A stretch of DNA of 64,000 nt. Origin: Verrucomicrobium spinosum DSM 4136 = JCM 18804. GTDB taxonomy: Bacteria; Verrucomicrobiota; Verrucomicrobiia; Verrucomicrobiales; Verrucomicrobiaceae. A program made the position numbers and the translations under genes. The stretch covers positions 186,001 to 250,000 of the forward strand of contig NZ_ABIZ01000001.1 of NCBI RefSeq assembly GCF_000172155.1. Reading direction: 5' to 3'. Positions 1 through 64,000 of the stretch are shown piece by piece. Each line of letters starts with the position of its first letter. Position 1 is the stretch's first letter. The notes under the pieces are model-generated. The model did no database searches. It was not told where the DNA came from and saw only the letters and a list, made by a program, of their open reading frames with translations.

Positions 1-614
1 TGGGTGATGACCATCTTCCTCGGCAGGTGGTCAGTGGTGGACACCCAGAGCTCCCAGTTCAGATGAGCCTGCTGGAAGACAAGATGATCACAAAGCACGC
101 CGGCGATCGTCTGGGTCCCGGCATGCTGGGAGTGGGTGACCCCTTCCATCAGGATGCTCGCCGGGTCGTTGACCAGCAGTTCCGCGAGCGGGGGCATCAC
201 GCCATACACGTTTTCCACCTCCCGCACGGCGCTGTCGATATCCTTGCCGGCCTTCACACGGGCGTGGGTGTTGGCCTTGTGATCGACGAAGACGATCTCG
301 CGTCCATCGTAGCTCACGCTGCGGCGTCCCAGGTTGGTGTCCGCCACCGCGTGCAGCCTGCCGGGTCTGGCCACCACAGCCCGGATCCGGGCGTGCTCGG
401 CCACGTCAAACCCGGCATAGAAGCCGGGGGAAGCATCACGGGTGGCCGTGACGCGCAGGTTTTTGGCCGAGGCCAGCCGCTGGGACATGGCCTCCAGCAC
501 GGCGCTGGCCTTGGCATCCGCATGCGGACGTGTTGCGGTGATGCAGGAGGACAAGCCTGCGGCGAGGAGCAGGAGGAAGGACGAGACGGCCAGATGTCGA
601 GGATGGATCTTCAT
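1..614 (-). CDS. DUF2092-like lipoprotein, C-terminus cut by window edge
   Basis: The reading frame is open from an ATG at 614 to the window edge, about 204 codons. The N-terminus is a lipoprotein signal: basic start (MKIHPRH), hydrophobic run, and a lipobox GLSSC near residue 24. The mature part has features I associate with DUF2092 periplasmic proteins: a region on dose/loss of bound material (FYAGFDVAEHARIRAVVARP), SYDGREIVFVDH, a conserved GVMPPLAELLVNDP and a following segment ending in HLVFQQAHLNWELWV. The family is related to LolA/LolB-like lipid-binding folds, so an outer-membrane or periplasmic lipid or polymer-binding role is possible but not shown here. It lies 50 bp downstream of the sulfatase on the same strand, so the two may be co-transcribed. 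Family call is moderately sure; function unknown. Confidence 0.72.
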   Translation of the reverse strand, partial: MKIHPRHLAVSSFLLLLAAGLSSCITATRPHADAKASAVLEAMSQRLASAKNLRVTATRDASPGFYAGFDVAEHARIRAVVARPGRLHAVADTNLGRRSVSYDGREIVFVDHKANTHARVKAGKDIDSAVREVENVYGVMPPLAELLVNDPASILMEGVTHSQHAGTQTIAGVLCDHLVFQQAHLNWELWVSTTDHLPRKMVIT

Positions 615-664
615 AAGAACTGATGAAAAGAGGTGGAGTGGAAGTGAGGGGCGTAGCCGGGTGG

Positions 665-2125
665 TCAGTGACCGGGAGCAGCGGGAGCAGCGTCCCTCTC
701 GGCCTCACCGAAGCCGTCCTCTCCGGGCAGGACGGGTTCGCCATTCATGTTCTTCATCACCACCTTGAGTTGATCCACCAGGAAGAGCGGTTTGGCAGCA
801 CCCCGGGCGAGCTCATCCAGGCGTAGTTTCATCGATGCGACCTTCTCCGGCTGGCCGTCCGCGAGATTCGTCTTCTCGAATGGGTCCGCGGCGAGATTGT
901 AGAGGTCCACGCTGGAGGGCAGCGTGGTGCGCCAGATGAGCTTCCAGTCCCCTTGTCGCAGGGCGGCGCGATAGGGCTCCACGTTGTAAACCACCTCCTC
1001 GCGAAGCGAGGGCCTGCCTTCCGCCATCGTCGGCCAGGCATCCACACCGTCCAGGGGTTTGCAGCGGGAGGTGGAGGCTCCAGCCAGCTTGGTGAAGGTG
1101 GTGAAGATGTCCGTGGCGTGGATCAACCCATCCACAGTGGCGGGTTTGATCTTGCCCGGCCAGTTTGCCAGCGCGCAAACGCGCACGCCACCTTCGAACA
1201 GGGATCCTTTGCCATCGCGGTACGGGCTGTTGTCACAGGGGATCTTTATCTTGGACACGTCCGCCATGACGCCGGCAAACATGGGGTTGTGAGTGCCGCC
1301 GTTGTCACTGTGGAAGAGGATGAGCGTGTTCTCACGCAGGCCCTTTTTATCCAGAGCCGCCACCACCCGGCCGATGTTGTCATCCAGGCAGGCCACCATG
1401 CCGGCATAAGTGCGGCGGGTGGGGTCGGCGATGTGCGTGTAGCGGTCGATGTACTCCTGCGGTGCCTGATAGGGCGTGTGAGGCGCATTGAAGGCCAGGT
1501 AGAGGTAAAAGGGGCGGTCCGCCTTTTGTTTCTCAAGGTACTTCACCGCATCTGCCCCGAGCAGGTTCGTGGTGTAACCCTCCTCATGCACCGGTTCGTT
1601 GTCGCGGAACCAGTCCAGCACCCCGTGCTCGCTGTGGGTGTAGTAGTCCAGCTCGCCGATCATGGCACCATACTGGTATTCAAACCCACGCTGTTTGGGC
1701 CAGAACTTTTTGTCCGCATGGCCCAGGTGCCATTTCCCAATGATGGCCGTGGTGTACCCGGCGTCCTGCAAGCACTGGGGCAGCAGGTACTCACCCGTGT
1801 CCAGCCCATAGGTGGAAACGGAGGGGATGACCGCCGTCTGCAGACCGTACCGGAAGGGGTAACGGCCCGTCATGAGTGCCGCCCGCGTGGGTGTGCACAT
1901 GGGTTGCACATAGAACTGTGTGAACCGGGCACCGCCCTTGGCCAGGGCGTCCAGGTGGGGCGTCTGGATGTCCTTGCAGCCGTTAAACCCCACATCCTGC
2001 CAGCCGAGGTCATCGGCCACGATGTGAATGATGTTGGGGGCCGACGGTGCGGCAGCCAGGGGCAGCTGCGGCAGCAGAGATGCGGCCAATGTCCCCGCGA
2101 GCAGGGTGATGTTCAGGTATTTCAT
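665..2125 (-). CDS. secreted sulfatase (arylsulfatase family)
   Basis: Product of 486 residues. Residues 1-26 form a Sec signal peptide (MKYLNITLLAGTLAASLLPQ, cleavage after LAAA). The family-defining motif CTPTR at 77-81 carries the Cys that is converted to formylglycine, followed by AALMTGRYP. The metal-binding Asp pair sits in VADDLGW (residues 37-42), and HSDNGG occurs in the middle of the chain, so all core parts of a type I sulfatase are present. The enzyme hydrolyses sulfate esters, most likely of a polysaccharide or oligosaccharide in the periplasm or outside the cell. It needs a formylglycine-generating enzyme that is not in this window. The gene follows a kinase plus two response regulators on the same strand and precedes a DUF2092 lipoprotein. 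The substrate cannot be told from sequence by eye. Confidence 0.93.
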   Translation of the reverse strand: MKYLNITLLAGTLAASLLPQLPLAAAPSAPNIIHIVADDLGWQDVGFNGCKDIQTPHLDALAKGGARFTQFYVQPMCTPTRAALMTGRYPFRYGLQTAVIPSVSTYGLDTGEYLLPQCLQDAGYTTAIIGKWHLGHADKKFWPKQRGFEYQYGAMIGELDYYTHSEHGVLDWFRDNEPVHEEGYTTNLLGADAVKYLEKQKADRPFYLYLAFNAPHTPYQAPQEYIDRYTHIADPTRRTYAGMVACLDDNIGRVVAALDKKGLRENTLILFHSDNGGTHNPMFAGVMADVSKIKIPCDNSPYRDGKGSLFEGGVRVCALANWPGKIKPATVDGLIHATDIFTTFTKLAGASTSRCKPLDGVDAWPTMAEGRPSLREEVVYNVEPYRAALRQGDWKLIWRTTLPSSVDLYNLAADPFEKTNLADGQPEKVASMKLRLDELARGAAKPLFLVDQLKVVMKNMNGEPVLPGEDGFGEAERDAAPAAPGH

Positions 2126-2179
2126 GGGTGGTCTGGTGAAGTGATTGGGGTGGGAGGGCGTGGAGGGTGCGCGAGGCAG

Positions 2180-2569
2180 TCATCTGTCGTCTTGACGGTG
2201 CTGCTCCACGGCCCGGAGGATGGCGGTCACCACATCGTGACCCGGATCTGTCTTGCTGAAGCACTGGAAGCAGCCGGCCCGGGCGGCCTGCTGTTTCACA
2301 TCCGGGTCGTCGAGGGCCGTGATGATGATGACAGGGACGGAGTCACCGTCTCCGGAGAGACGGCGGCACAATTCCAGTCCGGACATTCCATCCAGCTGCA
2401 CATCGAGGACAATGCAGTCGAACCCCTGAGGGCCCTCCCAGGCAAGAAAGGCCTCGGCCGAGGAAAAGAGGCTGGAATGCAGATGAGACGCTCGCAGCAA
2501 CCGGCTCATCGAGCGGCAGAGGCTTTCGTCGTCATCGACGACTGCGATGTGGATGTCAGACAGGTTCAT
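2180..2569 (-). CDS. single-domain response regulator (CheY-like receiver)
   Basis: A 129-residue receiver domain and nothing else. It has the acidic pocket VVDDDE (residues 10-15), the phospho-acceptor Asp56 in IVLDVQLDGMSG, the switch Thr in IIITALDD, and the conserved Lys in CFSKTD. No DNA-binding or enzymatic output domain follows, so it acts through protein-protein contact or as a phosphate sink. It is 104 bp downstream of the FixJ-like regulator, in the same direction, and both are downstream of the histidine kinase, which is the likely phosphodonor. A receiver that competes with the FixJ partner for the kinase is a reasonable inference. A sulfatase follows 54 bp further on. Confidence 0.88.
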   Translation of the reverse strand: MNLSDIHIAVVDDDESLCRSMSRLLRASHLHSSLFSSAEAFLAWEGPQGFDCIVLDVQLDGMSGLELCRRLSGDGDSVPVIIITALDDPDVKQQAARAGCFQCFSKTDPGHDVVTAILRAVEQHRQDDR

Positions 2570-2673
2570 TGAGAGCGCCTGGCAAAGAGTATTTGCCTAC
2601 GCTGCTGTCTGCTACTGCCCCTTGGGGCAGGTGTGTGCCCCGCACTCCGGGGTGGCACCGCCACCTGGGATGT

Positions 2674-3279
2674 CTAGTGGCCTGCCTGGAGCCAGAGCCT
2701 CGTCAGCTCCGCCACAGACTGGACCTGCAGCTTGGTGGTGATGGCTGTGCGGTGCAGTTTGACGGTACGCTCGTGAATTCCCAGATCCGCCGCGATCTCC
2801 TTGTTCATCTTGCCCTGCACCACCTCTGAAAGCACCTCGCGCTCGCGCTCGCTCAGAGCAGCCAGCCGGGACTTGAGCTGTGCCCGTTTCAAGCGGCGTC
2901 CATGGTCATCGCTCTCACGGCTCAGTGCCCGTTGCACGGCGGCGAGCAGTATCTCCTTGGGCGCACATTTCTCAATATAGTCCACCGCCCCCTTTTGGAT
3001 GGCGCTGACAGTGCTGGGAATGTCGCCGTTGCCGGTCAGGAAGATCACCGGCATGATGTGTCCGGCCCGGGCCAGGGCTTCCTGCATCTCCAGCCCATTC
3101 ATGCCGGGCATCCGCAGGTCAGAGATCACGCACCCGCGGTCATTCGCGTGGCGTTCCCCCAGGAAGCCCGCTGCGGAGGTGTGGGTCTCCACCGCGTAAC
3201 CGGACGCCCGGAGAAGCCGGGCGACGGCGCGGAGGAATGATTCATCATCATCAACAACGTGAATGGTAACCTCGGACAT
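2674..3279 (-). CDS. FixJ/NarL-type response regulator
   Basis: Receiver domain at residues 1-120 with VVDDDE and phospho-acceptor Asp54 in VISDLRMPGMNG, switch Thr in IFLTGNGD and Lys in YIEKCAPKE. A LuxR-type helix-turn-helix follows (about residues 138-195, LSEREREVLSEVVQGKMNKE and DLGIHERTVKLHR). Total 201 residues, the normal FixJ length. I chose the ATG at 3279 because it starts directly at the receiver fold; an in-frame ATG at 3306 would add nine residues without homology. Known members are activated by phosphorylation and bind DNA as dimers. The kinase is encoded 84 bp upstream, so the two form a classical FixL/FixJ-like pair. Targets are unknown; the neighbouring sulfatase is a candidate. 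Confidence 0.9.
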   Translation of the reverse strand: MSEVTIHVVDDDESFLRAVARLLRASGYAVETHTSAAGFLGERHANDRGCVISDLRMPGMNGLEMQEALARAGHIMPVIFLTGNGDIPSTVSAIQKGAVDYIEKCAPKEILLAAVQRALSRESDDHGRRLKRAQLKSRLAALSEREREVLSEVVQGKMNKEIAADLGIHERTVKLHRTAITTKLQVQSVAELTRLWLQAGH

Positions 3280-3362
3280 CGCAGGGGGGCATCGGCCTGC
3301 ATTCAAGGCGCAAGGCGTGGCTCATGCCACTGCATTTTTTGGCGAAACCCAGCAACTAAGGC

Positions 3363-5186
3363 TTACTCCAGCCCCTGTGCTGCGGGTATGCAGATGGAAA
3401 AGACCGCCCCGCCATTTTCACCATTGCTGGCGGAGAGGGTGCCACCGTGGGCCTCGACAATGGTTCGTGAGATGGGCAGCCCCATGCCCATCCCGTGAGC
3501 TTTGGTCGTGAAGAAAGGCTCAAAGATGGCAGATTCCCTCTTCTCCGGCAGCCCGCTGGCGTTGTCGGCAACGCGGATTTCCACCCCGCCAGGATCGTTG
3601 TGCGAGCTCGTCACCTTTACAACCTTCTCCTCCCTCTCCAGACCGTGAAAGGCGTCCATGGCATTGATGATCAGATTTAGAAGCACCTGTTGGAGGTGCA
3701 CCCTGTCACCCCTGATGGCCGGCAGCTCGGGAGAGGAGGCCATCTCCAGGCGGATGCCGCGAGCTGTAGCATCCGCGCGGCTGAGGGCGAGCACTTCATC
3801 CAGCAAGGTGGGGATTTGAAGCGGAAGGAGGTCGATGTCCTGGCGCTTCAGCAAGGAGCGGAGGCGGTCAATCACCTGGCTCGCCCGCTGGTCGTCGTTG
3901 CGAATGTCGCCGATGATGGCCCGCAGTTCCTGCAGGTCTGGCTGGGGCGCTTGCAAGAACAGTTCTGCCGCCTCGGCATTGCGCAGGATGGCCCCCAGCG
4001 GCTGGTTGAGCTCGTGAGCCAGCGCAGAGGCCAGCTGCCCCATCATGGACACCCGGCCGGCGTGCGCCAGCTGCTGGCGCAGTTGCAGCAGCTCTGCCTC
4101 GGCAAGTTTCTGGGCGCTCACATCCATCAGCACTCCCCGCATGCGCAGTGGCTTGCCCTGGGGGGAGAGTTCCACTTTACCCCGCGCGACAATCCAGCGC
4201 TCGCCCCCGCGCGGCAGATGAATGCGATAGCTCTTTTCATACTCTGAACCGCTGTCGATCGCGTGGGTGATGGCCTGCGTCACCTGCTCCCGGTCGTCCG
4301 GGTGAAGGGATGCCACGAACCGGGCGAAGTTGATCTTTTCCGTCGGGGCCGTTTCAAAGAGTTCGCGGGTTGTTTCACTCACCCAGATTTCATCTTTGGC
4401 GAGATGCCAGGTCCAGAAGCCCAGGTTGGCTGACTGCGCCGCCAGATCCATGCGGCGTTCACTTTCCTGTAGCTCGCGGCTCAGCCTCGTCGCCCGAAAC
4501 ACCTCGCCGCTTAGCTCATGCCCCATGGCAAAGATCACTGCCAGGAAGGCAAAGCTGACGAAGTAGGGAGAGTGGACGATGCCCTCCTCCACGAGCATCG
4601 TATGACCGCGGGAGACCAGAAAGAAAAAGACGATGCTGCCTCCCACTATGAGAGCCCTCTGCCTCTCACCCCGCTTCCAGACGGCCCAGGAGGCATCGGC
4701 GACAAACGCTATGGCCAGCACCACGGCGGCGATCTCAGCATAGGTCCAGGGCCCACGGGTGATCACGGGGAGGGTGTACTTGATGTTCCCGAACGTCTCC
4801 GCGTGGCGCAAGGCCGCCGCACCGCGCACCGCCGGTGCATTGCTGAAGAAGTTCACCAGGTGGGCGATGGTCAGGAGCGTGATCGAGGCGTAGGCAAGCA
4901 CTGGCCGGCCGGTGCCGAAGAAACTGCCCACGAAGCCCAGAATCGACGCCACCATGACAACGACGGGGAGGGAGGACCACCGCAACAGCTTCTGGCAGGT
5001 GGCCAGATCCTGCGACTGGAGAATGCCCGCCTCCAGAACGCTGATCGCCGCCACCGCAATCGCACTGAACGTGAAAAAGAGGTGTGCCGCCCGGCGGGAC
5101 TCCCCCGTAGCAATACGCAGATGGATGAGAGCGAGCGTCAGGCACGTCGCTGTCACCATGGGCCAGGCCACCGTCATCCAGTTCAT
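3363..5186 (-). CDS. membrane-bound PAS sensor histidine kinase
   Basis: Product of 607 residues. The first ~225 residues hold about seven hydrophobic segments, an integral-membrane sensor region that I do not assign to a named family. A PAS domain follows (about 245-360; [37 protein letters not shown]). The dimerisation/phosphoacceptor helix has His391 in [13 protein letters not shown], the H-box style of FixL/NtrB-like kinases. The catalytic domain has the N box ([11 protein letters not shown]), a G1 box in the form DNASGLP instead of the usual DxGxG, an F box (IFEPFFTTK) and G2 (GMGMGLPIS). The gene heads a kinase, FixJ-type regulator and receiver module. It is divergent from the DUF1592-type cytochrome gene at 5293, with about 100 bp between. 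Confidence 0.92.
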
Positions 5187-5292
5187 GCGGCGACAGTCGC
5201 GAGGCGGGCAAGCACCGTCAACGGGATCTCTACGCGGCCTCCCGACCCCCGAGTTCTCGGGGTTCGCGCATGAAGGCGGTGCGGGCTACGTA

Positions 5293-7764
5293 ATGGTCAC
5301 CACTTCCATGACCCGTTTTGCTTCCAGCCTCCCCGCCATCTTGGTCGCCAGCCTTGGACTCGGACTCGGCCCTGCCGGTGGCGTCCGTGCCGCCGCGCCG
5401 ATTGACGTCTTCCTGGAGAAACACTGCATCAGCTGTCACGGCCCCGAGAAGGAGAAGGGGGACCTGCGGATCGACAAGCTCTCCCGCGACTTCAAGGTGG
5501 GCGCGGATGCCCATCATTGGGCGGAGATGATCGAGCAGGTCAATTCCGGCGAGATGCCCCCGAAGAAGGAGAAGAAACCCACGCAGGAGGAGATCTCAGC
5601 CTTCGTCACGCAACTCGACGCGTTGATCAAGGAGGGCCGGGCGGCGCGGATGGCGGCCCGGCCGGCGGTCACGCACTACCGCCTGAGCCGGAAGGAGTAT
5701 CAAAACACCGTCTATGACCTGCTCGGCGTCCGGTACGACCCCGCCAAGCCCGGGGAGCTGAACGAAGACACGCTGTGGCATGGCTTTGAGCGCATCGGCT
5801 CGGAGCTGTCGCTATCTCCGTCCCATGTGGACCGCTACTACCGCGCCGCGGGCACGGTGCTGGACCGCGCCTTCCCCGTTGCTTCCGGTGCTGAGGCCCG
5901 CAAAGTCCGCAAGACCGCCGCCGATCTGCGGTACAACGGCGGGAAGGAGCAACAGGCAGCGCTGGACCGGTTCGGCATCAAGCGGCCGCTGCGTTATCTC
6001 CTCTTCCCGGGCACCGTTCAGAATGCGCTTTCACCCAACTGGTTTGGGAGACCCGGACCGGAGTCCAGCGGGCTCTACAAGGTCCGGCTCCAGGCCAGTG
6101 GCATCCGCCCCCCGGGCGGTCAGCCCGCCCACTTGAGCATCGGCAAACGCACCGGGGAGGAGACGGTGGACAGCCTCATCGACCTGGACATCACCGCACC
6201 GGAGGACAAGCCCCAGGTGTATGAGTTCGAAGTGTTTCTTGAGATGCCCGCCACGCTGGACTTCTGCGTTGTGGCCACCGATGTGGTGGACAGGAGAAGC
6301 GGTGCAGCTTTCCGCAATGCGCTCTCCAGCCGGGGCGGGTATGTTTTCACCCACAGCAGCGAGACCCTGCTCCTGAACCCGAATGCCCCGCAGATGTTCG
6401 ATGACAAGGGGAACGGCCTCTTCTCGACAGTGCTCCTGGACTGGATCGAATGGGAGGGACCGCTGGTGACCGATGCAGAGAAGGCTCTCCGCAAGGATCT
6501 GGTGCCTTCCGATGACGCGACGCCTGAGGTGGTGGCAGAGCATCTGCAGCGCTTCGCCGAGCGCGCCTGGCGCCGTCCCGTCAACAAGGAGGAGCTGGAG
6601 CAGTATCTGAAATCCTACCGCACCGAACGCGAGGCCGGGGAAAAACCCGCCGAGGCCTACCGGGTGGCGATGCAGGGCGTGCTGACATCGCGTAATTTCC
6701 TCTACCTCGTCGAGGGCGAGCCGGTGGCCCGCGAGCGTCTCACCGACATGGAGCTCGCCTCACGCCTCTCGTACTTTCTGTGGAGCTCGATGCCGGATGA
6801 GGCCCTCTTCACCGCAGCCAAAGGCGGCACCCTGAACGGCGGGGGATTGAAGAAAGAGGTGGACCGAATTCTGGCAGACAGCCGGATCAACCGCTTCGTC
6901 GAAGACTTCTCCCGCCAGTGGCTGCAACTGCACCGCGTGGGCATGTTCCCGCCGGACAAAAAGCTCTACCCCAACTATGACCTGTGGCTGGAGACGAGCA
7001 TGCGGGAGGAGCCGGTGGAGTTCTTCCGCGAAATGCTCGTAAAGAACCTGCCCATGGAAAGTTTCATCGATTCCAACTGGACCATGGCCAACTCCCGGCT
7101 CTGCGATTTTTACGGACTGCCGGAGCCCAAGACAGATGGCTTCCTGCGGGTCTCGCTCAAACCAGAAGACCGGCGTGGCGGACTGCTCACCATGGGCGCG
7201 ACGCTCGGACTCACCTCGGACGGAACACGCCACCGCCCGGTGCACCGCGGGGTCTGGCTCAGTGAGGTGATCCTGGGCAAAACGCCTCCGCCTCCACCGG
7301 CCAACGTGCCTGCCATCGAGCCCAACCCGCCCACAAGCCCCAAGGCAACCCTCCGCGATAAACTGGAGGCGCACCGCAACAACGCGAACTGCGCCGCCTG
7401 TCACGCAAAGATCGACCCCCTCGGCCTTGCCTGGGACAACTACGACGCCATCGGCCAGTGGCGCACCCATGAGAATGTCGCGGCCGGAGTGGGCAAGAAT
7501 CCCCTGGTCAATCCCAGTGGCGAGATGCCCGATGGACGTGCCTTCAAGGACGCCAACGATTTCAAACGACTCTTGATTGAGGATCGCGACAAGTTCGTGC
7601 GGGCCTTTATCGAACACCTCAGCACCTACGGCCTCCGTCGTGTGCTCACGGTGGATGACGAGGAAGACATCACGGTCATCGCGGCAGAAGCGAAGAAGAA
7701 CCAGTACGGCGTGAAGGACATCGTCCGTGCCGTGGCGTTGTCAGACCTCATGCGGAAGAGATGA
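5293..7764 (+). CDS. DUF1592-type dihaem c-type cytochrome protein
   Basis: About 823 residues, exported by a signal peptide (hydrophobic [15 protein letters not shown], then VRAAAP). A c-type haem site CISCH follows immediately (planctomycete cytochrome C domain), then the DUF1587 motif [16 protein letters not shown], the DUF1595/DUF1592 region ([51 protein letters not shown]), the DUF1588 region ([20 protein letters not shown]) with a second haem site CAACH before [17 protein letters not shown], and a C-terminal DUF1585 segment. This domain order is standard in Planctomycetota and Verrucomicrobiota. The proteins are thought to be periplasmic electron carriers or oxidoreductases, but substrates are not established. 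In-frame ATGs at 5293 and 5308 are both possible. Its usual partner, DUF1552, is separated here by a four-helix-bundle gene. Confidence 0.93.
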
Positions 7765-7800
7765 TGGAGTGGTGGAGTATTGGAGTGATGGAGTATTGAA
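7765..7800 (+). repeat. GGAGTRNT octamer repeat, first block
   Basis: Four degenerate 8-9 bp units of the form GGAGT(G/A)(G/T)TG follow each other directly after the stop codon of the preceding gene and end just before the four-helix-bundle gene. The same units recur in the next three intergenic regions, where they are also present in inverted orientation. Confidence 0.8.
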
Positions 7801-7805
7801 TAAAC

Positions 7806-8297
7806 ATGAGCACCACCAGACGAAACAAGAATCGTGGATACCAGCAGCTGCTGGTCTGGCAGGATGCTATCGAGCTTTACGGGCTCGCTTACAGCGCTGT
7901 TCGCGGGTGGCCTTTTGAGCTGAAAAAGCTCGCCTCACAGGCGATCGCTTCCAGTGATTCCGTCCACCGCAACATCGCCGAAGGATACTGCCGTCGCACC
8001 GTGCGTGAGTACCTTCAGCATCTCAACATCGCTCTAGGATCACTTGGTGAAACTCTTTCGGGCTTCATCGCATACTCACGCAATGGTCAGATCGAGCGCT
8101 CCACCTTTGAACAACTCGACACCCTGATTTTCCGGCTGGAAAATCGTCTTCTGAAGCTTGTCGGGGCTCTTGAACTGAAGCGCGATGCCAACGATTGGAC
8201 TGAGACACTCGTCGTCCGCGCAGGCCTTGTTGAGTATAACGCAGATCCCGACGTCACCCACGACCTTGAGCTGTTGCTGGAGGGAGTGATGGAGTAG
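7806..8297 (+). CDS. four-helix-bundle protein (23S rRNA IVS / Avd-like family)
   Basis: Product of 163 residues with the pattern of the S23/IVS four-helix-bundle family: LLVWQDAIELYGLAYSAVRG near the N-terminus, FELKKLASQAIASSDSVHRN, then IAEGYCRRTVREYLQHLNIA, LGSLGETLSGF, and a last helix around LDTLIFRLENRLLKLVGAL. The family includes proteins encoded in rRNA intervening sequences and the Avd proteins of diversity-generating retroelements; most free-standing members have no known function. The gene is embedded in GGAGT-type repeats on both sides, and its last codons (E-G-V-M-E-stop) are themselves repeat sequence. It lies between DUF1592- and DUF1552-type genes that are directly adjacent at 43977-47899, so it looks like an insertion. 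No rRNA gene is near. Confidence 0.88.
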   Translation: MSTTRRNKNRGYQQLLVWQDAIELYGLAYSAVRGWPFELKKLASQAIASSDSVHRNIAEGYCRRTVREYLQHLNIALGSLGETLSGFIAYSRNGQIERSTFEQLDTLIFRLENRLLKLVGALELKRDANDWTETLVVRAGLVEYNADPDVTHDLELLLEGVME

Positions 8298-8410
8298 TGG
8301 AGTATTGGATTGATGAAATGCATTGCTCCACCTCTCCCTCGTCTCACGTCTCCAACACCGCATCCTCCAACATTCCATTACTCCTTCACTCCAGTATTCC
8401 ACCACTCCAC
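8283..8410. repeat. GGAGTRNT octamer repeat, forward then inverted block
   Basis: Forward units (GGAGTGATGGAGTAGTGG) run from the last codons of the four-helix-bundle gene to about 8312; inverted units (ATTACTCC, CACTCC, GTATTCCACCACTCC) run from about 8365 to 8410. The two halves can pair imperfectly around a centre of about 50 bp. The stretch to the next ATG at 8443 contains no other gene. Confidence 0.8.
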
Positions 8411-8442
8411 CTCCTCGCCCCGCCATTCCACCCCTCCGTCCC

Positions 8443-9819
8443 ATGAGCAACTACCTTTCCCAATCCTGGCTGATCGACCGCCGCCATGCCCTCAAGGCAC
8501 TGGGCTCTTTCATTTCCCTGCCGCTGCTGGAGTGCATGGTCCCTGCTCGGGCAGCGGAGGCTGTCACCGCCACGCCGCGGCGCAGCGCTTTCATCTATCT
8601 GGCAAACGGCGTTCATTCCCTGAACTACCAGATCACCGCGCCGGGGAAGGACTACAAGTTTTCCCGGTCGCTCATGCCGCTTGAGAAGCATCGCGACGTC
8701 ATCACGCCCATCAGCGGCCTGCATCATCCGGGCAGTCTCAGCCATCACCACAACTGCATCAATGTCTGGCTGACGGGTGGCAAGCTTGGCCCGTCTGACA
8801 AAAACACGATCTCCGTGGACCAGAAGATGGCCGAGATCACCGCGCAGCACACCCGCTACCCTTCGCTTGAAGTGGCCATCACCCAGGAATCCCTGGCCTG
8901 GACGGCGGACGGGGTCCGGCTGCCGGCCATGCGCCGTTGCAGTGAAATCTTTGCCTCCATGTTCGAGGAGCCAAAGGGCGGCATCGCCGCGCAGCGGCGG
9001 GCCTTGCGCCGCAAGGGCAGCGTCCTGGATGACAACCTCGCCGAGGTGCGCCGGATGGAGAAGAAAATGGGCTCTCAGGACAAAGGGCGCATGGATCAAT
9101 ACCTCACCTCCGTCCGCGAGGCGGAGATCCGCACGCGGCGGGCCGATGCCTGGCTGGATACGCCACTGCCCACCATCTCCGACACCGATCGCCAGCGCAC
9201 CAACCGCGACATCGCCGACACCAAAGCCGGTGACTATTTCCGCACGGTCTATGACCTCATGGTGCTCGCGTTCCAGACGGATGTGACCCGCGTGGCGACC
9301 TTCAGCCTCGGTGGCGAAGGCCAGGCCATCGCCATCCCTGAAATCGGCATCACAGAGTCGCGTCACCAGCTCAGCCACCACGGTGGCGATCAGGGCTACA
9401 TGGAGAAGCTCACCAACTACGACACCTTCGCCATCGAGCAGTACAGCTATTTCCTCACCCGGCTCGCAGAGACCAAGGACATCAACGGCAAGTCGTTGCT
9501 TGGCTCCACCATGTCCCTCTTTGGCAGCGGCATGTCCTACGGCCACAGCCATGGCAACGCCAACCTTCCGCTGGTGCTCGCCGGTGGCTCGGATCTCGGG
9601 CTGAAGCACGGCCAGCATCTGGACTTCAACGCGACCGCCGCAGGCTTCCAGGGCTACTCTCTTGGCGCGGACGGAGCGCTTACCACCGCGCACTATCAGG
9701 TCTGCAGCCGCCCCGTGAACTCCGATGCCCACATGAGCAACCTGCTCCTCCTCATGGCCCAGCGCATGGGCGTGGAGACTGACAAGTTTGGCGACAGCAA
9801 CAAGGTGATCGCGATCTAA
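8443..9819 (+). CDS. DUF1552 protein, exported
   Basis: 458 residues. The N-terminus [20 protein letters not shown] fits a twin-arginine-like (RR followed by hydrophobic run) export signal ending at PARAAEA. The body matches DUF1552: [17 protein letters not shown], then [86 protein letters not shown] and [12 protein letters not shown]1552 proteins belong to the alkaline-phosphatase-like/DUF1501 neighbourhood and nearly always sit beside a DUF1592-type cytochrome; an exported enzyme that works with that cytochrome is inferred. The start at 8443 begins directly at the export signal; longer in-frame starts would translate repeat DNA. Two paralogous orphan genes follow. Confidence 0.92.
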
Positions 9820-9830
9820 GGCGACATCAG

Positions 9831-9930
9831 GGAGTGATGGATTATTGGAGTGATGGAGTAGAGGAAATCACTCCAGAGCCCCGCCATTTCATCATTCCAA
9901 TACTCCAACACTCCATTTCTCCAACACTCC
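9831..9930. repeat. GGAGTRNT octamer repeat, inverted pair
   Basis: Forward units (GGAGTGATGG, ATTATTGGAGTGATGGAGTA) at 9831-9862 are followed by inverted units (CATTCCAATACTCCAACACT and CCATTTCTCCAACACTCC) at 9893-9930, allowing a long imperfect hairpin between the DUF1552 gene and the first orphan paralogue. Confidence 0.82.
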
Positions 9931-9940
9931 CCTCTCCTCC

Positions 9941-11218
9941 ATGAACCGAGCCCCCTGGCTCGTGGCCCTGTGCCTCGGCCTCTCCCTTTCCTCCTCCTTC
10001 GCAAACGCCGCAGCCGCAGACGAGCCGTTTCGTCCGGAAGCGGGGAAGTTCCCGCCTCTCGAGAAGGCTCACACCTACCGTGGCGAACTTGTCTTTGTGG
10101 ATCATGTCAACCGCCGCGGCAGCCTCCGCGTGCAGGGTGAGGGCGGCACTTATTTCCGCAATGCCCCGCAACCCTTTGCCCTGCTCCCGTACGCCGTCGT
10201 TCGTTATCACCATGCCCCGGCGGATCTGAGGGACATTCCGCTCGGCACCGTGATGCACGTCCGGGCTTTCCTTCCGCCAGACCCGAAACTCTCTGCGGTG
10301 CCTGTGTTGCCGGTCAACAACAAGGACAAGATCGCGGGCTACAGCGGCACCGGTGTCGCACCGGCTGAGAACCACGTCCTCCTCCTGGAAGACGAGCCCA
10401 GCCACTGTCAGCGTGAGGGCCTGGTCTGGAAGCTCAAGGAGCTCGAACTCAAAAACCATGAGGGCATGATCATCGCCAGTCGCGAGCCGAAGGCGGGGCC
10501 TGCTGCGGGTGGCAAAGCCCAGGAAGAAAAGCTGACCTTCGACGCCGCCACGCGCGTCTGGCGCGGTCGCGAATCCCTTGCGATCGCCGACTTGGTAACC
10601 GAGGGCATCTGGCCCGCCAACGGCAAGAAATCGCTCGATGGTCAGGCCGTGCTGCTCGGGATCACCTGGAAGCCCACGCCCGATGGTATCTTCACCCGTT
10701 TCCATATCTCGGACATCTGGCTGGATGACGCATCGATGCAACGCGCCGCTCAAAATCAAACCGAGACGCACAAGGCCTTCATCCGCAGCCGCTGGATGCC
10801 CGCCTGGGTGGACACGGTCGAGTATGGCAAGTTCGGCCGCGCCACCGTGACCGCGACCTTGTTCGGCGGCATGGACGAATCTCTCTACGCCGACTTCCAG
10901 AAGGGTGGCCAGGTCTTGGTGAATGGAGCGGAGAATACCCTGAAGCATGCCGGCGGTGCCTACGGCCCCGCGCACATGGCTTCCAAGGGCCCCATCCTCA
11001 ATGTCACGAAGACGCCTGGCGAGGCCCCTGTGGGCAGCAGCGGTATTCAAGTCCAGTTTGAGACGGACCTCGTCATCGAAGGCATCCGCCCGACGAGAGT
11101 CGTCCGCATTCGTCCTACCGGTTGGCCCCAGGTGCAAGTGCCTCGCGAGGAATACGTCGGCGATGGCTCCGATGCGGAAGACCGCTTCCCCACCCCCGTC
11201 ATCTTTCCCAAGTACTGA
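9941..11218 (+). CDS. exported protein of unknown family, paralogue 1
   Basis: 425 residues. Residues 1-26 are a Sec signal peptide ([20 protein letters not shown]). I do not recognise a named domain. Visible landmarks shared with the next gene are [137 protein letters not shown] and a C-terminal [10 protein letters not shown]. Short beta-strand-like segments near the N-terminus ([22 protein letters not shown]) suggest an OB-like or other small beta fold, but that is only an impression. It sits downstream of DUF1552 and upstream of a tandem duplicate, separated by repeats, so it may belong to the same transcription unit. Function unknown. Confidence 0.85.
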
Positions 11219-11223
11219 TCTCC

Positions 11224-11290
11224 TGGAGTGATGGAGCAATGGAGCGGTGGAGTATTGAAACTCCATCACTCCAATACTCCACCACTCCAT
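11224..11290. repeat. GGAGTRNT octamer repeat, near-perfect hairpin
   Basis: The cleanest copy of the element. The 19-nt left arm ATGGAGCGGTGGAGTATTG (about 11239-11257) pairs with CAATACTCCACCACTCCAT (about 11272-11290) with a single mismatch, around a short centre that also contains ACTCCATCACTC. It fills almost the whole gap between the two orphan paralogues. Confidence 0.85.
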
Positions 11291-11304
11291 CGCCTCGTTC
11301 CCGC

Positions 11305-12579
11305 ATGAAACCCGCCATCACCCTGCTCGCAGTCTTTTCCTGCGCGCTCACCGCCGCCGCCCTTGCCGCAGACGAGCCCTTCCGGCCTGAGGCCGGGAAG
11401 TTTCCCCCGGTCGAAAAGGCGTACTCCTACCGGGGGGAGCTGGTGTTTGTGGATCATGCCAACCGCCGGGGCAGCCTCCGCGTGGCAGGGTCGGGCGTGT
11501 TTCGCCGGAATGATCCTCAGCCTTTTGCCATGCTCCCCTACGGCATGGTCCGCTATCACAACGCACCGGCGGATCTGCGGGACATCCCACTTGGCACGGT
11601 GTTGCACGTCCGGGCCTTTCTCCCGCCGGACCCAAAGCTCTCCGCCGTGCCCGTTCTGCCGGTCAACAACAAGGAGAAGACCTCGGGTTACGGTGACGCC
11701 GGAAGTGCCCCCGCCGAGAACCACGTCCTCCTCCTTGAGGACGAGCCCAGCCACTGCCAGCGTGAGGGCTTGGTCTGGAAGCTGAAGGAAGTGGATCTTG
11801 GAAACAACCAAGGGATGATCGTCGCCAGCCGCGAACCCAAGGCAGGAACAGGCGCAGGCGGGGACAGCAAGGCCAGCGAGGAAACACTGAGCTTCGACGC
11901 CGCCACTCGTATCTGGCGGGGTCGCGAATGCCTCACGCTCGATGATTTGATCGCTGAGGGGACGTGGCCAGGCAGCGGCAAGAAGTCACTCAATGACCAG
12001 GCTGTCCTGTTGGGAATCACCTGGAAGCCTACCTTGGGAGGTGTGTTCACCCGCTTCCACATCTCAGACATCTGGCTGGACGACGCCGCGATGCAACGCG
12101 CCGCTCATGTCCAGACCGAGACCCACAAGGCATTCATTCGCACCCGTTGGATGCCCGCCTGGGTGGATGCGGTGGAGTACGGCAAGTTCGGCCGCGCCAC
12201 CGTCACCGCGACATTGTTCGGCGGCATGGATGAGACTCTCTACGCGGAATTCAAGACGGGTATCGCCGCAGTGATGAATGGGGTGGAGAACACCTTGAAG
12301 CACACCGAAGGCGGCACCGCGGGACCCGCGCAGATGGCTGCACGAGGCAAAATTCTCGACGTCACGAAGACGCCCGGCGAAGCCCCTCTGGGCAGCAGCG
12401 GCATCCAGGTCCGTTTTGAGACAGACCTCATCACTGAAGGCCTCCGTCCCACCCGGGTCGTCCGCATCCGTCCCGCAGATTGGCCCGATGTGCATCTGCC
12501 ACGAGAGGAATATCTCAACAGCGGGAACTTCAGCCACGAAGACAGGTTCCCGACGCCAGCGATTTTTCCGAAGTACTAG
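11305..12579 (+). CDS. exported protein of unknown family, paralogue 2
   Basis: 424 residues with a signal peptide ([19 protein letters not shown]). It aligns with the preceding protein from end to end without large gaps and shares most residues: [117 protein letters not shown] and [10 protein letters not shown]. The pair is therefore a tandem duplication that has diverged. Start at 11305 is chosen because it begins the signal peptide; longer in-frame starts would translate the repeat hairpin. No family recognised and no function proposed beyond export. The DUF1552 neighbour suggests a periplasmic role. Confidence 0.85.
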
Positions 12580-12831
12580 GAAGGGTTCGAACCGAAGGGG
12601 CTGCGATATGCGGAAGGACTGCGGTGGCAGACCTCAACACGCTCGAACCCTCCTACACGTTTCATCGCTCCGCTCCCACTGCCGGTTGAGACAACCGGAC
12701 TACGCCCGAGGCGGCAGCGGAAGTGTAGTGGTAGGCTTCAGCCTGCCTTTGGAAGACGTGTCCCTGCCGGGGGGGCGTCGGGTGAGTTTCTCAAGCGTTG
12801 CCAGGGACACAGTCCCGGCCAATCGCCTATA
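12580..12831. other. gene-free stretch with REP-like hairpins
   Basis: With the operator and leader that follow, about 340 bp lie between two genes and contain no convincing coding frame. Two palindromes are visible: AGGCTTCAGCCT at 12733-12744, and GTGTCCCTG (12758-12766) pairing with CAGGGACAC (12802-12810). The style (hairpins between genes, GC-rich) resembles repetitive extragenic elements of Verrucomicrobiota. Confidence 0.5.
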
Positions 12832-12878
12832 AAAGTGTCAACACTATCGCCTAAATATCGGAATAGTGTTGACACTTT
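12832..12878. promoter_or_regulatory. inverted-repeat operator of the first FadR-type regulator
   Basis: A perfect 16-bp inverted repeat: AAAGTGTCAACACTAT at 12832-12847 and ATAGTGTTGACACTTT at 12863-12878, separated by 15 bp. Each arm contains a near-palindromic core, GTGTCAACAC or its complement, and the two cores are 31 bp apart (about three helical turns). It lies 43 bp before the regulator's start codon, which suggests autoregulation. A second operator of the same spacing precedes the paralogous regulator at 19375. Confidence 0.8.
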
Positions 12879-12921
12879 ACCCTTGAGGTTGCATTTCTGC
12901 CGACGCCCTACCGCATCGCGT

Positions 12922-13731
12922 ATGTCCCGGAAATCCTCGCCACCACGTCCCAATCTGGCCCACGAAGTTCTTTCCCGACTGCGAACTGAGATCATCTCTG
13001 GCGCTTTCAAGCCGGGGGAGGCGCTTGCAGAACCGGGGCTGGCATTGCGTTTCGGCGTGAGCCGCGGCCCGGTGCGGGAGGCCATGATCGAGCTGGAGCG
13101 CGCGGGGTTGGTCCAGTTCGAACCGACGGGGCGGACGCGTGTCCGCACCATGGGGGAGAAAGACATCGCGGAAATCATCGAGGCGCGGGTGGCACTGGAG
13201 TCGATGGGCGCCCGGCTGGCGGCGATCCGCTGGAGCGGCGAGCATTCCCGGTGGGTCGAACAAAACCTCGCGGCCCAGGAGCAGGCTGCGGGAATCACGG
13301 ATTTCAGGAAACTGGACGCGGACATGCACGAATACATCATGCAGTGCGGCGGTAATCGACGTCTCGAGACGCTCTGGCAGAACATCCGCTGGCAGTTTGA
13401 GATGGCGCTGGCCTCCGTGGACCGGTTGCAGGGGACGCAGGCGGCGGAGCTGCACCAATTCGCCATTAAGGGGCATCGCAAGGTTCTGGACGCGCTGGCG
13501 GCACGGGAGCCCGGTGCGGCCGCGAGCATGATGTCCTGGCACATCACCAGTACGCTGGAGTGGACCACTCCAGGGACTGCGGACAATCTTTTCCAGCTTC
13601 CCGCCTCCTCGGGTTCGCCCTTGCCACGGGATTGGCGCACCTCAGCGGAGCCGGCGTCCGGAGCGGCGGCGCTCATGACAGCAGGTTCAAGGAAAGTAGC
13701 AAGGAATCAACGAAACCCACGTGGAGAATGA
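12922..13731 (+). CDS. GntR/FadR-type transcriptional regulator
   Basis: 269 residues. N-terminal winged helix (EVLSRLRTEIISGAFKPGEA, ALRFGVSRGPVREAMIELER, AGLVQFEPTGRTRVRT) followed by an FCD-type ligand-binding domain (ARVALESMGARLAAIRW, LDADMHEYIMQCGGNRRL, RWQFEMALASV, HRKVLDALAAREPGAAASMM). FCD regulators typically sense organic or sugar acids. The ATG at 12922 is preferred; an upstream in-frame GTG at 12835 would lie inside the operator. The stop overlaps the start of the cytochrome gene (ATGA, 13728-13731), so translation is coupled, and the operon then carries DUF1501 and an HpcH-type aldolase. That points to control of a sugar-acid route, by inference. The C-terminal ~40 residues are low in structure. 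Confidence 0.9.
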   Translation: MSRKSSPPRPNLAHEVLSRLRTEIISGAFKPGEALAEPGLALRFGVSRGPVREAMIELERAGLVQFEPTGRTRVRTMGEKDIAEIIEARVALESMGARLAAIRWSGEHSRWVEQNLAAQEQAAGITDFRKLDADMHEYIMQCGGNRRLETLWQNIRWQFEMALASVDRLQGTQAAELHQFAIKGHRKVLDALAAREPGAAASMMSWHITSTLEWTTPGTADNLFQLPASSGSPLPRDWRTSAEPASGAAALMTAGSRKVARNQRNPRGE

Positions 13732-16700
13732 ACCGGCTGAGACTCCCCTGCCTCTGGTTTTTCCTGGCTGGCACCGCCCTTCCCGCGTTTGCCAGCGACC
13801 ACGCGTCGCGGGCTGCGCTGACCTTTTTTGAGAAGGAAGTGAGGCCCATTCTCGCGAACCGCTGCTACGACTGCCACGGTGAAAAGAAGCAAAAAGGGGG
13901 TCTCCGTGCGGATCACATCGAATTCTTGAAAGTCGGCGGCGACAGCGGTCCGGCCCTGGTTCCAGGAAATCCAGGGGCGTCTCCGCTGATGGAGGCGGTG
14001 CACCACGCCAATGTGGCATTCAAGATGCCGCCCAAGGAAAAGTTGCCGGATGCGGAAATCGCGGTGTTGCAGAAGTGGATTGAAATGGGGGCACCCTGGC
14101 CCGAAGACGCCGCGAAGAAGGTCATCGTGACTGAGGGCGGCTTTACCAAGGAGGAGCGGGACTTCTGGTTTTTCCAGCCATTGGCAAAGACAGCCCCTCC
14201 GCAGACTGAGGGAAACTGGGCTCGCAATGATATTGACCGCTTCATCGCGCAAAAGCACAAGGAGCTGAAGCTAACCCCGGCACCGGAAGCGGACCGCCGC
14301 GAACTGGTGCGCCGGCTATATTTCGACCTGCACGGGCTGCCGCCCACCCAGGCGCAGTGGGAGGCGTTTGTGCAAAGTCAGGATCCGCTGGCATATGAAA
14401 AACTCGTGGAGGATCTGCTGGCCAGCCCGCGCTACGGCGAACGCTGGGCCCAGCACTGGCTGGATCTCGTGCGCTATGCGGAGAGTGACGGCTACAACGT
14501 GGATTTCTACCGCCCTTCAGTATGGCCGTATCGGGACTACGTCATCCAGTCTCTCAACGACGACAAGCCTTACGATCAGTTCGTGCGCGAACAGATCGCA
14601 GGCGATGAAATCGCTCCAGAGGACCCGAATGTGGTCATCGCAACGGCATTCTTCCGTCACCCCATGTATGAGTACAACCTGCGCGACGTGCGCGGGCAGT
14701 GGGACGTCATCCTTACTGACATGACGGATACCACGGGCGAGCTCTTCCTCGGCCTCAGCATGGGCTGCGCCCGCTGCCACAATCACAAATTCGACCCGAT
14801 TCTGCAAAAGGACTATTACGCCCTGCGCGCCTTCCTCACACCGGTGCATTGGCGCGATGACCTGAAGCTGGTCGCGCCAGAGGTGAAACGGGCGTACGAC
14901 GAGCAACGCGGGAAGTGGGAGGCGGCGACGGCGGAAGTCCGGTCGAAGATCGACGCCCTGACCAAGCCGCATGTGGACAGGGCCGTGGAACGCTGGCGGG
15001 TCAGCTTTCCCCAGGACCTGCAGGCCATGACGCTCAAGCCTGAGGAGAACCGCAACGAGCTGGAAAAGCAGCTCGCCGGGCTCTGCGAACGGCAGCTCGA
15101 GTACGCCCGCAGCACCGCCAATCCAGCAGTTGCGCTCAAGACGGACGAGGAAAAGGCCCAATACCAGGCGCTCCAGGCCGAGTTGAAGCGATTCGACGGG
15201 CTCAAACCCAAACCGCTGCTCGATGCTTTCGTGATCACGGATGCCGGACCGCAAGCTCCGGCGAACATCCTCAAAACGCGCAAAGGAGAGCAGGAAGTAG
15301 CGCCGGGCTTCCTCACGATCGTCGATCCCAAACCGCCGCAGATCACCCCGACCGCGACCTCCACCGGCCGCCGCAAGGCGCTGGCAGAGTGGATCACGCG
15401 CCCGAACAACCAGCTCACCACCCGGGTCATGGTGAACCGCGTCTGGCAGTATCATTTCGGTAAGGGGATCGTCGGTACCGCCAGTGAATTTGGCAAACTG
15501 GGGGAGCCGCCGACCCATCCGGAGCTGCTCGACCATCTGGCCGCCCAATTTGTGGCCGATGGCTGGCGCTTGAAGCCGCTCCATCGCGCGATTCTGCTCT
15601 CCGCGACCTATCGTCAAACCGCGCGTCGTGAGCCGGACGAGATGATGGCCAAGGTTGATCCATCGAACCGATACCTGTGGCGCTTTCATCCGCGCCGGCT
15701 TGATGCGGAGGAGGTGCGGGACGCCCTGCTTTCTGTGAGCGGCGAGCTGGATGCCAAGGCTGGCGGACCTGCCGCGGATGGCAACGGGACACGCCGCTCC
15801 ATCTACACGACGAAAAAGCGCAACAGTCCCAATGAACTGCTGCGCGCCCTGGACATGCCTGGAGGCTTTGCGAGCACCGCAGAACGTCTCAGCACGACCA
15901 CGCCCACCCAGGCTCTACAGCTGATCAACGGGGACTGGCTCTCCCTGCGTGCCGGTAAACTTGCGGCCCGAGTGGATGGGGTGGACGATGCCTGGCAGAC
16001 GGTGTTGGGCCGTCCGCCCGAGCCGCACGAACGGGCTGCGGCGGAAGCGTTCTTAAAGAGGCGGATCGAAGCCGCCAGCGCCGCCGCCCCTGCCGTGGCA
16101 GCGAGAGACGATGCGGGCCCCATGGGCTTCAAGGGCGACACTCCGCATGAGCGACTGCTGGTGGAGACGGATGAGAGAGAGGGGGATGAGTTCACGGTCG
16201 AGACGGTGGTGAATCTTCGCAGCATCGATCCCAATGCCGAGTTGCGCACGCTGGTTTCCCGCTGGGATGGCAGCAAGGACAAGCCGGAGTCCTTTGGTTG
16301 GAGCATTGATGTGACGGGCGTCAAATCACGATACAAACCGCGGCACGTTCTCATGCAGTTCGTGGGGTATGATGCGAATGCGAACATCGGCTACCAGGTT
16401 GTGGCTTCCACGCTGCACATGGAGATCGGCCGCCGTTATTACCTCGCTGCCCGGGTTTCTGTGCCTCGTCGAAATGTCACCTTCACCCTGCGCGATCTCG
16501 AGACTCCCGGCACCCCCGCGTCTTCGAGCGTCATCCCGCTCGACAGCCTCTCCAAACTCAGCCAGGGCACTTCACCCATCGTGCTCGGTGGCCTGAGCAA
16601 GCGCACCCTGGCCCGCCAGTGGGATGGCCAGATCGAGGCGCTGCGCGTGGCGGGTGGTTACCTCGCAGATGAGGCGCTGAGCCCTGACACCAGGAAGTGG

Positions 16701-16859
16701 GGGGAGGTCATCATGCGCTGGCGCGCCACCGATCCTCCGGACCCGAGGATTACCTGGAGCGGCTCTGATACGCCGGACCAGAATGACCCTGCCGGTCAGG
16801 CCATGAACGACCTCTGTCTCGCGCTGCTGAACAGCAACGAATTTTTCTACCTGCACTAA
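13728..16859 (+). CDS. PSD1-type cytochrome protein (DUF1549/DUF1553) with LamG-like insert
   Basis: 1043 residues with a signal peptide (LPCLWFFLAGTALPAFA). Order of parts: c-type haem site CYDCH in a planctomycete cytochrome C domain (FFEKEVRPILANRCYDCHG), DUF1549 (RRLYFDLHGLPPT, RYGERWAQHWLDLVRYAESD, GCARCHNHKFDPI with a second CxxCH), a coiled linker, then DUF1553 (RKALAEWITRPNNQLTTRVM, VNRVWQYHFGKGIVGTASEF, HPRRLDAEEVRDALLSVSG, STTTPTQALQLING). Within the C-terminal part of DUF1553, between ILGRPPEP-like AEAFLKRR and the terminal LCLALLNSNEFFYLH, about 190 residues form a LamG/concanavalin-like beta domain (FTVETVVNLRSIDPNAELRT; YYLAARVSV). Known family role is unclear; periplasmic redox protein acting with the DUF1501 neighbour is inferred. 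Translationally coupled to the regulator upstream. Confidence 0.93.
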   Translation: MNRLRLPCLWFFLAGTALPAFASDHASRAALTFFEKEVRPILANRCYDCHGEKKQKGGLRADHIEFLKVGGDSGPALVPGNPGASPLMEAVHHANVAFKMPPKEKLPDAEIAVLQKWIEMGAPWPEDAAKKVIVTEGGFTKEERDFWFFQPLAKTAPPQTEGNWARNDIDRFIAQKHKELKLTPAPEADRRELVRRLYFDLHGLPPTQAQWEAFVQSQDPLAYEKLVEDLLASPRYGERWAQHWLDLVRYAESDGYNVDFYRPSVWPYRDYVIQSLNDDKPYDQFVREQIAGDEIAPEDPNVVIATAFFRHPMYEYNLRDVRGQWDVILTDMTDTTGELFLGLSMGCARCHNHKFDPILQKDYYALRAFLTPVHWRDDLKLVAPEVKRAYDEQRGKWEAATAEVRSKIDALTKPHVDRAVERWRVSFPQDLQAMTLKPEENRNELEKQLAGLCERQLEYARSTANPAVALKTDEEKAQYQALQAELKRFDGLKPKPLLDAFVITDAGPQAPANILKTRKGEQEVAPGFLTIVDPKPPQITPTATSTGRRKALAEWITRPNNQLTTRVMVNRVWQYHFGKGIVGTASEFGKLGEPPTHPELLDHLAAQFVADGWRLKPLHRAILLSATYRQTARREPDEMMAKVDPSNRYLWRFHPRRLDAEEVRDALLSVSGELDAKAGGPAADGNGTRRSIYTTKKRNSPNELLRALDMPGGFASTAERLSTTTPTQALQLINGDWLSLRAGKLAARVDGVDDAWQTVLGRPPEPHERAAAEAFLKRRIEAASAAAPAVAARDDAGPMGFKGDTPHERLLVETDEREGDEFTVETVVNLRSIDPNAELRTLVSRWDGSKDKPESFGWSIDVTGVKSRYKPRHVLMQFVGYDANANIGYQVVASTLHMEIGRRYYLAARVSVPRRNVTFTLRDLETPGTPASSSVIPLDSLSKLSQGTSPIVLGGLSKRTLARQWDGQIEALRVAGGYLADEALSPDTRKWGEVIMRWRATDPPDPRITWSGSDTPDQNDPAGQAMNDLCLALLNSNEFFYLH

Positions 16860-16885
16860 GTCCAGCTCCCGCACTTTCCCTGCTT

Positions 16886-18304
16886 ATGTCCTGTCACCGT
16901 TACGATCTGCCCGCTTCCCGCCGCCACTTCCTTCAAACGGCCGGCTGCGGCTTCGGCTCAGTTGCCCTGGCGGCGCTCCTCGGCGAACAGGCTGCCGCTG
17001 CGCCTGTTCGAGCACCGCACCGGCCCGCGCAGGCCAAGAACGTCATCTTCCTCTTCATGGAAGGTGGCCCGAGCCATCTCGACACCTTCGACTACAAACC
17101 GCTGCTCAACAAGCTCGCCGGACAGCCGCTGCCTGCCAGCTTTGGCCAGCCGCTCACCGCCGCAGGGGAGGGGAAATCGCCGCTGCTAGGGTGCAAACGC
17201 ACCTGGCAGCAGCGCGGACAAGGAGGACTGTGGATCAGCGACTGGTTCACGGAAACGGCGCGCCATGCAGATGATCTCGCCGTCATCCGGTCGTGCGCTT
17301 CCAGCGGCATCAACCACGCGGGCGGCGTGTGCTCCATGAACACCGGCTCCATCTTCGGCGGCCGGCCTTCACTCGGTGCCTGGGCTTCATACGGGCTCGG
17401 TACCGACAACCAGAACCTGCCCGCCTTCGTCGTCATCAAGGACAGTGAGGGCACGGTGGTAAACGGCGTGCGGAACTGGGGCAGCGGATTCATGCCCGCC
17501 GTCTATCAGGGCGTCGAATTCAACTCCGACGGCACCCCGATCAAGTACTTGGACAACCCCAAGGACGTGGACCGCCAGCGCCAGCGCGACCGGCTGGATT
17601 TCCTGGGTGAGCTCAACCGCAACTTCAACGCGACCCGCACGACCAACACTGAGCTCGACGCCCGTATTCGCAGCTTCGAACTCGCCTACCAGATGCAGGC
17701 CGAGGCGCCCAGTGCGGTCGATTTGAGCAAGGAAAGCGCGGCCACGAAAAAGCTCTACGGGATGGACCAGAAGGAAACCGCTACCTTCGGCCGCAACTGC
17801 CTGCTCGCACGACGCCTGGTGGAAAACGGGGTGCGATTTGTCCAGCTCTACAGCGGTGCAGGCAGCAAGTGGGACAGCCACAAGGAAATCGAAAGCAATC
17901 ACACCAAGCTGTGCCACTCGGTGGACAAGCCCATCGCCGGTCTGCTCACGGATCTGAAATCACGCGGCCTGCTGGAGGAGACGCTCGTCATCTGGGGCGG
18001 CGAATTTGGCCGTACCCCGATGAGTGAGCAGGGGGACGGACGCGACCACAATCCGACGGGCTTCACCATGTGGATGGCTGGTGGCGGGGTGAAAGGCGGC
18101 CAGACCTACGGCGCGACGGACGACCTTGGACTTTTCGCCGTGGAAGACCGTCTGCATGTTCACGATCTCCACGCTACCATCATGTACCTGCTGGGAATCG
18201 ATCACACCCAGCTCGTTTACAACCACAAGGGGCGGCCCGAGCGCATCGATCAAAACGAGGGGCACCCCTACCGCAAACTCCTTGGAGACTCCGCCATCGT
18301 CTGA
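16886..18304 (+). CDS. DUF1501 protein, Tat-exported
   Basis: 472 residues. Twin-arginine signal (SRRHFLQTAGCGFGSVALAA). DUF1501 landmarks: KNVIFLFMEGGPSHLDTFDY, CASSGINHAGGVCSMNTGS, RPSLGAWASYGLGTDNQNLP, GRNCLLARRLVENGVRFVQL, DSHKEIESNHTKLCHSVDKP, VIWGGEFGRTPMSEQGDGRD, HNPTGFTMWMAGGGVKGG and HDLHATIMYLLGIDH. DUF1501 belongs to the alkaline phosphatase/sulfatase superfamily fold and pairs with PSD1-type cytochromes across Planctomycetota and Verrucomicrobiota; substrate not established. The gene is 26 bp downstream of the PSD1 gene and 19 bp upstream of the aldolase, so it is in one operon under the FadR-type regulator. Confidence 0.94.
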   Translation: MSCHRYDLPASRRHFLQTAGCGFGSVALAALLGEQAAAAPVRAPHRPAQAKNVIFLFMEGGPSHLDTFDYKPLLNKLAGQPLPASFGQPLTAAGEGKSPLLGCKRTWQQRGQGGLWISDWFTETARHADDLAVIRSCASSGINHAGGVCSMNTGSIFGGRPSLGAWASYGLGTDNQNLPAFVVIKDSEGTVVNGVRNWGSGFMPAVYQGVEFNSDGTPIKYLDNPKDVDRQRQRDRLDFLGELNRNFNATRTTNTELDARIRSFELAYQMQAEAPSAVDLSKESAATKKLYGMDQKETATFGRNCLLARRLVENGVRFVQLYSGAGSKWDSHKEIESNHTKLCHSVDKPIAGLLTDLKSRGLLEETLVIWGGEFGRTPMSEQGDGRDHNPTGFTMWMAGGGVKGGQTYGATDDLGLFAVEDRLHVHDLHATIMYLLGIDHTQLVYNHKGRPERIDQNEGHPYRKLLGDSAIV

Positions 18305-18323
18305 CCCCAAGCCCTTTCTCTCT

Positions 18324-19136
18324 ATGGATATCTCCCTCCCTGAACATGGTCTGCAGCTCGGCACCTGGTTGCAGACCGGGTCTTCCGTCATTGCTGAACT
18401 TGCGGATGCCAGTGGATTCGACTGGCTGCTCATCGACCTTGAGCATGGCAGTGGCACTGAGGCAGCGGTGCTCCCGCAACTCCAGGCGATCCGTCGCGCT
18501 GCGGGCATCGTCCGAGTGGGTGCCCCGCATCCAGACCTCATAGGGCGGGTGCTGGACTGGGGGGCTGCGGGCGTCATGGTGCCGCATGTTTCCACCGTGG
18601 AAAAGGCCGAGCTCTGTGTACGTGCCATGCGTTACCCTCCTCTGGGGGACCGCGGTCTCGCCTACATGTCGCGCTCTCATGGTTACGGCATGAATCAACA
18701 GACTGAAGAAACAGCCCCGCTTTTCTTCGCCCAGATCGAGACGATCGAAGCCGTGGAAAACGCACGTGCCATCGCGGCGCTGGATGGGGTAGATGTTCTC
18801 TTTGTGGGTCCGGCCGATCTGCGGCGCAATATCCAGGCCTATCCGCAGCGCGCCACCCGGGACTACACGGCCTGCCTGCAGGAAGTCGCGGCTGCGGCCC
18901 AGGCTGCGGGGAAATCCTGCGGCCTCCTCCTTGGTCATTCAGACGACGCCCTCGAGTTCCAGGCCCTCGGCTTTACCCATCTGGCAATCGAAACCGACAT
19001 CACTCTCCTGCGCGAAGGCTACCGCCGTGCCTTGCAACCCCTGCGCGTGAACGGAGCTGGCAAGGCTCGCTTGAATGGATCGCCCGGTCTGCCAGCCGTC
19101 AGGGCGCGCAATGGAGCAGAAGTGAAATGCCCATGA
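18324..19136 (+). CDS. HpcH/HpaI-type aldolase (class II, pyruvate-forming)
   Basis: 270 residues. The fold is shown by LGTWLQTGSSVIAELADASG, FDWLLIDLEHGSG, IVRVGAPHPDLIGRVLDWGA, AGVMVPHVSTVEKAELCVRA, RYPPLGDRG, LFFAQIETIEAVENA (metal-binding Glu) and VDVLFVGPADL (metal-binding Asp). Enzymes of this family cleave 2-keto-3-deoxy or 4-hydroxy-2-oxo acids to pyruvate plus an aldehyde; the group includes 2-dehydro-3-deoxyglucarate aldolase and 4-hydroxy-2-oxoheptanedioate aldolase, which I cannot tell apart here. The ATG at 18324 is chosen because it starts the first strand; a longer in-frame start would overlap DUF1501. It closes the operon headed by a FadR-type regulator, fitting sugar-acid catabolism. 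The C-terminal 25 residues are not family-like. Confidence 0.9.
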   Translation: MDISLPEHGLQLGTWLQTGSSVIAELADASGFDWLLIDLEHGSGTEAAVLPQLQAIRRAAGIVRVGAPHPDLIGRVLDWGAAGVMVPHVSTVEKAELCVRAMRYPPLGDRGLAYMSRSHGYGMNQQTEETAPLFFAQIETIEAVENARAIAALDGVDVLFVGPADLRRNIQAYPQRATRDYTACLQEVAAAAQAAGKSCGLLLGHSDDALEFQALGFTHLAIETDITLLREGYRRALQPLRVNGAGKARLNGSPGLPAVRARNGAEVKCP

Positions 19137-19322
19137 AAAATCCTCCGGCACCAGCTGCCCGTTGATCCAACCGAAACACGCTCAAAACGCTGCGTGCGTC
19201 CTCCAGTGTATGAGGGGCCTCATGGCAGATTTGCAGGGACATCCACCGGACTGCCGATAGCTCTGCCATTCCTTCCTGCGGAAAACCCAGGTCGCACAAA
19301 TTACGCTTCCGTTTAATAAAAA

Positions 19323-19365
19323 AGTGTCGACAGTTTTTGTTTTAGCGGAGTAAACTGTCGACACT
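19323..19365. promoter_or_regulatory. inverted-repeat operator of the second FadR-type regulator
   Basis: Perfect 14-bp inverted repeat: AGTGTCGACAGTTT at 19323-19336 and AAACTGTCGACACT at 19352-19365, with a 15-bp spacer. Cores GTGTCGACAG and CTGTCGACAC are again exactly 31 bp apart. The right arm ends 9 bp before the regulator's ATG, so binding would block transcription or initiation directly. Confidence 0.8.
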
Positions 19366-19374
19366 ATTTATTCC

Positions 19375-20160
19375 ATGAATACCGACCCCGCCACCCCTCG
19401 CCGAAATTTGGCCAGCGAGATCGCCTCACTGCTGCGGGGTGATATCATCTCCGGCACTTTGAAGCCTGGCGAAGCACTGGCAGAGCCGGTTTTGGCGAAG
19501 CGGTTTGGTGTAAGCCGAGCGCCCGTCAGGGAGGCGTTCATCGAATTGGAGCGCGCTGGGTTGGTTCAGTTTGAGAACACTGGGAGGACCCGCGTGCGCA
19601 CCCTCGAGGAGAGCGATGTCGTCGAAATCATTGAAGCGCGAATCGCATTGGAAAGCATGGGGGCGCGGCTTGCGGCGCTGAAATGGAAGAAAAAGGATAC
19701 CCGCTGGATTGAGAGCAGCATCGCAAACCAGGAGAAGGCCGCTTCTTCGGTGGAGTTCAGCAAGCTGGATATCGCCATGCATGAGTACATCATGAAATGC
19801 GCCGGGAACAAGAGGCTGGTGGTGTTGTGGGAGTATGTCCGCTGGCAGTTTGAGATGGCGTTGACCCACATCCACCGTATGCAGGGGAAGCACGCCTACG
19901 ATTTGAGGCGATTCACAGTGACCGGGCATTGGAATGTCTTGGAATCCCTCGAGTCAGGGGAGCCTGAGGCCGCAGCAAAAATAATGACCCGGCACATCAC
20001 GGGGTCGTTGGAGTGGTCAATTCCTTCAACCCCGGAAGAACCCTTCGTGTTGCCGCCTTCAACAACCAAGGTCAAAAACCCACCATCATCCAGCCTGATC
20101 TCGTCGAAGCGACCTTCGGCACGCCGTGCCCGGACGTCGCGCCCCCCTGCCAGCGAGTGA
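19375..20160 (+). CDS. GntR/FadR-type transcriptional regulator, paralogue
   Basis: 261 residues, closely related over its whole length to the regulator at 12922. Winged helix: EIASLLRGDIISGTLKPGEA, AKRFGVSRAPVREAFIELER, AGLVQFENTGRTRVRT. FCD domain: ARIALESMGARLAALKW, LDIAMHEYIMKCAGNKRL, RWQFEMALTHIHRMQGKHAY and a closing segment around ESGEPEAAAKIMTRHITGS. The start is fixed by the operator that ends 9 bp upstream. No catabolic gene follows on the same strand; the next genes are a PEP-CTERM protein and the Verru_Chthon cassette, about 250 bp away. It may regulate itself and distant targets, or the first FadR-type operon by cross-binding. The tail after residue 230 is Ser/Pro/Arg-rich and not family-like. 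Confidence 0.9.
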   Translation: MNTDPATPRRNLASEIASLLRGDIISGTLKPGEALAEPVLAKRFGVSRAPVREAFIELERAGLVQFENTGRTRVRTLEESDVVEIIEARIALESMGARLAALKWKKKDTRWIESSIANQEKAASSVEFSKLDIAMHEYIMKCAGNKRLVVLWEYVRWQFEMALTHIHRMQGKHAYDLRRFTVTGHWNVLESLESGEPEAAAKIMTRHITGSLEWSIPSTPEEPFVLPPSTTKVKNPPSSSLISSKRPSARRARTSRPPASE

Positions 20161-20282
20161 GACACGCCTTGAAAAAGGCGAAAAAGGCGGTCGCACTCAA
20201 GGGCTGCTCCAGACTGAGCTTCAAAAAAGCCGCATTTCCCCAACTGCGGTTTCAGGTAATACACGATTCGAAACGATGAAAT

Positions 20283-20332
20283 GGCCGCCCGCCTGCACGC
20301 GATGACCGGCCGCCCGCCTGCACGCGATGACC
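20283..20332. repeat. 25-bp tandem duplication
   Basis: Two exact head-to-tail copies of a 25-bp unit beginning GGCCGCCCGCCTGCACGCGA, followed by the first seven bases of a third, in the gene-free gap between the regulator and the PEP-CTERM gene. Nothing else was recognised in this ~250-bp gap except a small hairpin CGCCTT-gaaa-AAGGCG at 20165-20180. Confidence 0.75.
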
Positions 20333-20411
20333 GGCCGCTTAACGGCACGCATAAGGTCGAAACAAGATCCGCCTCCTCCACTGTCAGTGATTCAGAACTC
20401 TGCGCATCAAT

Positions 20412-21458
20412 ATGAACCTCAAGCCGTCGCCTCCCGTGTGCCCTGCAGTGAACTCGACCCTCAGGCAGGTGCCCCGTCACCAGGCACCCTTGGGCACACC
20501 GGCGTCTGGAAGACGACTGCCAGCCCCCCGTTTTCTGAGTGGGGCCTTGGCCGTGTTTTGTCTTGGCGCTGATCTTAGCGCAGCTGTCACGCTGAGCGTC
20601 AGTAGTACATACGATGAAAACACGAGAGCCGCCAACACCATTGACGGAGAGGCTCCAGGAAATTCGATTGCGCTTGGCACATTCAAGACCGCTGTGGGCG
20701 CCGCCCATGCTGCCGGGACCGGCGGAGTCATCAACTTTGACATGCCAAATGGTTCCAACGCGGATGCGAAAGGAAACTCGGACACCAACAACTCAGGCTC
20801 AAAAACCCTGATAAGCGTCGGGTATGGCGGCACGAAGAGCTTTGCCATCAACACCAGTCTGGCTTACGACATGCATGTCTTCACATCGTTGGCCGCAGTT
20901 TCAGGAAACTCGGGCGCGAGCGGCACCTCCAAGGGGATCGCCATCGCGAGCGGCATGCCAGACAACTCGGCGGTGGCCTCAAGCTGGACGTTGAATTTTG
21001 GAGAAATCACCGGCGGCCTGCCCGGCGAAGCCATCACCTCCATGGGCTTTGTTTTGCTTTCCCGGGATTTTGCCGGCACCACCGGCGACCTTCCCGTGAC
21101 AGTGGAATGGTTCCTCAACGGTGGGACGACGGCATCCTACTCAGTGACAGATCAGGTCAAAGATGAGAAATGGGTGGACGGTGTCACGACCGGTGACGAC
21201 ACGTTCTTTTCATACTCGGCTCCCGTTGGCAGTTACATCAGTGGTTTTAAGATGACCTATGGTGGAACCATTGATACGGATCGCCGGCTCGGCATCGACG
21301 ACATCGGCTTCACCACCTCTGTGGTCCCGGAGCCCTCGCGTGCCCTGCTTGTGGCCGTCGCGATGACGGGGTTGATGCTTCGCCGGCGTCGTTGGATCTG
21401 CCCCGCTCCCCATGCTGCTGAGGCGACTTCATTCACTCTTGTCTTCACCCCTTCATGA
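20412..21458 (+). CDS. PEP-CTERM sorted surface protein heading a Verru_Chthon cassette
   Basis: 348 residues. An N-terminal export signal is preceded by an unusually long polar region (hydrophobic FLSGALAVFCLGADLSAAVT at about 41-59). The body is Gly/Ser/Thr/Asn-rich and beta-like, with no recognised enzyme domain. The C-terminus has the sorting signal VVPEPSRALLVAVAMTGL followed by LMLRRRR: PEP motif, transmembrane helix, basic cluster. PEP-CTERM proteins are processed by exosortase and anchored or released at the surface. The chain continues about 20 residues past the arginines, which is longer than usual. The stop overlaps the ATG of the D gene (ATGA at 21455-21458), so this protein is made together with the pilin-like cassette and is probably its cargo or partner. 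Confidence 0.85.
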   Translation: MNLKPSPPVCPAVNSTLRQVPRHQAPLGTPASGRRLPAPRFLSGALAVFCLGADLSAAVTLSVSSTYDENTRAANTIDGEAPGNSIALGTFKTAVGAAHAAGTGGVINFDMPNGSNADAKGNSDTNNSGSKTLISVGYGGTKSFAINTSLAYDMHVFTSLAAVSGNSGASGTSKGIAIASGMPDNSAVASSWTLNFGEITGGLPGEAITSMGFVLLSRDFAGTTGDLPVTVEWFLNGGTTASYSVTDQVKDEKWVDGVTTGDDTFFSYSAPVGSYISGFKMTYGGTIDTDRRLGIDDIGFTTSVVPEPSRALLVAVAMTGLMLRRRRWICPAPHAAEATSFTLVFTPS

Positions 21459-22135
21459 ACCCGTTCCTTTCCCCGCGTTGTCGGCGCATTCCCCGCACCC
21501 TTCGGGGATACACCCTCCTGGAAATCCTCGTGGTGCTGTCCGTCATGCTGGTCATTGTCGGCATCTCCTTCAGCAGCCTGACGGGTACGATGAGCAGCCT
21601 GGCACTTACCCACGCGGGCAACAAGCTGACACAGATCTGTGACGCCGCCCGCCAGCGGGCCATGAGTGCCAATGTCCTCACTGCGGTGGTGGCGGTGACG
21701 AACCTGGGCACGCACAATGATGGTCGTGCGATTTGCATTTTGGAGTGCCCGCCGGGCGGTCCATGGAGGCAGACGGGCGAGTGGGAGTTCCTGCCAGATG
21801 GAATCACTCTGGACGTCTCGGCGTCATCGGACAACCTGAACACCTTTGTGGCCAACTCGCCGGAGGTATTTCCCTTTAACCAAGGCAGAAAGGAGGCCCC
21901 GGTAGGTATCGGCGAGTACAAGGCACTTCCTGCAGGGACTTATGCTGCCAGGATCTTCCTCCCCACGGGGAGCTTGAAGAACCCGAGCGCTCCCGCAAAG
22001 ATGCAGATCGTTGAAGGGAGTACCACAGATGGGAAGACTGCCTACGCGGTGACCACGGGTGGTGAGGTGCCTGCGAACTATTACCGGGTCACCCTGCTGG
22101 GAGCCACAGGAGGGACCAAAGTGGAAAGGCCATGA
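21455..22135 (+). CDS. Verru_Chthon cassette protein D (prepilin-like)
   Basis: 226 residues. A type IV prepilin-like N-terminus follows a basic leader: RGYTLLEILVVLSVMLVIVG, with Gly before Tyr as the processing site and Glu at +5. The remainder is a beta-rich pilin-like body with no further motif I recognise. Position as first pilin-like gene of a D-B-C-A series matches the cassette typical of Verrucomicrobiota (Chthoniobacter, Verrucomicrobium). Type II secretion or type IV pilus machinery needed to assemble it is not in this window. It overlaps the PEP-CTERM gene by four bases and the B gene by four bases (22132-22135). Confidence 0.86.
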   Translation: MNPFLSPRCRRIPRTLRGYTLLEILVVLSVMLVIVGISFSSLTGTMSSLALTHAGNKLTQICDAARQRAMSANVLTAVVAVTNLGTHNDGRAICILECPPGGPWRQTGEWEFLPDGITLDVSASSDNLNTFVANSPEVFPFNQGRKEAPVGIGEYKALPAGTYAARIFLPTGSLKNPSAPAKMQIVEGSTTDGKTAYAVTTGGEVPANYYRVTLLGATGGTKVERP

Positions 22136-22590
22136 AAAGGGGTTGCCGCAGAGGACACCACCGTGGCTTCAGCCTGGTCGAGGTTGCCCTTGCCTTGGCA
22201 GTAGCAGGTCTGGCGGTCATGTCCGTGGTCGGGCTGATGCCGATGTTGCTGGAATCTGAAAGGAAGAACACTGCCACCAGTGTATTCCCGGCCATGTGCT
22301 CACAGGTGGTGGGGAAGCTGCGAATGGAGCCCTACCCTTTGCTCGTGCCAGCCAGCGCCCGGTTCATGTACTTTACGGATCAGGGCGTGCCCACCACTGC
22401 TGGAAAGTCCGCCGTTTACGTGTGCGAGGTGACTCATAGAACCCTGCCGACGGAGATGACGAGACCTGGCGGCGCAAGCCCTCCTGAACCTGGGCCGCAC
22501 TGCCACATCGTCCAGATGAAATTCCGCTGGCCGGCGGGTGCCCCCGGAGGAGAAATCCGCGTATTTCACACCACTCTGGCTCATGATTGA
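22132..22590 (+). CDS. Verru_Chthon cassette protein B (prepilin-like)
   Basis: 152 residues. Basic leader MKRGCRRGHHR, then a prepilin cleavage/methylation motif GFSLVEVALALAVAGLAVMS with the conserved Glu. The small C-terminal part has no motif known to me. The start overlaps the D stop (ATGA) and its own stop overlaps the start of C by eight bases, so translation runs through the set. Assigned to B by size, order and the prepilin motif. Confidence 0.85.
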   Translation: MKRGCRRGHHRGFSLVEVALALAVAGLAVMSVVGLMPMLLESERKNTATSVFPAMCSQVVGKLRMEPYPLLVPASARFMYFTDQGVPTTAGKSAVYVCEVTHRTLPTEMTRPGGASPPEPGPHCHIVQMKFRWPAGAPGGEIRVFHTTLAHD

Positions 22591-23497
22591 GAAAACCCCC
22601 GTCAGATCTTCGAGAGGATTCACCCTGGTGGAAGTGCTGGTCTCGTCCGCCGTCCTGGGAATGCTGCTGCTCTCCCTTGCACAGGTGGCCAGTACCGTTG
22701 CAGATACCTGGAACTCTGGTCAAAGTCGCGTCGAGCGTCGTCAGCAGGGGCGTGCCATTGTGGATTTCCTGGGGCGCGAACTTCGCTCCGCAGCACTTCC
22801 GGCCCACCGGGTTGTACAGAGTGACAGGGCGGATCTGCAGTTCATCCTGAATCCGCCGTCGCTTGGTCGGGACCTGATGAATCCCCATGCACTCTTCTGG
22901 CAGGCCCCCGTCGCAACCAACACCGAGCAGGGAGCGCTGGCACAGGTGGGCTATTTTGTCCGATGGACTGGGAACAAGCCCTGCCTTTGTCGCCTATTTG
23001 TGAATCCTGGCAGCAGTGACTACCAGGTGTATGATTCGACCCAAATTGGCTCATGGATGAATGCCGGGATCGCCAACGTCGCAACACCGACGGCGGAGAA
23101 CGGATGGGCCGGACTCTTCGCAGAGAATGTGCTCGGTTTCTGGGTGCGATGCCTGGATGGAAATGGCTCAGTCATCCAGCAGCCAGACGCGGCGCTCTAT
23201 GATTCCAGAGTTTCCTATACCAGCACTGCCGAGGGTGCTTCCACTTCCTACCCGGCTCCGGTTCTCCCTTTCAGTGTGGAGATTTCCATCGTCACTGTGG
23301 ACTCGCGTACAGCTTCACACATCGATTCGGATGTGAAGTCTGCCATCATGGCGCTCGTTGCTGAACCGGGCACAATCAATGCCGCAGCGTTTGTCAGCGC
23401 GCTGTCTGACAGGGCGGCTGCTCAGAAGAAGCTCGTCCCCATACTGCGCGCTGCCGTGCCTCATCAAATCCAAGTGTATATGGAAAATGCGCCATGA
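22583..23497 (+). CDS. Verru_Chthon cassette protein C (prepilin-like)
   Basis: 304 residues from the ATG at 22583, which overlaps the end of B. Leader MIEKTPVRSSR is followed by GFTLVEVLVSSAVLGMLLLS, the prepilin motif with Glu at +5. The remaining ~260 residues are pilin-body-like (VERRQQGRAIVDFLGRELRS resembles PilW-like minor pilins). An upstream in-frame ATG at 22538 would add 15 residues before the basic leader and is less likely. Its stop overlaps the A gene (ATGA, 23494-23497). Minor-pilin-like role in an assembled pseudopilus is inferred. Confidence 0.86.
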   Translation: MIEKTPVRSSRGFTLVEVLVSSAVLGMLLLSLAQVASTVADTWNSGQSRVERRQQGRAIVDFLGRELRSAALPAHRVVQSDRADLQFILNPPSLGRDLMNPHALFWQAPVATNTEQGALAQVGYFVRWTGNKPCLCRLFVNPGSSDYQVYDSTQIGSWMNAGIANVATPTAENGWAGLFAENVLGFWVRCLDGNGSVIQQPDAALYDSRVSYTSTAEGASTSYPAPVLPFSVEISIVTVDSRTASHIDSDVKSAIMALVAEPGTINAAAFVSALSDRAAAQKKLVPILRAAVPHQIQVYMENAP

Positions 23498-26490
23498 AAC
23501 TCTCCATCCATTCATCTGAGCAGATGGGCCGGCGGGGAGCGGCACTGATCATGACCCTGATCATTCTTGCCCTCATCACTGTCATGGCGATGGGATTTGC
23601 CAGCTTGGTGCGGAATGAGACCCTTTCTGCGGGTTCGCATCAGAGTCGTGGGCGAGCCTTGCTTCATGCCCAGATGGGCACGGACATCGTCACGTCAACG
23701 TTGCGGAATCTGACAGCGGACCCAGGCCTGACGTGGGCCAGCCGACCCGGTGCGCTGGTGACGGCGTCGAGTGATTTCCCCACGAAGCTGGCTGTGCAGA
23801 CGGACCTGCACTCCGGCTTCCCGTCGGCGCGCATGCTTGCCCCCGACTCAGATGTGAAAGACGTCCTTCGCCCTGCCAATGTGAACATGGCGACGCTCTA
23901 TGACGATGGCGGGCACCTCATCACCGATGAGACCGGCGGCGGCACTCAGCCGATGGCACTTCCACTGCGGTGGGTGTACATCCGCAAGGATGGCGCGCTG
24001 GACTTTGCCGAGGAACCGGATCTTACCAACACGGCGAACCCCATCACCGGACGCTATGCTTTCTGGGCCGATGATGAATCCAGCAAGGTGAACATCAATA
24101 CGGCATGGAAGCGCAATGCCCCCGGGGACAGTGAATCTGGAGCGAGCTTCAATCCCTTTTTTCCGACGCATCCCACCGGCGTGGATCTGGGTGCGCTCTT
24201 TACTGCTGCGGACCCTTCACTCACTCCTGTCACTGCGCGACAGATGGCGGACTTCCTCCATGCGTCCATTACTCCCAATCACCGGTACACGAGCGTTGCT
24301 GCTGCCGGGGGCCGTTTTTTCAACGACCTCTCCGAGATGCGTCGGCTGGATCATTTGCCGGGCTCTCCGGGTGGGTTTGCCAGCGTGCTTTCCAAGGCAC
24401 GGTTTCAGCTTACCCACTACAACCACGATCCTGACACGACGTTCTTCAACGAACCCCGCATCGTGCTCACCACCCAGGAGAAATATGCTCCGCGCAATCC
24501 GGATGGATCGCTGGTGACAGACGCCAATGGTGTGCCCTACTTTCTGGACATCTTAAACACACCCGACAGTGACCCGGGGCAGGGGTCGAAGGAAAATCTC
24601 AATCGCGCCAAACTGGACAAGACCATCCGTAAACTCATCACCTACCTCCAGCGTGCTGACTGGCCAATGACATCCGGCTCGGGTGGCAGCCTGCAATCGA
24701 AATACTACCCTGGCTCCACAGCGTTCGAGAACAATGAGCTGAGGCTGACGCAGATGGCGCTGAACATCGTGGAGTACGTGCGAAGCGCAGAATCGTCCCT
24801 GAGCCTCGTGGAACCCATCCGGGGCATCATCGACCTGAACGGCACCTATGGCGCAAAAGGGGCCTTCATCAGCAATGCCCATGTGGGAGATGTTATCAAC
24901 GTAGGCAATGGGGTGGCAAACATCTACAAAGGCAGCGCCCGCAGTCTTTACATCACGGAAGTGTCCGCATGGATCGGAGACAAACCCGTCGTTCGCGGCG
25001 GGGTCAACTACTGGCCCTGTGAGCTGTACTGTGAGATCCATCTGCCCAAACATGGCGGGCTGGACCATATCGACCTCGCAGACGTGGATGGGAAAATGGT
25101 CTCCGTGGGTTACTCCCACTATCTGTTGAACCCCGGAGAGTTTTTTTCGCCGGATACGTTCGCAGCATTCACGGGGAAGTACATCCCCTGCCATGCCACC
25201 ACGATCATAGGAGGGGACACCAAGATCAAAGCTGGAGAATACCGGACGGCGTATCTCAAAGCTCTGATCAAGGTGAATGCGCGGCCCGCCACCATGCCTT
25301 TGCGACTGGGATTGGCCCTGGGGCCGAAGATGACTCCAACACAGGTGGCGACAGAAGGGGTGCCAGATCCCGGCTCCGTGTTCAACAATGCCAGACGTCT
25401 GGAACTGGCACCCGCCGGGCAGGTGTTCACCATGACCGTGGACCCGCCCTCCACACCCAAGGAAAGCATTCGGTCCTATGAAGTAACAGAACACAATGTG
25501 AACAGCGTGGCCCGCAGTTGGACACATGACGAAAATGGAGCTCTCATTCCCTCAACCAGCCTTGCGCCCCATACTTTTGGCAGCATCAACCGTCGCACTC
25601 AGAGTGTGCTTGGGCAACACGCCTCCGCACTGGCGTTTCCCCCGTCCAGCTCTCCAGAACTGGACACTGACAAGGATGGGAATGTCACGGCTGCAGGCTT
25701 GCGCATGCCCTACCCCAAGGGACATGCGAAGAACCCCCACGGCATCGTCTATTCTGCCGGGGAGTTGGGCTTCATTCACACTGGCATTGAATCAAACCGC
25801 AATGGCACTCTCGGCGGCGTGCCATTCCGCACCCTTCGATTGCAGCCCAGCCGACACAACACCACTGTGGTGCCAGACTGGGCGTTCATGGATCTCTTCT
25901 CCGCGCCCGTTGTCATGCCGGCCTCCGCCCGACGGATCTTCGCGCCGAATGATTCGGCGTTGGGGGGGCGCATCAATGTCAACGGCATGGTCGAGCCCTT
26001 TGCCGACACTGGGCGTCATCCTCAACTATCGGCCGTCCTGGAGCGAAATTTGCCCGTCATCGCCGTCCTTTCTGGCGTGCCCAACCCTACAGAAACCGAT
26101 CCAGATCGACTTGTAAATGCAGCAGAAGCGAAAGCCACTGCCGCAAACATTTACCACCGCAAGCTGGCAACCGGTGGCAAGAACTACGGTCACCCGGGTG
26201 TCTATGATTCACCCGGTGAAATCGCCGAGATCGCCGGGGTTGCGGATCAGGGCGAACTCTCCGAATCCATCTTGCGGAGCATCGCCAGCCTGATCACGAC
26301 ACGCGGCAGTGTGTTTACCATCTACACCATAGGGCAATCGCTGGATCAGACACGCAGTCATGATCTCCGAGTCACGGGAGAGCAACGACATCGGACCGTG
26401 CTCGAAGCCCTTCGGCACCTGGATCCCGCCACGGGTCAAGCCACGCGGATCCATTTTCGGAAAGCCGGTCACACTGACCTCTACCCATAG
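23494..26490 (+). CDS. Verru_Chthon cassette protein A
   Basis: 998 residues, the large member of the cassette. After a short basic N-terminus a single hydrophobic helix (AALIMTLIILALITVMAMGF) precedes SLVRNETLSAGSHQSRGRAL, which is like PilX-type pilus proteins. The long C-terminal portion is extracellular or periplasmic in character, with GRYAFWADDESSKVNINTAW (a motif also seen in GspK-like proteins, which suggests a tip-complex role) and many short beta-like segments. The family is known from genome annotation only; assembly as a large minor-pilin or tip subunit is inference. It ends the transcription unit; a strong intrinsic terminator follows after six bases. Confidence 0.88.
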   Translation: MKLSIHSSEQMGRRGAALIMTLIILALITVMAMGFASLVRNETLSAGSHQSRGRALLHAQMGTDIVTSTLRNLTADPGLTWASRPGALVTASSDFPTKLAVQTDLHSGFPSARMLAPDSDVKDVLRPANVNMATLYDDGGHLITDETGGGTQPMALPLRWVYIRKDGALDFAEEPDLTNTANPITGRYAFWADDESSKVNINTAWKRNAPGDSESGASFNPFFPTHPTGVDLGALFTAADPSLTPVTARQMADFLHASITPNHRYTSVAAAGGRFFNDLSEMRRLDHLPGSPGGFASVLSKARFQLTHYNHDPDTTFFNEPRIVLTTQEKYAPRNPDGSLVTDANGVPYFLDILNTPDSDPGQGSKENLNRAKLDKTIRKLITYLQRADWPMTSGSGGSLQSKYYPGSTAFENNELRLTQMALNIVEYVRSAESSLSLVEPIRGIIDLNGTYGAKGAFISNAHVGDVINVGNGVANIYKGSARSLYITEVSAWIGDKPVVRGGVNYWPCELYCEIHLPKHGGLDHIDLADVDGKMVSVGYSHYLLNPGEFFSPDTFAAFTGKYIPCHATTIIGGDTKIKAGEYRTAYLKALIKVNARPATMPLRLGLALGPKMTPTQVATEGVPDPGSVFNNARRLELAPAGQVFTMTVDPPSTPKESIRSYEVTEHNVNSVARSWTHDENGALIPSTSLAPHTFGSINRRTQSVLGQHASALAFPPSSSPELDTDKDGNVTAAGLRMPYPKGHAKNPHGIVYSAGELGFIHTGIESNRNGTLGGVPFRTLRLQPSRHNTTVVPDWAFMDLFSAPVVMPASARRIFAPNDSALGGRINVNGMVEPFADTGRHPQLSAVLERNLPVIAVLSGVPNPTETDPDRLVNAAEAKATAANIYHRKLATGGKNYGHPGVYDSPGEIAEIAGVADQGELSESILRSIASLITTRGSVFTIYTIGQSLDQTRSHDLRVTGEQRHRTVLEALRHLDPATGQATRIHFRKAGHTDLYP

Positions 26491-26496
26491 GTACCC

Positions 26497-26537
26497 GGTG
26501 CGAACAACGACGGCGGCTGCGTGGTTCGCACCTTTTT
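26497..26537 (+). terminator. intrinsic terminator of the Verru_Chthon operon
   Basis: Perfect 9-bp stem GGTGCGAAC (26497-26505) and GTTCGCACC (26524-26532), directly followed by TTTTT. It lies six bases after the stop of the A gene. Confidence 0.85.
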
Positions 26538-26997
26538 GGTCGTCTGTCGGGGCGGGTTTTCATCGGAGCTCCCTACAGGCTAGTTCGAAGCTCTTCTTTG
26601 CAGAGGATGCGGCTACAAGCCCAACATGGGCGAGCTTCTAGCGTGCCTGCTTTCGGGATGGGTGTTGAGGATTTCTCCTTCGACGTGAGGAGAACGAACC
26701 AACCGCGCGCGTTTTTGGGGTGGCCGCCACGGAACTGATCCCGGCTCAGTCCGCAGAGCCAATCCCCGAAGGGGATTTCTAACACAGCCCAGGGTTGGAC
26801 GAGTCCCGCAAGGCGGGACGAGTCAACCCTGGGCACCTCCGCGGAGGACGATCAGGTGGGAAGGCCGACCGCAACTGCTTTCTCCCCACCGCCATCAACA
26901 CCTCCACGTCAGTCTCGCAGGTTCCTTGGCAGGCACTAGCTGAAGCGTCTGCTGGCTTCTCCCCCTCGTCGACGTCCTTGAAACACCCGCCATTAAA
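26538..26997. other. gene-free stretch between convergent genes
   Basis: About 460 bp with no supported coding frame. It contains short palindromes such as AATCCCCGAAGGGGATT (26761-26777) and the longer hairpin listed separately. The segment lies between the end of the Verru_Chthon operon and the 3' end of the VOC gene. Confidence 0.6.
26787..26834. repeat. REP-like double hairpin
   Basis: Outer arms GCCCAGGGTTGGAC (26787-26800) and GTCAACCCTGGGC (26822-26834) enclose GAGTCCCGC and GCGGGAC, with a two-base loop AA, so nearly the whole 48 bp can fold as one stem. Sequences of this type (CCCAGGGTTG with inverted partner) recur between genes in planctomycetes and verrucomicrobia, from general knowledge; only one copy was seen here. 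Confidence 0.65.
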
Positions 26998-27399
26998 CTA
27001 CTGCGGAGGCATGCCCTTCATGCTAAACACGCCCCACTGGTGCCCGTCGAGGTCGGAGAAGTCGTGTTGATACATGAACTCGTCATCCTCCGGCTTGCCT
27101 TGGGTCGAGCCGCCGGCGCTCAAGGCCTTTGCCACCAGTCCATCGACTTCCTCGCGGCTTTCACAATTGAGGGAGAGGAGCACTTCGGTGGTTGTCTTGG
27201 TGTCGCAGACCGCCTTGGGCGTGAAGCTGGTGAACTTCGCATGCGTCAGCAACATGACATGAATGGCCTCACTGATGACGATGCAGGCTGCGGTGTCATC
27301 GGTGAACTGGGCATTGTGGTCGAAGCCCAGCGCCTTGTAGAATGCAATGGACTTGGGCAGGTCGGCCACAGGCAGGGAGATGAAGATCTGTCGGCTCAT
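26998..27399 (-). CDS. VOC-family (glyoxalase/bleomycin resistance-like) protein
   Basis: 133 residues, one VOC domain: IFISLPVADLPKSIAFYKAL, GFDHNAQFTDDTAACIVIS, and the closing DFSDLDGHQWGVFSMKG. The long variety with LLTHAKFTSFTPK resembles the lactoylglutathione-lyase-like group of unknown substrate, often found beside DoxX and other small genes. Metal-binding positions cannot be judged safely by eye. It lies downstream of the DoxX gene on the same strand, 150 bp away, in a group with DUF5069, all divergent from a TetR regulator. A stress or detoxification role is inferred. Confidence 0.86.
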   Translation of the reverse strand: MSRQIFISLPVADLPKSIAFYKALGFDHNAQFTDDTAACIVISEAIHVMLLTHAKFTSFTPKAVCDTKTTTEVLLSLNCESREEVDGLVAKALSAGGSTQGKPEDDEFMYQHDFSDLDGHQWGVFSMKGMPPQ

Positions 27400-27552
27400 G
27401 AGAGGGTTGGGCTTGGACTTGAAGTTTGGAGTTCGAAGCTGTTTGGGCAGGACTGCTGAAGCAGCCCGTCAAAACAGCGACGAACGTCCCCAAAGGTTCA
27501 GGACAACTTTTCTCTCTTTTCCCAAGTCTCCTCTCGCGTCTGAATATCCAAG

Positions 27553-27936
27553 CTACGCTCTCGATGTGGACTTGCGTTGGGAGCCGAACCCACGACCCCA
27601 GACGACGAAGGCATTCAGTGCCAGAAGGATGACAGTGATCGGCACGTGCGACCACTCTCCCTCCATGATGTGCAAACCCGTGCCCAGGACCATGATGGTA
27701 CCCAGTCCAACCGCCGCCCAGGTTGTAAGGACCGGTAGAACCCCGGTCAGTGCGGGCAAAATCAACCCGACTGCTCCGGCGAGCTCCGCAATGCCAATGA
27801 AAGTAAAGAGGCCTTGCTGATTCGCCAGATCAGGCGCGGATGCGACAAACTGATCGAAGGCGAAGACCTTCATGTACCCGGAGGCACCGAAGGCCAGCGC
27901 CAGGAGAATTTGGACGATCCAGAGGGCGATTTTCAT
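27553..27936 (-). CDS. DoxX-family membrane protein
   Basis: 127 residues with four hydrophobic segments: IALWIVQILLALAFGASGYM, LFTFIGIAELAGAVGLILPA, VLPVLTTWAAVGLGTIMVLG and VPITVILLALNAFVVWGRG. The pattern FxGxxKxF-like GYMKVFAFD and GIAELAGAVGL is that of the DoxX/DoxX-like family. Members are inner-membrane proteins of mostly unknown function. The ATG at 27936 is chosen because it begins the first transmembrane segment; an in-frame upstream start would overlap DUF5069. The gene follows DUF5069 by 28 bp, so they share a transcript. Confidence 0.87.
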   Translation of the reverse strand: MKIALWIVQILLALAFGASGYMKVFAFDQFVASAPDLANQQGLFTFIGIAELAGAVGLILPALTGVLPVLTTWAAVGLGTIMVLGTGLHIMEGEWSHVPITVILLALNAFVVWGRGFGSQRKSTSRA

Positions 27937-27964
27937 GGGTGAGTTCACTCGTGGTTCAGAGAGG

Positions 27965-28408
27965 TCAGGCGGCGACTGCGAAAGTCGCGGCGTCGTCCGC
28001 TTCCAGAAACTCCGCCAGTGTCGTGGTCGCGGGGTCGAGACCCAGTCTGGTGCATTCTCCAGCGAACCAGTCGCCCTTTTCCGGGTCGCCATACATGGTC
28101 CAGTTGTCCACCTGGTCCGACCAAGTGGAGATTTCTTCGGCAGTTTTGCTGGCTCCATGGCTTCCAAACCAAGCGACCACTTCCTCGTCAGTCGCACCGG
28201 AACGAAGGAGGTCGAGGACTTCGTCCGCATTCACCGCCTTGAAGCCGAAAAGGGCTTGGTCGAGGGGGCAGGCATAGTGGTACTCGCCAGTTTTGTTTTC
28301 GAGCGAAGCCCGGCCTTTGTCGATCATGCGGGCCATCAATGAGTAGCCGCCCAGGCGGTGGCGGGGGCTGCGAGGGGCTTCCTTGGTCAGGTCGATTGTG
28401 TTTTTCAT
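27965..28408 (-). CDS. DUF5069 protein
   Basis: 147 residues. DUF5069 landmarks: APRSPRHRLGGYSLMARMID, KGRASLENKTGEYHYACPLD, then DEVLDLLRSGATDEEVVAWF and EISTWSDQVDNW. The family is soluble and uncharacterised. The ATG at 28408 starts directly before the conserved part; a longer in-frame start at 28450 would enter the regulatory palindrome. First gene of the DUF5069-DoxX-VOC unit and divergent from a TetR-type regulator, which likely controls it. Confidence 0.85.
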   Translation of the reverse strand: MKNTIDLTKEAPRSPRHRLGGYSLMARMIDKGRASLENKTGEYHYACPLDQALFGFKAVNADEVLDLLRSGATDEEVVAWFGSHGASKTAEEISTWSDQVDNWTMYGDPEKGDWFAGECTRLGLDPATTTLAEFLEADDAATFAVAA

Positions 28409-28442
28409 ACTCTTTAAGTGTATATTCGTCACCAGTCGCTTA

Positions 28443-28458
28443 AACGACAAGTGTCGTT
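28443..28458. promoter_or_regulatory. palindrome, candidate TetR operator
   Basis: Perfect 7-bp inverted repeat AACGACA-AG-TGTCGTT in the 79-bp gap between the divergent TetR and DUF5069 genes. Size and position fit a TetR-type operator controlling both directions. Confidence 0.6.
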
Positions 28459-28487
28459 ATTACATCACTAGACGTTTTTAGAGTCAA

Positions 28488-29066
28488 ATGCTATTTTGCC
28501 GGGTGTCCTCCCCGTGCCCCAAACTTGATCCCCGTGTTCGCAGAACGCGGCGCATGCTCTTCCAGGCGTTCCAGGAACTGCTGGCAGAGAGGGGATTTGA
28601 TCAAATTTCCGTTCAGGACATCGCCGAAAGATCCACGCTGAATCGGGCGACGTTTTACGATCATTTCCCGGACAAGTTCGCGCTGCTTGAGGCGATGATA
28701 GGGGAGCGGTTCGGCCTGGCGATTGAGGCGAGAATGGGGGGCGAGGTGGCGACCTGTGACAAGAGCCTGAGGTCACTGATCCTCGCTGCCTGCGATTTCC
28801 TCACCGAACTGGAGGCGGGATGTGACAAACACAGGCGTCAGTTCGAGCCCATCGCAGAATCCTGTGTGAGAACCATTCTTCGCGAATCCATCCTTCGCGG
28901 CCTTGAAACTCACGGCGCGAAGAACCCGGGGCTCAAGGCGACCATGGCGAGCTGGGCGATCACAGGGGCGGCCATCCAGGGGGCACGGGAGAAGAAGATG
29001 TCATCAGAGGAGCTGGCCGACGCGGTGTTGCCGACCATTCTGACAGCACTTGAGGCGGGAGGATGA
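28488..29066 (+). CDS. TetR-family transcriptional regulator
   Basis: 192 residues. N-terminal helix-turn-helix: RRMLFQAFQELLAERGFDQI, SVQDIAERSTLNRATFYDHF, then PDKFALLEAMIGERFGLAIE. The C-terminal region is an alpha-helical TetR ligand domain of no recognised subfamily; KATMASWAITGAAIQGAREK resembles the TetR_C_33-like (AcrR/YbiH type) part of many regulators. It is divergent from the DUF5069-DoxX-VOC unit with a palindrome in the gap, so repression of that unit and of itself is likely. Confidence 0.88.
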   Translation: MLFCRVSSPCPKLDPRVRRTRRMLFQAFQELLAERGFDQISVQDIAERSTLNRATFYDHFPDKFALLEAMIGERFGLAIEARMGGEVATCDKSLRSLILAACDFLTELEAGCDKHRRQFEPIAESCVRTILRESILRGLETHGAKNPGLKATMASWAITGAAIQGAREKKMSSEELADAVLPTILTALEAGG

Positions 29067-29098
29067 ATCCGCACCTGGGCCTGGGCCTTTGTCCTGGC

Positions 29099-29494
29099 CT
29101 ATTCGACAGATCCGGCTGATGGCAGTGCGCACACCTCCATGCTCCGAATCAAACCACCCTCAAGGGTGAAGCAATGCCCTACACGCCCCTCGGCAAGAGC
29201 GGTGCCTGCGAGGTCGCGCACGAGCTGATGCACCTCAACCACGATGTGCCCGTTGTCTTCAAGATGAAACACCAACGGTTCCACCTTCGGGTCAATCTCG
29301 CTCCATTGTTCTTTCCAATAAGCGCCCACCTCTTGCGGGCCGCGAACAAAGCCGCCTTTGAACGCCCTTGGCCAGGTGACGTCAGGTGTCATGAGGGCGA
29401 CGGCGGCGGCGATGTCCCGCGAATTGAAGGCCGCATAGGCTGCGCGGAGCAGCCCGGCTTCAGGTGAAGACTGGTCTAGAGGTGCGCTTGGCAT
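29099..29494 (-). CDS. NTF2-like (SnoaL-type) protein
   Basis: 131 residues, with the cone-fold pattern LLRAAYAAFNSRDIAAAVAL and MTPDVTWPRAFKGGFVRGP, then GAYWKEQWSEIDPKVEPLVF, VVEVHQLVRDLAGTALAEGR and VGHCFTLEGGLIRSMEV. NTF2-like proteins include isomerases, ring-hydroxylating subunits and many binding proteins of unknown role. It converges with the TetR gene, 32 bp away. Confidence 0.85.
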   Translation of the reverse strand: MPSAPLDQSSPEAGLLRAAYAAFNSRDIAAAVALMTPDVTWPRAFKGGFVRGPQEVGAYWKEQWSEIDPKVEPLVFHLEDNGHIVVEVHQLVRDLAGTALAEGRVGHCFTLEGGLIRSMEVCALPSAGSVE

Positions 29495-29763
29495 GGTGTA
29501 AGTGAGAGAGTTTGTAGGAGAGAGGAGAGCTCATTTGAGCAATGAAATGGCGCTGCGGCAAACGTTGAGCACTTGTTGAGCATCAACCAGAGCTTTATGC
29601 TCTCTTGTAAGCTCCATGTATCAAGCAATATGGTCTTCACCCAACTCCATCGCAGATGGTTCCTGATCGCAATGGTGCTGGCTTCAACCCTGGCACTCGT
29701 GCCCGGAATTCCTTTGAGGGTTGCAGAATGCAAGCATACTCATAGCCGGAACTTCGGCTGGCC

Positions 29764-30735
<972 letters not shown>

Positions 30736-31845
30736 TCAAGGTTGAAACACCCGCATCACTTCATGGTAGGCAGGCTTGGGTGCCCCGTTTCGATCGAACA
30801 GCAGTGGATGATTGTCACGCTTCCAGGGGAAGTCGTTCAACCAGCTCTGTCCGTCGTGGAGGTTCCAGAAAGAGACGCGCGCGATGGTATCGGAGTACTT
30901 GTTAAAGAGCCGGAAGAGTTGGGCATACTGCGCGGCCTGTCGTTGCAGGATTTCCGGAGGGCAGCCCTGTGCATAGGGATTGTGCTTGGAGAGAGTCGCA
31001 CGCTCCGCACCATTGTCCGCCCACCAGCGCCCGCGCGGAATGACGTCGATGTCCAGCTCGGAGATGACGACTTTCATCTTCATGGCACGCATGGCCTGCA
31101 GGGTTTTTTCCAGGGCTTCAAACGGGACCAAGTCCAGTTCGTAGTGCCCCTGCAGCCCAATGGCGTGTACGGGAATCTTCTGGGCGCGGAGTGATTCGAT
31201 CAGACGGATCATGCTCTGGCGTTTCCCCTCCAGTTCATTGTTGTAGTCGTTGTAGATCAGCATGGCCTCAGGGTCTGCGGCATGAGCGTAGGCGAAGGCG
31301 TTTGCGATGAACTCCTCCCCACAAGCCCTGCTCCAGCACGAGTCGCGCAAGTAGCCCGCCCCATCGTCGAGCGCCTCATTGACGACGTCCCACATCGCTA
31401 TTTTCCCGCGATAGCGGCCCACAACGTTCTCAATGTGTGCCTTCATGCGCTCCAGCAGCAGGTCACGGGAAGCGGGCTGGTCCCCCGCTTTGCTGAACCA
31501 GGAAGGGGTGCGGTCATCTTTCGCCCAGACGAGGCAATGCCCCACCACCTTCAGATTGTGAGCCCGGGCAAACTCAACAAAGCGATCGGGGACTTCGAAG
31601 GACCACGCACCGGGTTGCGCCTGAACGGCTGCGGGTTTCATGCTGTTCTCCGGAGTGATATAGGAAAACTGGGAGGTGAGCAGGGGCCAGTCTTGTGGCC
31701 GCTCAAAGACCCGATCAGTGATGCCCACCCCCATGGAGAACGGCACCACCGTTTTTAATGTCTCAGTGCCGAAGCTGGTGATGCTGACAAGGCAAAGGGC
31801 GGTCGAAAGGAGGAGGCTTCCGGGAGATGGCGAGGCAGGTTTCAT
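30736..31845 (-). CDS. GH10 endo-1,4-beta-xylanase
   Basis: 369 residues, secreted (SLLLSTALCLVSITSFG). Glycoside hydrolase family 10: FSYITPENSMKPAAVQ, GHCLVWAKDDRTPSWF, acid/base Glu157 in MWDVVNEALDDG, nucleophile Glu263 in VVISELDIDV, and VSFWNLHDGQSWLNDF near the end. The enzyme cleaves internal beta-1,4 bonds of xylan. No carbohydrate-binding module is attached. The start at 31845 is set by the signal peptide. Together with the esterase downstream it would deacylate and cut decorated xylan; it is divergent from the Gfo/Idh/MocA gene at 32118. Confidence 0.95.
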   Translation of the reverse strand: MKPASPSPGSLLLSTALCLVSITSFGTETLKTVVPFSMGVGITDRVFERPQDWPLLTSQFSYITPENSMKPAAVQAQPGAWSFEVPDRFVEFARAHNLKVVGHCLVWAKDDRTPSWFSKAGDQPASRDLLLERMKAHIENVVGRYRGKIAMWDVVNEALDDGAGYLRDSCWSRACGEEFIANAFAYAHAADPEAMLIYNDYNNELEGKRQSMIRLIESLRAQKIPVHAIGLQGHYELDLVPFEALEKTLQAMRAMKMKVVISELDIDVIPRGRWWADNGAERATLSKHNPYAQGCPPEILQRQAAQYAQLFRLFNKYSDTIARVSFWNLHDGQSWLNDFPWKRDNHPLLFDRNGAPKPAYHEVMRVFQP

Positions 31846-32117
31846 AGTGGGCGCGTCATCCATTCACCCTTGTTTGGAGGGGCATGGCGAGATCCGTCGG
31901 CTGACTTTCTTTGTGGCAAATCAGACAAGGTTCGCAAGGAGGAGGCTGCGGCCGTGGGGCAACCACGCGTCGTCACCCTTTGGAACTTGGTGGGTCGCTT
32001 GCCGAAAAACCGGAGGTCCTGACGCCGTTACTGATGATGCGCCCGTCAGCTCGCAACCGGCGTCTTTTGTCCCGTTGCCTACGGTGAGCCCATCGCCTGT
32101 CCCTGTTATTTGAAATC

Positions 32118-33551
32118 ATGAAACCATCCGACCCTCTGCCCCAGCCATCCCGCCGCCGCTTCGTCAAACAATCGCTCTCTGCGGGGTTCGGCTTTACCTT
32201 TCTGCCGGCCTACCTCACCAGCGCCCGGGCCGCCGACAATCCCAAACTCCCGCCGAGCCGCCGGATCAATCTGGGCTGCATCGGCGTAGGCGGGCGTGCT
32301 GGCAGTGTCATTCCCGGGCTGACGGCCGCCGGTTCCGCAGCACCTGTTGCCTTCGTGGACGTGGATTTTGTGACGGCCAAGGGCGTGGAGAAGAACCTGG
32401 CGGCGTTCCCTGATGTGAAGCGCTTCAACGATTTCCGGGTGATGCTGGACGAGATGGGCAAAGACATTGACGCGGTCAGCGTCGTCACGCCAGATCACAC
32501 GCACTTTACCGCTGCGATCCATGCGATGGCCCTGGGCAAGCATGTGTATGTGGAGAAGCCCCTGACGCACACCTTTGAGGAGGCGGAGATCCTCATGCGT
32601 GCGGAGAAGAAGTTCAAGGTGGTCACCCAAATGGGCAACCAGGGCCACACCTCGGCGGGGGCAAACCAGTTCAAGCAGATGCTCGCGGCAGGAATCGTCG
32701 ATGACATCGTGAAGATCGAAGCGTGGAAGTCGCCCTCCCTGTGGTTCATGAATGCGGCCGAGCGCATCCCCGGCTATCCTGCGGAGGAGCCCATGCCAGA
32801 GTCCCTGAAGAGCTGGGACCTGTGGTGCGGTCCGCGCGAGAAGAAGGCCTACAGCAAGATGTACCATCCCTTCAACTGGCGCGGCTTCCACGTCTATGGC
32901 GGCGGCATGTTCGGCGACTGGGGCGCGCACATCATCGACTTTGCCCACCATCATCTGAAGCTGGGCCTGCCCACCAAGATCACGCCGCTGGAGCTGGCGG
33001 ACTACAACCAGGTGAGCTTCCCGCTCACTTCCGACATCCGCTTTGAATTCGCTGCTCGTGGGGAGAAGCTGCCTGCGGTGGAGCTTCACTGGCGGGCGGG
33101 CGAGGTGAAGGTGCAGATCGAGGAAAAATACGGCGATCCCGACAAGGACGGCAAGCTGGTGGCGCCAAAGCCGGGCAAGGCGGGCACGCTGCTCCATCGC
33201 AAGCAGGGCGACTACCTGGTGCAGCGTGGCTCGCATGACAGCCACTCCCTGGTGTACCCGCGCAAGCAGATGGTGGAGTTCAAGGAAGCCATGGGGCTGA
33301 AGCCGCCGAAGCTGAACCACTTTGAGAGCTTCGTGCAGGCCTGCTTGGGCAACGGTACCACCGAGTCCCCTTTCGGCATCTCGGGCGAGCTCACGCAGGT
33401 GTTGAATCTGGGCATGATCGCCGAGTACTTGAACGTCGAGTTGAACTTTGACCCAAAGACGAAGCGCTTCATTGGCAACGATGCCGCCAACGCTCTGCTG
33501 TCGGGTGCCGCTCCGCGTGCCGAGTGGGCTGACTGCTACAAACTGGCATAA
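32118..33551 (+). CDS. Tat-exported Gfo/Idh/MocA oxidoreductase
   Basis: 477 residues. Twin-arginine signal (SRRRFVKQSLSAGFGFTFLP). Rossmann fold with INLGCIGVGGRAGSVIPG, PVAFVDVD, DAVSVVTPDHTHFTAAIHAM, then the family signature HVYVEKPLTH, TQMGNQGHTSAG and HVYGGGMFGDWGAHIIDFAH. Exported members of this family are abundant in Planctomycetota and Verrucomicrobiota and act on sugars or glycosides with a tightly bound NAD(P), including glycosidases that use redox chemistry. The substrate is unknown. Divergent from the xylanase. Confidence 0.93.
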   Translation: MKPSDPLPQPSRRRFVKQSLSAGFGFTFLPAYLTSARAADNPKLPPSRRINLGCIGVGGRAGSVIPGLTAAGSAAPVAFVDVDFVTAKGVEKNLAAFPDVKRFNDFRVMLDEMGKDIDAVSVVTPDHTHFTAAIHAMALGKHVYVEKPLTHTFEEAEILMRAEKKFKVVTQMGNQGHTSAGANQFKQMLAAGIVDDIVKIEAWKSPSLWFMNAAERIPGYPAEEPMPESLKSWDLWCGPREKKAYSKMYHPFNWRGFHVYGGGMFGDWGAHIIDFAHHHLKLGLPTKITPLELADYNQVSFPLTSDIRFEFAARGEKLPAVELHWRAGEVKVQIEEKYGDPDKDGKLVAPKPGKAGTLLHRKQGDYLVQRGSHDSHSLVYPRKQMVEFKEAMGLKPPKLNHFESFVQACLGNGTTESPFGISGELTQVLNLGMIAEYLNVELNFDPKTKRFIGNDAANALLSGAAPRAEWADCYKLA

Positions 33552-33599
33552 GCCACCTGCAGAGGGCCGACGTTGCTGACAAAGCGGCTCTTGTCTTTT

Positions 33600-33646
33600 G
33601 CCTTTGAGTCGGCGTTGTCTTCCAAAAGACGACGCTGCTCAAAGGC
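33600..33646. terminator. strong hairpin between convergent genes
   Basis: GCCTTTGAG at 33600-33608 pairs with CTCAAAGGC at 33638-33646; the inner part (GGCGTTGTCTT and AAGACGACGC) continues the stem with few mismatches. There is no T-run. Position between converging gene ends suggests a two-way transcription barrier. Confidence 0.6.
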
Positions 33647-33691
33647 TCCCCATGCGATCCAGGCCACGCGGGCGGCGCATTCCGGCTGTCT

Positions 33692-34147
33692 TCAGCTTCT
33701 CGGCTTCTCGAACCAGAGTTTCATCACCAGCGCCGTCCATGTCGGAAAGGCCCCCACTGCGGGCAAGACTTCTGGAATCAACACCAAAGCGATCTCCCAG
33801 CGGAATCCCCAGATCGCCAGAAGGGTAATGCAAGCCAGCCCGTCAGCCATCCAGCCCGATGGCGGAGCAAAGTCACATGCGTCAGCAATGACGGCCACTA
33901 CGAGAGAGATCAACGGGCGGAAGATGGGACGCTGAGCAGGACCAGAACGGGAGCTCTGCGAGGAGCGTGCCATTCTCTCCTCAAAGGAAGGTCTTGAATG
34001 GGCAGGGGAGGGACTCGCCTGGAGACGAGGGCTGTGCAATCCAGCGTCCGGTTCTGGGTGGCCGCCACTGCCCGACTCTCTAGGACTAGATCCGGTGCTG
34101 CGTGAAGGCGTCGAATTCTGCGGACGCTTTGGAATTAGTGAGCTCAT
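33692..34147 (-). CDS. small membrane protein of the GTPase locus
   Basis: 151 residues. The first ~75 are Ser/Pro/Arg-rich and polar. Two hydrophobic segments follow: FRPLISLVVAVIADACDF and a longer WMADGLACITLLAIWGFRWE with ALVLIPEVLPAVGAF. I recognise no family. The gene is the last of six in the minus-strand arm, 51 bp after the membrane-anchored orphan, so it probably shares its transcript. A partner or pore-like membrane component of the locus is a guess from context only. Low-complexity N-terminus and lack of a known family make this the least certain gene of the locus. Confidence 0.6.
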   Translation of the reverse strand: MSSLIPKRPQNSTPSRSTGSSPRESGSGGHPEPDAGLHSPRLQASPSPAHSRPSFEERMARSSQSSRSGPAQRPIFRPLISLVVAVIADACDFAPPSGWMADGLACITLLAIWGFRWEIALVLIPEVLPAVGAFPTWTALVMKLWFEKPRS

Positions 34148-34198
34148 AACGGGTCAGGAAAGATCTCGTTTTTTTGAATCACGGTTCCGATTGGATCG

Positions 34199-35170
34199 TC
34201 ACTCAGGCCGGGTGCTTCGCGACGCGGGTGATGAGTTCTCTTTCTTATCCTTCCCACTGTTTTCTTCGTCACGTTGGCGATCGTCTTCCTCGCGAGAGGT
34301 TCGAGAACTATCTGAACGATGAGGAACGGTCCTTTGCGGTTGAGGGGTGGGAGGGGCCTCGGGTTCATTCCCGCCACCGAACAAGCCTTTCACCCAACCA
34401 AAAAGGCCACGTTTTGCAGGCTCTCGGGGTGTCTGTTGATTGTATGCAGCTTCGGCGAGGCCCCGGTTGTATCCTTTCACTTCACCGGCGGCGAGTCCGG
34501 AATTGTAGCCCTGCCGATAGCAGCCATGCATACAGATGCTTGCCAGGACCACACCGGCTACGGCCCCAAGGGGCCTCCATGCTGGCAATTTGATTTGGAA
34601 CGGACTCGACGCTGGGAGGGGAGCGTCTACAGGCGGCGGGGGAATCTTTGGTGGCGGCGCGGCGAAGACGACAACGGAGGGATCCTTGTCACTGATGCCC
34701 CAATGCCCCTCCCGACGAGGAGCGTTGAGCAGGCGGCCCAGCGTCGTCTGACCAGCACTGGGAAGATACTCGGAAGCTTGCAAGGGCTGGAGCGGCTTGA
34801 CGTTGAGAGGGAGGCTGCGTTCGGTGCTGAAGTGCTTCAGCACGTTTGTCACCAATGGCGAGGTCCAGTCGCCAGGAGCGCGCAACTTGCAGAGGACAAA
34901 GAAATACCGGCCAGGTCTGCCGAAGCGATCCCGCCCGCCGGAATAGACACGGTATGCCCAAAAAGTGTCGCCCCCTTCGTCGATGACGCCGTACCATTCA
35001 GCCCGGTCGTCGCTCCAGTCGCGGATCTTGGCTGGCCAGCCTTTGTGCACCTGTCTTGCGGCCTCGTTCCAGTCGGCATCGGTTTGCACATTGGACCACT
35101 GCCACTCTTCGCCCCCGATGTGATACGGATCAAAGACGGCAATTCCGTTGTCGTAAGGGATCGATGACAT
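34199..35170 (-). CDS. membrane-anchored protein of the GTPase locus, unknown family
   Basis: 323 residues from the ATG at 35170. N-terminal globular domain at about 1-130 (FDPYHIGGEEWQWSNVQTDA, AEWYGVIDEGGDTFWAYRVY, GGRDRFGRPGRYFFVLCKL); the D-x-x-GRPG-x-x-F segment recalls GTPase-associated proteins of bacterial conflict systems, an impression I could not test. Then a Pro-rich linker (APPPKIPPPPVDAPLP), one transmembrane helix (LGAVAGVVLASICMHGC, about 201-217), Gly/Tyr-rich short repeats (GYNSGLAAGEVKGYNRGLAE) and a charged tail. It is 28 bp downstream of the GTPase-PLAT gene in the same direction. A longer in-frame start at 35299 would overlap that gene and is rejected. Likely a membrane partner of the GTPases. 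Confidence 0.75.
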   Translation of the reverse strand: MSSIPYDNGIAVFDPYHIGGEEWQWSNVQTDADWNEAARQVHKGWPAKIRDWSDDRAEWYGVIDEGGDTFWAYRVYSGGRDRFGRPGRYFFVLCKLRAPGDWTSPLVTNVLKHFSTERSLPLNVKPLQPLQASEYLPSAGQTTLGRLLNAPRREGHWGISDKDPSVVVFAAPPPKIPPPPVDAPLPASSPFQIKLPAWRPLGAVAGVVLASICMHGCYRQGYNSGLAAGEVKGYNRGLAEAAYNQQTPREPAKRGLFGWVKGLFGGGNEPEAPPTPQPQRTVPHRSDSSRTSREEDDRQRDEENSGKDKKENSSPASRSTRPE

Positions 35171-35198
35171 GATGGAAAGGGAAAAGAGAAGAGTTAAA

Positions 35199-36491
35199 CT
35201 AGGAGGCGGGTCCGGGTTGCAGCGGTTTGGCGCAACCGCCTCTGTCATTGGACAGCCAGTTGTAGTAGGGAAACGTGGTGGTGCTGAGCAGTTCTCCATA
35301 ACGGAACTGCTTCACCTCGATGAAATCCAAGTGCCAACCGCCTCGCTTGGAGTCGTCATGCGCCACGTTTACACTCTGTATTTTGCCGACCCGGGACGCT
35401 CGCAGGTTGTTGAAGGTATCCACCTGGCCCGTTTCGAAAGCATCTTTGGAGCTCGCAGACGGCTTGAGACCATTGAATGTCAATGTGTCACTTTTCCCCT
35501 CTTCGCCATAGATGGTGAGAGTGACGATGGCATCGGTGCCCTCTTTGTGGGCTGGAAATCCCAACTCCTGGCTCTTTTGTACTTCGACAGGTTTGTCCGG
35601 ATCCAATGGGTCTGGCACGTGGTCATGAGTCTTGAACGTCACCTGATAGGTGAAAGCGTTGTATTCCCTCCAGAAGAGGAGGGCACCTGCCGCCAGGCTG
35701 AGCCCCAGAACGGCGGCACCCACATTCATCAGCACGCGCCTGAACCGAAATTGTCCCAGTTGTTTGCGAATGTAGGAGGTGATCAGCCTCATGTCCCCCG
35801 CTGTCAGAGGTGCCTTGGGTACGGAGAACAGCATGTCGTCCTGGTGGACTATTTCCGTGACCACGCTGGAGACCGGAATGAATGGCACATTTGCCTGTTC
35901 GATAGCGCCGCACAATTCCGGCAAGTGCCTTACCTGCTCCAGAAGGACTGACTTTAGGTCGTGGGTTGCGTCCAGCAGACCGGCATATTGATCAATCTTT
36001 GTCACGACGACCGCGCGGCTTTTTGACCTCCATCGACTGTTGTCTAGAAATGCGCTGAGCAGGAAGGCATTCTCACCGGGAGCATTCTCCCGGGTTTCTG
36101 AAAAGAAATCTTCCAGGTTGAGAAAGAAGAGCATGGTGTTTGCCGCATCCAGGTGCTGGCGGATGGCCAGCATCTCTGGATTGGTCTCGACCTCGGGCAG
36201 ATTTTTGAGCACTTTGCGCAACTGTTTGCCGTCGCAGTCCAACATCTCCAGCTCGTGTTTCTTGCTCTGGATGCCGATGCGCCAGAACAGACGGTGGAGT
36301 TGTCCTGTTACGGTGGATGGCGGCCAGTTGCCGTCGGCCATGGCAGTTCTTGCCGTGGCCACATACTCCGCCGTGGCGAAGTCCTTGGGCTGCATTTGCA
36401 GATCCTTGGCATGCTCCTGCACGTAGCTGCCGAGCATGGCGAGAAAGACGGTCTTTCCGGAACCGTCAGGTCCGACGATGACAAGCTTCAT
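35199..36491 (-). CDS. GTPase with transmembrane helix and C-terminal PLAT/LH2 domain
   Basis: 430 residues. P-loop GPDGSGKT (7-14), a G3-like LDCDG (85-88), and G4 TKID (164-167), so an intact small GTPase of about 250 residues. One transmembrane helix follows (about 254-274). Residues 318-415 match a PLAT/LH2 beta-sandwich: AIVTLTIYGEEGKSDTL, FETGQVDTFNN, GKIQSVNVAHDDSKRGGWHL, DFIEVKQ and the family-closing FPYYNWLSNDRG. PLAT domains bind lipids or membrane proteins and are best known from lipoxygenases and polycystins; linkage to a GTPase through a membrane helix is unusual. The topology would put GTPase and PLAT on opposite sides of the membrane. The start overlaps the stop of the dynamin-like gene by four bases. 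Confidence 0.85.
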   Translation of the reverse strand: MKLVIVGPDGSGKTVFLAMLGSYVQEHAKDLQMQPKDFATAEYVATARTAMADGNWPPSTVTGQLHRLFWRIGIQSKKHELEMLDCDGKQLRKVLKNLPEVETNPEMLAIRQHLDAANTMLFFLNLEDFFSETRENAPGENAFLLSAFLDNSRWRSKSRAVVVTKIDQYAGLLDATHDLKSVLLEQVRHLPELCGAIEQANVPFIPVSSVVTEIVHQDDMLFSVPKAPLTAGDMRLITSYIRKQLGQFRFRRVLMNVGAAVLGLSLAAGALLFWREYNAFTYQVTFKTHDHVPDPLDPDKPVEVQKSQELGFPAHKEGTDAIVTLTIYGEEGKSDTLTFNGLKPSASSKDAFETGQVDTFNNLRASRVGKIQSVNVAHDDSKRGGWHLDFIEVKQFRYGELLSTTTFPYYNWLSNDRGGCAKPLQPGPAS

Positions 36492-37549
36492 GGTGTGATG
36501 CGCAAAATCAGTTCATGGGCCCCCTGAGTTGCCTTCAGATTCTCCAGTTTGTCCGACCGCCAGGGTACGGTGCGCAGCGCGGCCTGACGGAGCGGTTCGC
36601 GCGCCAGTTCCGCGAAGTCATCGCAGGCATGGACAACTTGCTCATGGTGCAGGCGCTGTCGTGCGGTGATGGAGGCTCGCTCTTCGATGAGAGCGTGAAG
36701 GCTGTCGATGTTGGACTCGACGAGCTTCTGTTCATCCTTTTTCTGATAGGCATGGATCGCCCACTTCGCCTGCACGAACAGGAACTGGCAGAGCGGGAAA
36801 AGATGAGAGAACTGGTGTTGGAATTTTGCCATCTCCTCCTCATTTTTTTCGGGATTGCTTTCCCAGCGTGTCACCACGACCGTGCTGCAGAGGTCCTGGA
36901 GATCTCTGAAAAACTCAACCTCCCTGGGGCTGGTCTTCCAGTTGTTGGCGTCTCCCCGCACGCAGAAGAGCACCTCGTTCACATGGGTGCGGACGTACTG
37001 GATGATCTCAGCATCCTGTTCCGGTCCCGTGATGGCTTCCGCTGCTCCGCATCCTGGCATGTCCACCAGCACCAGCCCCTCAGGCAGCCCTGGCAGAGGT
37101 CCTCTGACGATGATGCGGATGATCGACTTTGCCGCATGCTCATCAACATCAAAGACAAGCTGCCGCAACCGGACTGAGAGACGGGTGGCATCGTCAAATG
37201 TCTCTCTCTTGATGTGCAGCCCCGTGTGGTAGGATGTTATGGACCAGGAGTCGCCCTTTTCGTACTCGACCGGCACTGCCGTGGCCGCTCCATTCCGACG
37301 GGGAGCGACCGGCTCACGCAACAGCGCCTGCGCCAGGGTAGATTTTCCCACGTTTGTCAGCCCGATCATCGAAACCACATAGCGTTCGTTGGCCAGCGCG
37401 CGCGTTCGATGAAACAGCGGCATGAGACGCTGGGCCTGAAAATCTCGCAAGAACATCGCGAATTGCGCATGACCGGGCCGGGGATTCGCAGCCAGATTGC
37501 GAGCCGTGTCCTGAAACAACATCACCAGAGATGAAATGAGCTGATCCAT
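36488..37549 (-). CDS. dynamin-like GTPase, short form
   Basis: 353 residues. P-loop GLTNVGKST (63-71), G3 DMPG (163-166) after EGLVLV, and a degenerate G4 TRWE in STVVVTRWESN where T/NKxD is usual. Residues around 76-90 (LLREPVAPRRNGAATAVPVE) fit the switch I region of dynamin-superfamily proteins (T preceding V-P-V). No transmembrane segment is evident. It is followed by the GTPase-PLAT gene with a four-base overlap and preceded by a longer dynamin-like gene, 21 bp away. Paired dynamin-like genes commonly form heteromers that remodel membranes; that role is inferred here. Confidence 0.84.
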   Translation of the reverse strand: MDQLISSLVMLFQDTARNLAANPRPGHAQFAMFLRDFQAQRLMPLFHRTRALANERYVVSMIGLTNVGKSTLAQALLREPVAPRRNGAATAVPVEYEKGDSWSITSYHTGLHIKRETFDDATRLSVRLRQLVFDVDEHAAKSIIRIIVRGPLPGLPEGLVLVDMPGCGAAEAITGPEQDAEIIQYVRTHVNEVLFCVRGDANNWKTSPREVEFFRDLQDLCSTVVVTRWESNPEKNEEEMAKFQHQFSHLFPLCQFLFVQAKWAIHAYQKKDEQKLVESNIDSLHALIEERASITARQRLHHEQVVHACDDFAELAREPLRQAALRTVPWRSDKLENLKATQGAHELILRITP

Positions 37550-37570
37550 ACGCAGAACAATTTGGGGAAC

Positions 37571-39538
37571 TTAAAAGAGGCGCACCGCGGGCGCTGCCGA
37601 AGTATCCGCTGCGGTCGCCGGAAGCGCTGGCGTTGGCGCTGGCTGGATCACGCCGTCCAGCAAGAGCAACGTGGTCTTGAGCTGCTCCAGTCGCTCGGCA
37701 CTTGGCCGTTCCTTCAGCAAGCCCGTCAGCTTGGCCTCGTACGCGGTGAGCCTTGCCGTGGTTTCATTGAGAAACTCATCGACGATCAGCACATCCTTGC
37801 GGCTCAACACCCGGACATTCTGCGTGGTTTCATGAATCGCGTCTGTGATCAGATCTTTTACCGCCAGTGAAAGGGCGTTACGCGTTTCTGCCATCCGGCC
37901 CTTCCAGGTTGTGAAGCAGCGGTAGCAGGCCATTCCGATGAGAACCGGCGTACCCAGTGCTGCAACCGGGGCCAGCAGGGCACTCGCGGCCGCGCCACCT
38001 GCACCTGCCGCACCCACTGCCACCCAGGTAAAGGGATTCCACCAGACGAGTGCCGGTGCCACCGCCATGGCTGTCGATGCCACCAGACCCGGCAAACTCG
38101 CGACGCCGAAGGCCGCCAGCAGTGACGGCACCAGCGAAGTCACGGCTTCGACAGCGGGGTTGAAGGATTGTTTGTTGCTGATCACGGGGGCTATCTGCCG
38201 GGCTGCGACACCCAGGGAGGCACTGAAGTCCACCCCTAGCACTCGGACTGCCTCACCCACCGCCTCGCGAAGCCCGTCACCGGGTTGAGTAAGGTACTCA
38301 TCCAGCCTTTTCATCACATCCGTGTGCACTGTCTTCGCCAGGGTCGTCAAGGCGCGGTCTGGTGTCCTGTCGATCAATGCGTTGTATTCCTCTTTCATGG
38401 CACGCTCGATCGCAGGGAGCACATCCCGGAAATCTTCGAATGCTCTCGTCCAGGCACTTTGAAATCTGCGTTCCAGGGCCGGTCTTTTGGTTCCAAGAGT
38501 TTCCCGCAAGTCAATGATGGTCGCCCTCTCAGCCTGTATTTCCTCGGCACTCCGTTCTGCCATGGCAAGATCTTCTGCCACAACCTCCCGTGCTTCCTTG
38601 GCACAGTGCTTTGTGATCTCAATCAAACGTTCCGTGACGATGGCTGCCCGCCCTTCCCCCACCAGCTTCTGCACCGCCTCCAGCAGATCTTCCATACCGG
38701 GTTCACTGCCAGTTTCTTGGAAGGTTTTTGCGGAGATGACGAACTGATTACATTGACCGTGCTCCAGCTTCGTCAGCACAGCGCGGTTGTGCTCCAGCCC
38801 TTCTGCCAGTTCATCTGCTTCGACAGCATCCGCCATCGTCACCCCGAACAGCAACTTGCTCACGTGCGCTTCTTGCACGTGGGACAGCAGCCTGATCTCT
38901 GACTCGACAAACGGATCGTCCGCCCTCACGAGAAAGATCACTGCGTCCAATCTGGGCAGGAAATCCAGCAGCACGTTGTCATGCAAATTGCTGAGAGCAT
39001 TGTCCGCGCCGGGAGTGTCAACCAGCACCACATCCACCCCCAGCCTCGGGAGCGGTGCGATCACCTCGATGGTCTTCACATTCTTGCTATTGCGAGGGTT
39101 GCCTTCCTCGCATGCGAACTTGCGAATCTCGACCGCGTGAATCAACTGCCCCGGGTCCTCCGGCCGGTCCGAATGTCGGACCACGCGGATTGTTTCCTCA
39201 GGACCGTTGGCAAAACAGGTGACCACATTGGTGGCTGGCGACCGGTTCACCGGCGCATACAAATCGTCCCGCCTCCCCAGCACCGCATTGATGAAGGTCG
39301 ACTTGCCCGTTTTCGCCCGCCCCACCACGCCGATGGAGAATCGCAGCTGACTCGCAGCGGTGATCGCTTCGGCAAGGCGCTTTTCAACAAGCGTCTGGCC
39401 GGCTCCCGCCAATGCTGCTTGCAGTTCCTTTGCGCGCTTGATCGCCTGCTGTAGCTCCGGATAGTTGCCAAGGGAGGTGCTCACGGAAGTATAGTATAAA
39501 TTTTTTATGCTATGCATTGGAATAGCTGGTGCCATCAT
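37571..39538 (-). CDS. dynamin-like GTPase with membrane segment, long form
   Basis: 655 residues from the ATG at 39538. P-loop GRAKTGKST (73-81), switch I region PVNRSPATNVVT (96-107), G3 DTPG (174-177), and TMAD (234-237) at the usual NKxD place. A helical stalk follows (EEIQAERATIIDLRETLGTK, FEDFRDVLPAIERAMKEEYN), then a hydrophobic stretch at about 475-555 (VTSLVPSLLAAFGVASLPGL, GAAASALLAPVAALGTPVLI), probably a membrane-inserting paddle, and a final helical return. This is the layout of bacterial dynamin-like proteins. Longer in-frame starts would overlap the small orphan gene. 17 bp separate it from that gene upstream. Confidence 0.86.
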   Translation of the reverse strand: MMAPAIPMHSIKNLYYTSVSTSLGNYPELQQAIKRAKELQAALAGAGQTLVEKRLAEAITAASQLRFSIGVVGRAKTGKSTFINAVLGRRDDLYAPVNRSPATNVVTCFANGPEETIRVVRHSDRPEDPGQLIHAVEIRKFACEEGNPRNSKNVKTIEVIAPLPRLGVDVVLVDTPGADNALSNLHDNVLLDFLPRLDAVIFLVRADDPFVESEIRLLSHVQEAHVSKLLFGVTMADAVEADELAEGLEHNRAVLTKLEHGQCNQFVISAKTFQETGSEPGMEDLLEAVQKLVGEGRAAIVTERLIEITKHCAKEAREVVAEDLAMAERSAEEIQAERATIIDLRETLGTKRPALERRFQSAWTRAFEDFRDVLPAIERAMKEEYNALIDRTPDRALTTLAKTVHTDVMKRLDEYLTQPGDGLREAVGEAVRVLGVDFSASLGVAARQIAPVISNKQSFNPAVEAVTSLVPSLLAAFGVASLPGLVASTAMAVAPALVWWNPFTWVAVGAAGAGGAAASALLAPVAALGTPVLIGMACYRCFTTWKGRMAETRNALSLAVKDLITDAIHETTQNVRVLSRKDVLIVDEFLNETTARLTAYEAKLTGLLKERPSAERLEQLKTTLLLLDGVIQPAPTPALPATAADTSAAPAVRLF

Positions 39539-39555
39539 ATTGTCCAGTGAATGAT

Positions 39556-40071
39556 TCAGGCGGCGATGGTCTTGGCAATTTGTTGCACGCGTGGCATCAC
39601 GATGATCCGTCGCACAGGTGACAGATCTGGCACGGCGACTCTGGGTGCGGACACGGGTGGCGTCGGGAAGGCGAGGGTGGGGATGACGAGCCCGCCGCCT
39701 CCCTCGGTGATCATGCCAGGCTGGGTGAGCAGCAGTCTTCTCGCCTGCTCCATGACCCCGCCAAGCCCGAGGCCGCCCAGCGTGGTTCTGGCCGCGGCAA
39801 TCGCCTTGCCCAGATGCGGTGCGATGTGCGCTTCCCAAAGGATGTGGTCAGCATCAAGAGAGGGGGCCATGGGGCGACTGAAGGTCACCTTGGGGATGAT
39901 GGCTGCAGCGGGCGCTTCGCTGTGCAGGGCTTCCGCCACAAAGATCGCCAGGGCGTAGCGCGAGGGCTGGGTGCAGGAATTCGCATGCAAGTTGTTCACG
40001 CCGAACAAGCGCAGACCAGTGCCGGTCATGCAGTCGGGTTGGCGGGTAATGGAGAGCAGGTCAGTGATCAT
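39556..40071 (-). CDS. small orphan protein heading the GTPase arm
   Basis: 171 residues from the ATG at 40071. No signal peptide, transmembrane helix or known motif. It is Ala/Pro/Leu-rich, with GLRLFGVNNLHANSCTQPSR near the N-terminus, a central EAHIAPHLGKAIAAARTTLG and a Pro/Val-rich C-terminus (PTPPVSAPRVAVPDLSPVRR). It is the promoter-proximal gene of the minus arm, 17 bp before the long dynamin-like gene, so it is probably made in stoichiometric excess. It may be a regulator, sensor or effector; none can be supported. An in-frame start further upstream (40230) would cover the regulatory region and is not preferred. Confidence 0.65.
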   Translation of the reverse strand: MITDLLSITRQPDCMTGTGLRLFGVNNLHANSCTQPSRYALAIFVAEALHSEAPAAAIIPKVTFSRPMAPSLDADHILWEAHIAPHLGKAIAAARTTLGGLGLGGVMEQARRLLLTQPGMITEGGGGLVIPTLAFPTPPVSAPRVAVPDLSPVRRIIVMPRVQQIAKTIAA

Positions 40072-40418
40072 GGCAGTAGTTTGGTTTGTTGCAGGTTGGT
40101 GATGAATTTTTGTGGCGGCACAATGCTTCCACGGCGCGCCTGATCGGCCAACTTTTGTCGCAGGACACCGGTGGACACTCCCCGGCTTCACCTGTCCTGA
40201 ATGTTGTCCTTCTGAGCACGAGGAGCCCATTCCCTCGCTCTCGATTGCCTTGCGTGGATGGGGCCCGGGTTGGGTGCCCCGGCGAGATTCCGTTCGGTGT
40301 CCTGCCGTGTCCTCTCCTGTCCTGCCAAGTCCGATTTAATCACTGGCATCGCCCCGCGATCTGGGATCAAATTCTTCCCGTGGACAAACCATCGCCAAAC
40401 TCAGGGATCGAGGCACTC
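40072..40418. promoter_or_regulatory. divergent promoter region with phased TGTCCT repeats
   Basis: About 347 bp between the two arms of the GTPase/STAND locus with no supported gene. TGTCCT occurs on the plus strand at 40193, 40205, 40298, 40308 and 40318, and its complement AGGACA at 40162. The last three are spaced exactly 10 bp, one helical turn, and a degenerate fourth (AGTCCG) lies at 40328. This fits a binding array for a transcription factor about 100 bp upstream of the first STAND gene. No core promoter could be assigned with confidence. Confidence 0.6.
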
Positions 40419-41528
40419 ATGCTCATCAAAGCGTGTCTGAAGGACCACGGCCTGAAGTTCACCGAACTGCACTACCACGTTCCTGGTTCTCACGAGCACC
40501 TGAAGCATCTCACCACAGGTGGGACGCCACGCCCACCCACCAAGGAGAGCATCACGCGCATTGCAAAGGCCATATTTGCCATGACCCACCCGGTTGAAGG
40601 AGCCTCCGATGCCACCCACTACAATCCGGTCGCCCTGTGGCAAGACCTCCTGCGTGGCCTCAATCGCCTGGGCAAAGGTAAACTGCAGGAGGATGCGGAC
40701 GAACGCCGATTCTGCCATTTCCTGTTAGATCTCTTCGAGCTCAACAATGAACCTGCTGGTGAGCGCCATGAGCCTTTCCTGGAACGTGGATGCATCCTGG
40801 ATTCCCGTGACTTTCATGGGAGGGCGGAACAGCTGCACCGGCTGCGCGGGCAAAAGTGCGGTCAGATCAACGGGGGACGAAAAATTGGCAAATCCTCACT
40901 CCTGCGTGAAGCAGGCCGGAAGCTGACAAACTGGCACCCCAGGCATGCCTTTGCCTATGTGGACATGATGCGGGCGGATACCCACACCGTGCAGGGTTTC
41001 TATGCAGAAGTGGCCTCTGCTTGGGGGCTGATCAATTCGCCAACTTCAAACGCGGACTTTTCCCTCTGTTGCAAGGAGGAATCTAAAAAGCGCCACCTTG
41101 TCCTCGTGATTGATGAAGCGGAACGATTCACCAGTCTGGAGCTGAGCCAGCAGTTTGACTTCCAGTTCTTTGAGAACCTTCGCGCCGTCAGCCAACAGTG
41201 CCTGACCTTGTGGTTTGGCAGCAAGAAGTCCCTGCGAGAGTTCGCCAAGTGCAGTGAAAACGTCTCCCCATTCAACACGGCACCGGTTACGCTTCTGGGG
41301 CTCTTTACTCCACAAGAAGCTGCCAGCTTCCTTACCTCAGTAGAGGGGGTGTCGTTTGATTCTCGGGAGTCTGAGACGATCCTTCACTGGGCGGGGCAAC
41401 ATCCCTGCAAGCTTCAGATCGCTTGCTACAATGTGCAGCTCAAGCGCGAGTTTGGACGCTCATTGGACGAGGCGATGCATGATGCCGAGATCGAATGGAA
41501 CAGTATCAAAACCCTGGAGGAATGCTAG
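40419..41528 (+). CDS. STAND-type P-loop ATPase, soluble
   Basis: 369 residues. The ATG at 40419 follows GAGG at a five-base distance; a GTG at 40380 is an alternative. N-terminal ~110 residues are helical with no recognised domain. P-loop NTPase: Walker A GGRKIGKSS (152-160) and Walker B LVLVIDEAE (227-235), then LTLWFGSKKSLREFAK (sensor-like region) and FTPQEAASFLTS, HPCKLQIACY typical of the winged helix after the STAND module. No repeats or effector domain follow, so partner proteins probably supply them. The next gene begins two bases after its stop and is a membrane-bound relative with the same ATPase type, so the two are co-translated. Start of the plus-strand arm. Confidence 0.82.
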   Translation: MLIKACLKDHGLKFTELHYHVPGSHEHLKHLTTGGTPRPPTKESITRIAKAIFAMTHPVEGASDATHYNPVALWQDLLRGLNRLGKGKLQEDADERRFCHFLLDLFELNNEPAGERHEPFLERGCILDSRDFHGRAEQLHRLRGQKCGQINGGRKIGKSSLLREAGRKLTNWHPRHAFAYVDMMRADTHTVQGFYAEVASAWGLINSPTSNADFSLCCKEESKKRHLVLVIDEAERFTSLELSQQFDFQFFENLRAVSQQCLTLWFGSKKSLREFAKCSENVSPFNTAPVTLLGLFTPQEAASFLTSVEGVSFDSRESETILHWAGQHPCKLQIACYNVQLKREFGRSLDEAMHDAEIEWNSIKTLEEC

Positions 41529-41530
41529 CG

Positions 41531-43846
41531 ATGACATCCCATCTCCGTTGGTCGTTGCATGTACTTTACCTGCTGTTGTTCTGGCCATCGCGCTACAAGG
41601 CCGATATCGGCTTGCAGGTTGACATCAGCTTGAAATCCCGTCTCCGTCACATGACGCGGATGGTGCCCGCTCTCATGTTCCTGGCCCTGGTGGGGAGCTG
41701 CGTTCTGGCGCTGACCATCCACTGCATCAATGGTGCCCCCATTTTCTGGCCAGGGATACTGCCGGGAGTCGTGGCCGGGGTGCTGGTGGGGGCCGCCTGT
41801 TTTCTCCTGGTTTCAGACACCGTCATGGCTACGACGATGGCCTTGTCGATGGGCCTGCTCTGGGGCATCACCGGTCTTGAGTACCTCGGTCTGCCCAGGA
41901 CGCTTGTGGTCCAGGCCACCGGCCTTTCAGGTGCTTTGTGGCTGAGTTGCTCCACCGGCATCGTGATTGCCATCACTTCAAGTTTGGGGCGGCCTCCTCT
42001 CCCTGCTCTCTGGATCAGACTCTTTCTGGCATTGATCGGCACAGCCTTCTTTGCGCTGTTTGGCCTGGGTGTCGCCATGAATGCGGGTTTGTCCAAGGCT
42101 GTCTGCGCTCTGAGCAGCAGCATGAGCTTCCTGGTCAGCTTCATCGTGGTGCACTTCCGCCTGTTCGACTATCCGATCTACGCCTTGCAGTCATGGTCTC
42201 TCGCAAAGGCCAGCAGCCAGCCCAATGCCGATGTTAGCAGGCTCTGGAAGAAACATCCCCTCGCTTGGAATGAAGTGATCTGGCTTCCCTTGCCCGGAGT
42301 CGTCACTTTTTTGGCAAACTTGGTCAAGTCCGACCGTGACTTTGGCTACGAGATCATCTCTTTTGTTTCCGCGCACCGGCGGCATCAGGCACGTGCTGTG
42401 AGCGCAGCCTTGAGTGAGGTCATGCTGCAAGATCTGCAGGTGACGGCCTTTAACCAGTTTCCCGAAGTCCTGCGTCGCCTGGAGTGGTTGCGCACTCCAC
42501 CCAAACGTCTGCCGCAGATTGCAGTCCAGCATGGTCCTGCGTTTGTCAGGATTGCCGAGCATGCCGCACATCGTCTGGCGCTGACCTCCCGTGAGCAACA
42601 GCTTCAATCTCTCGACCGCGGCGCAACGGAGATCGAGCAGTTGCAGAGAAGCACGATGGGCACTCCGGATGTGCTTGCTTCACGGCTGCTTCAATGTGCG
42701 ATGGACTGGCAGAGCCTCTTTCGGGATGAACTGCGCCGAACCCGTGACAACGTGCCCGACCTCGGCCACATCCCTGATCTCTTCAAAGCTGGCAGCTATC
42801 TCAAGGAAGAAGACGCCCAGTCATTCTTTGGTCGTGAGGACGAGTGGCATCAACTGGAGAACTTCATGCTCGCTCCCGCGGCGGCCTCAGCGATTCTCCT
42901 AAGAGGGGCGCGACGCATGGGGAAGAGCAGTCTGCTTCTACAGTTGCCCAGGCTGCTCGGACCCGACTGCACAGCCTGCTATCTGGACATGCAGAATGCC
43001 GCCTGCAACGAAAACCTTCCCCGCTTCTTTACAGCTCTTTCTGAAGCTATCACCACAGCTTTGCTGCGCCGCGGGGTAACCGTGCAAGGCTTGCTGATCG
43101 CTCAACTGAGGGATGAGCCATTCGCCACCTTCAATGAGTGGTTGGACTCCACAGAGAAGGCCATGCGTCCCGGCCTTCGCATCTGCATCTGCATTGATGA
43201 ATATGAACGCATGAGCCGTCTTGCCAAGCAAGACCCGGACTGGCGTTTGCTGGACTATCTCCGTCATCTCCAGCAACAGCACCGCAGCCTCGTCCTCATC
43301 TATTGCGGGATGCGGCCCTTCCATGCACTCGGACCTGAGTGGGCCAGTCGCTTCGTCGGGGCACGTACGCTTAAACTCGGTTGTCTGGATCGGCAGTCGT
43401 CCATCAGGCTGCTGACCTCTCCACAGCCGGACTTTCCTCTTCGCTATGCTCCTGGAGCTCTCAATCACCTGCTGGAAATCACCGGTTGCCAGCCCTTCCT
43501 TCTTCAAGCTGTCGCCGGAGAGTTGGTGCGGCAGTTAAACAAGGAAAAGCGGATGACCGCCACCGTGGTGGACGTGGACAACGCCGTCGCTTTGGCCTTT
43601 GAGGCCTGGAGTGACTACCGTATCGACCTCTGGAACGATGCTGGGTCCGACGGTCAGGCTCTTGTTGTGAGGCTTCTTGCCGGGCAGCCTGCGACCCCAG
43701 GGCCTGCTCTTGCCCGTTTGTGCGACTACGACCTGCTCTCCTCTGAAGGGAAATTCAAGGTGCCCATTCTGGAACACTGGCTTCGCCGGGCCCTTGAGGC
43801 AGGCGAAATATCCCTGGATCTTGAACTGCACGCTAATCCACCCTGA
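41531..43846 (+). CDS. polytopic membrane STAND-type ATPase
   Basis: 771 residues from the ATG at 41531, preceded by GGAGG ten bases upstream (inside the end of the previous gene). The first ~215 residues carry about six hydrophobic segments (MVPALMFLALVGSCVLALTI; GILPGVVAGVLVGAACFLLV; LWIRLFLALIGTAFFALFGL; and others), then a helical cytoplasmic linker. The ATPase part begins with the STAND-typical FFGREDEW (432-439), Walker A GARRMGKSS (459-467), Walker B ICICIDEYE (551-559), LVLIYCGMRPFHALG, and GCQPFLLQAVAGELV in the winged-helix region. It ends with a short tail, without tetratricopeptide or WD repeats. A membrane-embedded sensor or effector that oligomerises on ATP binding is a plausible role, by analogy with other STAND systems. 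Confidence 0.84.
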   Translation: MTSHLRWSLHVLYLLLFWPSRYKADIGLQVDISLKSRLRHMTRMVPALMFLALVGSCVLALTIHCINGAPIFWPGILPGVVAGVLVGAACFLLVSDTVMATTMALSMGLLWGITGLEYLGLPRTLVVQATGLSGALWLSCSTGIVIAITSSLGRPPLPALWIRLFLALIGTAFFALFGLGVAMNAGLSKAVCALSSSMSFLVSFIVVHFRLFDYPIYALQSWSLAKASSQPNADVSRLWKKHPLAWNEVIWLPLPGVVTFLANLVKSDRDFGYEIISFVSAHRRHQARAVSAALSEVMLQDLQVTAFNQFPEVLRRLEWLRTPPKRLPQIAVQHGPAFVRIAEHAAHRLALTSREQQLQSLDRGATEIEQLQRSTMGTPDVLASRLLQCAMDWQSLFRDELRRTRDNVPDLGHIPDLFKAGSYLKEEDAQSFFGREDEWHQLENFMLAPAAASAILLRGARRMGKSSLLLQLPRLLGPDCTACYLDMQNAACNENLPRFFTALSEAITTALLRRGVTVQGLLIAQLRDEPFATFNEWLDSTEKAMRPGLRICICIDEYERMSRLAKQDPDWRLLDYLRHLQQQHRSLVLIYCGMRPFHALGPEWASRFVGARTLKLGCLDRQSSIRLLTSPQPDFPLRYAPGALNHLLEITGCQPFLLQAVAGELVRQLNKEKRMTATVVDVDNAVALAFEAWSDYRIDLWNDAGSDGQALVVRLLAGQPATPGPALARLCDYDLLSSEGKFKVPILEHWLRRALEAGEISLDLELHANPP

Positions 43847-43976
43847 AGGTAGCTGGGATGGCTGGAAGGCGATGTCTACAGGCGCCCCTTCCCATCTGCG
43901 GGCTTCCAGACGCCACTTTCCTGCAAAATCTCCCCAATTCCGAGCGATTAGTCATTGCCCCCTTCACTGAACCCGC

Positions 43977-45248
43977 ATGAATCGTCGTCGTTTTATTCTC
44001 CAATCCCTCGGTGCCACGCTCGCGTTGCCGGGGCTCACTTCGCTCAAAGCCAGTGCTGTGGGGGGCAATGCGGCCGTCCAGATGGCCAAAGGGGCGGGCA
44101 TGGGAGCAAGGCGGTTCGTGGCGATTGGCAACCTGCTTGGGTTCCAGGTGAAACAGCTTTTCCCCACAACCACGGGTGCGGCGTACGAGAAGACCACCCT
44201 GCTGGAGCCCATCTGGGACAATCGCAGCCAGATGACGGTTTATCGCGGTCTTGATCACGGCGTCAAGGGCGGGCACTTCGCGGTCCACTCCTTCCTTTCC
44301 GGGGTGCTGAACTCCGAGGCCCAGAACCGTCCGGATGGGAATGTCACGATCGACCAGTACCTCGCGGATGAGGTGGGCTTCGAGACGCGGTTCCCCTCGC
44401 TGACCGTTGGCTCTGAAGGGGGGATTCACGGTGGCTGCCAGATCGCGTGGACGAAGTCGGGTGTGCGGGTGCCGCCGATCACGAACCCGGCCGAGTTGTT
44501 TGAGAAGCTCTTCATCAGCGAGTCGAAAGAGCGCCAGGAACGCCGCGTGCAGGAAAATGGGGTGCAGGCCTCGATCCTGGACTCCGTAAGGGAGGAGGCC
44601 AACCGCCTCTCCGGCCAGGTGAACAAGGAGGACAAGGACAAGCTCGACGAGTACCTGACCTCTGTGCGGGATGTGGAGAAGCGCCTGGAACTCCGGAAGC
44701 GCTGGACCCTGCAGCCCAAGCCCGCCGCTCCGTTTGACAAGCCGGCGAACCGCAATGCGGTGGAGGATCTGCCGCTGTTGTATGAACTGATCACACTCGC
44801 CCTGCAGACGGACAGCACGCGCATCGCCACGCTGGAGATCGGGGGCGATTTCATGCCGCAACACCTGGGCATCAAAAAGGATTACCACGGTCTGTCCCAC
44901 CACGGCAATGACCCGGAGGCGATCGCGAACCTCATCGCCCTGGAGCGGTACCAGATTGAGCACTTTGGCAAATTCGTGAGCCGCCTGTCCAAGGTAAACG
45001 ACGGGGATCGCACCCTGCTGGACTCCACCACGGTGCTCTTCGGCAGCGGCATGGGGGACGGGAACTCACACAAGAACTCGGATCTTCCCATCATCCTTGC
45101 GGGCGGCGGCTACAAGCATGGCGAGTACCGGCAGGTGCCGCGTGAGGGAATCAACAAGGTGCCACTGTGCAATCTCTTCGTGGATATCGCGCAGAAGATG
45201 GGCGTGGAGACCGACCGCTTTGGCAGCAGCACTGGCCGTTTTGCTTAA
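43977..45248 (+). CDS. DUF1552 protein, Tat-exported (second copy)
   Basis: 423 residues. Signal RRRFILQSLGATLALPGLTS with a twin-arginine character. DUF1552 markers: LEPIWDNRSQMTVYRGLDHG, GGHFAVHSFLSGVL, NVTIDQYLADEVG, EYLTSVRDVEKRLELRKRW, ALQTDSTRIATLEIGGDF, YHGLSHHGNDPEAIANLIAL, LLDSTTVLFGSGMGDGNSHK and NSDLPIILAGGGYKHGEYR. The stop codon shares its last base with the ATG of the following cytochrome gene (TAATG), so the two are translationally coupled, unlike the first DUF1552/DUF1592 pair in the window. About 130 bp separate it from the STAND gene upstream. Confidence 0.94.
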   Translation: MNRRRFILQSLGATLALPGLTSLKASAVGGNAAVQMAKGAGMGARRFVAIGNLLGFQVKQLFPTTTGAAYEKTTLLEPIWDNRSQMTVYRGLDHGVKGGHFAVHSFLSGVLNSEAQNRPDGNVTIDQYLADEVGFETRFPSLTVGSEGGIHGGCQIAWTKSGVRVPPITNPAELFEKLFISESKERQERRVQENGVQASILDSVREEANRLSGQVNKEDKDKLDEYLTSVRDVEKRLELRKRWTLQPKPAAPFDKPANRNAVEDLPLLYELITLALQTDSTRIATLEIGGDFMPQHLGIKKDYHGLSHHGNDPEAIANLIALERYQIEHFGKFVSRLSKVNDGDRTLLDSTTVLFGSGMGDGNSHKNSDLPIILAGGGYKHGEYRQVPREGINKVPLCNLFVDIAQKMGVETDRFGSSTGRFA

Positions 45249-47899
45249 TGCGCGTTTTTCATTCCCTCTGTCTCCTCGCCGGAGTGTCGGCGATGGCTTT
45301 CTGTGGTGCGGCTGCGCAAGGTGACGACAAGCCACCGGCTCCCTCACCGAACCCGCAGCCTGCGGCGAAACCGGAGCCGGCCCCCATGCCTGTACCTGCG
45401 CCTGCGCCTCAGCCCCCGGCCGCAGTGGCCCCGGCACCCGCACCCACTGCTGTCGCAGCACCCAAGCCGCAGCCTGCCCTGACCCCACCTCAACAGGTGA
45501 ATCATTTCCTGGGCAAGTACTGCATCGAGTGTCATGACTCCAGCATTCAGAAAGGCGACCGGGATTTCGAGTCCTTCAGCCTGCCCTTGAAGTCCGTCGC
45601 CGACCTGATCTCGGCCAAGGAGATCATCGATCAGATCACGCTGAAGGAAATGCCGCCGAAGAAGGCGGACCAGCCATCCGACGAAGAACGTCTCGCCATG
45701 CTGCGTGCGTTGCGGGAGGGCACCGTGGCGGCGCGCAGCAAACTGGAAAGCTCCGGCTCGCGCACCGTGATGCGGCGGCTTTCCAGCCGCGAGTATGAAA
45801 ACACCATCGCGACGCTCTTCGGCCGCCGCGTGGACACGCTGGGGCTGACCGCTGATTTCCCGAAGGAGAAAACGAGCCGGCACATCGATACGATCGGCCA
45901 GACGCTGGTGACGTCCGGGTTTCTGGTGGACCAGTATTTCCAGGCGGCCAACCGGCTGGTGGAGACGCGGCTGGGCAAGCCCGTGATGGAGCCGAAGGAG
46001 TGGCGCTTCAACGGCCACTTCGTCCAGTACGAGGAACTGTATGGCTCCCACAAGGATGCCTTCAATTTCGGTTTCCTGAACCTCTATGAGCAGCCGAACA
46101 CGGACACCCGCCAGGGCGGCTATGGTCATATTGAAGACTTCCTGAAAGGCGTGCCCGTGTCTGGAATGTACGACATCGAAGTGGAGGCACAGGCCAGGCA
46201 CCGCGACACGCACTACGATCCCGCCATCTTCGGCATCGATTTTTCTGAGCCGTTCATCCTGGGCATCGTGCCCGGGGATGTGACCAAGGGCCACATCCAC
46301 TATCCCCAGGCCATCGAGCCCGTGCTGGCGACGAAGACCGTGCCAGATGACAAACCGACGCGGCTCTCTTTCCGGGTGTGGCTGGAGGCGGGGCAGACAC
46401 CGCGCTTCATCTTCCCGAATGGTCCCTATGAGTCGCGCGCCTCGGTGATCACGATCAACCAGAAGTACAAAGACGAGTTCAAGGAAAAAATTCCAACCTC
46501 CCTCGTGGGCCGCGCCCACATCCTGCGGGAGGGCAAGCTGCCGCACATCCGCATCAGTGAGGTCAAGATCAAGGGCCCCGTGACGGAGAAGGGAGGCAGC
46601 GCGGAAGAAGCCGCCGTCTTCGGAAATGAAGGGTTCAAGGAAGATCGCGCCATGGATCAGCTCTTTGCCTTTGCGGAGAAGGCGTATCGCCGGCCATTGG
46701 CCGACAGCGACCGCAAGCCGCTCCGTGCGCTCTATGAAAAACGCCTGGGGGAAAAGGCCGCCCCCCGCCAGGCTGCGCTGGATGTGGTGAAGCTCATCCT
46801 GTGCTCGCCGTCTTTCCTCTACCTCAGCGAGATCACGGATGAATCCTCGAAGGCATTGAAGCCCTACGATCTCGCCTCCCGCCTTTCCTTCGCCTTGTGG
46901 GCCGGACCGCCGGACCGGGCGCTGCTCGACGCTGCCAAATCAGGGCAACTCACCCAGGATGCCGAGCTGAAAAAGCATGTGCAACGCATGCTCTCCGACG
47001 AGAGAAGCACCGCGTTTATCAATGGTTTCCTCGACAGCTGGCTGAGCCTGCGCGACCTGGGCAGCCAGCCGCCGCCGCGTGAGACGAACCGCTCCTACTA
47101 CGCCGAGAATCTGCCAGATTCCATGAAGACGGAAGTGCGCCTCTTCTTCCGTGATCTGCTCAAGAACAATGGTTCTGCGGCACAGTTCATCAGCGCGGAC
47201 TACACCTTCGTGGACAAGAAGCTCGCGAAACTCTACGAGTTGCCCGAGGCGAAATCGCTGCGTCTTGCCGATGGTTTCAAGAAGGTCAGCCTTCAGGGCA
47301 ACCAGCATCGCGGCGGCCTCATGGGCATGGCCGGCGTGCTCACCGTGAGCGCCAACGGGGTGGAGAGCTCCCCCGTTACCCGCGGCGTCTGGGTCAGCGA
47401 GAACATCCTTGGCATTCATCCCCCTCCGCCGCCGGATGAAGTGCCCGCCATCGAGCCCGATGTCTCCGGGGCCACCACCATCCGCGAGCGCCTTGCGAAG
47501 CACAGCACCGACAAAACGTGCGCAGAGTGTCATCACAAGATCGATCCCCTCGGCTTCAGCCTGGAGGCCTTTGATCCCATTGGCCGGTGGCGTACCACCT
47601 ATCCCAAGCCCAAGAAGAAAGACGCACCTGCACCTGTCATCGATACCACAGGGGAGTTCCCCTCTGGCGAGACCTACCAGGACTTTGCAGGCTTTAAAGA
47701 AATCCTGCGCAAGACCCGGGAAGATCTCTTCATCCGCCACCTCATCGGTGAGATGCTCAGCTACAGCACCGGCCGTCTCATGGAATCCACCGATGACTTC
47801 GTCATTCAGGACATTCACGACAAGGCGAAGCAACAGGGCCTCGGCCTGCGCGCGATCATCGCAGAGTGCCTGACGAGTGAGATCTTCCGTTCGAGGTAA
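45248..47899 (+). CDS. DUF1592-type dihaem c-type cytochrome protein (second copy)
   Basis: 883 residues with a signal peptide (RVFHSLCLLAGVSAMAFCGA) and then a Pro/Ala-rich linker at about 25-75 (for example PEPAPMPVPAPAPQPPAA) that the first copy lacks. Haem site CIECH in GKYCIECHDSSIQKGDRDF; DUF1587 (RRLSSREYENTIATLFGRR); DUF1595/1592 (KAYRRPLADSDRKPLRALY; LASRLSFALWAGPPDRALLD; FLDSWLSLRDLGSQPPPRET); DUF1588 (HRGGLMGMAGVLTVSANGVE) with a second haem site CAECH before HKIDPLGFSLEAF; DUF1585 at the end. Function as for the first copy: periplasmic redox protein of unsettled substrate, partner of DUF1552. A small hairpin CTCGC-tg-CGCGAG lies just after the stop. Confidence 0.94.
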   Translation: MRVFHSLCLLAGVSAMAFCGAAAQGDDKPPAPSPNPQPAAKPEPAPMPVPAPAPQPPAAVAPAPAPTAVAAPKPQPALTPPQQVNHFLGKYCIECHDSSIQKGDRDFESFSLPLKSVADLISAKEIIDQITLKEMPPKKADQPSDEERLAMLRALREGTVAARSKLESSGSRTVMRRLSSREYENTIATLFGRRVDTLGLTADFPKEKTSRHIDTIGQTLVTSGFLVDQYFQAANRLVETRLGKPVMEPKEWRFNGHFVQYEELYGSHKDAFNFGFLNLYEQPNTDTRQGGYGHIEDFLKGVPVSGMYDIEVEAQARHRDTHYDPAIFGIDFSEPFILGIVPGDVTKGHIHYPQAIEPVLATKTVPDDKPTRLSFRVWLEAGQTPRFIFPNGPYESRASVITINQKYKDEFKEKIPTSLVGRAHILREGKLPHIRISEVKIKGPVTEKGGSAEEAAVFGNEGFKEDRAMDQLFAFAEKAYRRPLADSDRKPLRALYEKRLGEKAAPRQAALDVVKLILCSPSFLYLSEITDESSKALKPYDLASRLSFALWAGPPDRALLDAAKSGQLTQDAELKKHVQRMLSDERSTAFINGFLDSWLSLRDLGSQPPPRETNRSYYAENLPDSMKTEVRLFFRDLLKNNGSAAQFISADYTFVDKKLAKLYELPEAKSLRLADGFKKVSLQGNQHRGGLMGMAGVLTVSANGVESSPVTRGVWVSENILGIHPPPPPDEVPAIEPDVSGATTIRERLAKHSTDKTCAECHHKIDPLGFSLEAFDPIGRWRTTYPKPKKKDAPAPVIDTTGEFPSGETYQDFAGFKEILRKTREDLFIRHLIGEMLSYSTGRLMESTDDFVIQDIHDKAKQQGLGLRAIIAECLTSEIFRSR

Positions 47900-48366
47900 A
47901 GCTCGCTGCGCGAGAGACACAAGACGACAAGATGCCAGACACAAGACCTGAGCTGGCGCGGGAGGACGCGCACAGCAAAAGGGAAGGACATTCTTGTCCC
48001 TGCCCTTGGTCGTTCTGACCGTATGGGACAAGGTCCACCCCAGCAGGCGTTAAGGGGGGGGCAGAGATCCTCCGATTTAACGGGATAAAGTGCAGGAACT
48101 AACTCGGGTTGAGTCAGTGCTGTCCCGTCATGGACAAAACCGCCAAACCGAGCACCTATCCAAAAGGATAATAGATTGCAAAAGCTATAATACCCATCAA
48201 AACAATGTTTTCGATTTTTGATTGCGCATTTGTTAAATACATCGTTAAAAATAACAAACTCATGCATCATAAATTCTGCATCATGCTGGCGCAAGTCAGC
48301 CGCGATCTGGTAAATGAGACAAGAAGTGGCGTCTGTTCCTCGAATTCCCGTTCTCTGGAGAAGGGC
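47900..48366. other. gene-free stretch with AT-rich promoter-like part
   Basis: No gene supported. It holds a hairpin (GGACATTCTTGTCC at 47987-48000), GC-rich spacer sequence, and from about 48160 to 48290 a distinctly AT-rich segment in an otherwise GC-rich window (for example TTGTTAAATACATCGTTAAA). This is the likely promoter region of the lipoprotein and giant-protein genes. A start codon at 48205 exists in frame with the lipoprotein but gives an implausible N-terminus. Confidence 0.45.
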
Positions 48367-48783
48367 ATGCCTCTGCGAACTCTTTACGGGAGCGGAAGGG
48401 GCATGTCGGTGGCATCGCTTCTGAATGGTGCGATTGCTGGCCTCACCATGCTCACGATGGGAAGCTGCTCCCCCAAGTCTGAGCGTGACACGAACGTCCT
48501 CTCCAAGGCGGAGCCGTCAAATGTCGCAGCAGCCCCTCAGCCACTGACCCAGGGATCAGGGGCCACAGCGGCCCCCGTGTTCGTGGTCCAAACCTCACCC
48601 TCGATGACGTCTCGAACCCTCGAGGCAAGATCCAGCATCATCCCGGGCCGCGAGGCTAAATCTGGTAGTAAGACCTTGAGAGCCCAGGATGTGAAAGCCG
48701 ACCAGACCGTGCAAGTCTCTCCTGTGGTGCTCGACAAGCAGAATCGTGAGTTGATGGACGCACTCACTGTGAAGCCCCGCTAG
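48367..48783 (+). CDS. small lipoprotein upstream of the giant gene
   Basis: 138 residues from the ATG at 48367, which follows GGAGAAGGG at a suitable distance. The signal peptide (LLNGAIAGLTMLTMGSC) ends in a lipobox-like MGSC. The mature part is Ser/Thr/Ala/Pro-rich without a known domain (QTSPSMTSRTLEARSS, KADQTVQVSPVVLDKQNREL). It lies 75 bp before the giant gene in the same direction and could be a co-expressed periplasmic or outer-membrane accessory. A start at 48403 is an alternative. Confidence 0.6.
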   Translation: MPLRTLYGSGRGMSVASLLNGAIAGLTMLTMGSCSPKSERDTNVLSKAEPSNVAAAPQPLTQGSGATAAPVFVVQTSPSMTSRTLEARSSIIPGREAKSGSKTLRAQDVKADQTVQVSPVVLDKQNRELMDALTVKPR

Positions 48784-48842
48784 TCCTGAGGCAAGCCCAC
48801 CCCCAATCCCCCCGAAAATCCGTCATGAAACATCGCCTGCTA

Positions 48843-48850
48843 TTTTTTTT
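48843..48850 (+). other. T8 homopolymer, probable frameshift site at the giant gene's start
   Basis: An ATG at 48824 opens a frame that encodes MKHRLLFFFD and runs out of the giant protein's frame at this T8 run. If the run were T7, the frame would read MKHRLLFFSISMLIGFACPF and continue straight into the giant protein, giving a complete signal peptide. Confidence 0.6.
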
Positions 48851-48858
48851 CGATATCG

Positions 48859-51800
48859 ATGTTAATAGGGTTCGCGTGCCCTTTCTCGCATGTCACGTGG
48901 GCGCAGGCTCCCAATCATGCGCCCGATGCCCTTGGGATTGTGCCTGACTACCTTGGCGTGTATTATAGTGACAGCACCAGCGACGATGTCACCAGCTTCG
49001 ACGGGGTGGACGCGGACAGTTCCAAAGACGGCGAATTTGCAACTTCTTCCGCGGGGACCTATTGGTTCAAGAGACACACGCCTGATACTCCCTCTGGGGC
49101 GCTGCCTCTGGATGAAGTGGACATTTTTCTAAAGGGGAGCAATGGGAGCTGGACCTACCAGACGACCCTCCAGCCTCCTCTGGCGGCGGGCAGCACCTCG
49201 GGTTTTGGGACCAGCATCACCGCGGATGGTTCGCGGATCTACATCGGCGCGCCAGGGGCTCTCAATGCCTCGTCTGTGGCGAGTGGCGCAGTGTACATCT
49301 ACGAACTCAGTGGCAGCTCGTTGTCCCTGGTGGATACCGTCGAACCGACCGGTGGCGTGGCGGGCGATCAATTCGGTTTTAGTCTGGCAGTGGATGGCAC
49401 CAGGATGCTGGTGGGCTCCCCTGGGCGGGACCGGACCACGCCCTACACCATGACGGATGCCGGGGCTGTCTTCTTCTATGAATACAGCAGCTCCTCCTGG
49501 TCCGTGGTGCATACGGCGTGGAGTCTTGCCGGGCATCAGGACGGGCGTTTTGGTTTTTCTGTCGCGCTGAATGGCCGGGTGCTGGCGATTGGTGCTCCCT
49601 ATGAGCAGGGTTGGATCACGGTCGGCAACACCACGTATGTGATGGGGGAGGGGGGCACCATTCACGTGGGCCAGTGGGATCGTCCCAATGACCTGCTCGG
49701 CTTTTACAATCTGTTTTCCCTGTTCTCCCCGGTGCAGGCCCAGGTCCAGGGGCTGGGGGGATCACACTTCGGCTGGTCCGTGGCGGTGGATGACAAGTTG
49801 CGGGTGGCGGTGAGCATGCCGGACTCCTCATGGGTTCCTACCGACAACATGACGGGATGGGATTCCGGCCTGGTGATGGTGATGAACTGGAATGGCTCGG
49901 TTGACAATTACTCATTCAATATCAACGGCTTCTCCCACGGGGCCATGGTGCCGGGGGACCGGTTTGGCGAGTACCTGGAGACGGCTAATGGTTCGATGGA
50001 TTTCGGTGTCAGCACCTCGATCCGTGACACGGACAACCGGGCGATGCACTATTATGCGGTGGCGGCGGTCCAGTTGCAGCCGGGGGTGCCGGGCACCCCT
50101 TTCCGCGTGGGGGATGTGTTCGGCATGGATATCGATCTGGACCCGCTTACTTTTTCGATTCCGACCCTGGACAATCCCAATGGCACGCATTTCTCCCTGA
50201 CGCCTGGCGGTGAGCTCCTGGCCGGAGAGAGTCTGCAATGGGTGGCGAACGGGCTGCAATCTCTGACCTTGAGCGTGGCGGACGGTGATGGGGCTCACAC
50301 GGAGAGAATGTTCACCCTGGACGTGAGCGGGGCGTCTCTCGATACGGATGGGGACAGGATGCCTGACTGGTGGGAGACGGCCCACGGCCTTGCCGTAAAT
50401 GATCCTGACGATGCCGGTGAAGATCCGGACGGTGATGGGTTGAGCAACCGCAGTGAATTCCAGGCAGGGAGTGATCCTGTGGATTACTACAGCCAGGGCG
50501 GGGCGCTGATCGTGCCGGTGCTGGAGATTGTTTCCGGCAACCACCAGCATGCCAATCCGCTGGACTTCACCAGCAGCCCTCTGGTGGTGAAGGTGAAAAA
50601 CCTGGCCACGGGGGTGGAGTTGGTGAATGCCCCGGTGGAGTTCGCCGTCACGGAGGGGGACGGCAAGCTGGCCCCGACGAGTGCGGGAACTCCCACCCTG
50701 AGCGATGTGCTGGAGGTGCGAAGCAGCAGTGCAGGCCTGGTGGAGGCCTGGTACAAACAGCCGGAGACAACGGTGCCTGAGGCGCAGATTACTGCCAGCT
50801 CAGGCACGGGCTCTCCCGTGGAGCTGAGTGTGTACGCCACCATCATCACGGGCAGTCCGAATCCCCTGGAAGCCACCGTGACTGCCAACAGCACCAGCGG
50901 GCCCAGGACGGTGACGCTGACGAACCGCGGGACGCAACCGTTGGATTATAACATCGAACTTCTGAAGACGGAGGTGCCCGGTGGGGGTGACTACCAATAC
51001 AGGGACTCTGATGCGCCGGGAGGGCCTGTCTTTGCCTGGAATGACATCCGCACCACGGGCACCCACCTGGTGGGACTCTCCAGTGAGGACGATTCCTCTG
51101 CCCCGGTGGGTCTGAGTTTCCCGTTTCCGTTCTACGGCCAAACGTTCGCAGAGCTCCATGTGGGGAGCAATGGCTATGTCACGTTTGGCAGTGGTGCCTC
51201 GACGCCTTCCAACGGGGCGCTTCCCAATGCCTCACTTCCGGTCAATCTCATCGCCGCGCTTTTTGACGACCTTCATCCGGGGAGCCATGGGGACATCTAC
51301 TACCAGGACAATGGCACGGAGTTCATCATCCAGTTTGAGGAAGTGGCCTTTTACAGTGGATCGGGCAATGCCACGTTCCAGATCGTGCTGAAGCCGGATG
51401 GTGAGATCCTGCTGTACTACAAAACGCTGACCGGCGCTGTGGATGCGGCCACGGTGGGGGTGCAGAACCTGCTGGGGGATCAAGGGCTCACGGTGGTGTC
51501 AGATGCTGCGTACCTGAAGGACAGCCTGGCTGTCTCCATCAAGTCCCTGGCTCCGTGGCTGGCGGTGAGCCCTCTCTCTGGCCAGATCCCGGCGGGCCAG
51601 AGCGTGAATGTGACGGCCACTTTTACAGCACCGCCTTATGCTGCGGTGCCGCTGGAAGGCACGATCAGGGTGGCTCCTGACGCTCCGGGTGAGGATGCAC
51701 TGCATCTGCCGGTGGTGCTTTCCGTTAACCCGCGTCCGGTGGTGCAAATGCTCGCGCCCCCCGTGGGCAAGATCTATCTGGAAGGCGCCAACATCCCGTT

Positions 51801-54800
51801 GTCTGCCTCTGCCGTGGATGAGAGCGGCGTCATCACAAAGACGGCGTTCTACTCAGGGGCGACGCTCCTGCAGGAGCTGACCTCCCCGCCGTACCAGTGG
51901 ACGTGGAGCAGCGTGCCTGCGGGCACCTACAGCGTGACCGCGCGTGCTTATGATGACCTGGATGCGGAGGGCGTCTCTGCGCCGCGGACGGTGATCGTGC
52001 AGGCAGACTCGGACTCTGACGGTCTGGGGGATGACTGGGAGGTGCTCCACTTTGGGGGGCTGGGTGAAGATGAGACGGGGGACTATGACAATGACGGGGC
52101 GACGAATCTGGAGGAATTCCAGGCAGGTACGAACCCGGCCAGCGAGGACTCTGACGGGGACGGGATCTCGGATGGTGATGAGCTCGACCACGGGCTGAAC
52201 CCGCTGCTGGCGGATGCCTATGATGATGAAGACGGGGACCGCTACCCCAACATCTATGAACTGCGCAACGGCAGTGATCCCAATCTGGCTTCCTCTGTGC
52301 CTGTGCCGCACTATGTGGTGGATGCGCTGGGCGGGGGCAGCCACACGACCATCCAGGAGGCGCTGGATGCGGTATCCCAGGACTTCCAGATCGTGCAGGT
52401 GGTGCCGGGGGTGTATACCGGGACGGGGAACACGTCCCTGTATCTCTACAACTACAGGACGCTGCTGATCTCAGCGGAAGGGGCCGCGGAGACTGTTGTT
52501 GACGGTGAGAACCTTTCCCCGGGGCTGACCATCGGCAGGGAGTCTGTGGTGGACGGGTTCACTTTCAAAAATGCTGCGGGCTACTCTGGGGCGGCGCTGA
52601 ACATCAGCTACGCCAATGCCTGGATCACCGGATGCGTCCTGGTGAACAACCATACCAACGCCAATGGTGCGGCGGTCTATGCGAGCGGGGGGGATGTGGT
52701 GATGGTGCACTGCACGCTCACCGGGAACTCCACGGCTGCGGGCGGGGAGGCGGTGCATGTGTACGGTGGGAATCTCACGCTGGCGAACTCGATCCTCTGG
52801 AACCCCGGCAGCGGGGTGGAGCTGACCCTTGGCTATGGCAGCGCCACGGTCACGCACTCCTGCGTCCGCGGTGGTCATGCGGGCGCGGGGAACATCAGCA
52901 CGGATCCGCTGCTGCGGCCGGACGGGCACCTCAGGGCGGGGGCTCCGGGGATCAATGCTGGAGAGCTGGTGAATTCTTCGAACTATGACATGGACGGAGA
53001 GCTGCGCCCGGCGGGCGCGGGGGCCGACATCGGGGCGGATGAGTGGGTGGATACGGACAACGACGGCATGGCAGACTGGTGGGAGATCAAGCACTTCACC
53101 GATCTGAGCCGGAACGGCCTGGGAGATGCTGACGGCGATGGGCTGGCGGATGCGCAGGAGTACAACTTCTCCGGCAACCCCAACGTGGCGGATACCGACG
53201 GGGACGGGGCCGGGGATGCCGCGGAATACACCGCGGGCAGTGACCCCAATCACTCTGATACCGACCGCGACGGTATGCCCGATGGCTATGAGCTCACGCA
53301 CAGTCTCGATCCGCTGACGGATGACTCGTTTGCCGACAAGGACGGGGATCGCGTGCCCAACCTCTGGGAGTACAAGCGCGGCCATTCCCCGAGCAATGCT
53401 GCTGACAAGCCGGCGGCTGATGCCGTGGTGGCGGCCTCCGGGGGCACGCACACCACCATCCAGAGCGCGCTCAATAGTATGACCTCGAACTGGAGCACTC
53501 CGTACTACAGCATTGTGCGGGTGACTCCGGGCGTGTACCAGGAGCAGATCTCTGTAAACGGGGGGCAGAAGATCCTCCTGCTGGCGGATCTGCAGTCTGC
53601 TCCGGTGGAGATCCGCGCCAGTGCCACCGGTTACCAGGCGGTCTCGCTTAATGGCGAAGCCGTGGTGGATGGATTCCGCATCACCCGCACCAAGGATGTG
53701 GACGGCGATGACTTGAACGGCTACACCGGGGTGACGGTATCCCTCTCTGAGCCGGACGATCAGGCGAGGCTGGTGAACTGCTTTATCAACGGGCACGGGA
53801 GCGCAGGTGAGGCGGCAGTCCACCTTGGCCAGGGCCGTTTGGAGATCTCGCACTCCACCCTGTACAACAACAAGACGGGGGTGGATGGCTCCATCCTCTA
53901 CGCGTCCTACAGTGCCTCTCTGCGGGTGGTGAACTCCATCGTGTGGAACCCCAATGCGGCGGGATATGCTGAGATCGCCAAGGACTCCACTGGGACGGTT
54001 TCTGTCATCGGCTCGGTGGTCCGGGGCGGCTCCTTCGGTGGGGCGACTGCGGATCCCCTCATCAATCCCCGGGGGTATCTGACGGGCGCGTCCCCGGCGG
54101 TGGATGCGGGCTCAACCACAGCCGGGGTGCTGCGGGACATCCAGGCTGAGACCCGGGCCTCCTCCCCGGACGCTGGTGCCGATGAATGGCGGGATGCTGA
54201 CAGCGATGGCCTGCCAGACTGGCTGGAGGCGCTGGGCGTGACGGACCCCAACGGGGACAATGACGGAGACGGTCTGACCAACCTGGACGAATACTCCCTG
54301 TATGGGACGGATGCGCTGCTGGCAGACGCGGACGGGGACGGGCTGGACGACAGTGACGAGATCCTCGCGCAGACCAGCCCCTTTGACAGTGACACCGATT
54401 CCGACGGGATTCCTGACGGCTATGAGTCGGTGCATACCTTGGACCCGCTCCTAGATGACGCCCTGGCGGACAAGGACGGTGACCGGGTGCCGAACCTGTG
54501 GGAGTACAAGCGGGGCACCTCTGCCAGCAACGGCAGCCTGCGCCCGGCGGATGACTATGTGGCGGCCCAGGCGGGTGGGGGCTCTCACACGACGATCCAG
54601 GCGGCGATCAACAGCACGACGATCAGCTTCAGCAACCCGTACTACAGCATCGTCCGTGTGAAGAGCGGGGTGTACCAGGAGAGCCTCAGCATCACAAGCG
54701 GGCGCAAGGTGCTGCTGCTGGCAGACCGGGAAACGGTGCCGGTGGAGATTCGTGCGACGACGGGAGGCACCTATGCGGTGAGCCTGTACGACGAGTCGGT

Positions 54801-57800
54801 GGTGGACGGTTTCCGCATCACCCGGGTCAATGACGTGGACGGCGATCCCTACAACGGACTGAGCGGCGTGCTGGTCTCACTTTCCCCTGCGCAGGTCCGT
54901 GCCCGTCTGGTGAACTGCTTCATTCACAACCATGGCGCCAATCAAGGAGGCGGCGTCTATGTGAGCAACGGGAGATTGGAGGCGGAGCATGTGTCCATCT
55001 ACGGCAACAAGACGTCCAGCCAGGGCCGTGGCATCTATGTGGGATATTCCTCCAGGCTCAAGCTGGCGAACTCCATCGTCTGGAATCCCGAGGGGTCTGG
55101 CACGGCGGAAGTGTACTCGTCCAATCCCGCCGCGGTGTCGGTGGTGAACTCGATCATTGCGGGTGGCGAGCATGGCGGCCTGGGGGTCAATCCTTTCCTC
55201 AATCCCAAGGGGTATCTGAAGATCGCTTCACCTGCGGTGGGTGCGGCGGCGGGCTCCTCCCTCGTGAAGGACATCCAGGGGGAATCGCGCTCGGGAGTTG
55301 CCGACATCGGCGCGGATGAGTTTGTCGATTCTGACAATGACGGTCTGCCGGACTGGCTGGAGGCGCTGGGCGTGACGACGCCTGGGGGTGACCCGGATAA
55401 CGATGACCTGGACAACCTGACGGAGTACAACCTGCATGGCACGAACCCGCAGGTGGCGGATACGGACGGAGATGGCCTGGATGATGGTGACGAAGTGACG
55501 GCCGGGACTGGACTGCTCGTGACTGACACCGATCTGGACGGCATGCCGGACGGCTTTGAGGTGACCCACGGGCTGAACCCGCTGGACTATCGCGACGCCC
55601 TGGATGACAAGGATGGCGACCGTTTGCCCAACCTCTTTGAGTATGTGCGCGCGAAGGACCCGAGCAGCGCCGGCAGTGTGCAGGCGGCGGACTTTACCGT
55701 GGCCCCCACGGGCGGCTCGCACACGAGCATCAATGCGGCAATCAACACGGCGTACAACACCGGAGGCGACTGCAAGATCATCCTGGTCAAGAAGGGCACG
55801 TATGCGGAAGACGTGTATCTGAGCGGCAAGCGCATCCTGCTGCTGGGTGAGCAGGGGCACACCCCACCGGTGGTGTCATCTGATTCAGGAGACTACAGTC
55901 TGACGATCGTGGAGGACGGCTGCGTGGTGGACGGTCTGGTGCTCACCCACTCTGCCGTGGCGACCAGCAGCGGCGGGGTGAATGTGTCCGTCGGCACGCA
56001 TCAGGGGCATGCCAGGCTCGTCAACACCGTCATCCGGGGGAACCGCAGCCTTTCTGGTGCGGGCATCCTGGTCTCTGAGGGGCTGGCCACGGTGGATCAC
56101 TGCACCGTGGCGGGCAACACAGGGCTGCCTGCCTCCTCCGCCACCCAGGGCTGGGGCATTCACATCGGCACCGGGGCACTGCGCCTGCGCAACTCGATCG
56201 TGTGGAATCCTGCGCTCCCGGCTGCCCACCCGCAGATCTACAAGAGCGTGGGTGCATCGTGTGAGGTCTTGAACTCCATCGTGTACGGTGGTGGATGGGG
56301 CGGCCTGCCTGCTGATCCGGTGCTCACCCCCGCGGGCTTCCTGCGCCATGGCAGCCCGGCGATCAACACGGCCAGCACGCCGGTGCTGCCGGTCTCTGCC
56401 AAGGACATCCATGGTGAGGTCCGCGGTGCGAACCCCGATCTGGGCGCAGATGAGTACGTGGATTCCGACACGGACCATCTGCCTGACTTCTGGGAGATGG
56501 CTCACCTGGGCAGCCTCGCTGCCAATGGCGCCACCAACAGTGATTCCGACGGGCTGACCAATGCGCAGGAGCTCGTGTACGGCAGCCATCCCGGCCTGAC
56601 GGACACGGACGGTGACGGGGTGAGCGACTCTGTGGAGTACGGGGCGGGCAGCAATCCCGCGGCATCAGACACCGATGGTGACGGCATGACGGACCTGTAT
56701 GAGGTGACGCACGGACTGGATCCGCAGGATTCGCGGGACGCGCTGAAGGACAAGGACGGTGACCGGATCCCGAACATCTATGAGTTCCAGCGCGGGACGC
56801 AGGCCAGTGTGGCCGGCAGCCTGCCTGCGGCGGATATTACCGTGAACCCGGCCTTTGTGACGGAGAATGCCACCCAGAAGAAGACGATCATGGCCGCCGT
56901 CAATGCCGCCGATGCGGCGAGCGGCACGCACAAGATCATCCTGGTTAAATCTGGAACCTACGATGAGTCCGTCTACCTGGGGACCAAGGCCATCTTGATC
57001 CTGGGTGAGGCGGGGGCCACGCCGCCGACGATCGCCAACTCCAGCAGCTCTGCCAGCCTGAGCCTGCAGGTGGAGCACGCCGCCGTGGACGGTCTCGTGA
57101 TCTCTCATGACCCCGGCGCGTATGAGGGGCGTGGCGTCTATGTGTACCCATCGGGGAACAGTGACCAGGTGCGGGTGGCCAACTGCGTCATCAAGCAGAA
57201 CTTCTCCCCCAACGGGGCGGGCATTTACCAGGCTGCCGGGGACCTCCTGGTGCAGCACTGCACCCTCTTCAACAACGAGAACACTTATCAGTACGGGGGT
57301 ACGGGCATCCATGTGGAAGGTGTGGGCAGGCTGCAGCTGCTCAACTCCATCGTCTGGAATCCTGAGTACGACCCGGAGGAAATCCAGGTTCATGCCGCCA
57401 ACGATCTGGTGGAGATCGAGGTGAGGCGTAGCATCATCCTGGGGGCGGAGCACGCTGCCTCTGGTGCGGACCCCCTGCTGGACAGCGCCGGGGTCCCGGA
57501 TCCCGCCAGTCCGGCCGTGGATGCGGGCGTGGTTACTGCGGCGACCAAAGTGCTGCGTGACATCACGGGCAAGCTGCGGGATGTGCCGCCAGATCTGGGT
57601 GCCTTTGAAGCCTCTGTGGACACGGACACCGACGGCCTCTCTGACGCGTGGGAGACGGCCCACTTCGGCGGGCTGAGCCAGACGGGCACCGGGAATGACG
57701 ACAATGACGGACTGGACAATCTGGGCGAAGCCGCCCACGGCACGGATCCGGGGCAGGCGGACACGGATGGCGATGGCTTGAGCGATGGCAATGAGGTCAT

Positions 57801-60735
57801 CCTGCACCACTCTGACCCGGCCCTGGCCGACACGGACGGAGACGGCATCCCGGATGGCTATGAAATCGCCCACGGCATGAACCCGCTGGTGAACGACAGT
57901 TGGATGGATGATGACTTCGACGGGCACAGCAACCTGGATGAGTACCTGGTGGGAACGGATCCCCATGACGCGGCGTCCGTCCCTGCCGCGGTCACCTACA
58001 GCCGCCCGGTGCAGGGTGAGAGCAATGTGCCTGTGGACAAGGTGCTGGTGCTCGGGCTGAGCCGTCCTCTGCCCGTGGGCGCGGTGGCGCCTGACTTCCT
58101 GCTGAAGCGCTCTTCAGACGGGCAGGTGGTGACCGGATCCTCCCAGATCCTGCATGGGCGCCAGCTCGTGGCCTTCGTGCCTGATTCCCCGCTGGATGTC
58201 AATACCATCTATGAATGGGAGGTGGCGCCTGATCCGGCGAACGACTTCCTGGTGGCGCCCTTCGGGCCGCAGATCTTCGAGACCAGCGCCAACAGCACGG
58301 CGGTGAGCAAGCCGGAGGTGCTGGAGGCCCTGCCCGGGCCGGACTACATCAATGTGTCTGCCGCAGCCGTTGTTTCCACGTACTGGAGTGAGCCTCTGGA
58401 TGCGGCGACGGTGTCCAGCAGCACCTTCACGGTGTATGATGACCAGCAGAACGTGGTGCCGGCTACGGTCACCTATGATCCCTACTGGTACCGTGTGGAT
58501 GTGACGCCGGTGGCGGCGATGACCCTGGGCAAGGCCTATGAAGTGGTCGTGGAGACGGGGGTGAACAACCTCAGAGGTGAGCATATGGCCGCGGAGCATC
58601 GCTGGAGCTTCAAGACGGTGGATCCGCCGCTGGTCCCGCCGCTGACGGGGCCCTATGTCACCTCCACCTACCCGGTGAACCGCTATGTCAATGTGAGCCC
58701 GCAGCTCACCGTGAAGCTGACCTGGAGTGAGGCCATGGACGCCTCGACCCTGACCAGTGCGAATGTGAAGCTGATCACGGGGTGGACGGGGCAGACAGTG
58801 CCCGCGGTTCTGAGCTACAACAGCCTGCTCAACCGGCTGGACATCATCCCGCTGGCCCCGCTGGTGGAAGACACGGCCTACATTGTGCGCGTGAGCTCAG
58901 AGGTGAAGAGCCTGGCAGGGGCGAACTTCGAGCAATCCGGGGATTGGGAGCTCCACTTCCGGACCAAGGCGGCCAGCCAGGGCACCGGTGGCTCTACTGG
59001 CGGTGGCACCGTAGGAGGAGACGGCAGTGGCGGCCAGCCTGGCAATCCGCCCGGCAGCGGCAACCCAGGACCCGGGGGACCGGGCGGTGGTGGTGGCAGT
59101 GGTGGCAGTGGTGGCAGTGGTGGAGGCGGCGGTGCTGGCGGCAATCCGAATCCCGGTGGCCAGGGGAATCCCAAGCCGAGTGATGAGTACAAGGTGAAAG
59201 TGACCTGGGGCGATGACAGCGGCAGCCAGTCCGAGTCTTACTCTGTCACGTTCAAGGGGGGCAAGACCCTGGATGGGTCTAAGCCGGGCTACCTTTCCAA
59301 GGAGACAGTGACCCTGAATCGCAAGATCTCTTATGAAATAACGCTGAACCACAAGAGCACGACTCTCAAAGAAGGGCCGGACTATGACGGGACCCTGTAT
59401 GTCGATGTGTTGACCTCGGAAGGTGGCAGCACGCTGCCGAACCCCCGGGTGGTGAAGGTGGATCCAGACCGGTTGCTGACCTCGTTCTCAGACAGCGCCG
59501 ACTTCAAGAACAAGAAGGCCTATCTGCTGTCCGCAGATGTGACGAAGGTGAGCTTTGGCGGGACCAATTATCACGAGCTGAAGTCTGACAATGGCACGAC
59601 CACCTACAGCGCGCCTCAATGGGTGGATGGCAATGCGGACGGAGTCGCCGCTACGGGTATAAGTGCCGCCGGAGGGGACAAGAACTATCCCGTGGCGTAC
59701 ACCCGCAATACCAAGCCGCAGGTGGGGGCTGAGCTGCAGATCAAGGACCTGCCGTCTGGCCAAACCGTGAAGGTGAAGGCCACGTCAGCCCAGGGCCTGC
59801 AGATACCTGAAACCACCGTCACGCCCGGCAGCGGAGGCACGCTCAATCTGGCCCTTACCACGGCACAAAACAACCTGACGAACTCCATCCAATACCACAG
59901 TGCGGACGCGGGTTCCGCATTCAAGATTGACTGGGAAATCAAGGTGGGGAACGGGGACTGGAGCGCGATCGGCAGCACCAAGCACACGGTCTATATCGTG
60001 ATGGCAGACCCGATCAAGACGGCGGCGGCGGAGAAGAGAGAAGGCTTCTTCAACATCAGTTGCCGCAATGCGCAAGGCAAGGGGGCGAACGCGCAAGCGG
60101 TGGTGGATGCCATCTATGCGGACTTCACGGATCGAGATGTGCAGACCGTGAAACCTGGCACGGGTGAGCTAAGCGGGACTGTCATGAAGTATTGGGGCAA
60201 TCCGGCCACCGTCACGCCCAGTCCTTTTGACTTGCTAAGCACAGGTGATGGGAAGTGCGGTGCCTGGGCCACGCTCTTCATCAATCTCTTGCGAGCTCAA
60301 GGGATCGACTCGGATATCTGCACCGTCACTGCGCCCACGCCAGATTTGAACAAACTCCAGGCAGATCTTCTGGCTCATAGTGTACTCCCGAACGGAACGC
60401 CTATCAAATGGGAAGCAATCATCCTGGTCAAGGACTGGACGCTAAATGCGAACCCCTTCACTCCGACAGATGGGAACGGTGTGGCAGGGCAGGGGAATGG
60501 CAATCCTCAAGCCATTTTCGCCAATCACGATATTGTCAAATACAATGGGAAGTACTACGATCCCTCCTATGGTCCGGCAAACCCCTATCCAAGTGTGCAA
60601 GATTGGGAGGACGCTTCGTTGGATGCATTCGGTGCCTTAATCACGGTGCTGCCGAGTGGGCCAAGTTTTATCTGGGTGTGGAAAGCCGATCCAAAAAGCA
60701 CAAAAGAAGTAGGGGAACCTACAGTAAGCTACTAA
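48859..60735 (+). CDS. giant modular surface protein with C-terminal transglutaminase-like domain
   Basis: 3958 residues from the ATG at 48859, whose N-terminus MLIGFACPFSHVTWAQA is only the second half of a signal peptide (see the T8 site). Order: FG-GAP-like repeats about 70-330 (FGTSITADGSRIYIGAPG, FGFSLAVDGTRMLVGSPG, FGFSVALNGRVLAIGAP); a cadherin-like segment; thrombospondin-3-like Asp-rich repeats (DTDGDRMPDWWE); Ig-like segments; five beta-helix modules alternating with Asp-rich repeats, about 1050-3030; three SbsA/Big_5-like Ig modules (SRPVQGESNVPVDKVLVLGL; YVTSTYPVNRYVNVSP); a Gly/Pro linker (about 3375-3440); then a C-terminal region with a Cys-His-Asp set typical of transglutaminase-like folds: Cys3800 in GKCGAWA, His3890 in ANHD, Asp3901 in YYDPSYG. 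Likely adhesin or matrix protein with a C-terminal enzyme. The next gene starts one base after the stop. Confidence 0.88.
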   Translation: MLIGFACPFSHVTWAQAPNHAPDALGIVPDYLGVYYSDSTSDDVTSFDGVDADSSKDGEFATSSAGTYWFKRHTPDTPSGALPLDEVDIFLKGSNGSWTYQTTLQPPLAAGSTSGFGTSITADGSRIYIGAPGALNASSVASGAVYIYELSGSSLSLVDTVEPTGGVAGDQFGFSLAVDGTRMLVGSPGRDRTTPYTMTDAGAVFFYEYSSSSWSVVHTAWSLAGHQDGRFGFSVALNGRVLAIGAPYEQGWITVGNTTYVMGEGGTIHVGQWDRPNDLLGFYNLFSLFSPVQAQVQGLGGSHFGWSVAVDDKLRVAVSMPDSSWVPTDNMTGWDSGLVMVMNWNGSVDNYSFNINGFSHGAMVPGDRFGEYLETANGSMDFGVSTSIRDTDNRAMHYYAVAAVQLQPGVPGTPFRVGDVFGMDIDLDPLTFSIPTLDNPNGTHFSLTPGGELLAGESLQWVANGLQSLTLSVADGDGAHTERMFTLDVSGASLDTDGDRMPDWWETAHGLAVNDPDDAGEDPDGDGLSNRSEFQAGSDPVDYYSQGGALIVPVLEIVSGNHQHANPLDFTSSPLVVKVKNLATGVELVNAPVEFAVTEGDGKLAPTSAGTPTLSDVLEVRSSSAGLVEAWYKQPETTVPEAQITASSGTGSPVELSVYATIITGSPNPLEATVTANSTSGPRTVTLTNRGTQPLDYNIELLKTEVPGGGDYQYRDSDAPGGPVFAWNDIRTTGTHLVGLSSEDDSSAPVGLSFPFPFYGQTFAELHVGSNGYVTFGSGASTPSNGALPNASLPVNLIAALFDDLHPGSHGDIYYQDNGTEFIIQFEEVAFYSGSGNATFQIVLKPDGEILLYYKTLTGAVDAATVGVQNLLGDQGLTVVSDAAYLKDSLAVSIKSLAPWLAVSPLSGQIPAGQSVNVTATFTAPPYAAVPLEGTIRVAPDAPGEDALHLPVVLSVNPRPVVQMLAPPVGKIYLEGANIPLSASAVDESGVITKTAFYSGATLLQELTSPPYQWTWSSVPAGTYSVTARAYDDLDAEGVSAPRTVIVQADSDSDGLGDDWEVLHFGGLGEDETGDYDNDGATNLEEFQAGTNPASEDSDGDGISDGDELDHGLNPLLADAYDDEDGDRYPNIYELRNGSDPNLASSVPVPHYVVDALGGGSHTTIQEALDAVSQDFQIVQVVPGVYTGTGNTSLYLYNYRTLLISAEGAAETVVDGENLSPGLTIGRESVVDGFTFKNAAGYSGAALNISYANAWITGCVLVNNHTNANGAAVYASGGDVVMVHCTLTGNSTAAGGEAVHVYGGNLTLANSILWNPGSGVELTLGYGSATVTHSCVRGGHAGAGNISTDPLLRPDGHLRAGAPGINAGELVNSSNYDMDGELRPAGAGADIGADEWVDTDNDGMADWWEIKHFTDLSRNGLGDADGDGLADAQEYNFSGNPNVADTDGDGAGDAAEYTAGSDPNHSDTDRDGMPDGYELTHSLDPLTDDSFADKDGDRVPNLWEYKRGHSPSNAADKPAADAVVAASGGTHTTIQSALNSMTSNWSTPYYSIVRVTPGVYQEQISVNGGQKILLLADLQSAPVEIRASATGYQAVSLNGEAVVDGFRITRTKDVDGDDLNGYTGVTVSLSEPDDQARLVNCFINGHGSAGEAAVHLGQGRLEISHSTLYNNKTGVDGSILYASYSASLRVVNSIVWNPNAAGYAEIAKDSTGTVSVIGSVVRGGSFGGATADPLINPRGYLTGASPAVDAGSTTAGVLRDIQAETRASSPDAGADEWRDADSDGLPDWLEALGVTDPNGDNDGDGLTNLDEYSLYGTDALLADADGDGLDDSDEILAQTSPFDSDTDSDGIPDGYESVHTLDPLLDDALADKDGDRVPNLWEYKRGTSASNGSLRPADDYVAAQAGGGSHTTIQAAINSTTISFSNPYYSIVRVKSGVYQESLSITSGRKVLLLADRETVPVEIRATTGGTYAVSLYDESVVDGFRITRVNDVDGDPYNGLSGVLVSLSPAQVRARLVNCFIHNHGANQGGGVYVSNGRLEAEHVSIYGNKTSSQGRGIYVGYSSRLKLANSIVWNPEGSGTAEVYSSNPAAVSVVNSIIAGGEHGGLGVNPFLNPKGYLKIASPAVGAAAGSSLVKDIQGESRSGVADIGADEFVDSDNDGLPDWLEALGVTTPGGDPDNDDLDNLTEYNLHGTNPQVADTDGDGLDDGDEVTAGTGLLVTDTDLDGMPDGFEVTHGLNPLDYRDALDDKDGDRLPNLFEYVRAKDPSSAGSVQAADFTVAPTGGSHTSINAAINTAYNTGGDCKIILVKKGTYAEDVYLSGKRILLLGEQGHTPPVVSSDSGDYSLTIVEDGCVVDGLVLTHSAVATSSGGVNVSVGTHQGHARLVNTVIRGNRSLSGAGILVSEGLATVDHCTVAGNTGLPASSATQGWGIHIGTGALRLRNSIVWNPALPAAHPQIYKSVGASCEVLNSIVYGGGWGGLPADPVLTPAGFLRHGSPAINTASTPVLPVSAKDIHGEVRGANPDLGADEYVDSDTDHLPDFWEMAHLGSLAANGATNSDSDGLTNAQELVYGSHPGLTDTDGDGVSDSVEYGAGSNPAASDTDGDGMTDLYEVTHGLDPQDSRDALKDKDGDRIPNIYEFQRGTQASVAGSLPAADITVNPAFVTENATQKKTIMAAVNAADAASGTHKIILVKSGTYDESVYLGTKAILILGEAGATPPTIANSSSSASLSLQVEHAAVDGLVISHDPGAYEGRGVYVYPSGNSDQVRVANCVIKQNFSPNGAGIYQAAGDLLVQHCTLFNNENTYQYGGTGIHVEGVGRLQLLNSIVWNPEYDPEEIQVHAANDLVEIEVRRSIILGAEHAASGADPLLDSAGVPDPASPAVDAGVVTAATKVLRDITGKLRDVPPDLGAFEASVDTDTDGLSDAWETAHFGGLSQTGTGNDDNDGLDNLGEAAHGTDPGQADTDGDGLSDGNEVILHHSDPALADTDGDGIPDGYEIAHGMNPLVNDSWMDDDFDGHSNLDEYLVGTDPHDAASVPAAVTYSRPVQGESNVPVDKVLVLGLSRPLPVGAVAPDFLLKRSSDGQVVTGSSQILHGRQLVAFVPDSPLDVNTIYEWEVAPDPANDFLVAPFGPQIFETSANSTAVSKPEVLEALPGPDYINVSAAAVVSTYWSEPLDAATVSSSTFTVYDDQQNVVPATVTYDPYWYRVDVTPVAAMTLGKAYEVVVETGVNNLRGEHMAAEHRWSFKTVDPPLVPPLTGPYVTSTYPVNRYVNVSPQLTVKLTWSEAMDASTLTSANVKLITGWTGQTVPAVLSYNSLLNRLDIIPLAPLVEDTAYIVRVSSEVKSLAGANFEQSGDWELHFRTKAASQGTGGSTGGGTVGGDGSGGQPGNPPGSGNPGPGGPGGGGGSGGSGGSGGGGGAGGNPNPGGQGNPKPSDEYKVKVTWGDDSGSQSESYSVTFKGGKTLDGSKPGYLSKETVTLNRKISYEITLNHKSTTLKEGPDYDGTLYVDVLTSEGGSTLPNPRVVKVDPDRLLTSFSDSADFKNKKAYLLSADVTKVSFGGTNYHELKSDNGTTTYSAPQWVDGNADGVAATGISAAGGDKNYPVAYTRNTKPQVGAELQIKDLPSGQTVKVKATSAQGLQIPETTVTPGSGGTLNLALTTAQNNLTNSIQYHSADAGSAFKIDWEIKVGNGDWSAIGSTKHTVYIVMADPIKTAAAEKREGFFNISCRNAQGKGANAQAVVDAIYADFTDRDVQTVKPGTGELSGTVMKYWGNPATVTPSPFDLLSTGDGKCGAWATLFINLLRAQGIDSDICTVTAPTPDLNKLQADLLAHSVLPNGTPIKWEAIILVKDWTLNANPFTPTDGNGVAGQGNGNPQAIFANHDIVKYNGKYYDPSYGPANPYPSVQDWEDASLDAFGALITVLPSGPSFIWVWKADPKSTKEVGEPTVSY
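52015..57960 (+). repeat. five ~1.1-kb beta-helix plus Asp-rich modules
   Basis: Within the giant gene, five modules begin with GGGSHTTIQ-like starts (near 52330, 53435, 54575, 55712 and 56878), each followed by right-handed beta-helix segments (NSIVWNP recurs) and ending GADEW/GADEY/GAFEA, then by two or three Asp-rich calcium-binding-like repeats (DTDGDGxxD, DKDGDRxPNxxE). Spacing is about 1.1 kb. Some nucleotide stretches are shared (GACTGGCTGGAGGCGCTGGG at 54219 and 55351), pointing to internal duplication. Confidence 0.85.
59083..59136 (+). repeat. GGTGGCAGT tandem repeat in the Gly-rich linker
   Basis: Three exact 9-bp units GGTGGCAGT at 59092-59118 within a wider GGN-rich stretch; encodes Gly-Gly-Ser runs between the Ig-like part and the C-terminal region of the giant protein. 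Confidence 0.8.
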
Positions 60736-60736
60736 C

Positions 60737-61486
60737 ATGAGAACTGCCATTTTGCTCCTGCTCCTGCTGATGTCCGCGTCCAGTTATGCGAAAGATATCA
60801 AGGAATTGCCGCTGGGTAATTCTGCCAGCATGGTCCTGCAGTCGGAAGAAGCCGACCAGAAAACCACCTACAGCCTGCAGCTTCGCCGGGAGGGGCGTGC
60901 TCCTGCTGAGTTCTGGAGAAAGGAAGTGGGGACGGAGAAGGTTCCCGGGAAGCTTCAGGAATGGGTGAAGATGGTCGATGGGATCGATGCGAATGGCAGG
61001 GTGACCGTGCTGGTGCAGACCTATGTTGCGAGCTTTGTGCTGCTCCAGGGTGGAGAGAACGGCCAGGTGGAAAGTGAAGTCTCATTCCTTTCCGGTGCCC
61101 TCGAAGCTGCTGAGAATTCTGTGGCAGGCAGTATCAAGCTCAAGTCTCCCACTGAGGTGGTCATCACCTCCAGAACCTATCCGACCCCGGTGACTGCCAC
61201 CATCACTCCCAAAGGAGAGCTGCTGGTGGATGGCAAACCGATGGTGCAAAGTGGCGGCACGTTGACGGTTGGCGGTGGGGAGTCGCAACCAAGCGCGGCA
61301 GCAGCTGATGGAGTTGCCACAGGTGCTGCGGTACAGGGTAAGGCTTCCTCTGCGGCTGGTCAGAAGGGGATGCAATCGCAAGCGACAGCTCCCGAGGTGA
61401 ATGGCCTGTCGTACACGCGATGGGGGATCGGGGCAGTAGTCGCCTTGCTGGGCCTGGGGGTGTTGCTTTGGCTGGTGAAGAGGTAG
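60737..61486 (+). CDS. signal-peptide and C-terminal-anchor protein, family member 1
   Basis: 249 residues. Sec signal (RTAILLLLLLMSASSYA, cleaved before KD). An N-terminal module of about 150 residues shared with the next protein: KDIKELPLGNSASMVLQSEE, KTTYSLQLRREGRAPAEFW, EWVKMVDGIDANGRVTVLVQ, FVLLQGGENGQVES. Then a Ala/Gly/Gln-rich linker and a C-terminal transmembrane helix (WGIGAVVALLGLGVLLWLV) ending KR. No family known to me. Starts one base after the stop of the giant surface protein, so it is translated with it and may anchor, guard or assist it. Whether the membrane is inner or outer cannot be told. Confidence 0.82.
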   Translation: MRTAILLLLLLMSASSYAKDIKELPLGNSASMVLQSEEADQKTTYSLQLRREGRAPAEFWRKEVGTEKVPGKLQEWVKMVDGIDANGRVTVLVQTYVASFVLLQGGENGQVESEVSFLSGALEAAENSVAGSIKLKSPTEVVITSRTYPTPVTATITPKGELLVDGKPMVQSGGTLTVGGGESQPSAAAADGVATGAAVQGKASSAAGQKGMQSQATAPEVNGLSYTRWGIGAVVALLGLGVLLWLVKR

Positions 61487-61667
61487 AGTCTCTGTGATGG
61501 GGTGAGGTCTGACCAGATGAGGCTTCCGGGTGTCGCTGCGAGGAGGTGCGGACTGGTTTCGCATTAGTCTTATGTGCCTCTGACCGCGTCGGGCGGTGCC
61601 ACATAGGGGCAGGCAAATCCTCCAACATACGAGTGTGACCACGCTCACCAAGGATCCTTGTTAAGAT

Positions 61668-63476
61668 ATGAAGTTTGCGATTTTTGCAGCTTTGTTCTTT
61701 GCCTGTGCTGAGTGTGTGGCCAAAGATATTGTCGAGAAGAAGCTGACTCCTGCTTCCCAACTGGTCCTGCAGTATGATGAGACGGATGCGAAAACCACCT
61801 ACAGGTTGCAGCTGCGAAAATCCGGCCAACTGCCGGTAGAGTTCTACTTCAAAGAGGTCGCCAAGGAGGCGGGGAAACACTCGGAATGGCTCAGCCTTCT
61901 GGATGCGCTGGAGTCAGACGGGAAAGTCACCGCCCTCGTGGCCACGGGCATTGGGTCATTCATCCTCTTGCAGGGGGCGGAGAATGGGAGACTGGAAAGC
62001 CAGCAGTGGGTCCACTCCCAGGCACTTGCGATGACCTTGAATTCAGGTGATGGAATCGTGCGCCTCATCTCGCCTCACGAGATTGTCTTCCGCCCGCCTA
62101 CGTTCACGGAGTCTGTCACGGCGATGATCATGCCAGACGGGGAATTGCATGTGGATGGCAAACTTTTTTGGCCCTCTGGCGGCCCGTTGAAGGTTGGCAG
62201 CGGGGCATCGCAATCGGGCACCGCAACACCTGACGGACCAGCCACGGGTACAGGTAAAGGTGCGCAGACGCAGACATCGGCCCCAGTCCCCGCGCCCGAG
62301 GCCCGGGCGCGCAAGGAGATCGTGCGCAGAATCAATGGCGGAATCATCAAGGAGGTCCAGACGCATAAAGACGCCGAGCACTATGTGGCCACGCTTTACT
62401 GGATGCCTGATGGGGGCGTGCCGGTGGTGATCGATCGCTCTGAACGAAGCCTCAAGTTTGATCCGCACTGGACCTTGCGAGCGGGCTACTTTGAGGGAAA
62501 CCGGATCGCGCTGTGGAGAACCAAGGCCACAGGCATGACGGAGTATTGGGGGTTCACTGAGAAAGAGGGAAGGTGGCAGCTGACCGACCGTGCCTTTTTG
62601 GGCACCACTTCCGGAGAGGGTTTTGACAATGCACAATTTACCTCGGTTCGCAGGCTTGAATTTCTAAATGGCAACAAGGTATCCGTGCGGTTTGAGATTA
62701 CGGAGCAACCGCGCAGTGGGGATGCCGTTTACCGCAAGGTGATTCGCAATGGGGTGGAGTGGGCAGCCCCGGGGACTTTCGTGGGTACAGAAACGGAGGA
62801 ATCGCTGGCCGCTCTCGCAGCGAAGTCCAGCCCCCATGGCGAGCTGCTGCTGATTATCAAAGGGGGAATGATCGTCCAAACGCGGGAACCGAAAGGCGGT
62901 GACCGGTATGTTACCACGCTCTATTGGCAGGTCGATGGAGGGGATCGGGTCGTCGTCGATCAATCGGAGCAGAGTGCGAATGAAGAAATGCGATGGACGC
63001 TGGACGCTGGCTACTTTGACGGGGAAAACATTGCGCTCTGGAGGGGCAACGCTGGCGGCATGACGGAGTACTGGTGTTACACCAAACAAAAGGACTCGAA
63101 GTGGAAGCTGACCAAGCGGGCCCAGTTGGGCTCGTTCGCGGGAACGGGCATTGATGATGCGCGATTCAACTCCCTGAGGGCCATTGAACTCCTGAAGGGA
63201 GATGTGGTGAAGGTGAGGTTCGCGGTGACGGATACTCCGAGGGGTGGAGATCCCGTCTATCGCAAAGTGCTTCGTAACGGCGTGGAGTGGGCACCCAAAG
63301 GATCCGCGATCGGCACGGAGCTTCAGGATCTGGCTGAGGTGCAGAAGCGAAAGACAGGAATGGTGCCCTCTGATCAGCATCAACCCAATAACCGGTCACG
63401 CCTCCCTTGGGTGGCTGGGGGAGTGGTGGTGCTGCTGGGTGTGGGATGGTTGCTGTGGAAGGTCGTTAGGAGGTAA
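61668..63476 (+). CDS. signal-peptide and C-terminal-anchor protein, family member 2 with internal repeat
   Basis: 602 residues. Signal FAIFAALFFACAECVA (cleaved before KD), then the same N-terminal module as the preceding protein (KDIVEKKLTPASQLVLQYDE; KTTYRLQLRKSGQLPVEFYF; GSFILLQGAENGRLES). It is followed by two copies of a ~150-residue domain (first from VRRINGGIIKEVQTHKDAEH and ATLYWMPDGGVPVVIDRSER; second from IIKGGMIVQTREPKGGDRYV and TTLYWQVDGGDRVVVDQSEQ; both contain TEYW and end YRKVxRNGVEWAP). A terminal helix VAGGVVVLLGVGWLLWKVV ends RR. The doubled domain is absent from member 1. Unknown family. Confidence 0.84.
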   Translation: MKFAIFAALFFACAECVAKDIVEKKLTPASQLVLQYDETDAKTTYRLQLRKSGQLPVEFYFKEVAKEAGKHSEWLSLLDALESDGKVTALVATGIGSFILLQGAENGRLESQQWVHSQALAMTLNSGDGIVRLISPHEIVFRPPTFTESVTAMIMPDGELHVDGKLFWPSGGPLKVGSGASQSGTATPDGPATGTGKGAQTQTSAPVPAPEARARKEIVRRINGGIIKEVQTHKDAEHYVATLYWMPDGGVPVVIDRSERSLKFDPHWTLRAGYFEGNRIALWRTKATGMTEYWGFTEKEGRWQLTDRAFLGTTSGEGFDNAQFTSVRRLEFLNGNKVSVRFEITEQPRSGDAVYRKVIRNGVEWAAPGTFVGTETEESLAALAAKSSPHGELLLIIKGGMIVQTREPKGGDRYVTTLYWQVDGGDRVVVDQSEQSANEEMRWTLDAGYFDGENIALWRGNAGGMTEYWCYTKQKDSKWKLTKRAQLGSFAGTGIDDARFNSLRAIELLKGDVVKVRFAVTDTPRGGDPVYRKVLRNGVEWAPKGSAIGTELQDLAEVQKRKTGMVPSDQHQPNNRSRLPWVAGGVVVLLGVGWLLWKVVRR

Positions 63477-63819
63477 GGGGGCGGGTTCTTGGTTCTTTTG
63501 TTGCGCGTCATGTCATGAACCCGGAGGGTTCGCCATGCGTAGCCATGGGTCGGCCGAGTAGAGCGAGGACTACCCATGGCGGACAGAGTCTGCGTGGTGG
63601 GTTGGCGGGAATGGCGTCAGGGGGGTGCCATGCGATGGGCCTACCGCTTCGCGGTAGATCGGCAGGCGGGTGTGTCCAGTGGTAGCCCTCGCTATGCTCG
63701 GTCAACCACTGGCTATTCATGGTGAACCCTCCGGGTTCGGAAAATGCGGAATGCGAAATGGGGAGTGCTTGGTTTTTGATTGAGAGGTCCGCATAGCGCA
63801 GCGTACTGTTGCTGGCATC
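63477..63819. other. gene-free stretch holding a palindromic element
   Basis: About 340 bp after the second anchored-protein gene. The element at 63517-63738 fills most of it; the remaining bases contain no supported gene. Confidence 0.6.
63517..63738. repeat. 222-bp palindromic element with ~30-bp terminal inverted repeats
   Basis: Ends: GAACCCGGAGGGTTC (63517-63531) and GAACCCTCCGGGTTC (63724-63738), extended inward by CCATG--TAGCCA on the left and its complement on the right. Inside are two stem-loops, CCATGGGT...ACCCATGG and CCAGTGGT...ACCACTGG, whose loops are themselves near complements, and a central CTACCGCTTCGCGGTAG. The symmetrical doublet has the form of a REP pair or a MITE-like element without coding capacity. 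Confidence 0.7.
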
Positions 63820-63999
63820 CAGTGGCTTGCGATTTTGACCGCCCTGCTCTTCGCCTGTGCTGAGTGTGTGGCCAAAGATATTGTCGAGAAAAAGCTGTCG
63901 TCTGATTCCCAACTGGTGCTGCGGTAAGATGAGACGAATGCCAAAACCTCGTACACGTTGCAGATTGTCCGGTGGTCGTGTATCCAAGAATACTGACAA
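63820..63999 (+). pseudogene. decayed third copy of the anchored-protein family
   Basis: From 63829 the sequence aligns with the start of the gene at 61668: GCGATTTTG-then TGTGCTGAGTGTGTGGCC, AAAGATATTGTCGAGAA and on to a stop codon TAA where the intact gene has TAT (CAGTATGATGAG versus CGGTAAGATGAG). The position of the original ATG reads CAG. The homology continues for about 30 further codons after the stop, then ends near a second stop, TGA at 63990-63992; the window closes at 63999. It therefore looks like a non-functional relic that may extend beyond the window. Confidence 0.7.
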
Positions 64000-64000
64000 G

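Follow-up and report, generated by a model that had tools for sequence, protein, structure and literature searches.

The locus at 35199-36491 of the window (the 64,000-nt stretch of the Verrucomicrobium spinosum DSM 4136 genome analysed here) raises the question of what a bacterial GTPase would do with a PLAT/LH2 domain held at its C-terminus by a membrane-spanning helix. The original prediction had read a P-loop, a TKID motif, a single helix and PLAT landmarks from one reading frame, and had proposed a new signalling layout in which a GTPase on one face of a membrane is joined to a lipid- or protein-binding domain on the other. Translation of the minus strand gave one open frame from 36491 to 35199, encoding 430 aa, in which the P-loop GPDGSGKT, a DxxG motif (D85, G88), TKID, the hydrophobic helix and three PLAT landmarks all lie, and Pfam matches over their cut-offs bore out the reading of a single frame.

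At residues 4-128 the protein matched DO-GTPase1 in Pfam (family PF19975/PF19993) with 33.5 bits against a cut-off of 27, the match spanning model positions 1-119 of 271; DO-GTPase2 scored 22.7 bits, under its cut-off of 27. In a 13-row alignment of DO-GTPases, G7, G10, G12, K13, T14, D85 and G88 were invariant, and no glutamate was invariant across the 13 rows. An AlphaFold model built with an alignment (13 sequences, i.e. 12 homologous rows, none covering PLAT) had a pLDDT of about 90 over the GTPase (residues 1-250), followed by a helix at residues 235-273. When this model was compared with known structures by a second aligner, the matches covered residues 1-253 of the protein, and the top places were tied between a GTPase chain of the SRP-SRP-receptor complex (Z 14.6, 174 residues), Arf-type GTPases and YcjX (6nz4; Z 14.0, rmsd 3.7, 231 residues, 13% identity). 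Motifs, alignment, model and fold matches together identify a TRAFAC-type GTPase fold with G1, G3 and G4 motifs. A chance frame or artefact was ruled out by the Pfam scores, the invariant motif positions and the confident GTPase model.

PLAT domains have ligands that include proteins as well as lipids. The Pfam model PLAT (PF01477) matched residues 316-416 (38.7 bits; cut-off 23), and the last 153 residues alone scored 41.8 bits; by sequence alone, the segment was linked weakly to 5-lipoxygenase (E 0.019). Since no homologous row covers it, the PLAT part was poorly modelled with the alignment, mostly at pLDDT below 50. A model made without an alignment was of low confidence (mean pLDDT 40.3) and gave no Foldseek match at E ≤ 0.001; lipoxygenases and an alpha-toxin were among its first 50 Foldseek rows, all at E > 0.001. 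With the second aligner, residues 280-427 of the same model fitted PLAT proteins, the best at Z 8.3 and rmsd 2.6 over 99 residues. Among the best 50 rows, ranks 1-41 were proteins that we label PLAT-bearing, with Z falling from 8.3 to 4.8 and then to 4.4 in the next row; they are lipoxygenases, RAB6IP1, pancreatic and lipoprotein lipases and clostridial alpha-toxin, and many rows repeat the same few proteins. Row 10 fitted badly (rmsd 10), and Z 8 was reached by only 2 chains, with a model of mean pLDDT 40. As a check of the proposed PLAT fold the outcome is divided: residues 280-427 do align to PLAT structures, on a model of low pLDDT, and the alignment-based model did not resolve the domain. 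We regard the PLAT domain as established by its Pfam score, the fold matches being supporting evidence. The model without an alignment also suggests that the domain starts directly after the helix, ahead of residue 318, where it had been placed originally.

The 15 residues before the helix contain five K/R and no D/E, and the 15 after it one of each. Since the excess of K/R precedes the helix, the positive-inside rule puts the GTPase most likely on the cytoplasmic side and the C-terminal part outside, so that the proposed placement of GTPase and PLAT on opposite membrane faces is supported as likely. In the family, a helix scoring at least 1.6 beyond residue 225 was found in 11 of 13 members (L059 scores 1.21 and L052 0.27), and K/R was more frequent before than after the helix in 8 of 12 (L052 left out), with ties in the other four. 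By sequence, the protein is a single chain joining a DO-GTPase, one TM helix and a PLAT domain.

The architecture and likely sidedness given by the original prediction stand; its novelty does not. It had also missed the operon with its dynamin-like partners, and the genomic island in which the gene lies. The larger find is a conserved operon that couples the DO-GTPase to two dynamin-family GTPases. Its order is LeoA-like dynamin, second dynamin-family GTPase, DO-GTPase as third gene, and a one-TM protein (Table 1). The ATG start of the DO-GTPase gene shares 4 bases with the stop of the second gene, giving the two genes a 4-base overlap. In the first gene product, Pfam found Dynamin_N (6.1e-17) and PADLOC found LeoBC (1.3e-14) and LeoA (2.1e-12); the best score of these PADLOC models in the family was 8.7e-20, in L050. 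Against the curated LeoA family NF041922 of NCBIfam, the operon dynamin reached 15.5 bits and fell short of the cut-off of 325. LeoA/LeoBC make up the dynamin-like anti-phage system Eleos.

Table 1. Coordinates of the locus and its surroundings (in the window unless another locus is named).
Feature	Coordinates	Strand	Basis or remark
DO-GTPase (1-250) + TM helix (253-271) + PLAT (about 280-427)	35199..36491	minus	Pfam, models, hydropathy and charge
PLAT/LH2 domain (residues 280-427), with a predicted location outside the inner membrane	35211..35654	minus	Pfam, fold alignment
Single TM helix, residues 253-271	35679..35735	minus	Kyte-Doolittle hydropathy 1.95, modelled helix 235-273, charges
LeoA-like dynamin, 655 aa	37571..39538	minus	Likely ATG chosen as start; mechanical ORF extends to 39838
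Second dynamin-family GTPase, 353 aa	36488..37549	minus	Dynamin_N 1.3e-9 (Pfam); relatives adjoin other operon genes
One-TM protein, 323 aa	34199..35170	minus	ATG at 35170 chosen as start; mechanical ORF starts at 35299
10.27-kb block missing in sister species	33648..43914		Four operon genes and two divergent AAA/STAND-type genes
AAA/STAND-type NTPase, divergent from operon	40086..41528	plus	AAA_22 4.7e-9, over cut-off (Pfam)
AAA/STAND-type NTPase, N-terminal half rich in hydrophobic segments	41495..43846	plus	AAA_16 1.1e-7, over cut-off (Pfam)
Cassette pair, four-gene operon	L019 6314-12270		
Cassette pair, alternative cassette	L020 5192-14532		

The fourth protein has a conserved N-terminal domain, a likely TM segment at residues 200-218 (hydropathy 1.52) and a polar tail, and its homologues occupy the matching position at other loci. 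It was over no Pfam model's cut-off. Its N-terminal motif R-x(3)-GGxDxxGRPGRY is comparable to the GAP1-N2 string RIRDAGLDFSGRSN in L040. Aligned to GAP1-N2 with hhalign, it gave P 0.0069 with 4 rows and a weaker 0.049 with 12 rows; the 12-row score of 17.5, itself a weak match, was higher than in any of 40 column shuffles (maximum 16.6), with controls of 10.0 for the reversed alignment and at most 14.1 for ten unrelated pieces. A related partner protein in L020 also had a weak Pfam match to GAP1-N2 (0.062). Pfam found no GAP1 domain, GAP1-M and GAP1-C included, in the fourth protein and ten aligned relatives (11 members), and no FNIII repeats in the operon's four proteins. A true GAP1 is unproven, since Pfam was negative and the P value weakened as rows grew; the evidence is suggestive, not proof, of a GAP1-N2-like protein rather than a GAP1.

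The operon, with its two dynamin-family GTPases and one-TM protein, is conserved. Relatives were sought in genome contigs with a profile of the second operon gene, and the best 80 of 226 relatives were followed up as loci. Among these 80, profiles found all four genes at 11 loci; one more locus, L081, whose contig is 5.2 kb long, had three of them. Since most of these same loci had gone into the profiles, the count is a consistency check; L053 and L081 stood outside the fourth-gene profile. Independently, and within the same best 80, blastp with the window's own proteins found all four genes in L050, L051, L052, L054, L056 and L058, and the first three in L053, L057, L059, L060 and L062. By record title, the operon loci belong to Verrucomicrobia (L050-L052, L060), Planctomycetes (L053, L054, L056-L059, L081) and Lentisphaeria (L062). 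Gene order is constant, save that in L062 the third and fourth genes have changed places. At the remaining 68 of the best 80 loci, which include a short contig (L055) and a fragmentary match (L061), profiles found neither DO-GTPase nor fourth gene. Scans with the whole DO-GTPase protein, which used one sequence and so reach close relatives only, gave none at E ≤ 0.001 among the 95 genomes closest to the window's own and none in genome contigs (searched with its own patterns), plasmids or viral contigs. The window has one DO-GTPase copy and L050 two; the latter stand in tandem in one operon (9052-11228), and both stop just past the helix.

In the sister genome G001, the sequences corresponding to 31190-33647 (91%) and 43915-60638 (88%) of the window lie only 8 bases apart by blastn, and the block between them is absent. 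Its two AAA/STAND-type genes overlap each other and had no blastp relative in the frames of the best 80 of 226 loci, so the island need not be one functional unit. An integrase, a tRNA or a target-site repeat as the mark of the island was rejected: the integrase check covered the island's named genes (Pfam), no tRNA was found in 25000-50000, and the longest string common to the island's two 100-base edges was 7 bases. Nor does GC content step at the island. To its right, a 3958-aa open frame (48859-60735, plus) is conserved in the sister species and contains internal repeats, seen as off-diagonal blastn matches. Near the operon there is a DUF1552 (HXXSHH) gene in the window (43977-45248) and likewise in L050 (480-1817); its orientation differs and the proximity may be chance.

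Cassette exchange was seen within one genus, where two other sister genomes, G230 and G261, carry different DO-GTPase cassettes at one place. On one side the common flank runs for 4.3 kb (96%); the other flank measures 522 bases (99%), past which the compared stretches diverge again. One cassette is the four-gene operon (L019). The other (L020) holds a kinase-DO-GTPase frame, whose DO-GTPase1 score of 23.1 stays below cut-off, a partner of the GAP1-N2-like type and what by eye is an FHA/ABC protein. These comparisons indicate that the four-gene module comes and goes between related genomes. A PqiA-type membrane protein gene (L019 6129-6899) adjoins the operon and lies partly within the flank common with L020. 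When ten neighbours chosen from seven loci were compared with defence-library models, four matched, at three of the seven loci: a restriction-modification specificity subunit and a PD-(D/E)XK nuclease in L051, an SNF2 helicase in L054 and an IetA-like AAA protein in L057, the SNF2 and AAA matches not being defence-specific. The other six had no defence-model match; two of them are ordinary (DUF1552; PA14/cytochrome) and one is an integrase-core protein (L050).

The part predicted to lie past the DO-GTPase helix varies between species. Of 24 DO-GTPases scanned with Pfam (13, nine more, L081 and L020, with eight further ones outside the scan), the window protein alone has a PLAT domain. A phmmer search with the window's PLAT segment matched none of 33 other DO-GTPase-like frames, a search that a distant PLAT could escape, and the check for the GTPase-TM-PLAT architecture elsewhere, which the original prediction had proposed, turned up no other. 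Instead, DnaJ-type zinc repeats follow the helix in L169 (over cut-off) and L062 (below cut-off), with CxxCxG motifs likewise in L051, and FGE-sulfatase-type domains follow a hydrophobic helix in L172 and L173; Pfam found DUF805 in L170 and an N-terminal GYF domain in L171. The two L050 proteins have 2 and 4 residues past the helix, and L052 has no clear helix. The fourth-protein frame of L053 (6282-8312) also carries a glycosyl-hydrolase-32-type domain, and this may be a second place where the operon takes up an outer module. That PLAT domains are rare in bacteria, as had been stated, holds locally: among 384 genomes of the class 2 have one, and among 203 of the phylum 3 (overlapping sets, both including the window's genome), and the three other PLAT loci of the phylum had no match to the operon's models. 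The large frames that carry those other domains (L037, L187, L188) appear by eye to code for secreted proteins, and LRR-like repeats were seen in L187 and L188, again by eye.

As to function, the reading that we lean towards, at slightly less than even confidence, is a membrane-anchored conflict or envelope-surveillance module of the GTPase-centric kind, with PLAT as its locally chosen sensor. PLAT, on the periplasmic side, would bind a lipid or a protein that signals a breach of the envelope, as when a phage enters or a rival attacks. Transmitted via the helix, this signal would alter the nucleotide state of the DO-GTPase, for which the one-TM partner may be an adaptor or regulator. At the inner membrane, the switch would recruit or release the LeoA-like dynamin pair, and the pair might then reseal or destroy that membrane. 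The reading is favoured because the operon is conserved and its outer part varied, because the block is absent in G001 and cassettes are swapped between G230 and G261, and because some neighbours match defence models and published proposals agree: PMC7159879 proposes DO-GTPase systems as conflict systems near the membrane, and PMC11237479 ties a DO-GTPase in psp operons to membrane stress. It is weakened because most of the chosen neighbours lack a defence match and two of the matches are unspecific, and because the fourth protein lacks GAP1-M and GAP1-C, no FNIII partner is recognised and the link to GAP1-N2 faded as rows were added. The breadth of PLAT ligands, proteins as well as lipids, weakens it further, the ligand being putative. 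A more specific version is an outside-in immune relay, in which a lipid-binding, extracytoplasmic PLAT would sense, at the inner membrane's outer face, damage or lipid that has become exposed, set the DO-GTPase via the helix and deploy the dynamin pair on the inner face, the head being exchanged between species like a plug-in receptor; this is speculative and we consider it unlikely.

The same proteins might instead serve envelope upkeep (membrane repair, lipid traffic or vesicle formation), with PLAT holding the complex at a site, lipid or protein, where the dynamins remodel the membrane. According to PMC6104087, dynamin-like proteins act by restructuring membranes, and in bacteria most of them are encoded in pairs within operons; YcjX, among the GTPase folds, aligned over the most residues, and the psp-operon DO-GTPase linked to membrane stress (PMC11237479) also fits. 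A housekeeping role of this kind is harder to square with the patchy distribution across the nearest genomes, with presence/absence and cassette exchange between related genomes and with the varied outer part, and it seems to us fairly unlikely. A more modest role for PLAT, as a mere anchor to a membrane protein or the cell wall while the one-TM partner or the dynamins do the sensing inside, is in keeping with L050 and L052, in which the core appears to dispense with an outer domain. We hold it to be rather doubtful, since variation between PLAT, zinc repeats and FGE-type domains would be unexpected of a mechanical anchor. Finally, PLAT may have been captured recently at the 3′ end by an accidental fusion and have no role in the system, which would agree with its presence in no other scanned member (Pfam, phmmer); given the intact frame, the kept landmarks, a score well over cut-off and the presence of a domain at the matching place in several relatives, this is very improbable.

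Two families that we found described apart, the DO-GTPase conflict systems and the bacterial dynamin pairs, meet in one conserved four-gene operon whose outer head varies. Should the surveillance function proposed above be true, the operon would offer a concrete, testable system for studying how an outside cue is coupled in bacteria to the remodelling of membranes by dynamins. PLAT, familiar chiefly from lipid enzymes and channels of eukaryotes, would then join the bacterial sensor repertoire.

Calling the arrangement a new signalling layout was too strong. A GTPase joined through a TM helix to an outer ligand domain has a precedent in eLife 2020 e52696 (PMC7159879), which describes DO-GTPases with SH3, PEGA, beta-sandwich, NTF2 and PDZ domains past a C-terminal TM helix, the TM-linked ones also bearing four N-terminal helices. 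What is new relative to the main text of PMC7159879 is the PLAT head and the dynamin partners: 'PLAT' is absent from that text and 'dynamin' occurs 0 times, with mention in its supplements possible, and the literature searched (partly by title) contained no description of a DO-GTPase-PLAT fusion. The same source also reports a conserved Walker B glutamate, two paralogous DO-GTPase copies in 38% of systems, and FGS and GYF modules.

Taken together, the window's module resembles the GTPase-centric (DO-GTPase/GAP1-N2) systems of PMC7159879, as far as its text describes them, in the C-terminal TM and ligand-type domain, the membrane-bound partner, the variable modules and the mobile neighbourhoods, with FGE-type and GYF domains in relatives here and FGS and GYF there. 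It differs from those described systems in a core with two dynamin-family GTPases and a PLAT head, in a partner that is a short GAP1-N2-like domain with one TM, with no FNIII component recognised, and in a DO-GTPase without N-terminal helices or zinc ribbons. Like Eleos, it has adjacent dynamin-family genes that match the PADLOC LeoA/LeoBC models; unlike Eleos, its second GTPase is short (353 aa), a DO-GTPase and a one-TM partner are added and the LeoA cut-off is missed. The fold of the GTPase domain is like that of the bacterial GTPase YcjX, in a tie with Arf-type and SRP-receptor-complex GTPases, whereas identity to YcjX is low and only residues 1-247 of the window protein take part. The PLAT domain, in turn, is like those of lipoxygenases, lipases, clostridial alpha-toxin and RAB6IP1 in Pfam family, in landmarks and, on a low-confidence model, in fold, and unlike them it is attached to a membrane-anchored GTPase.
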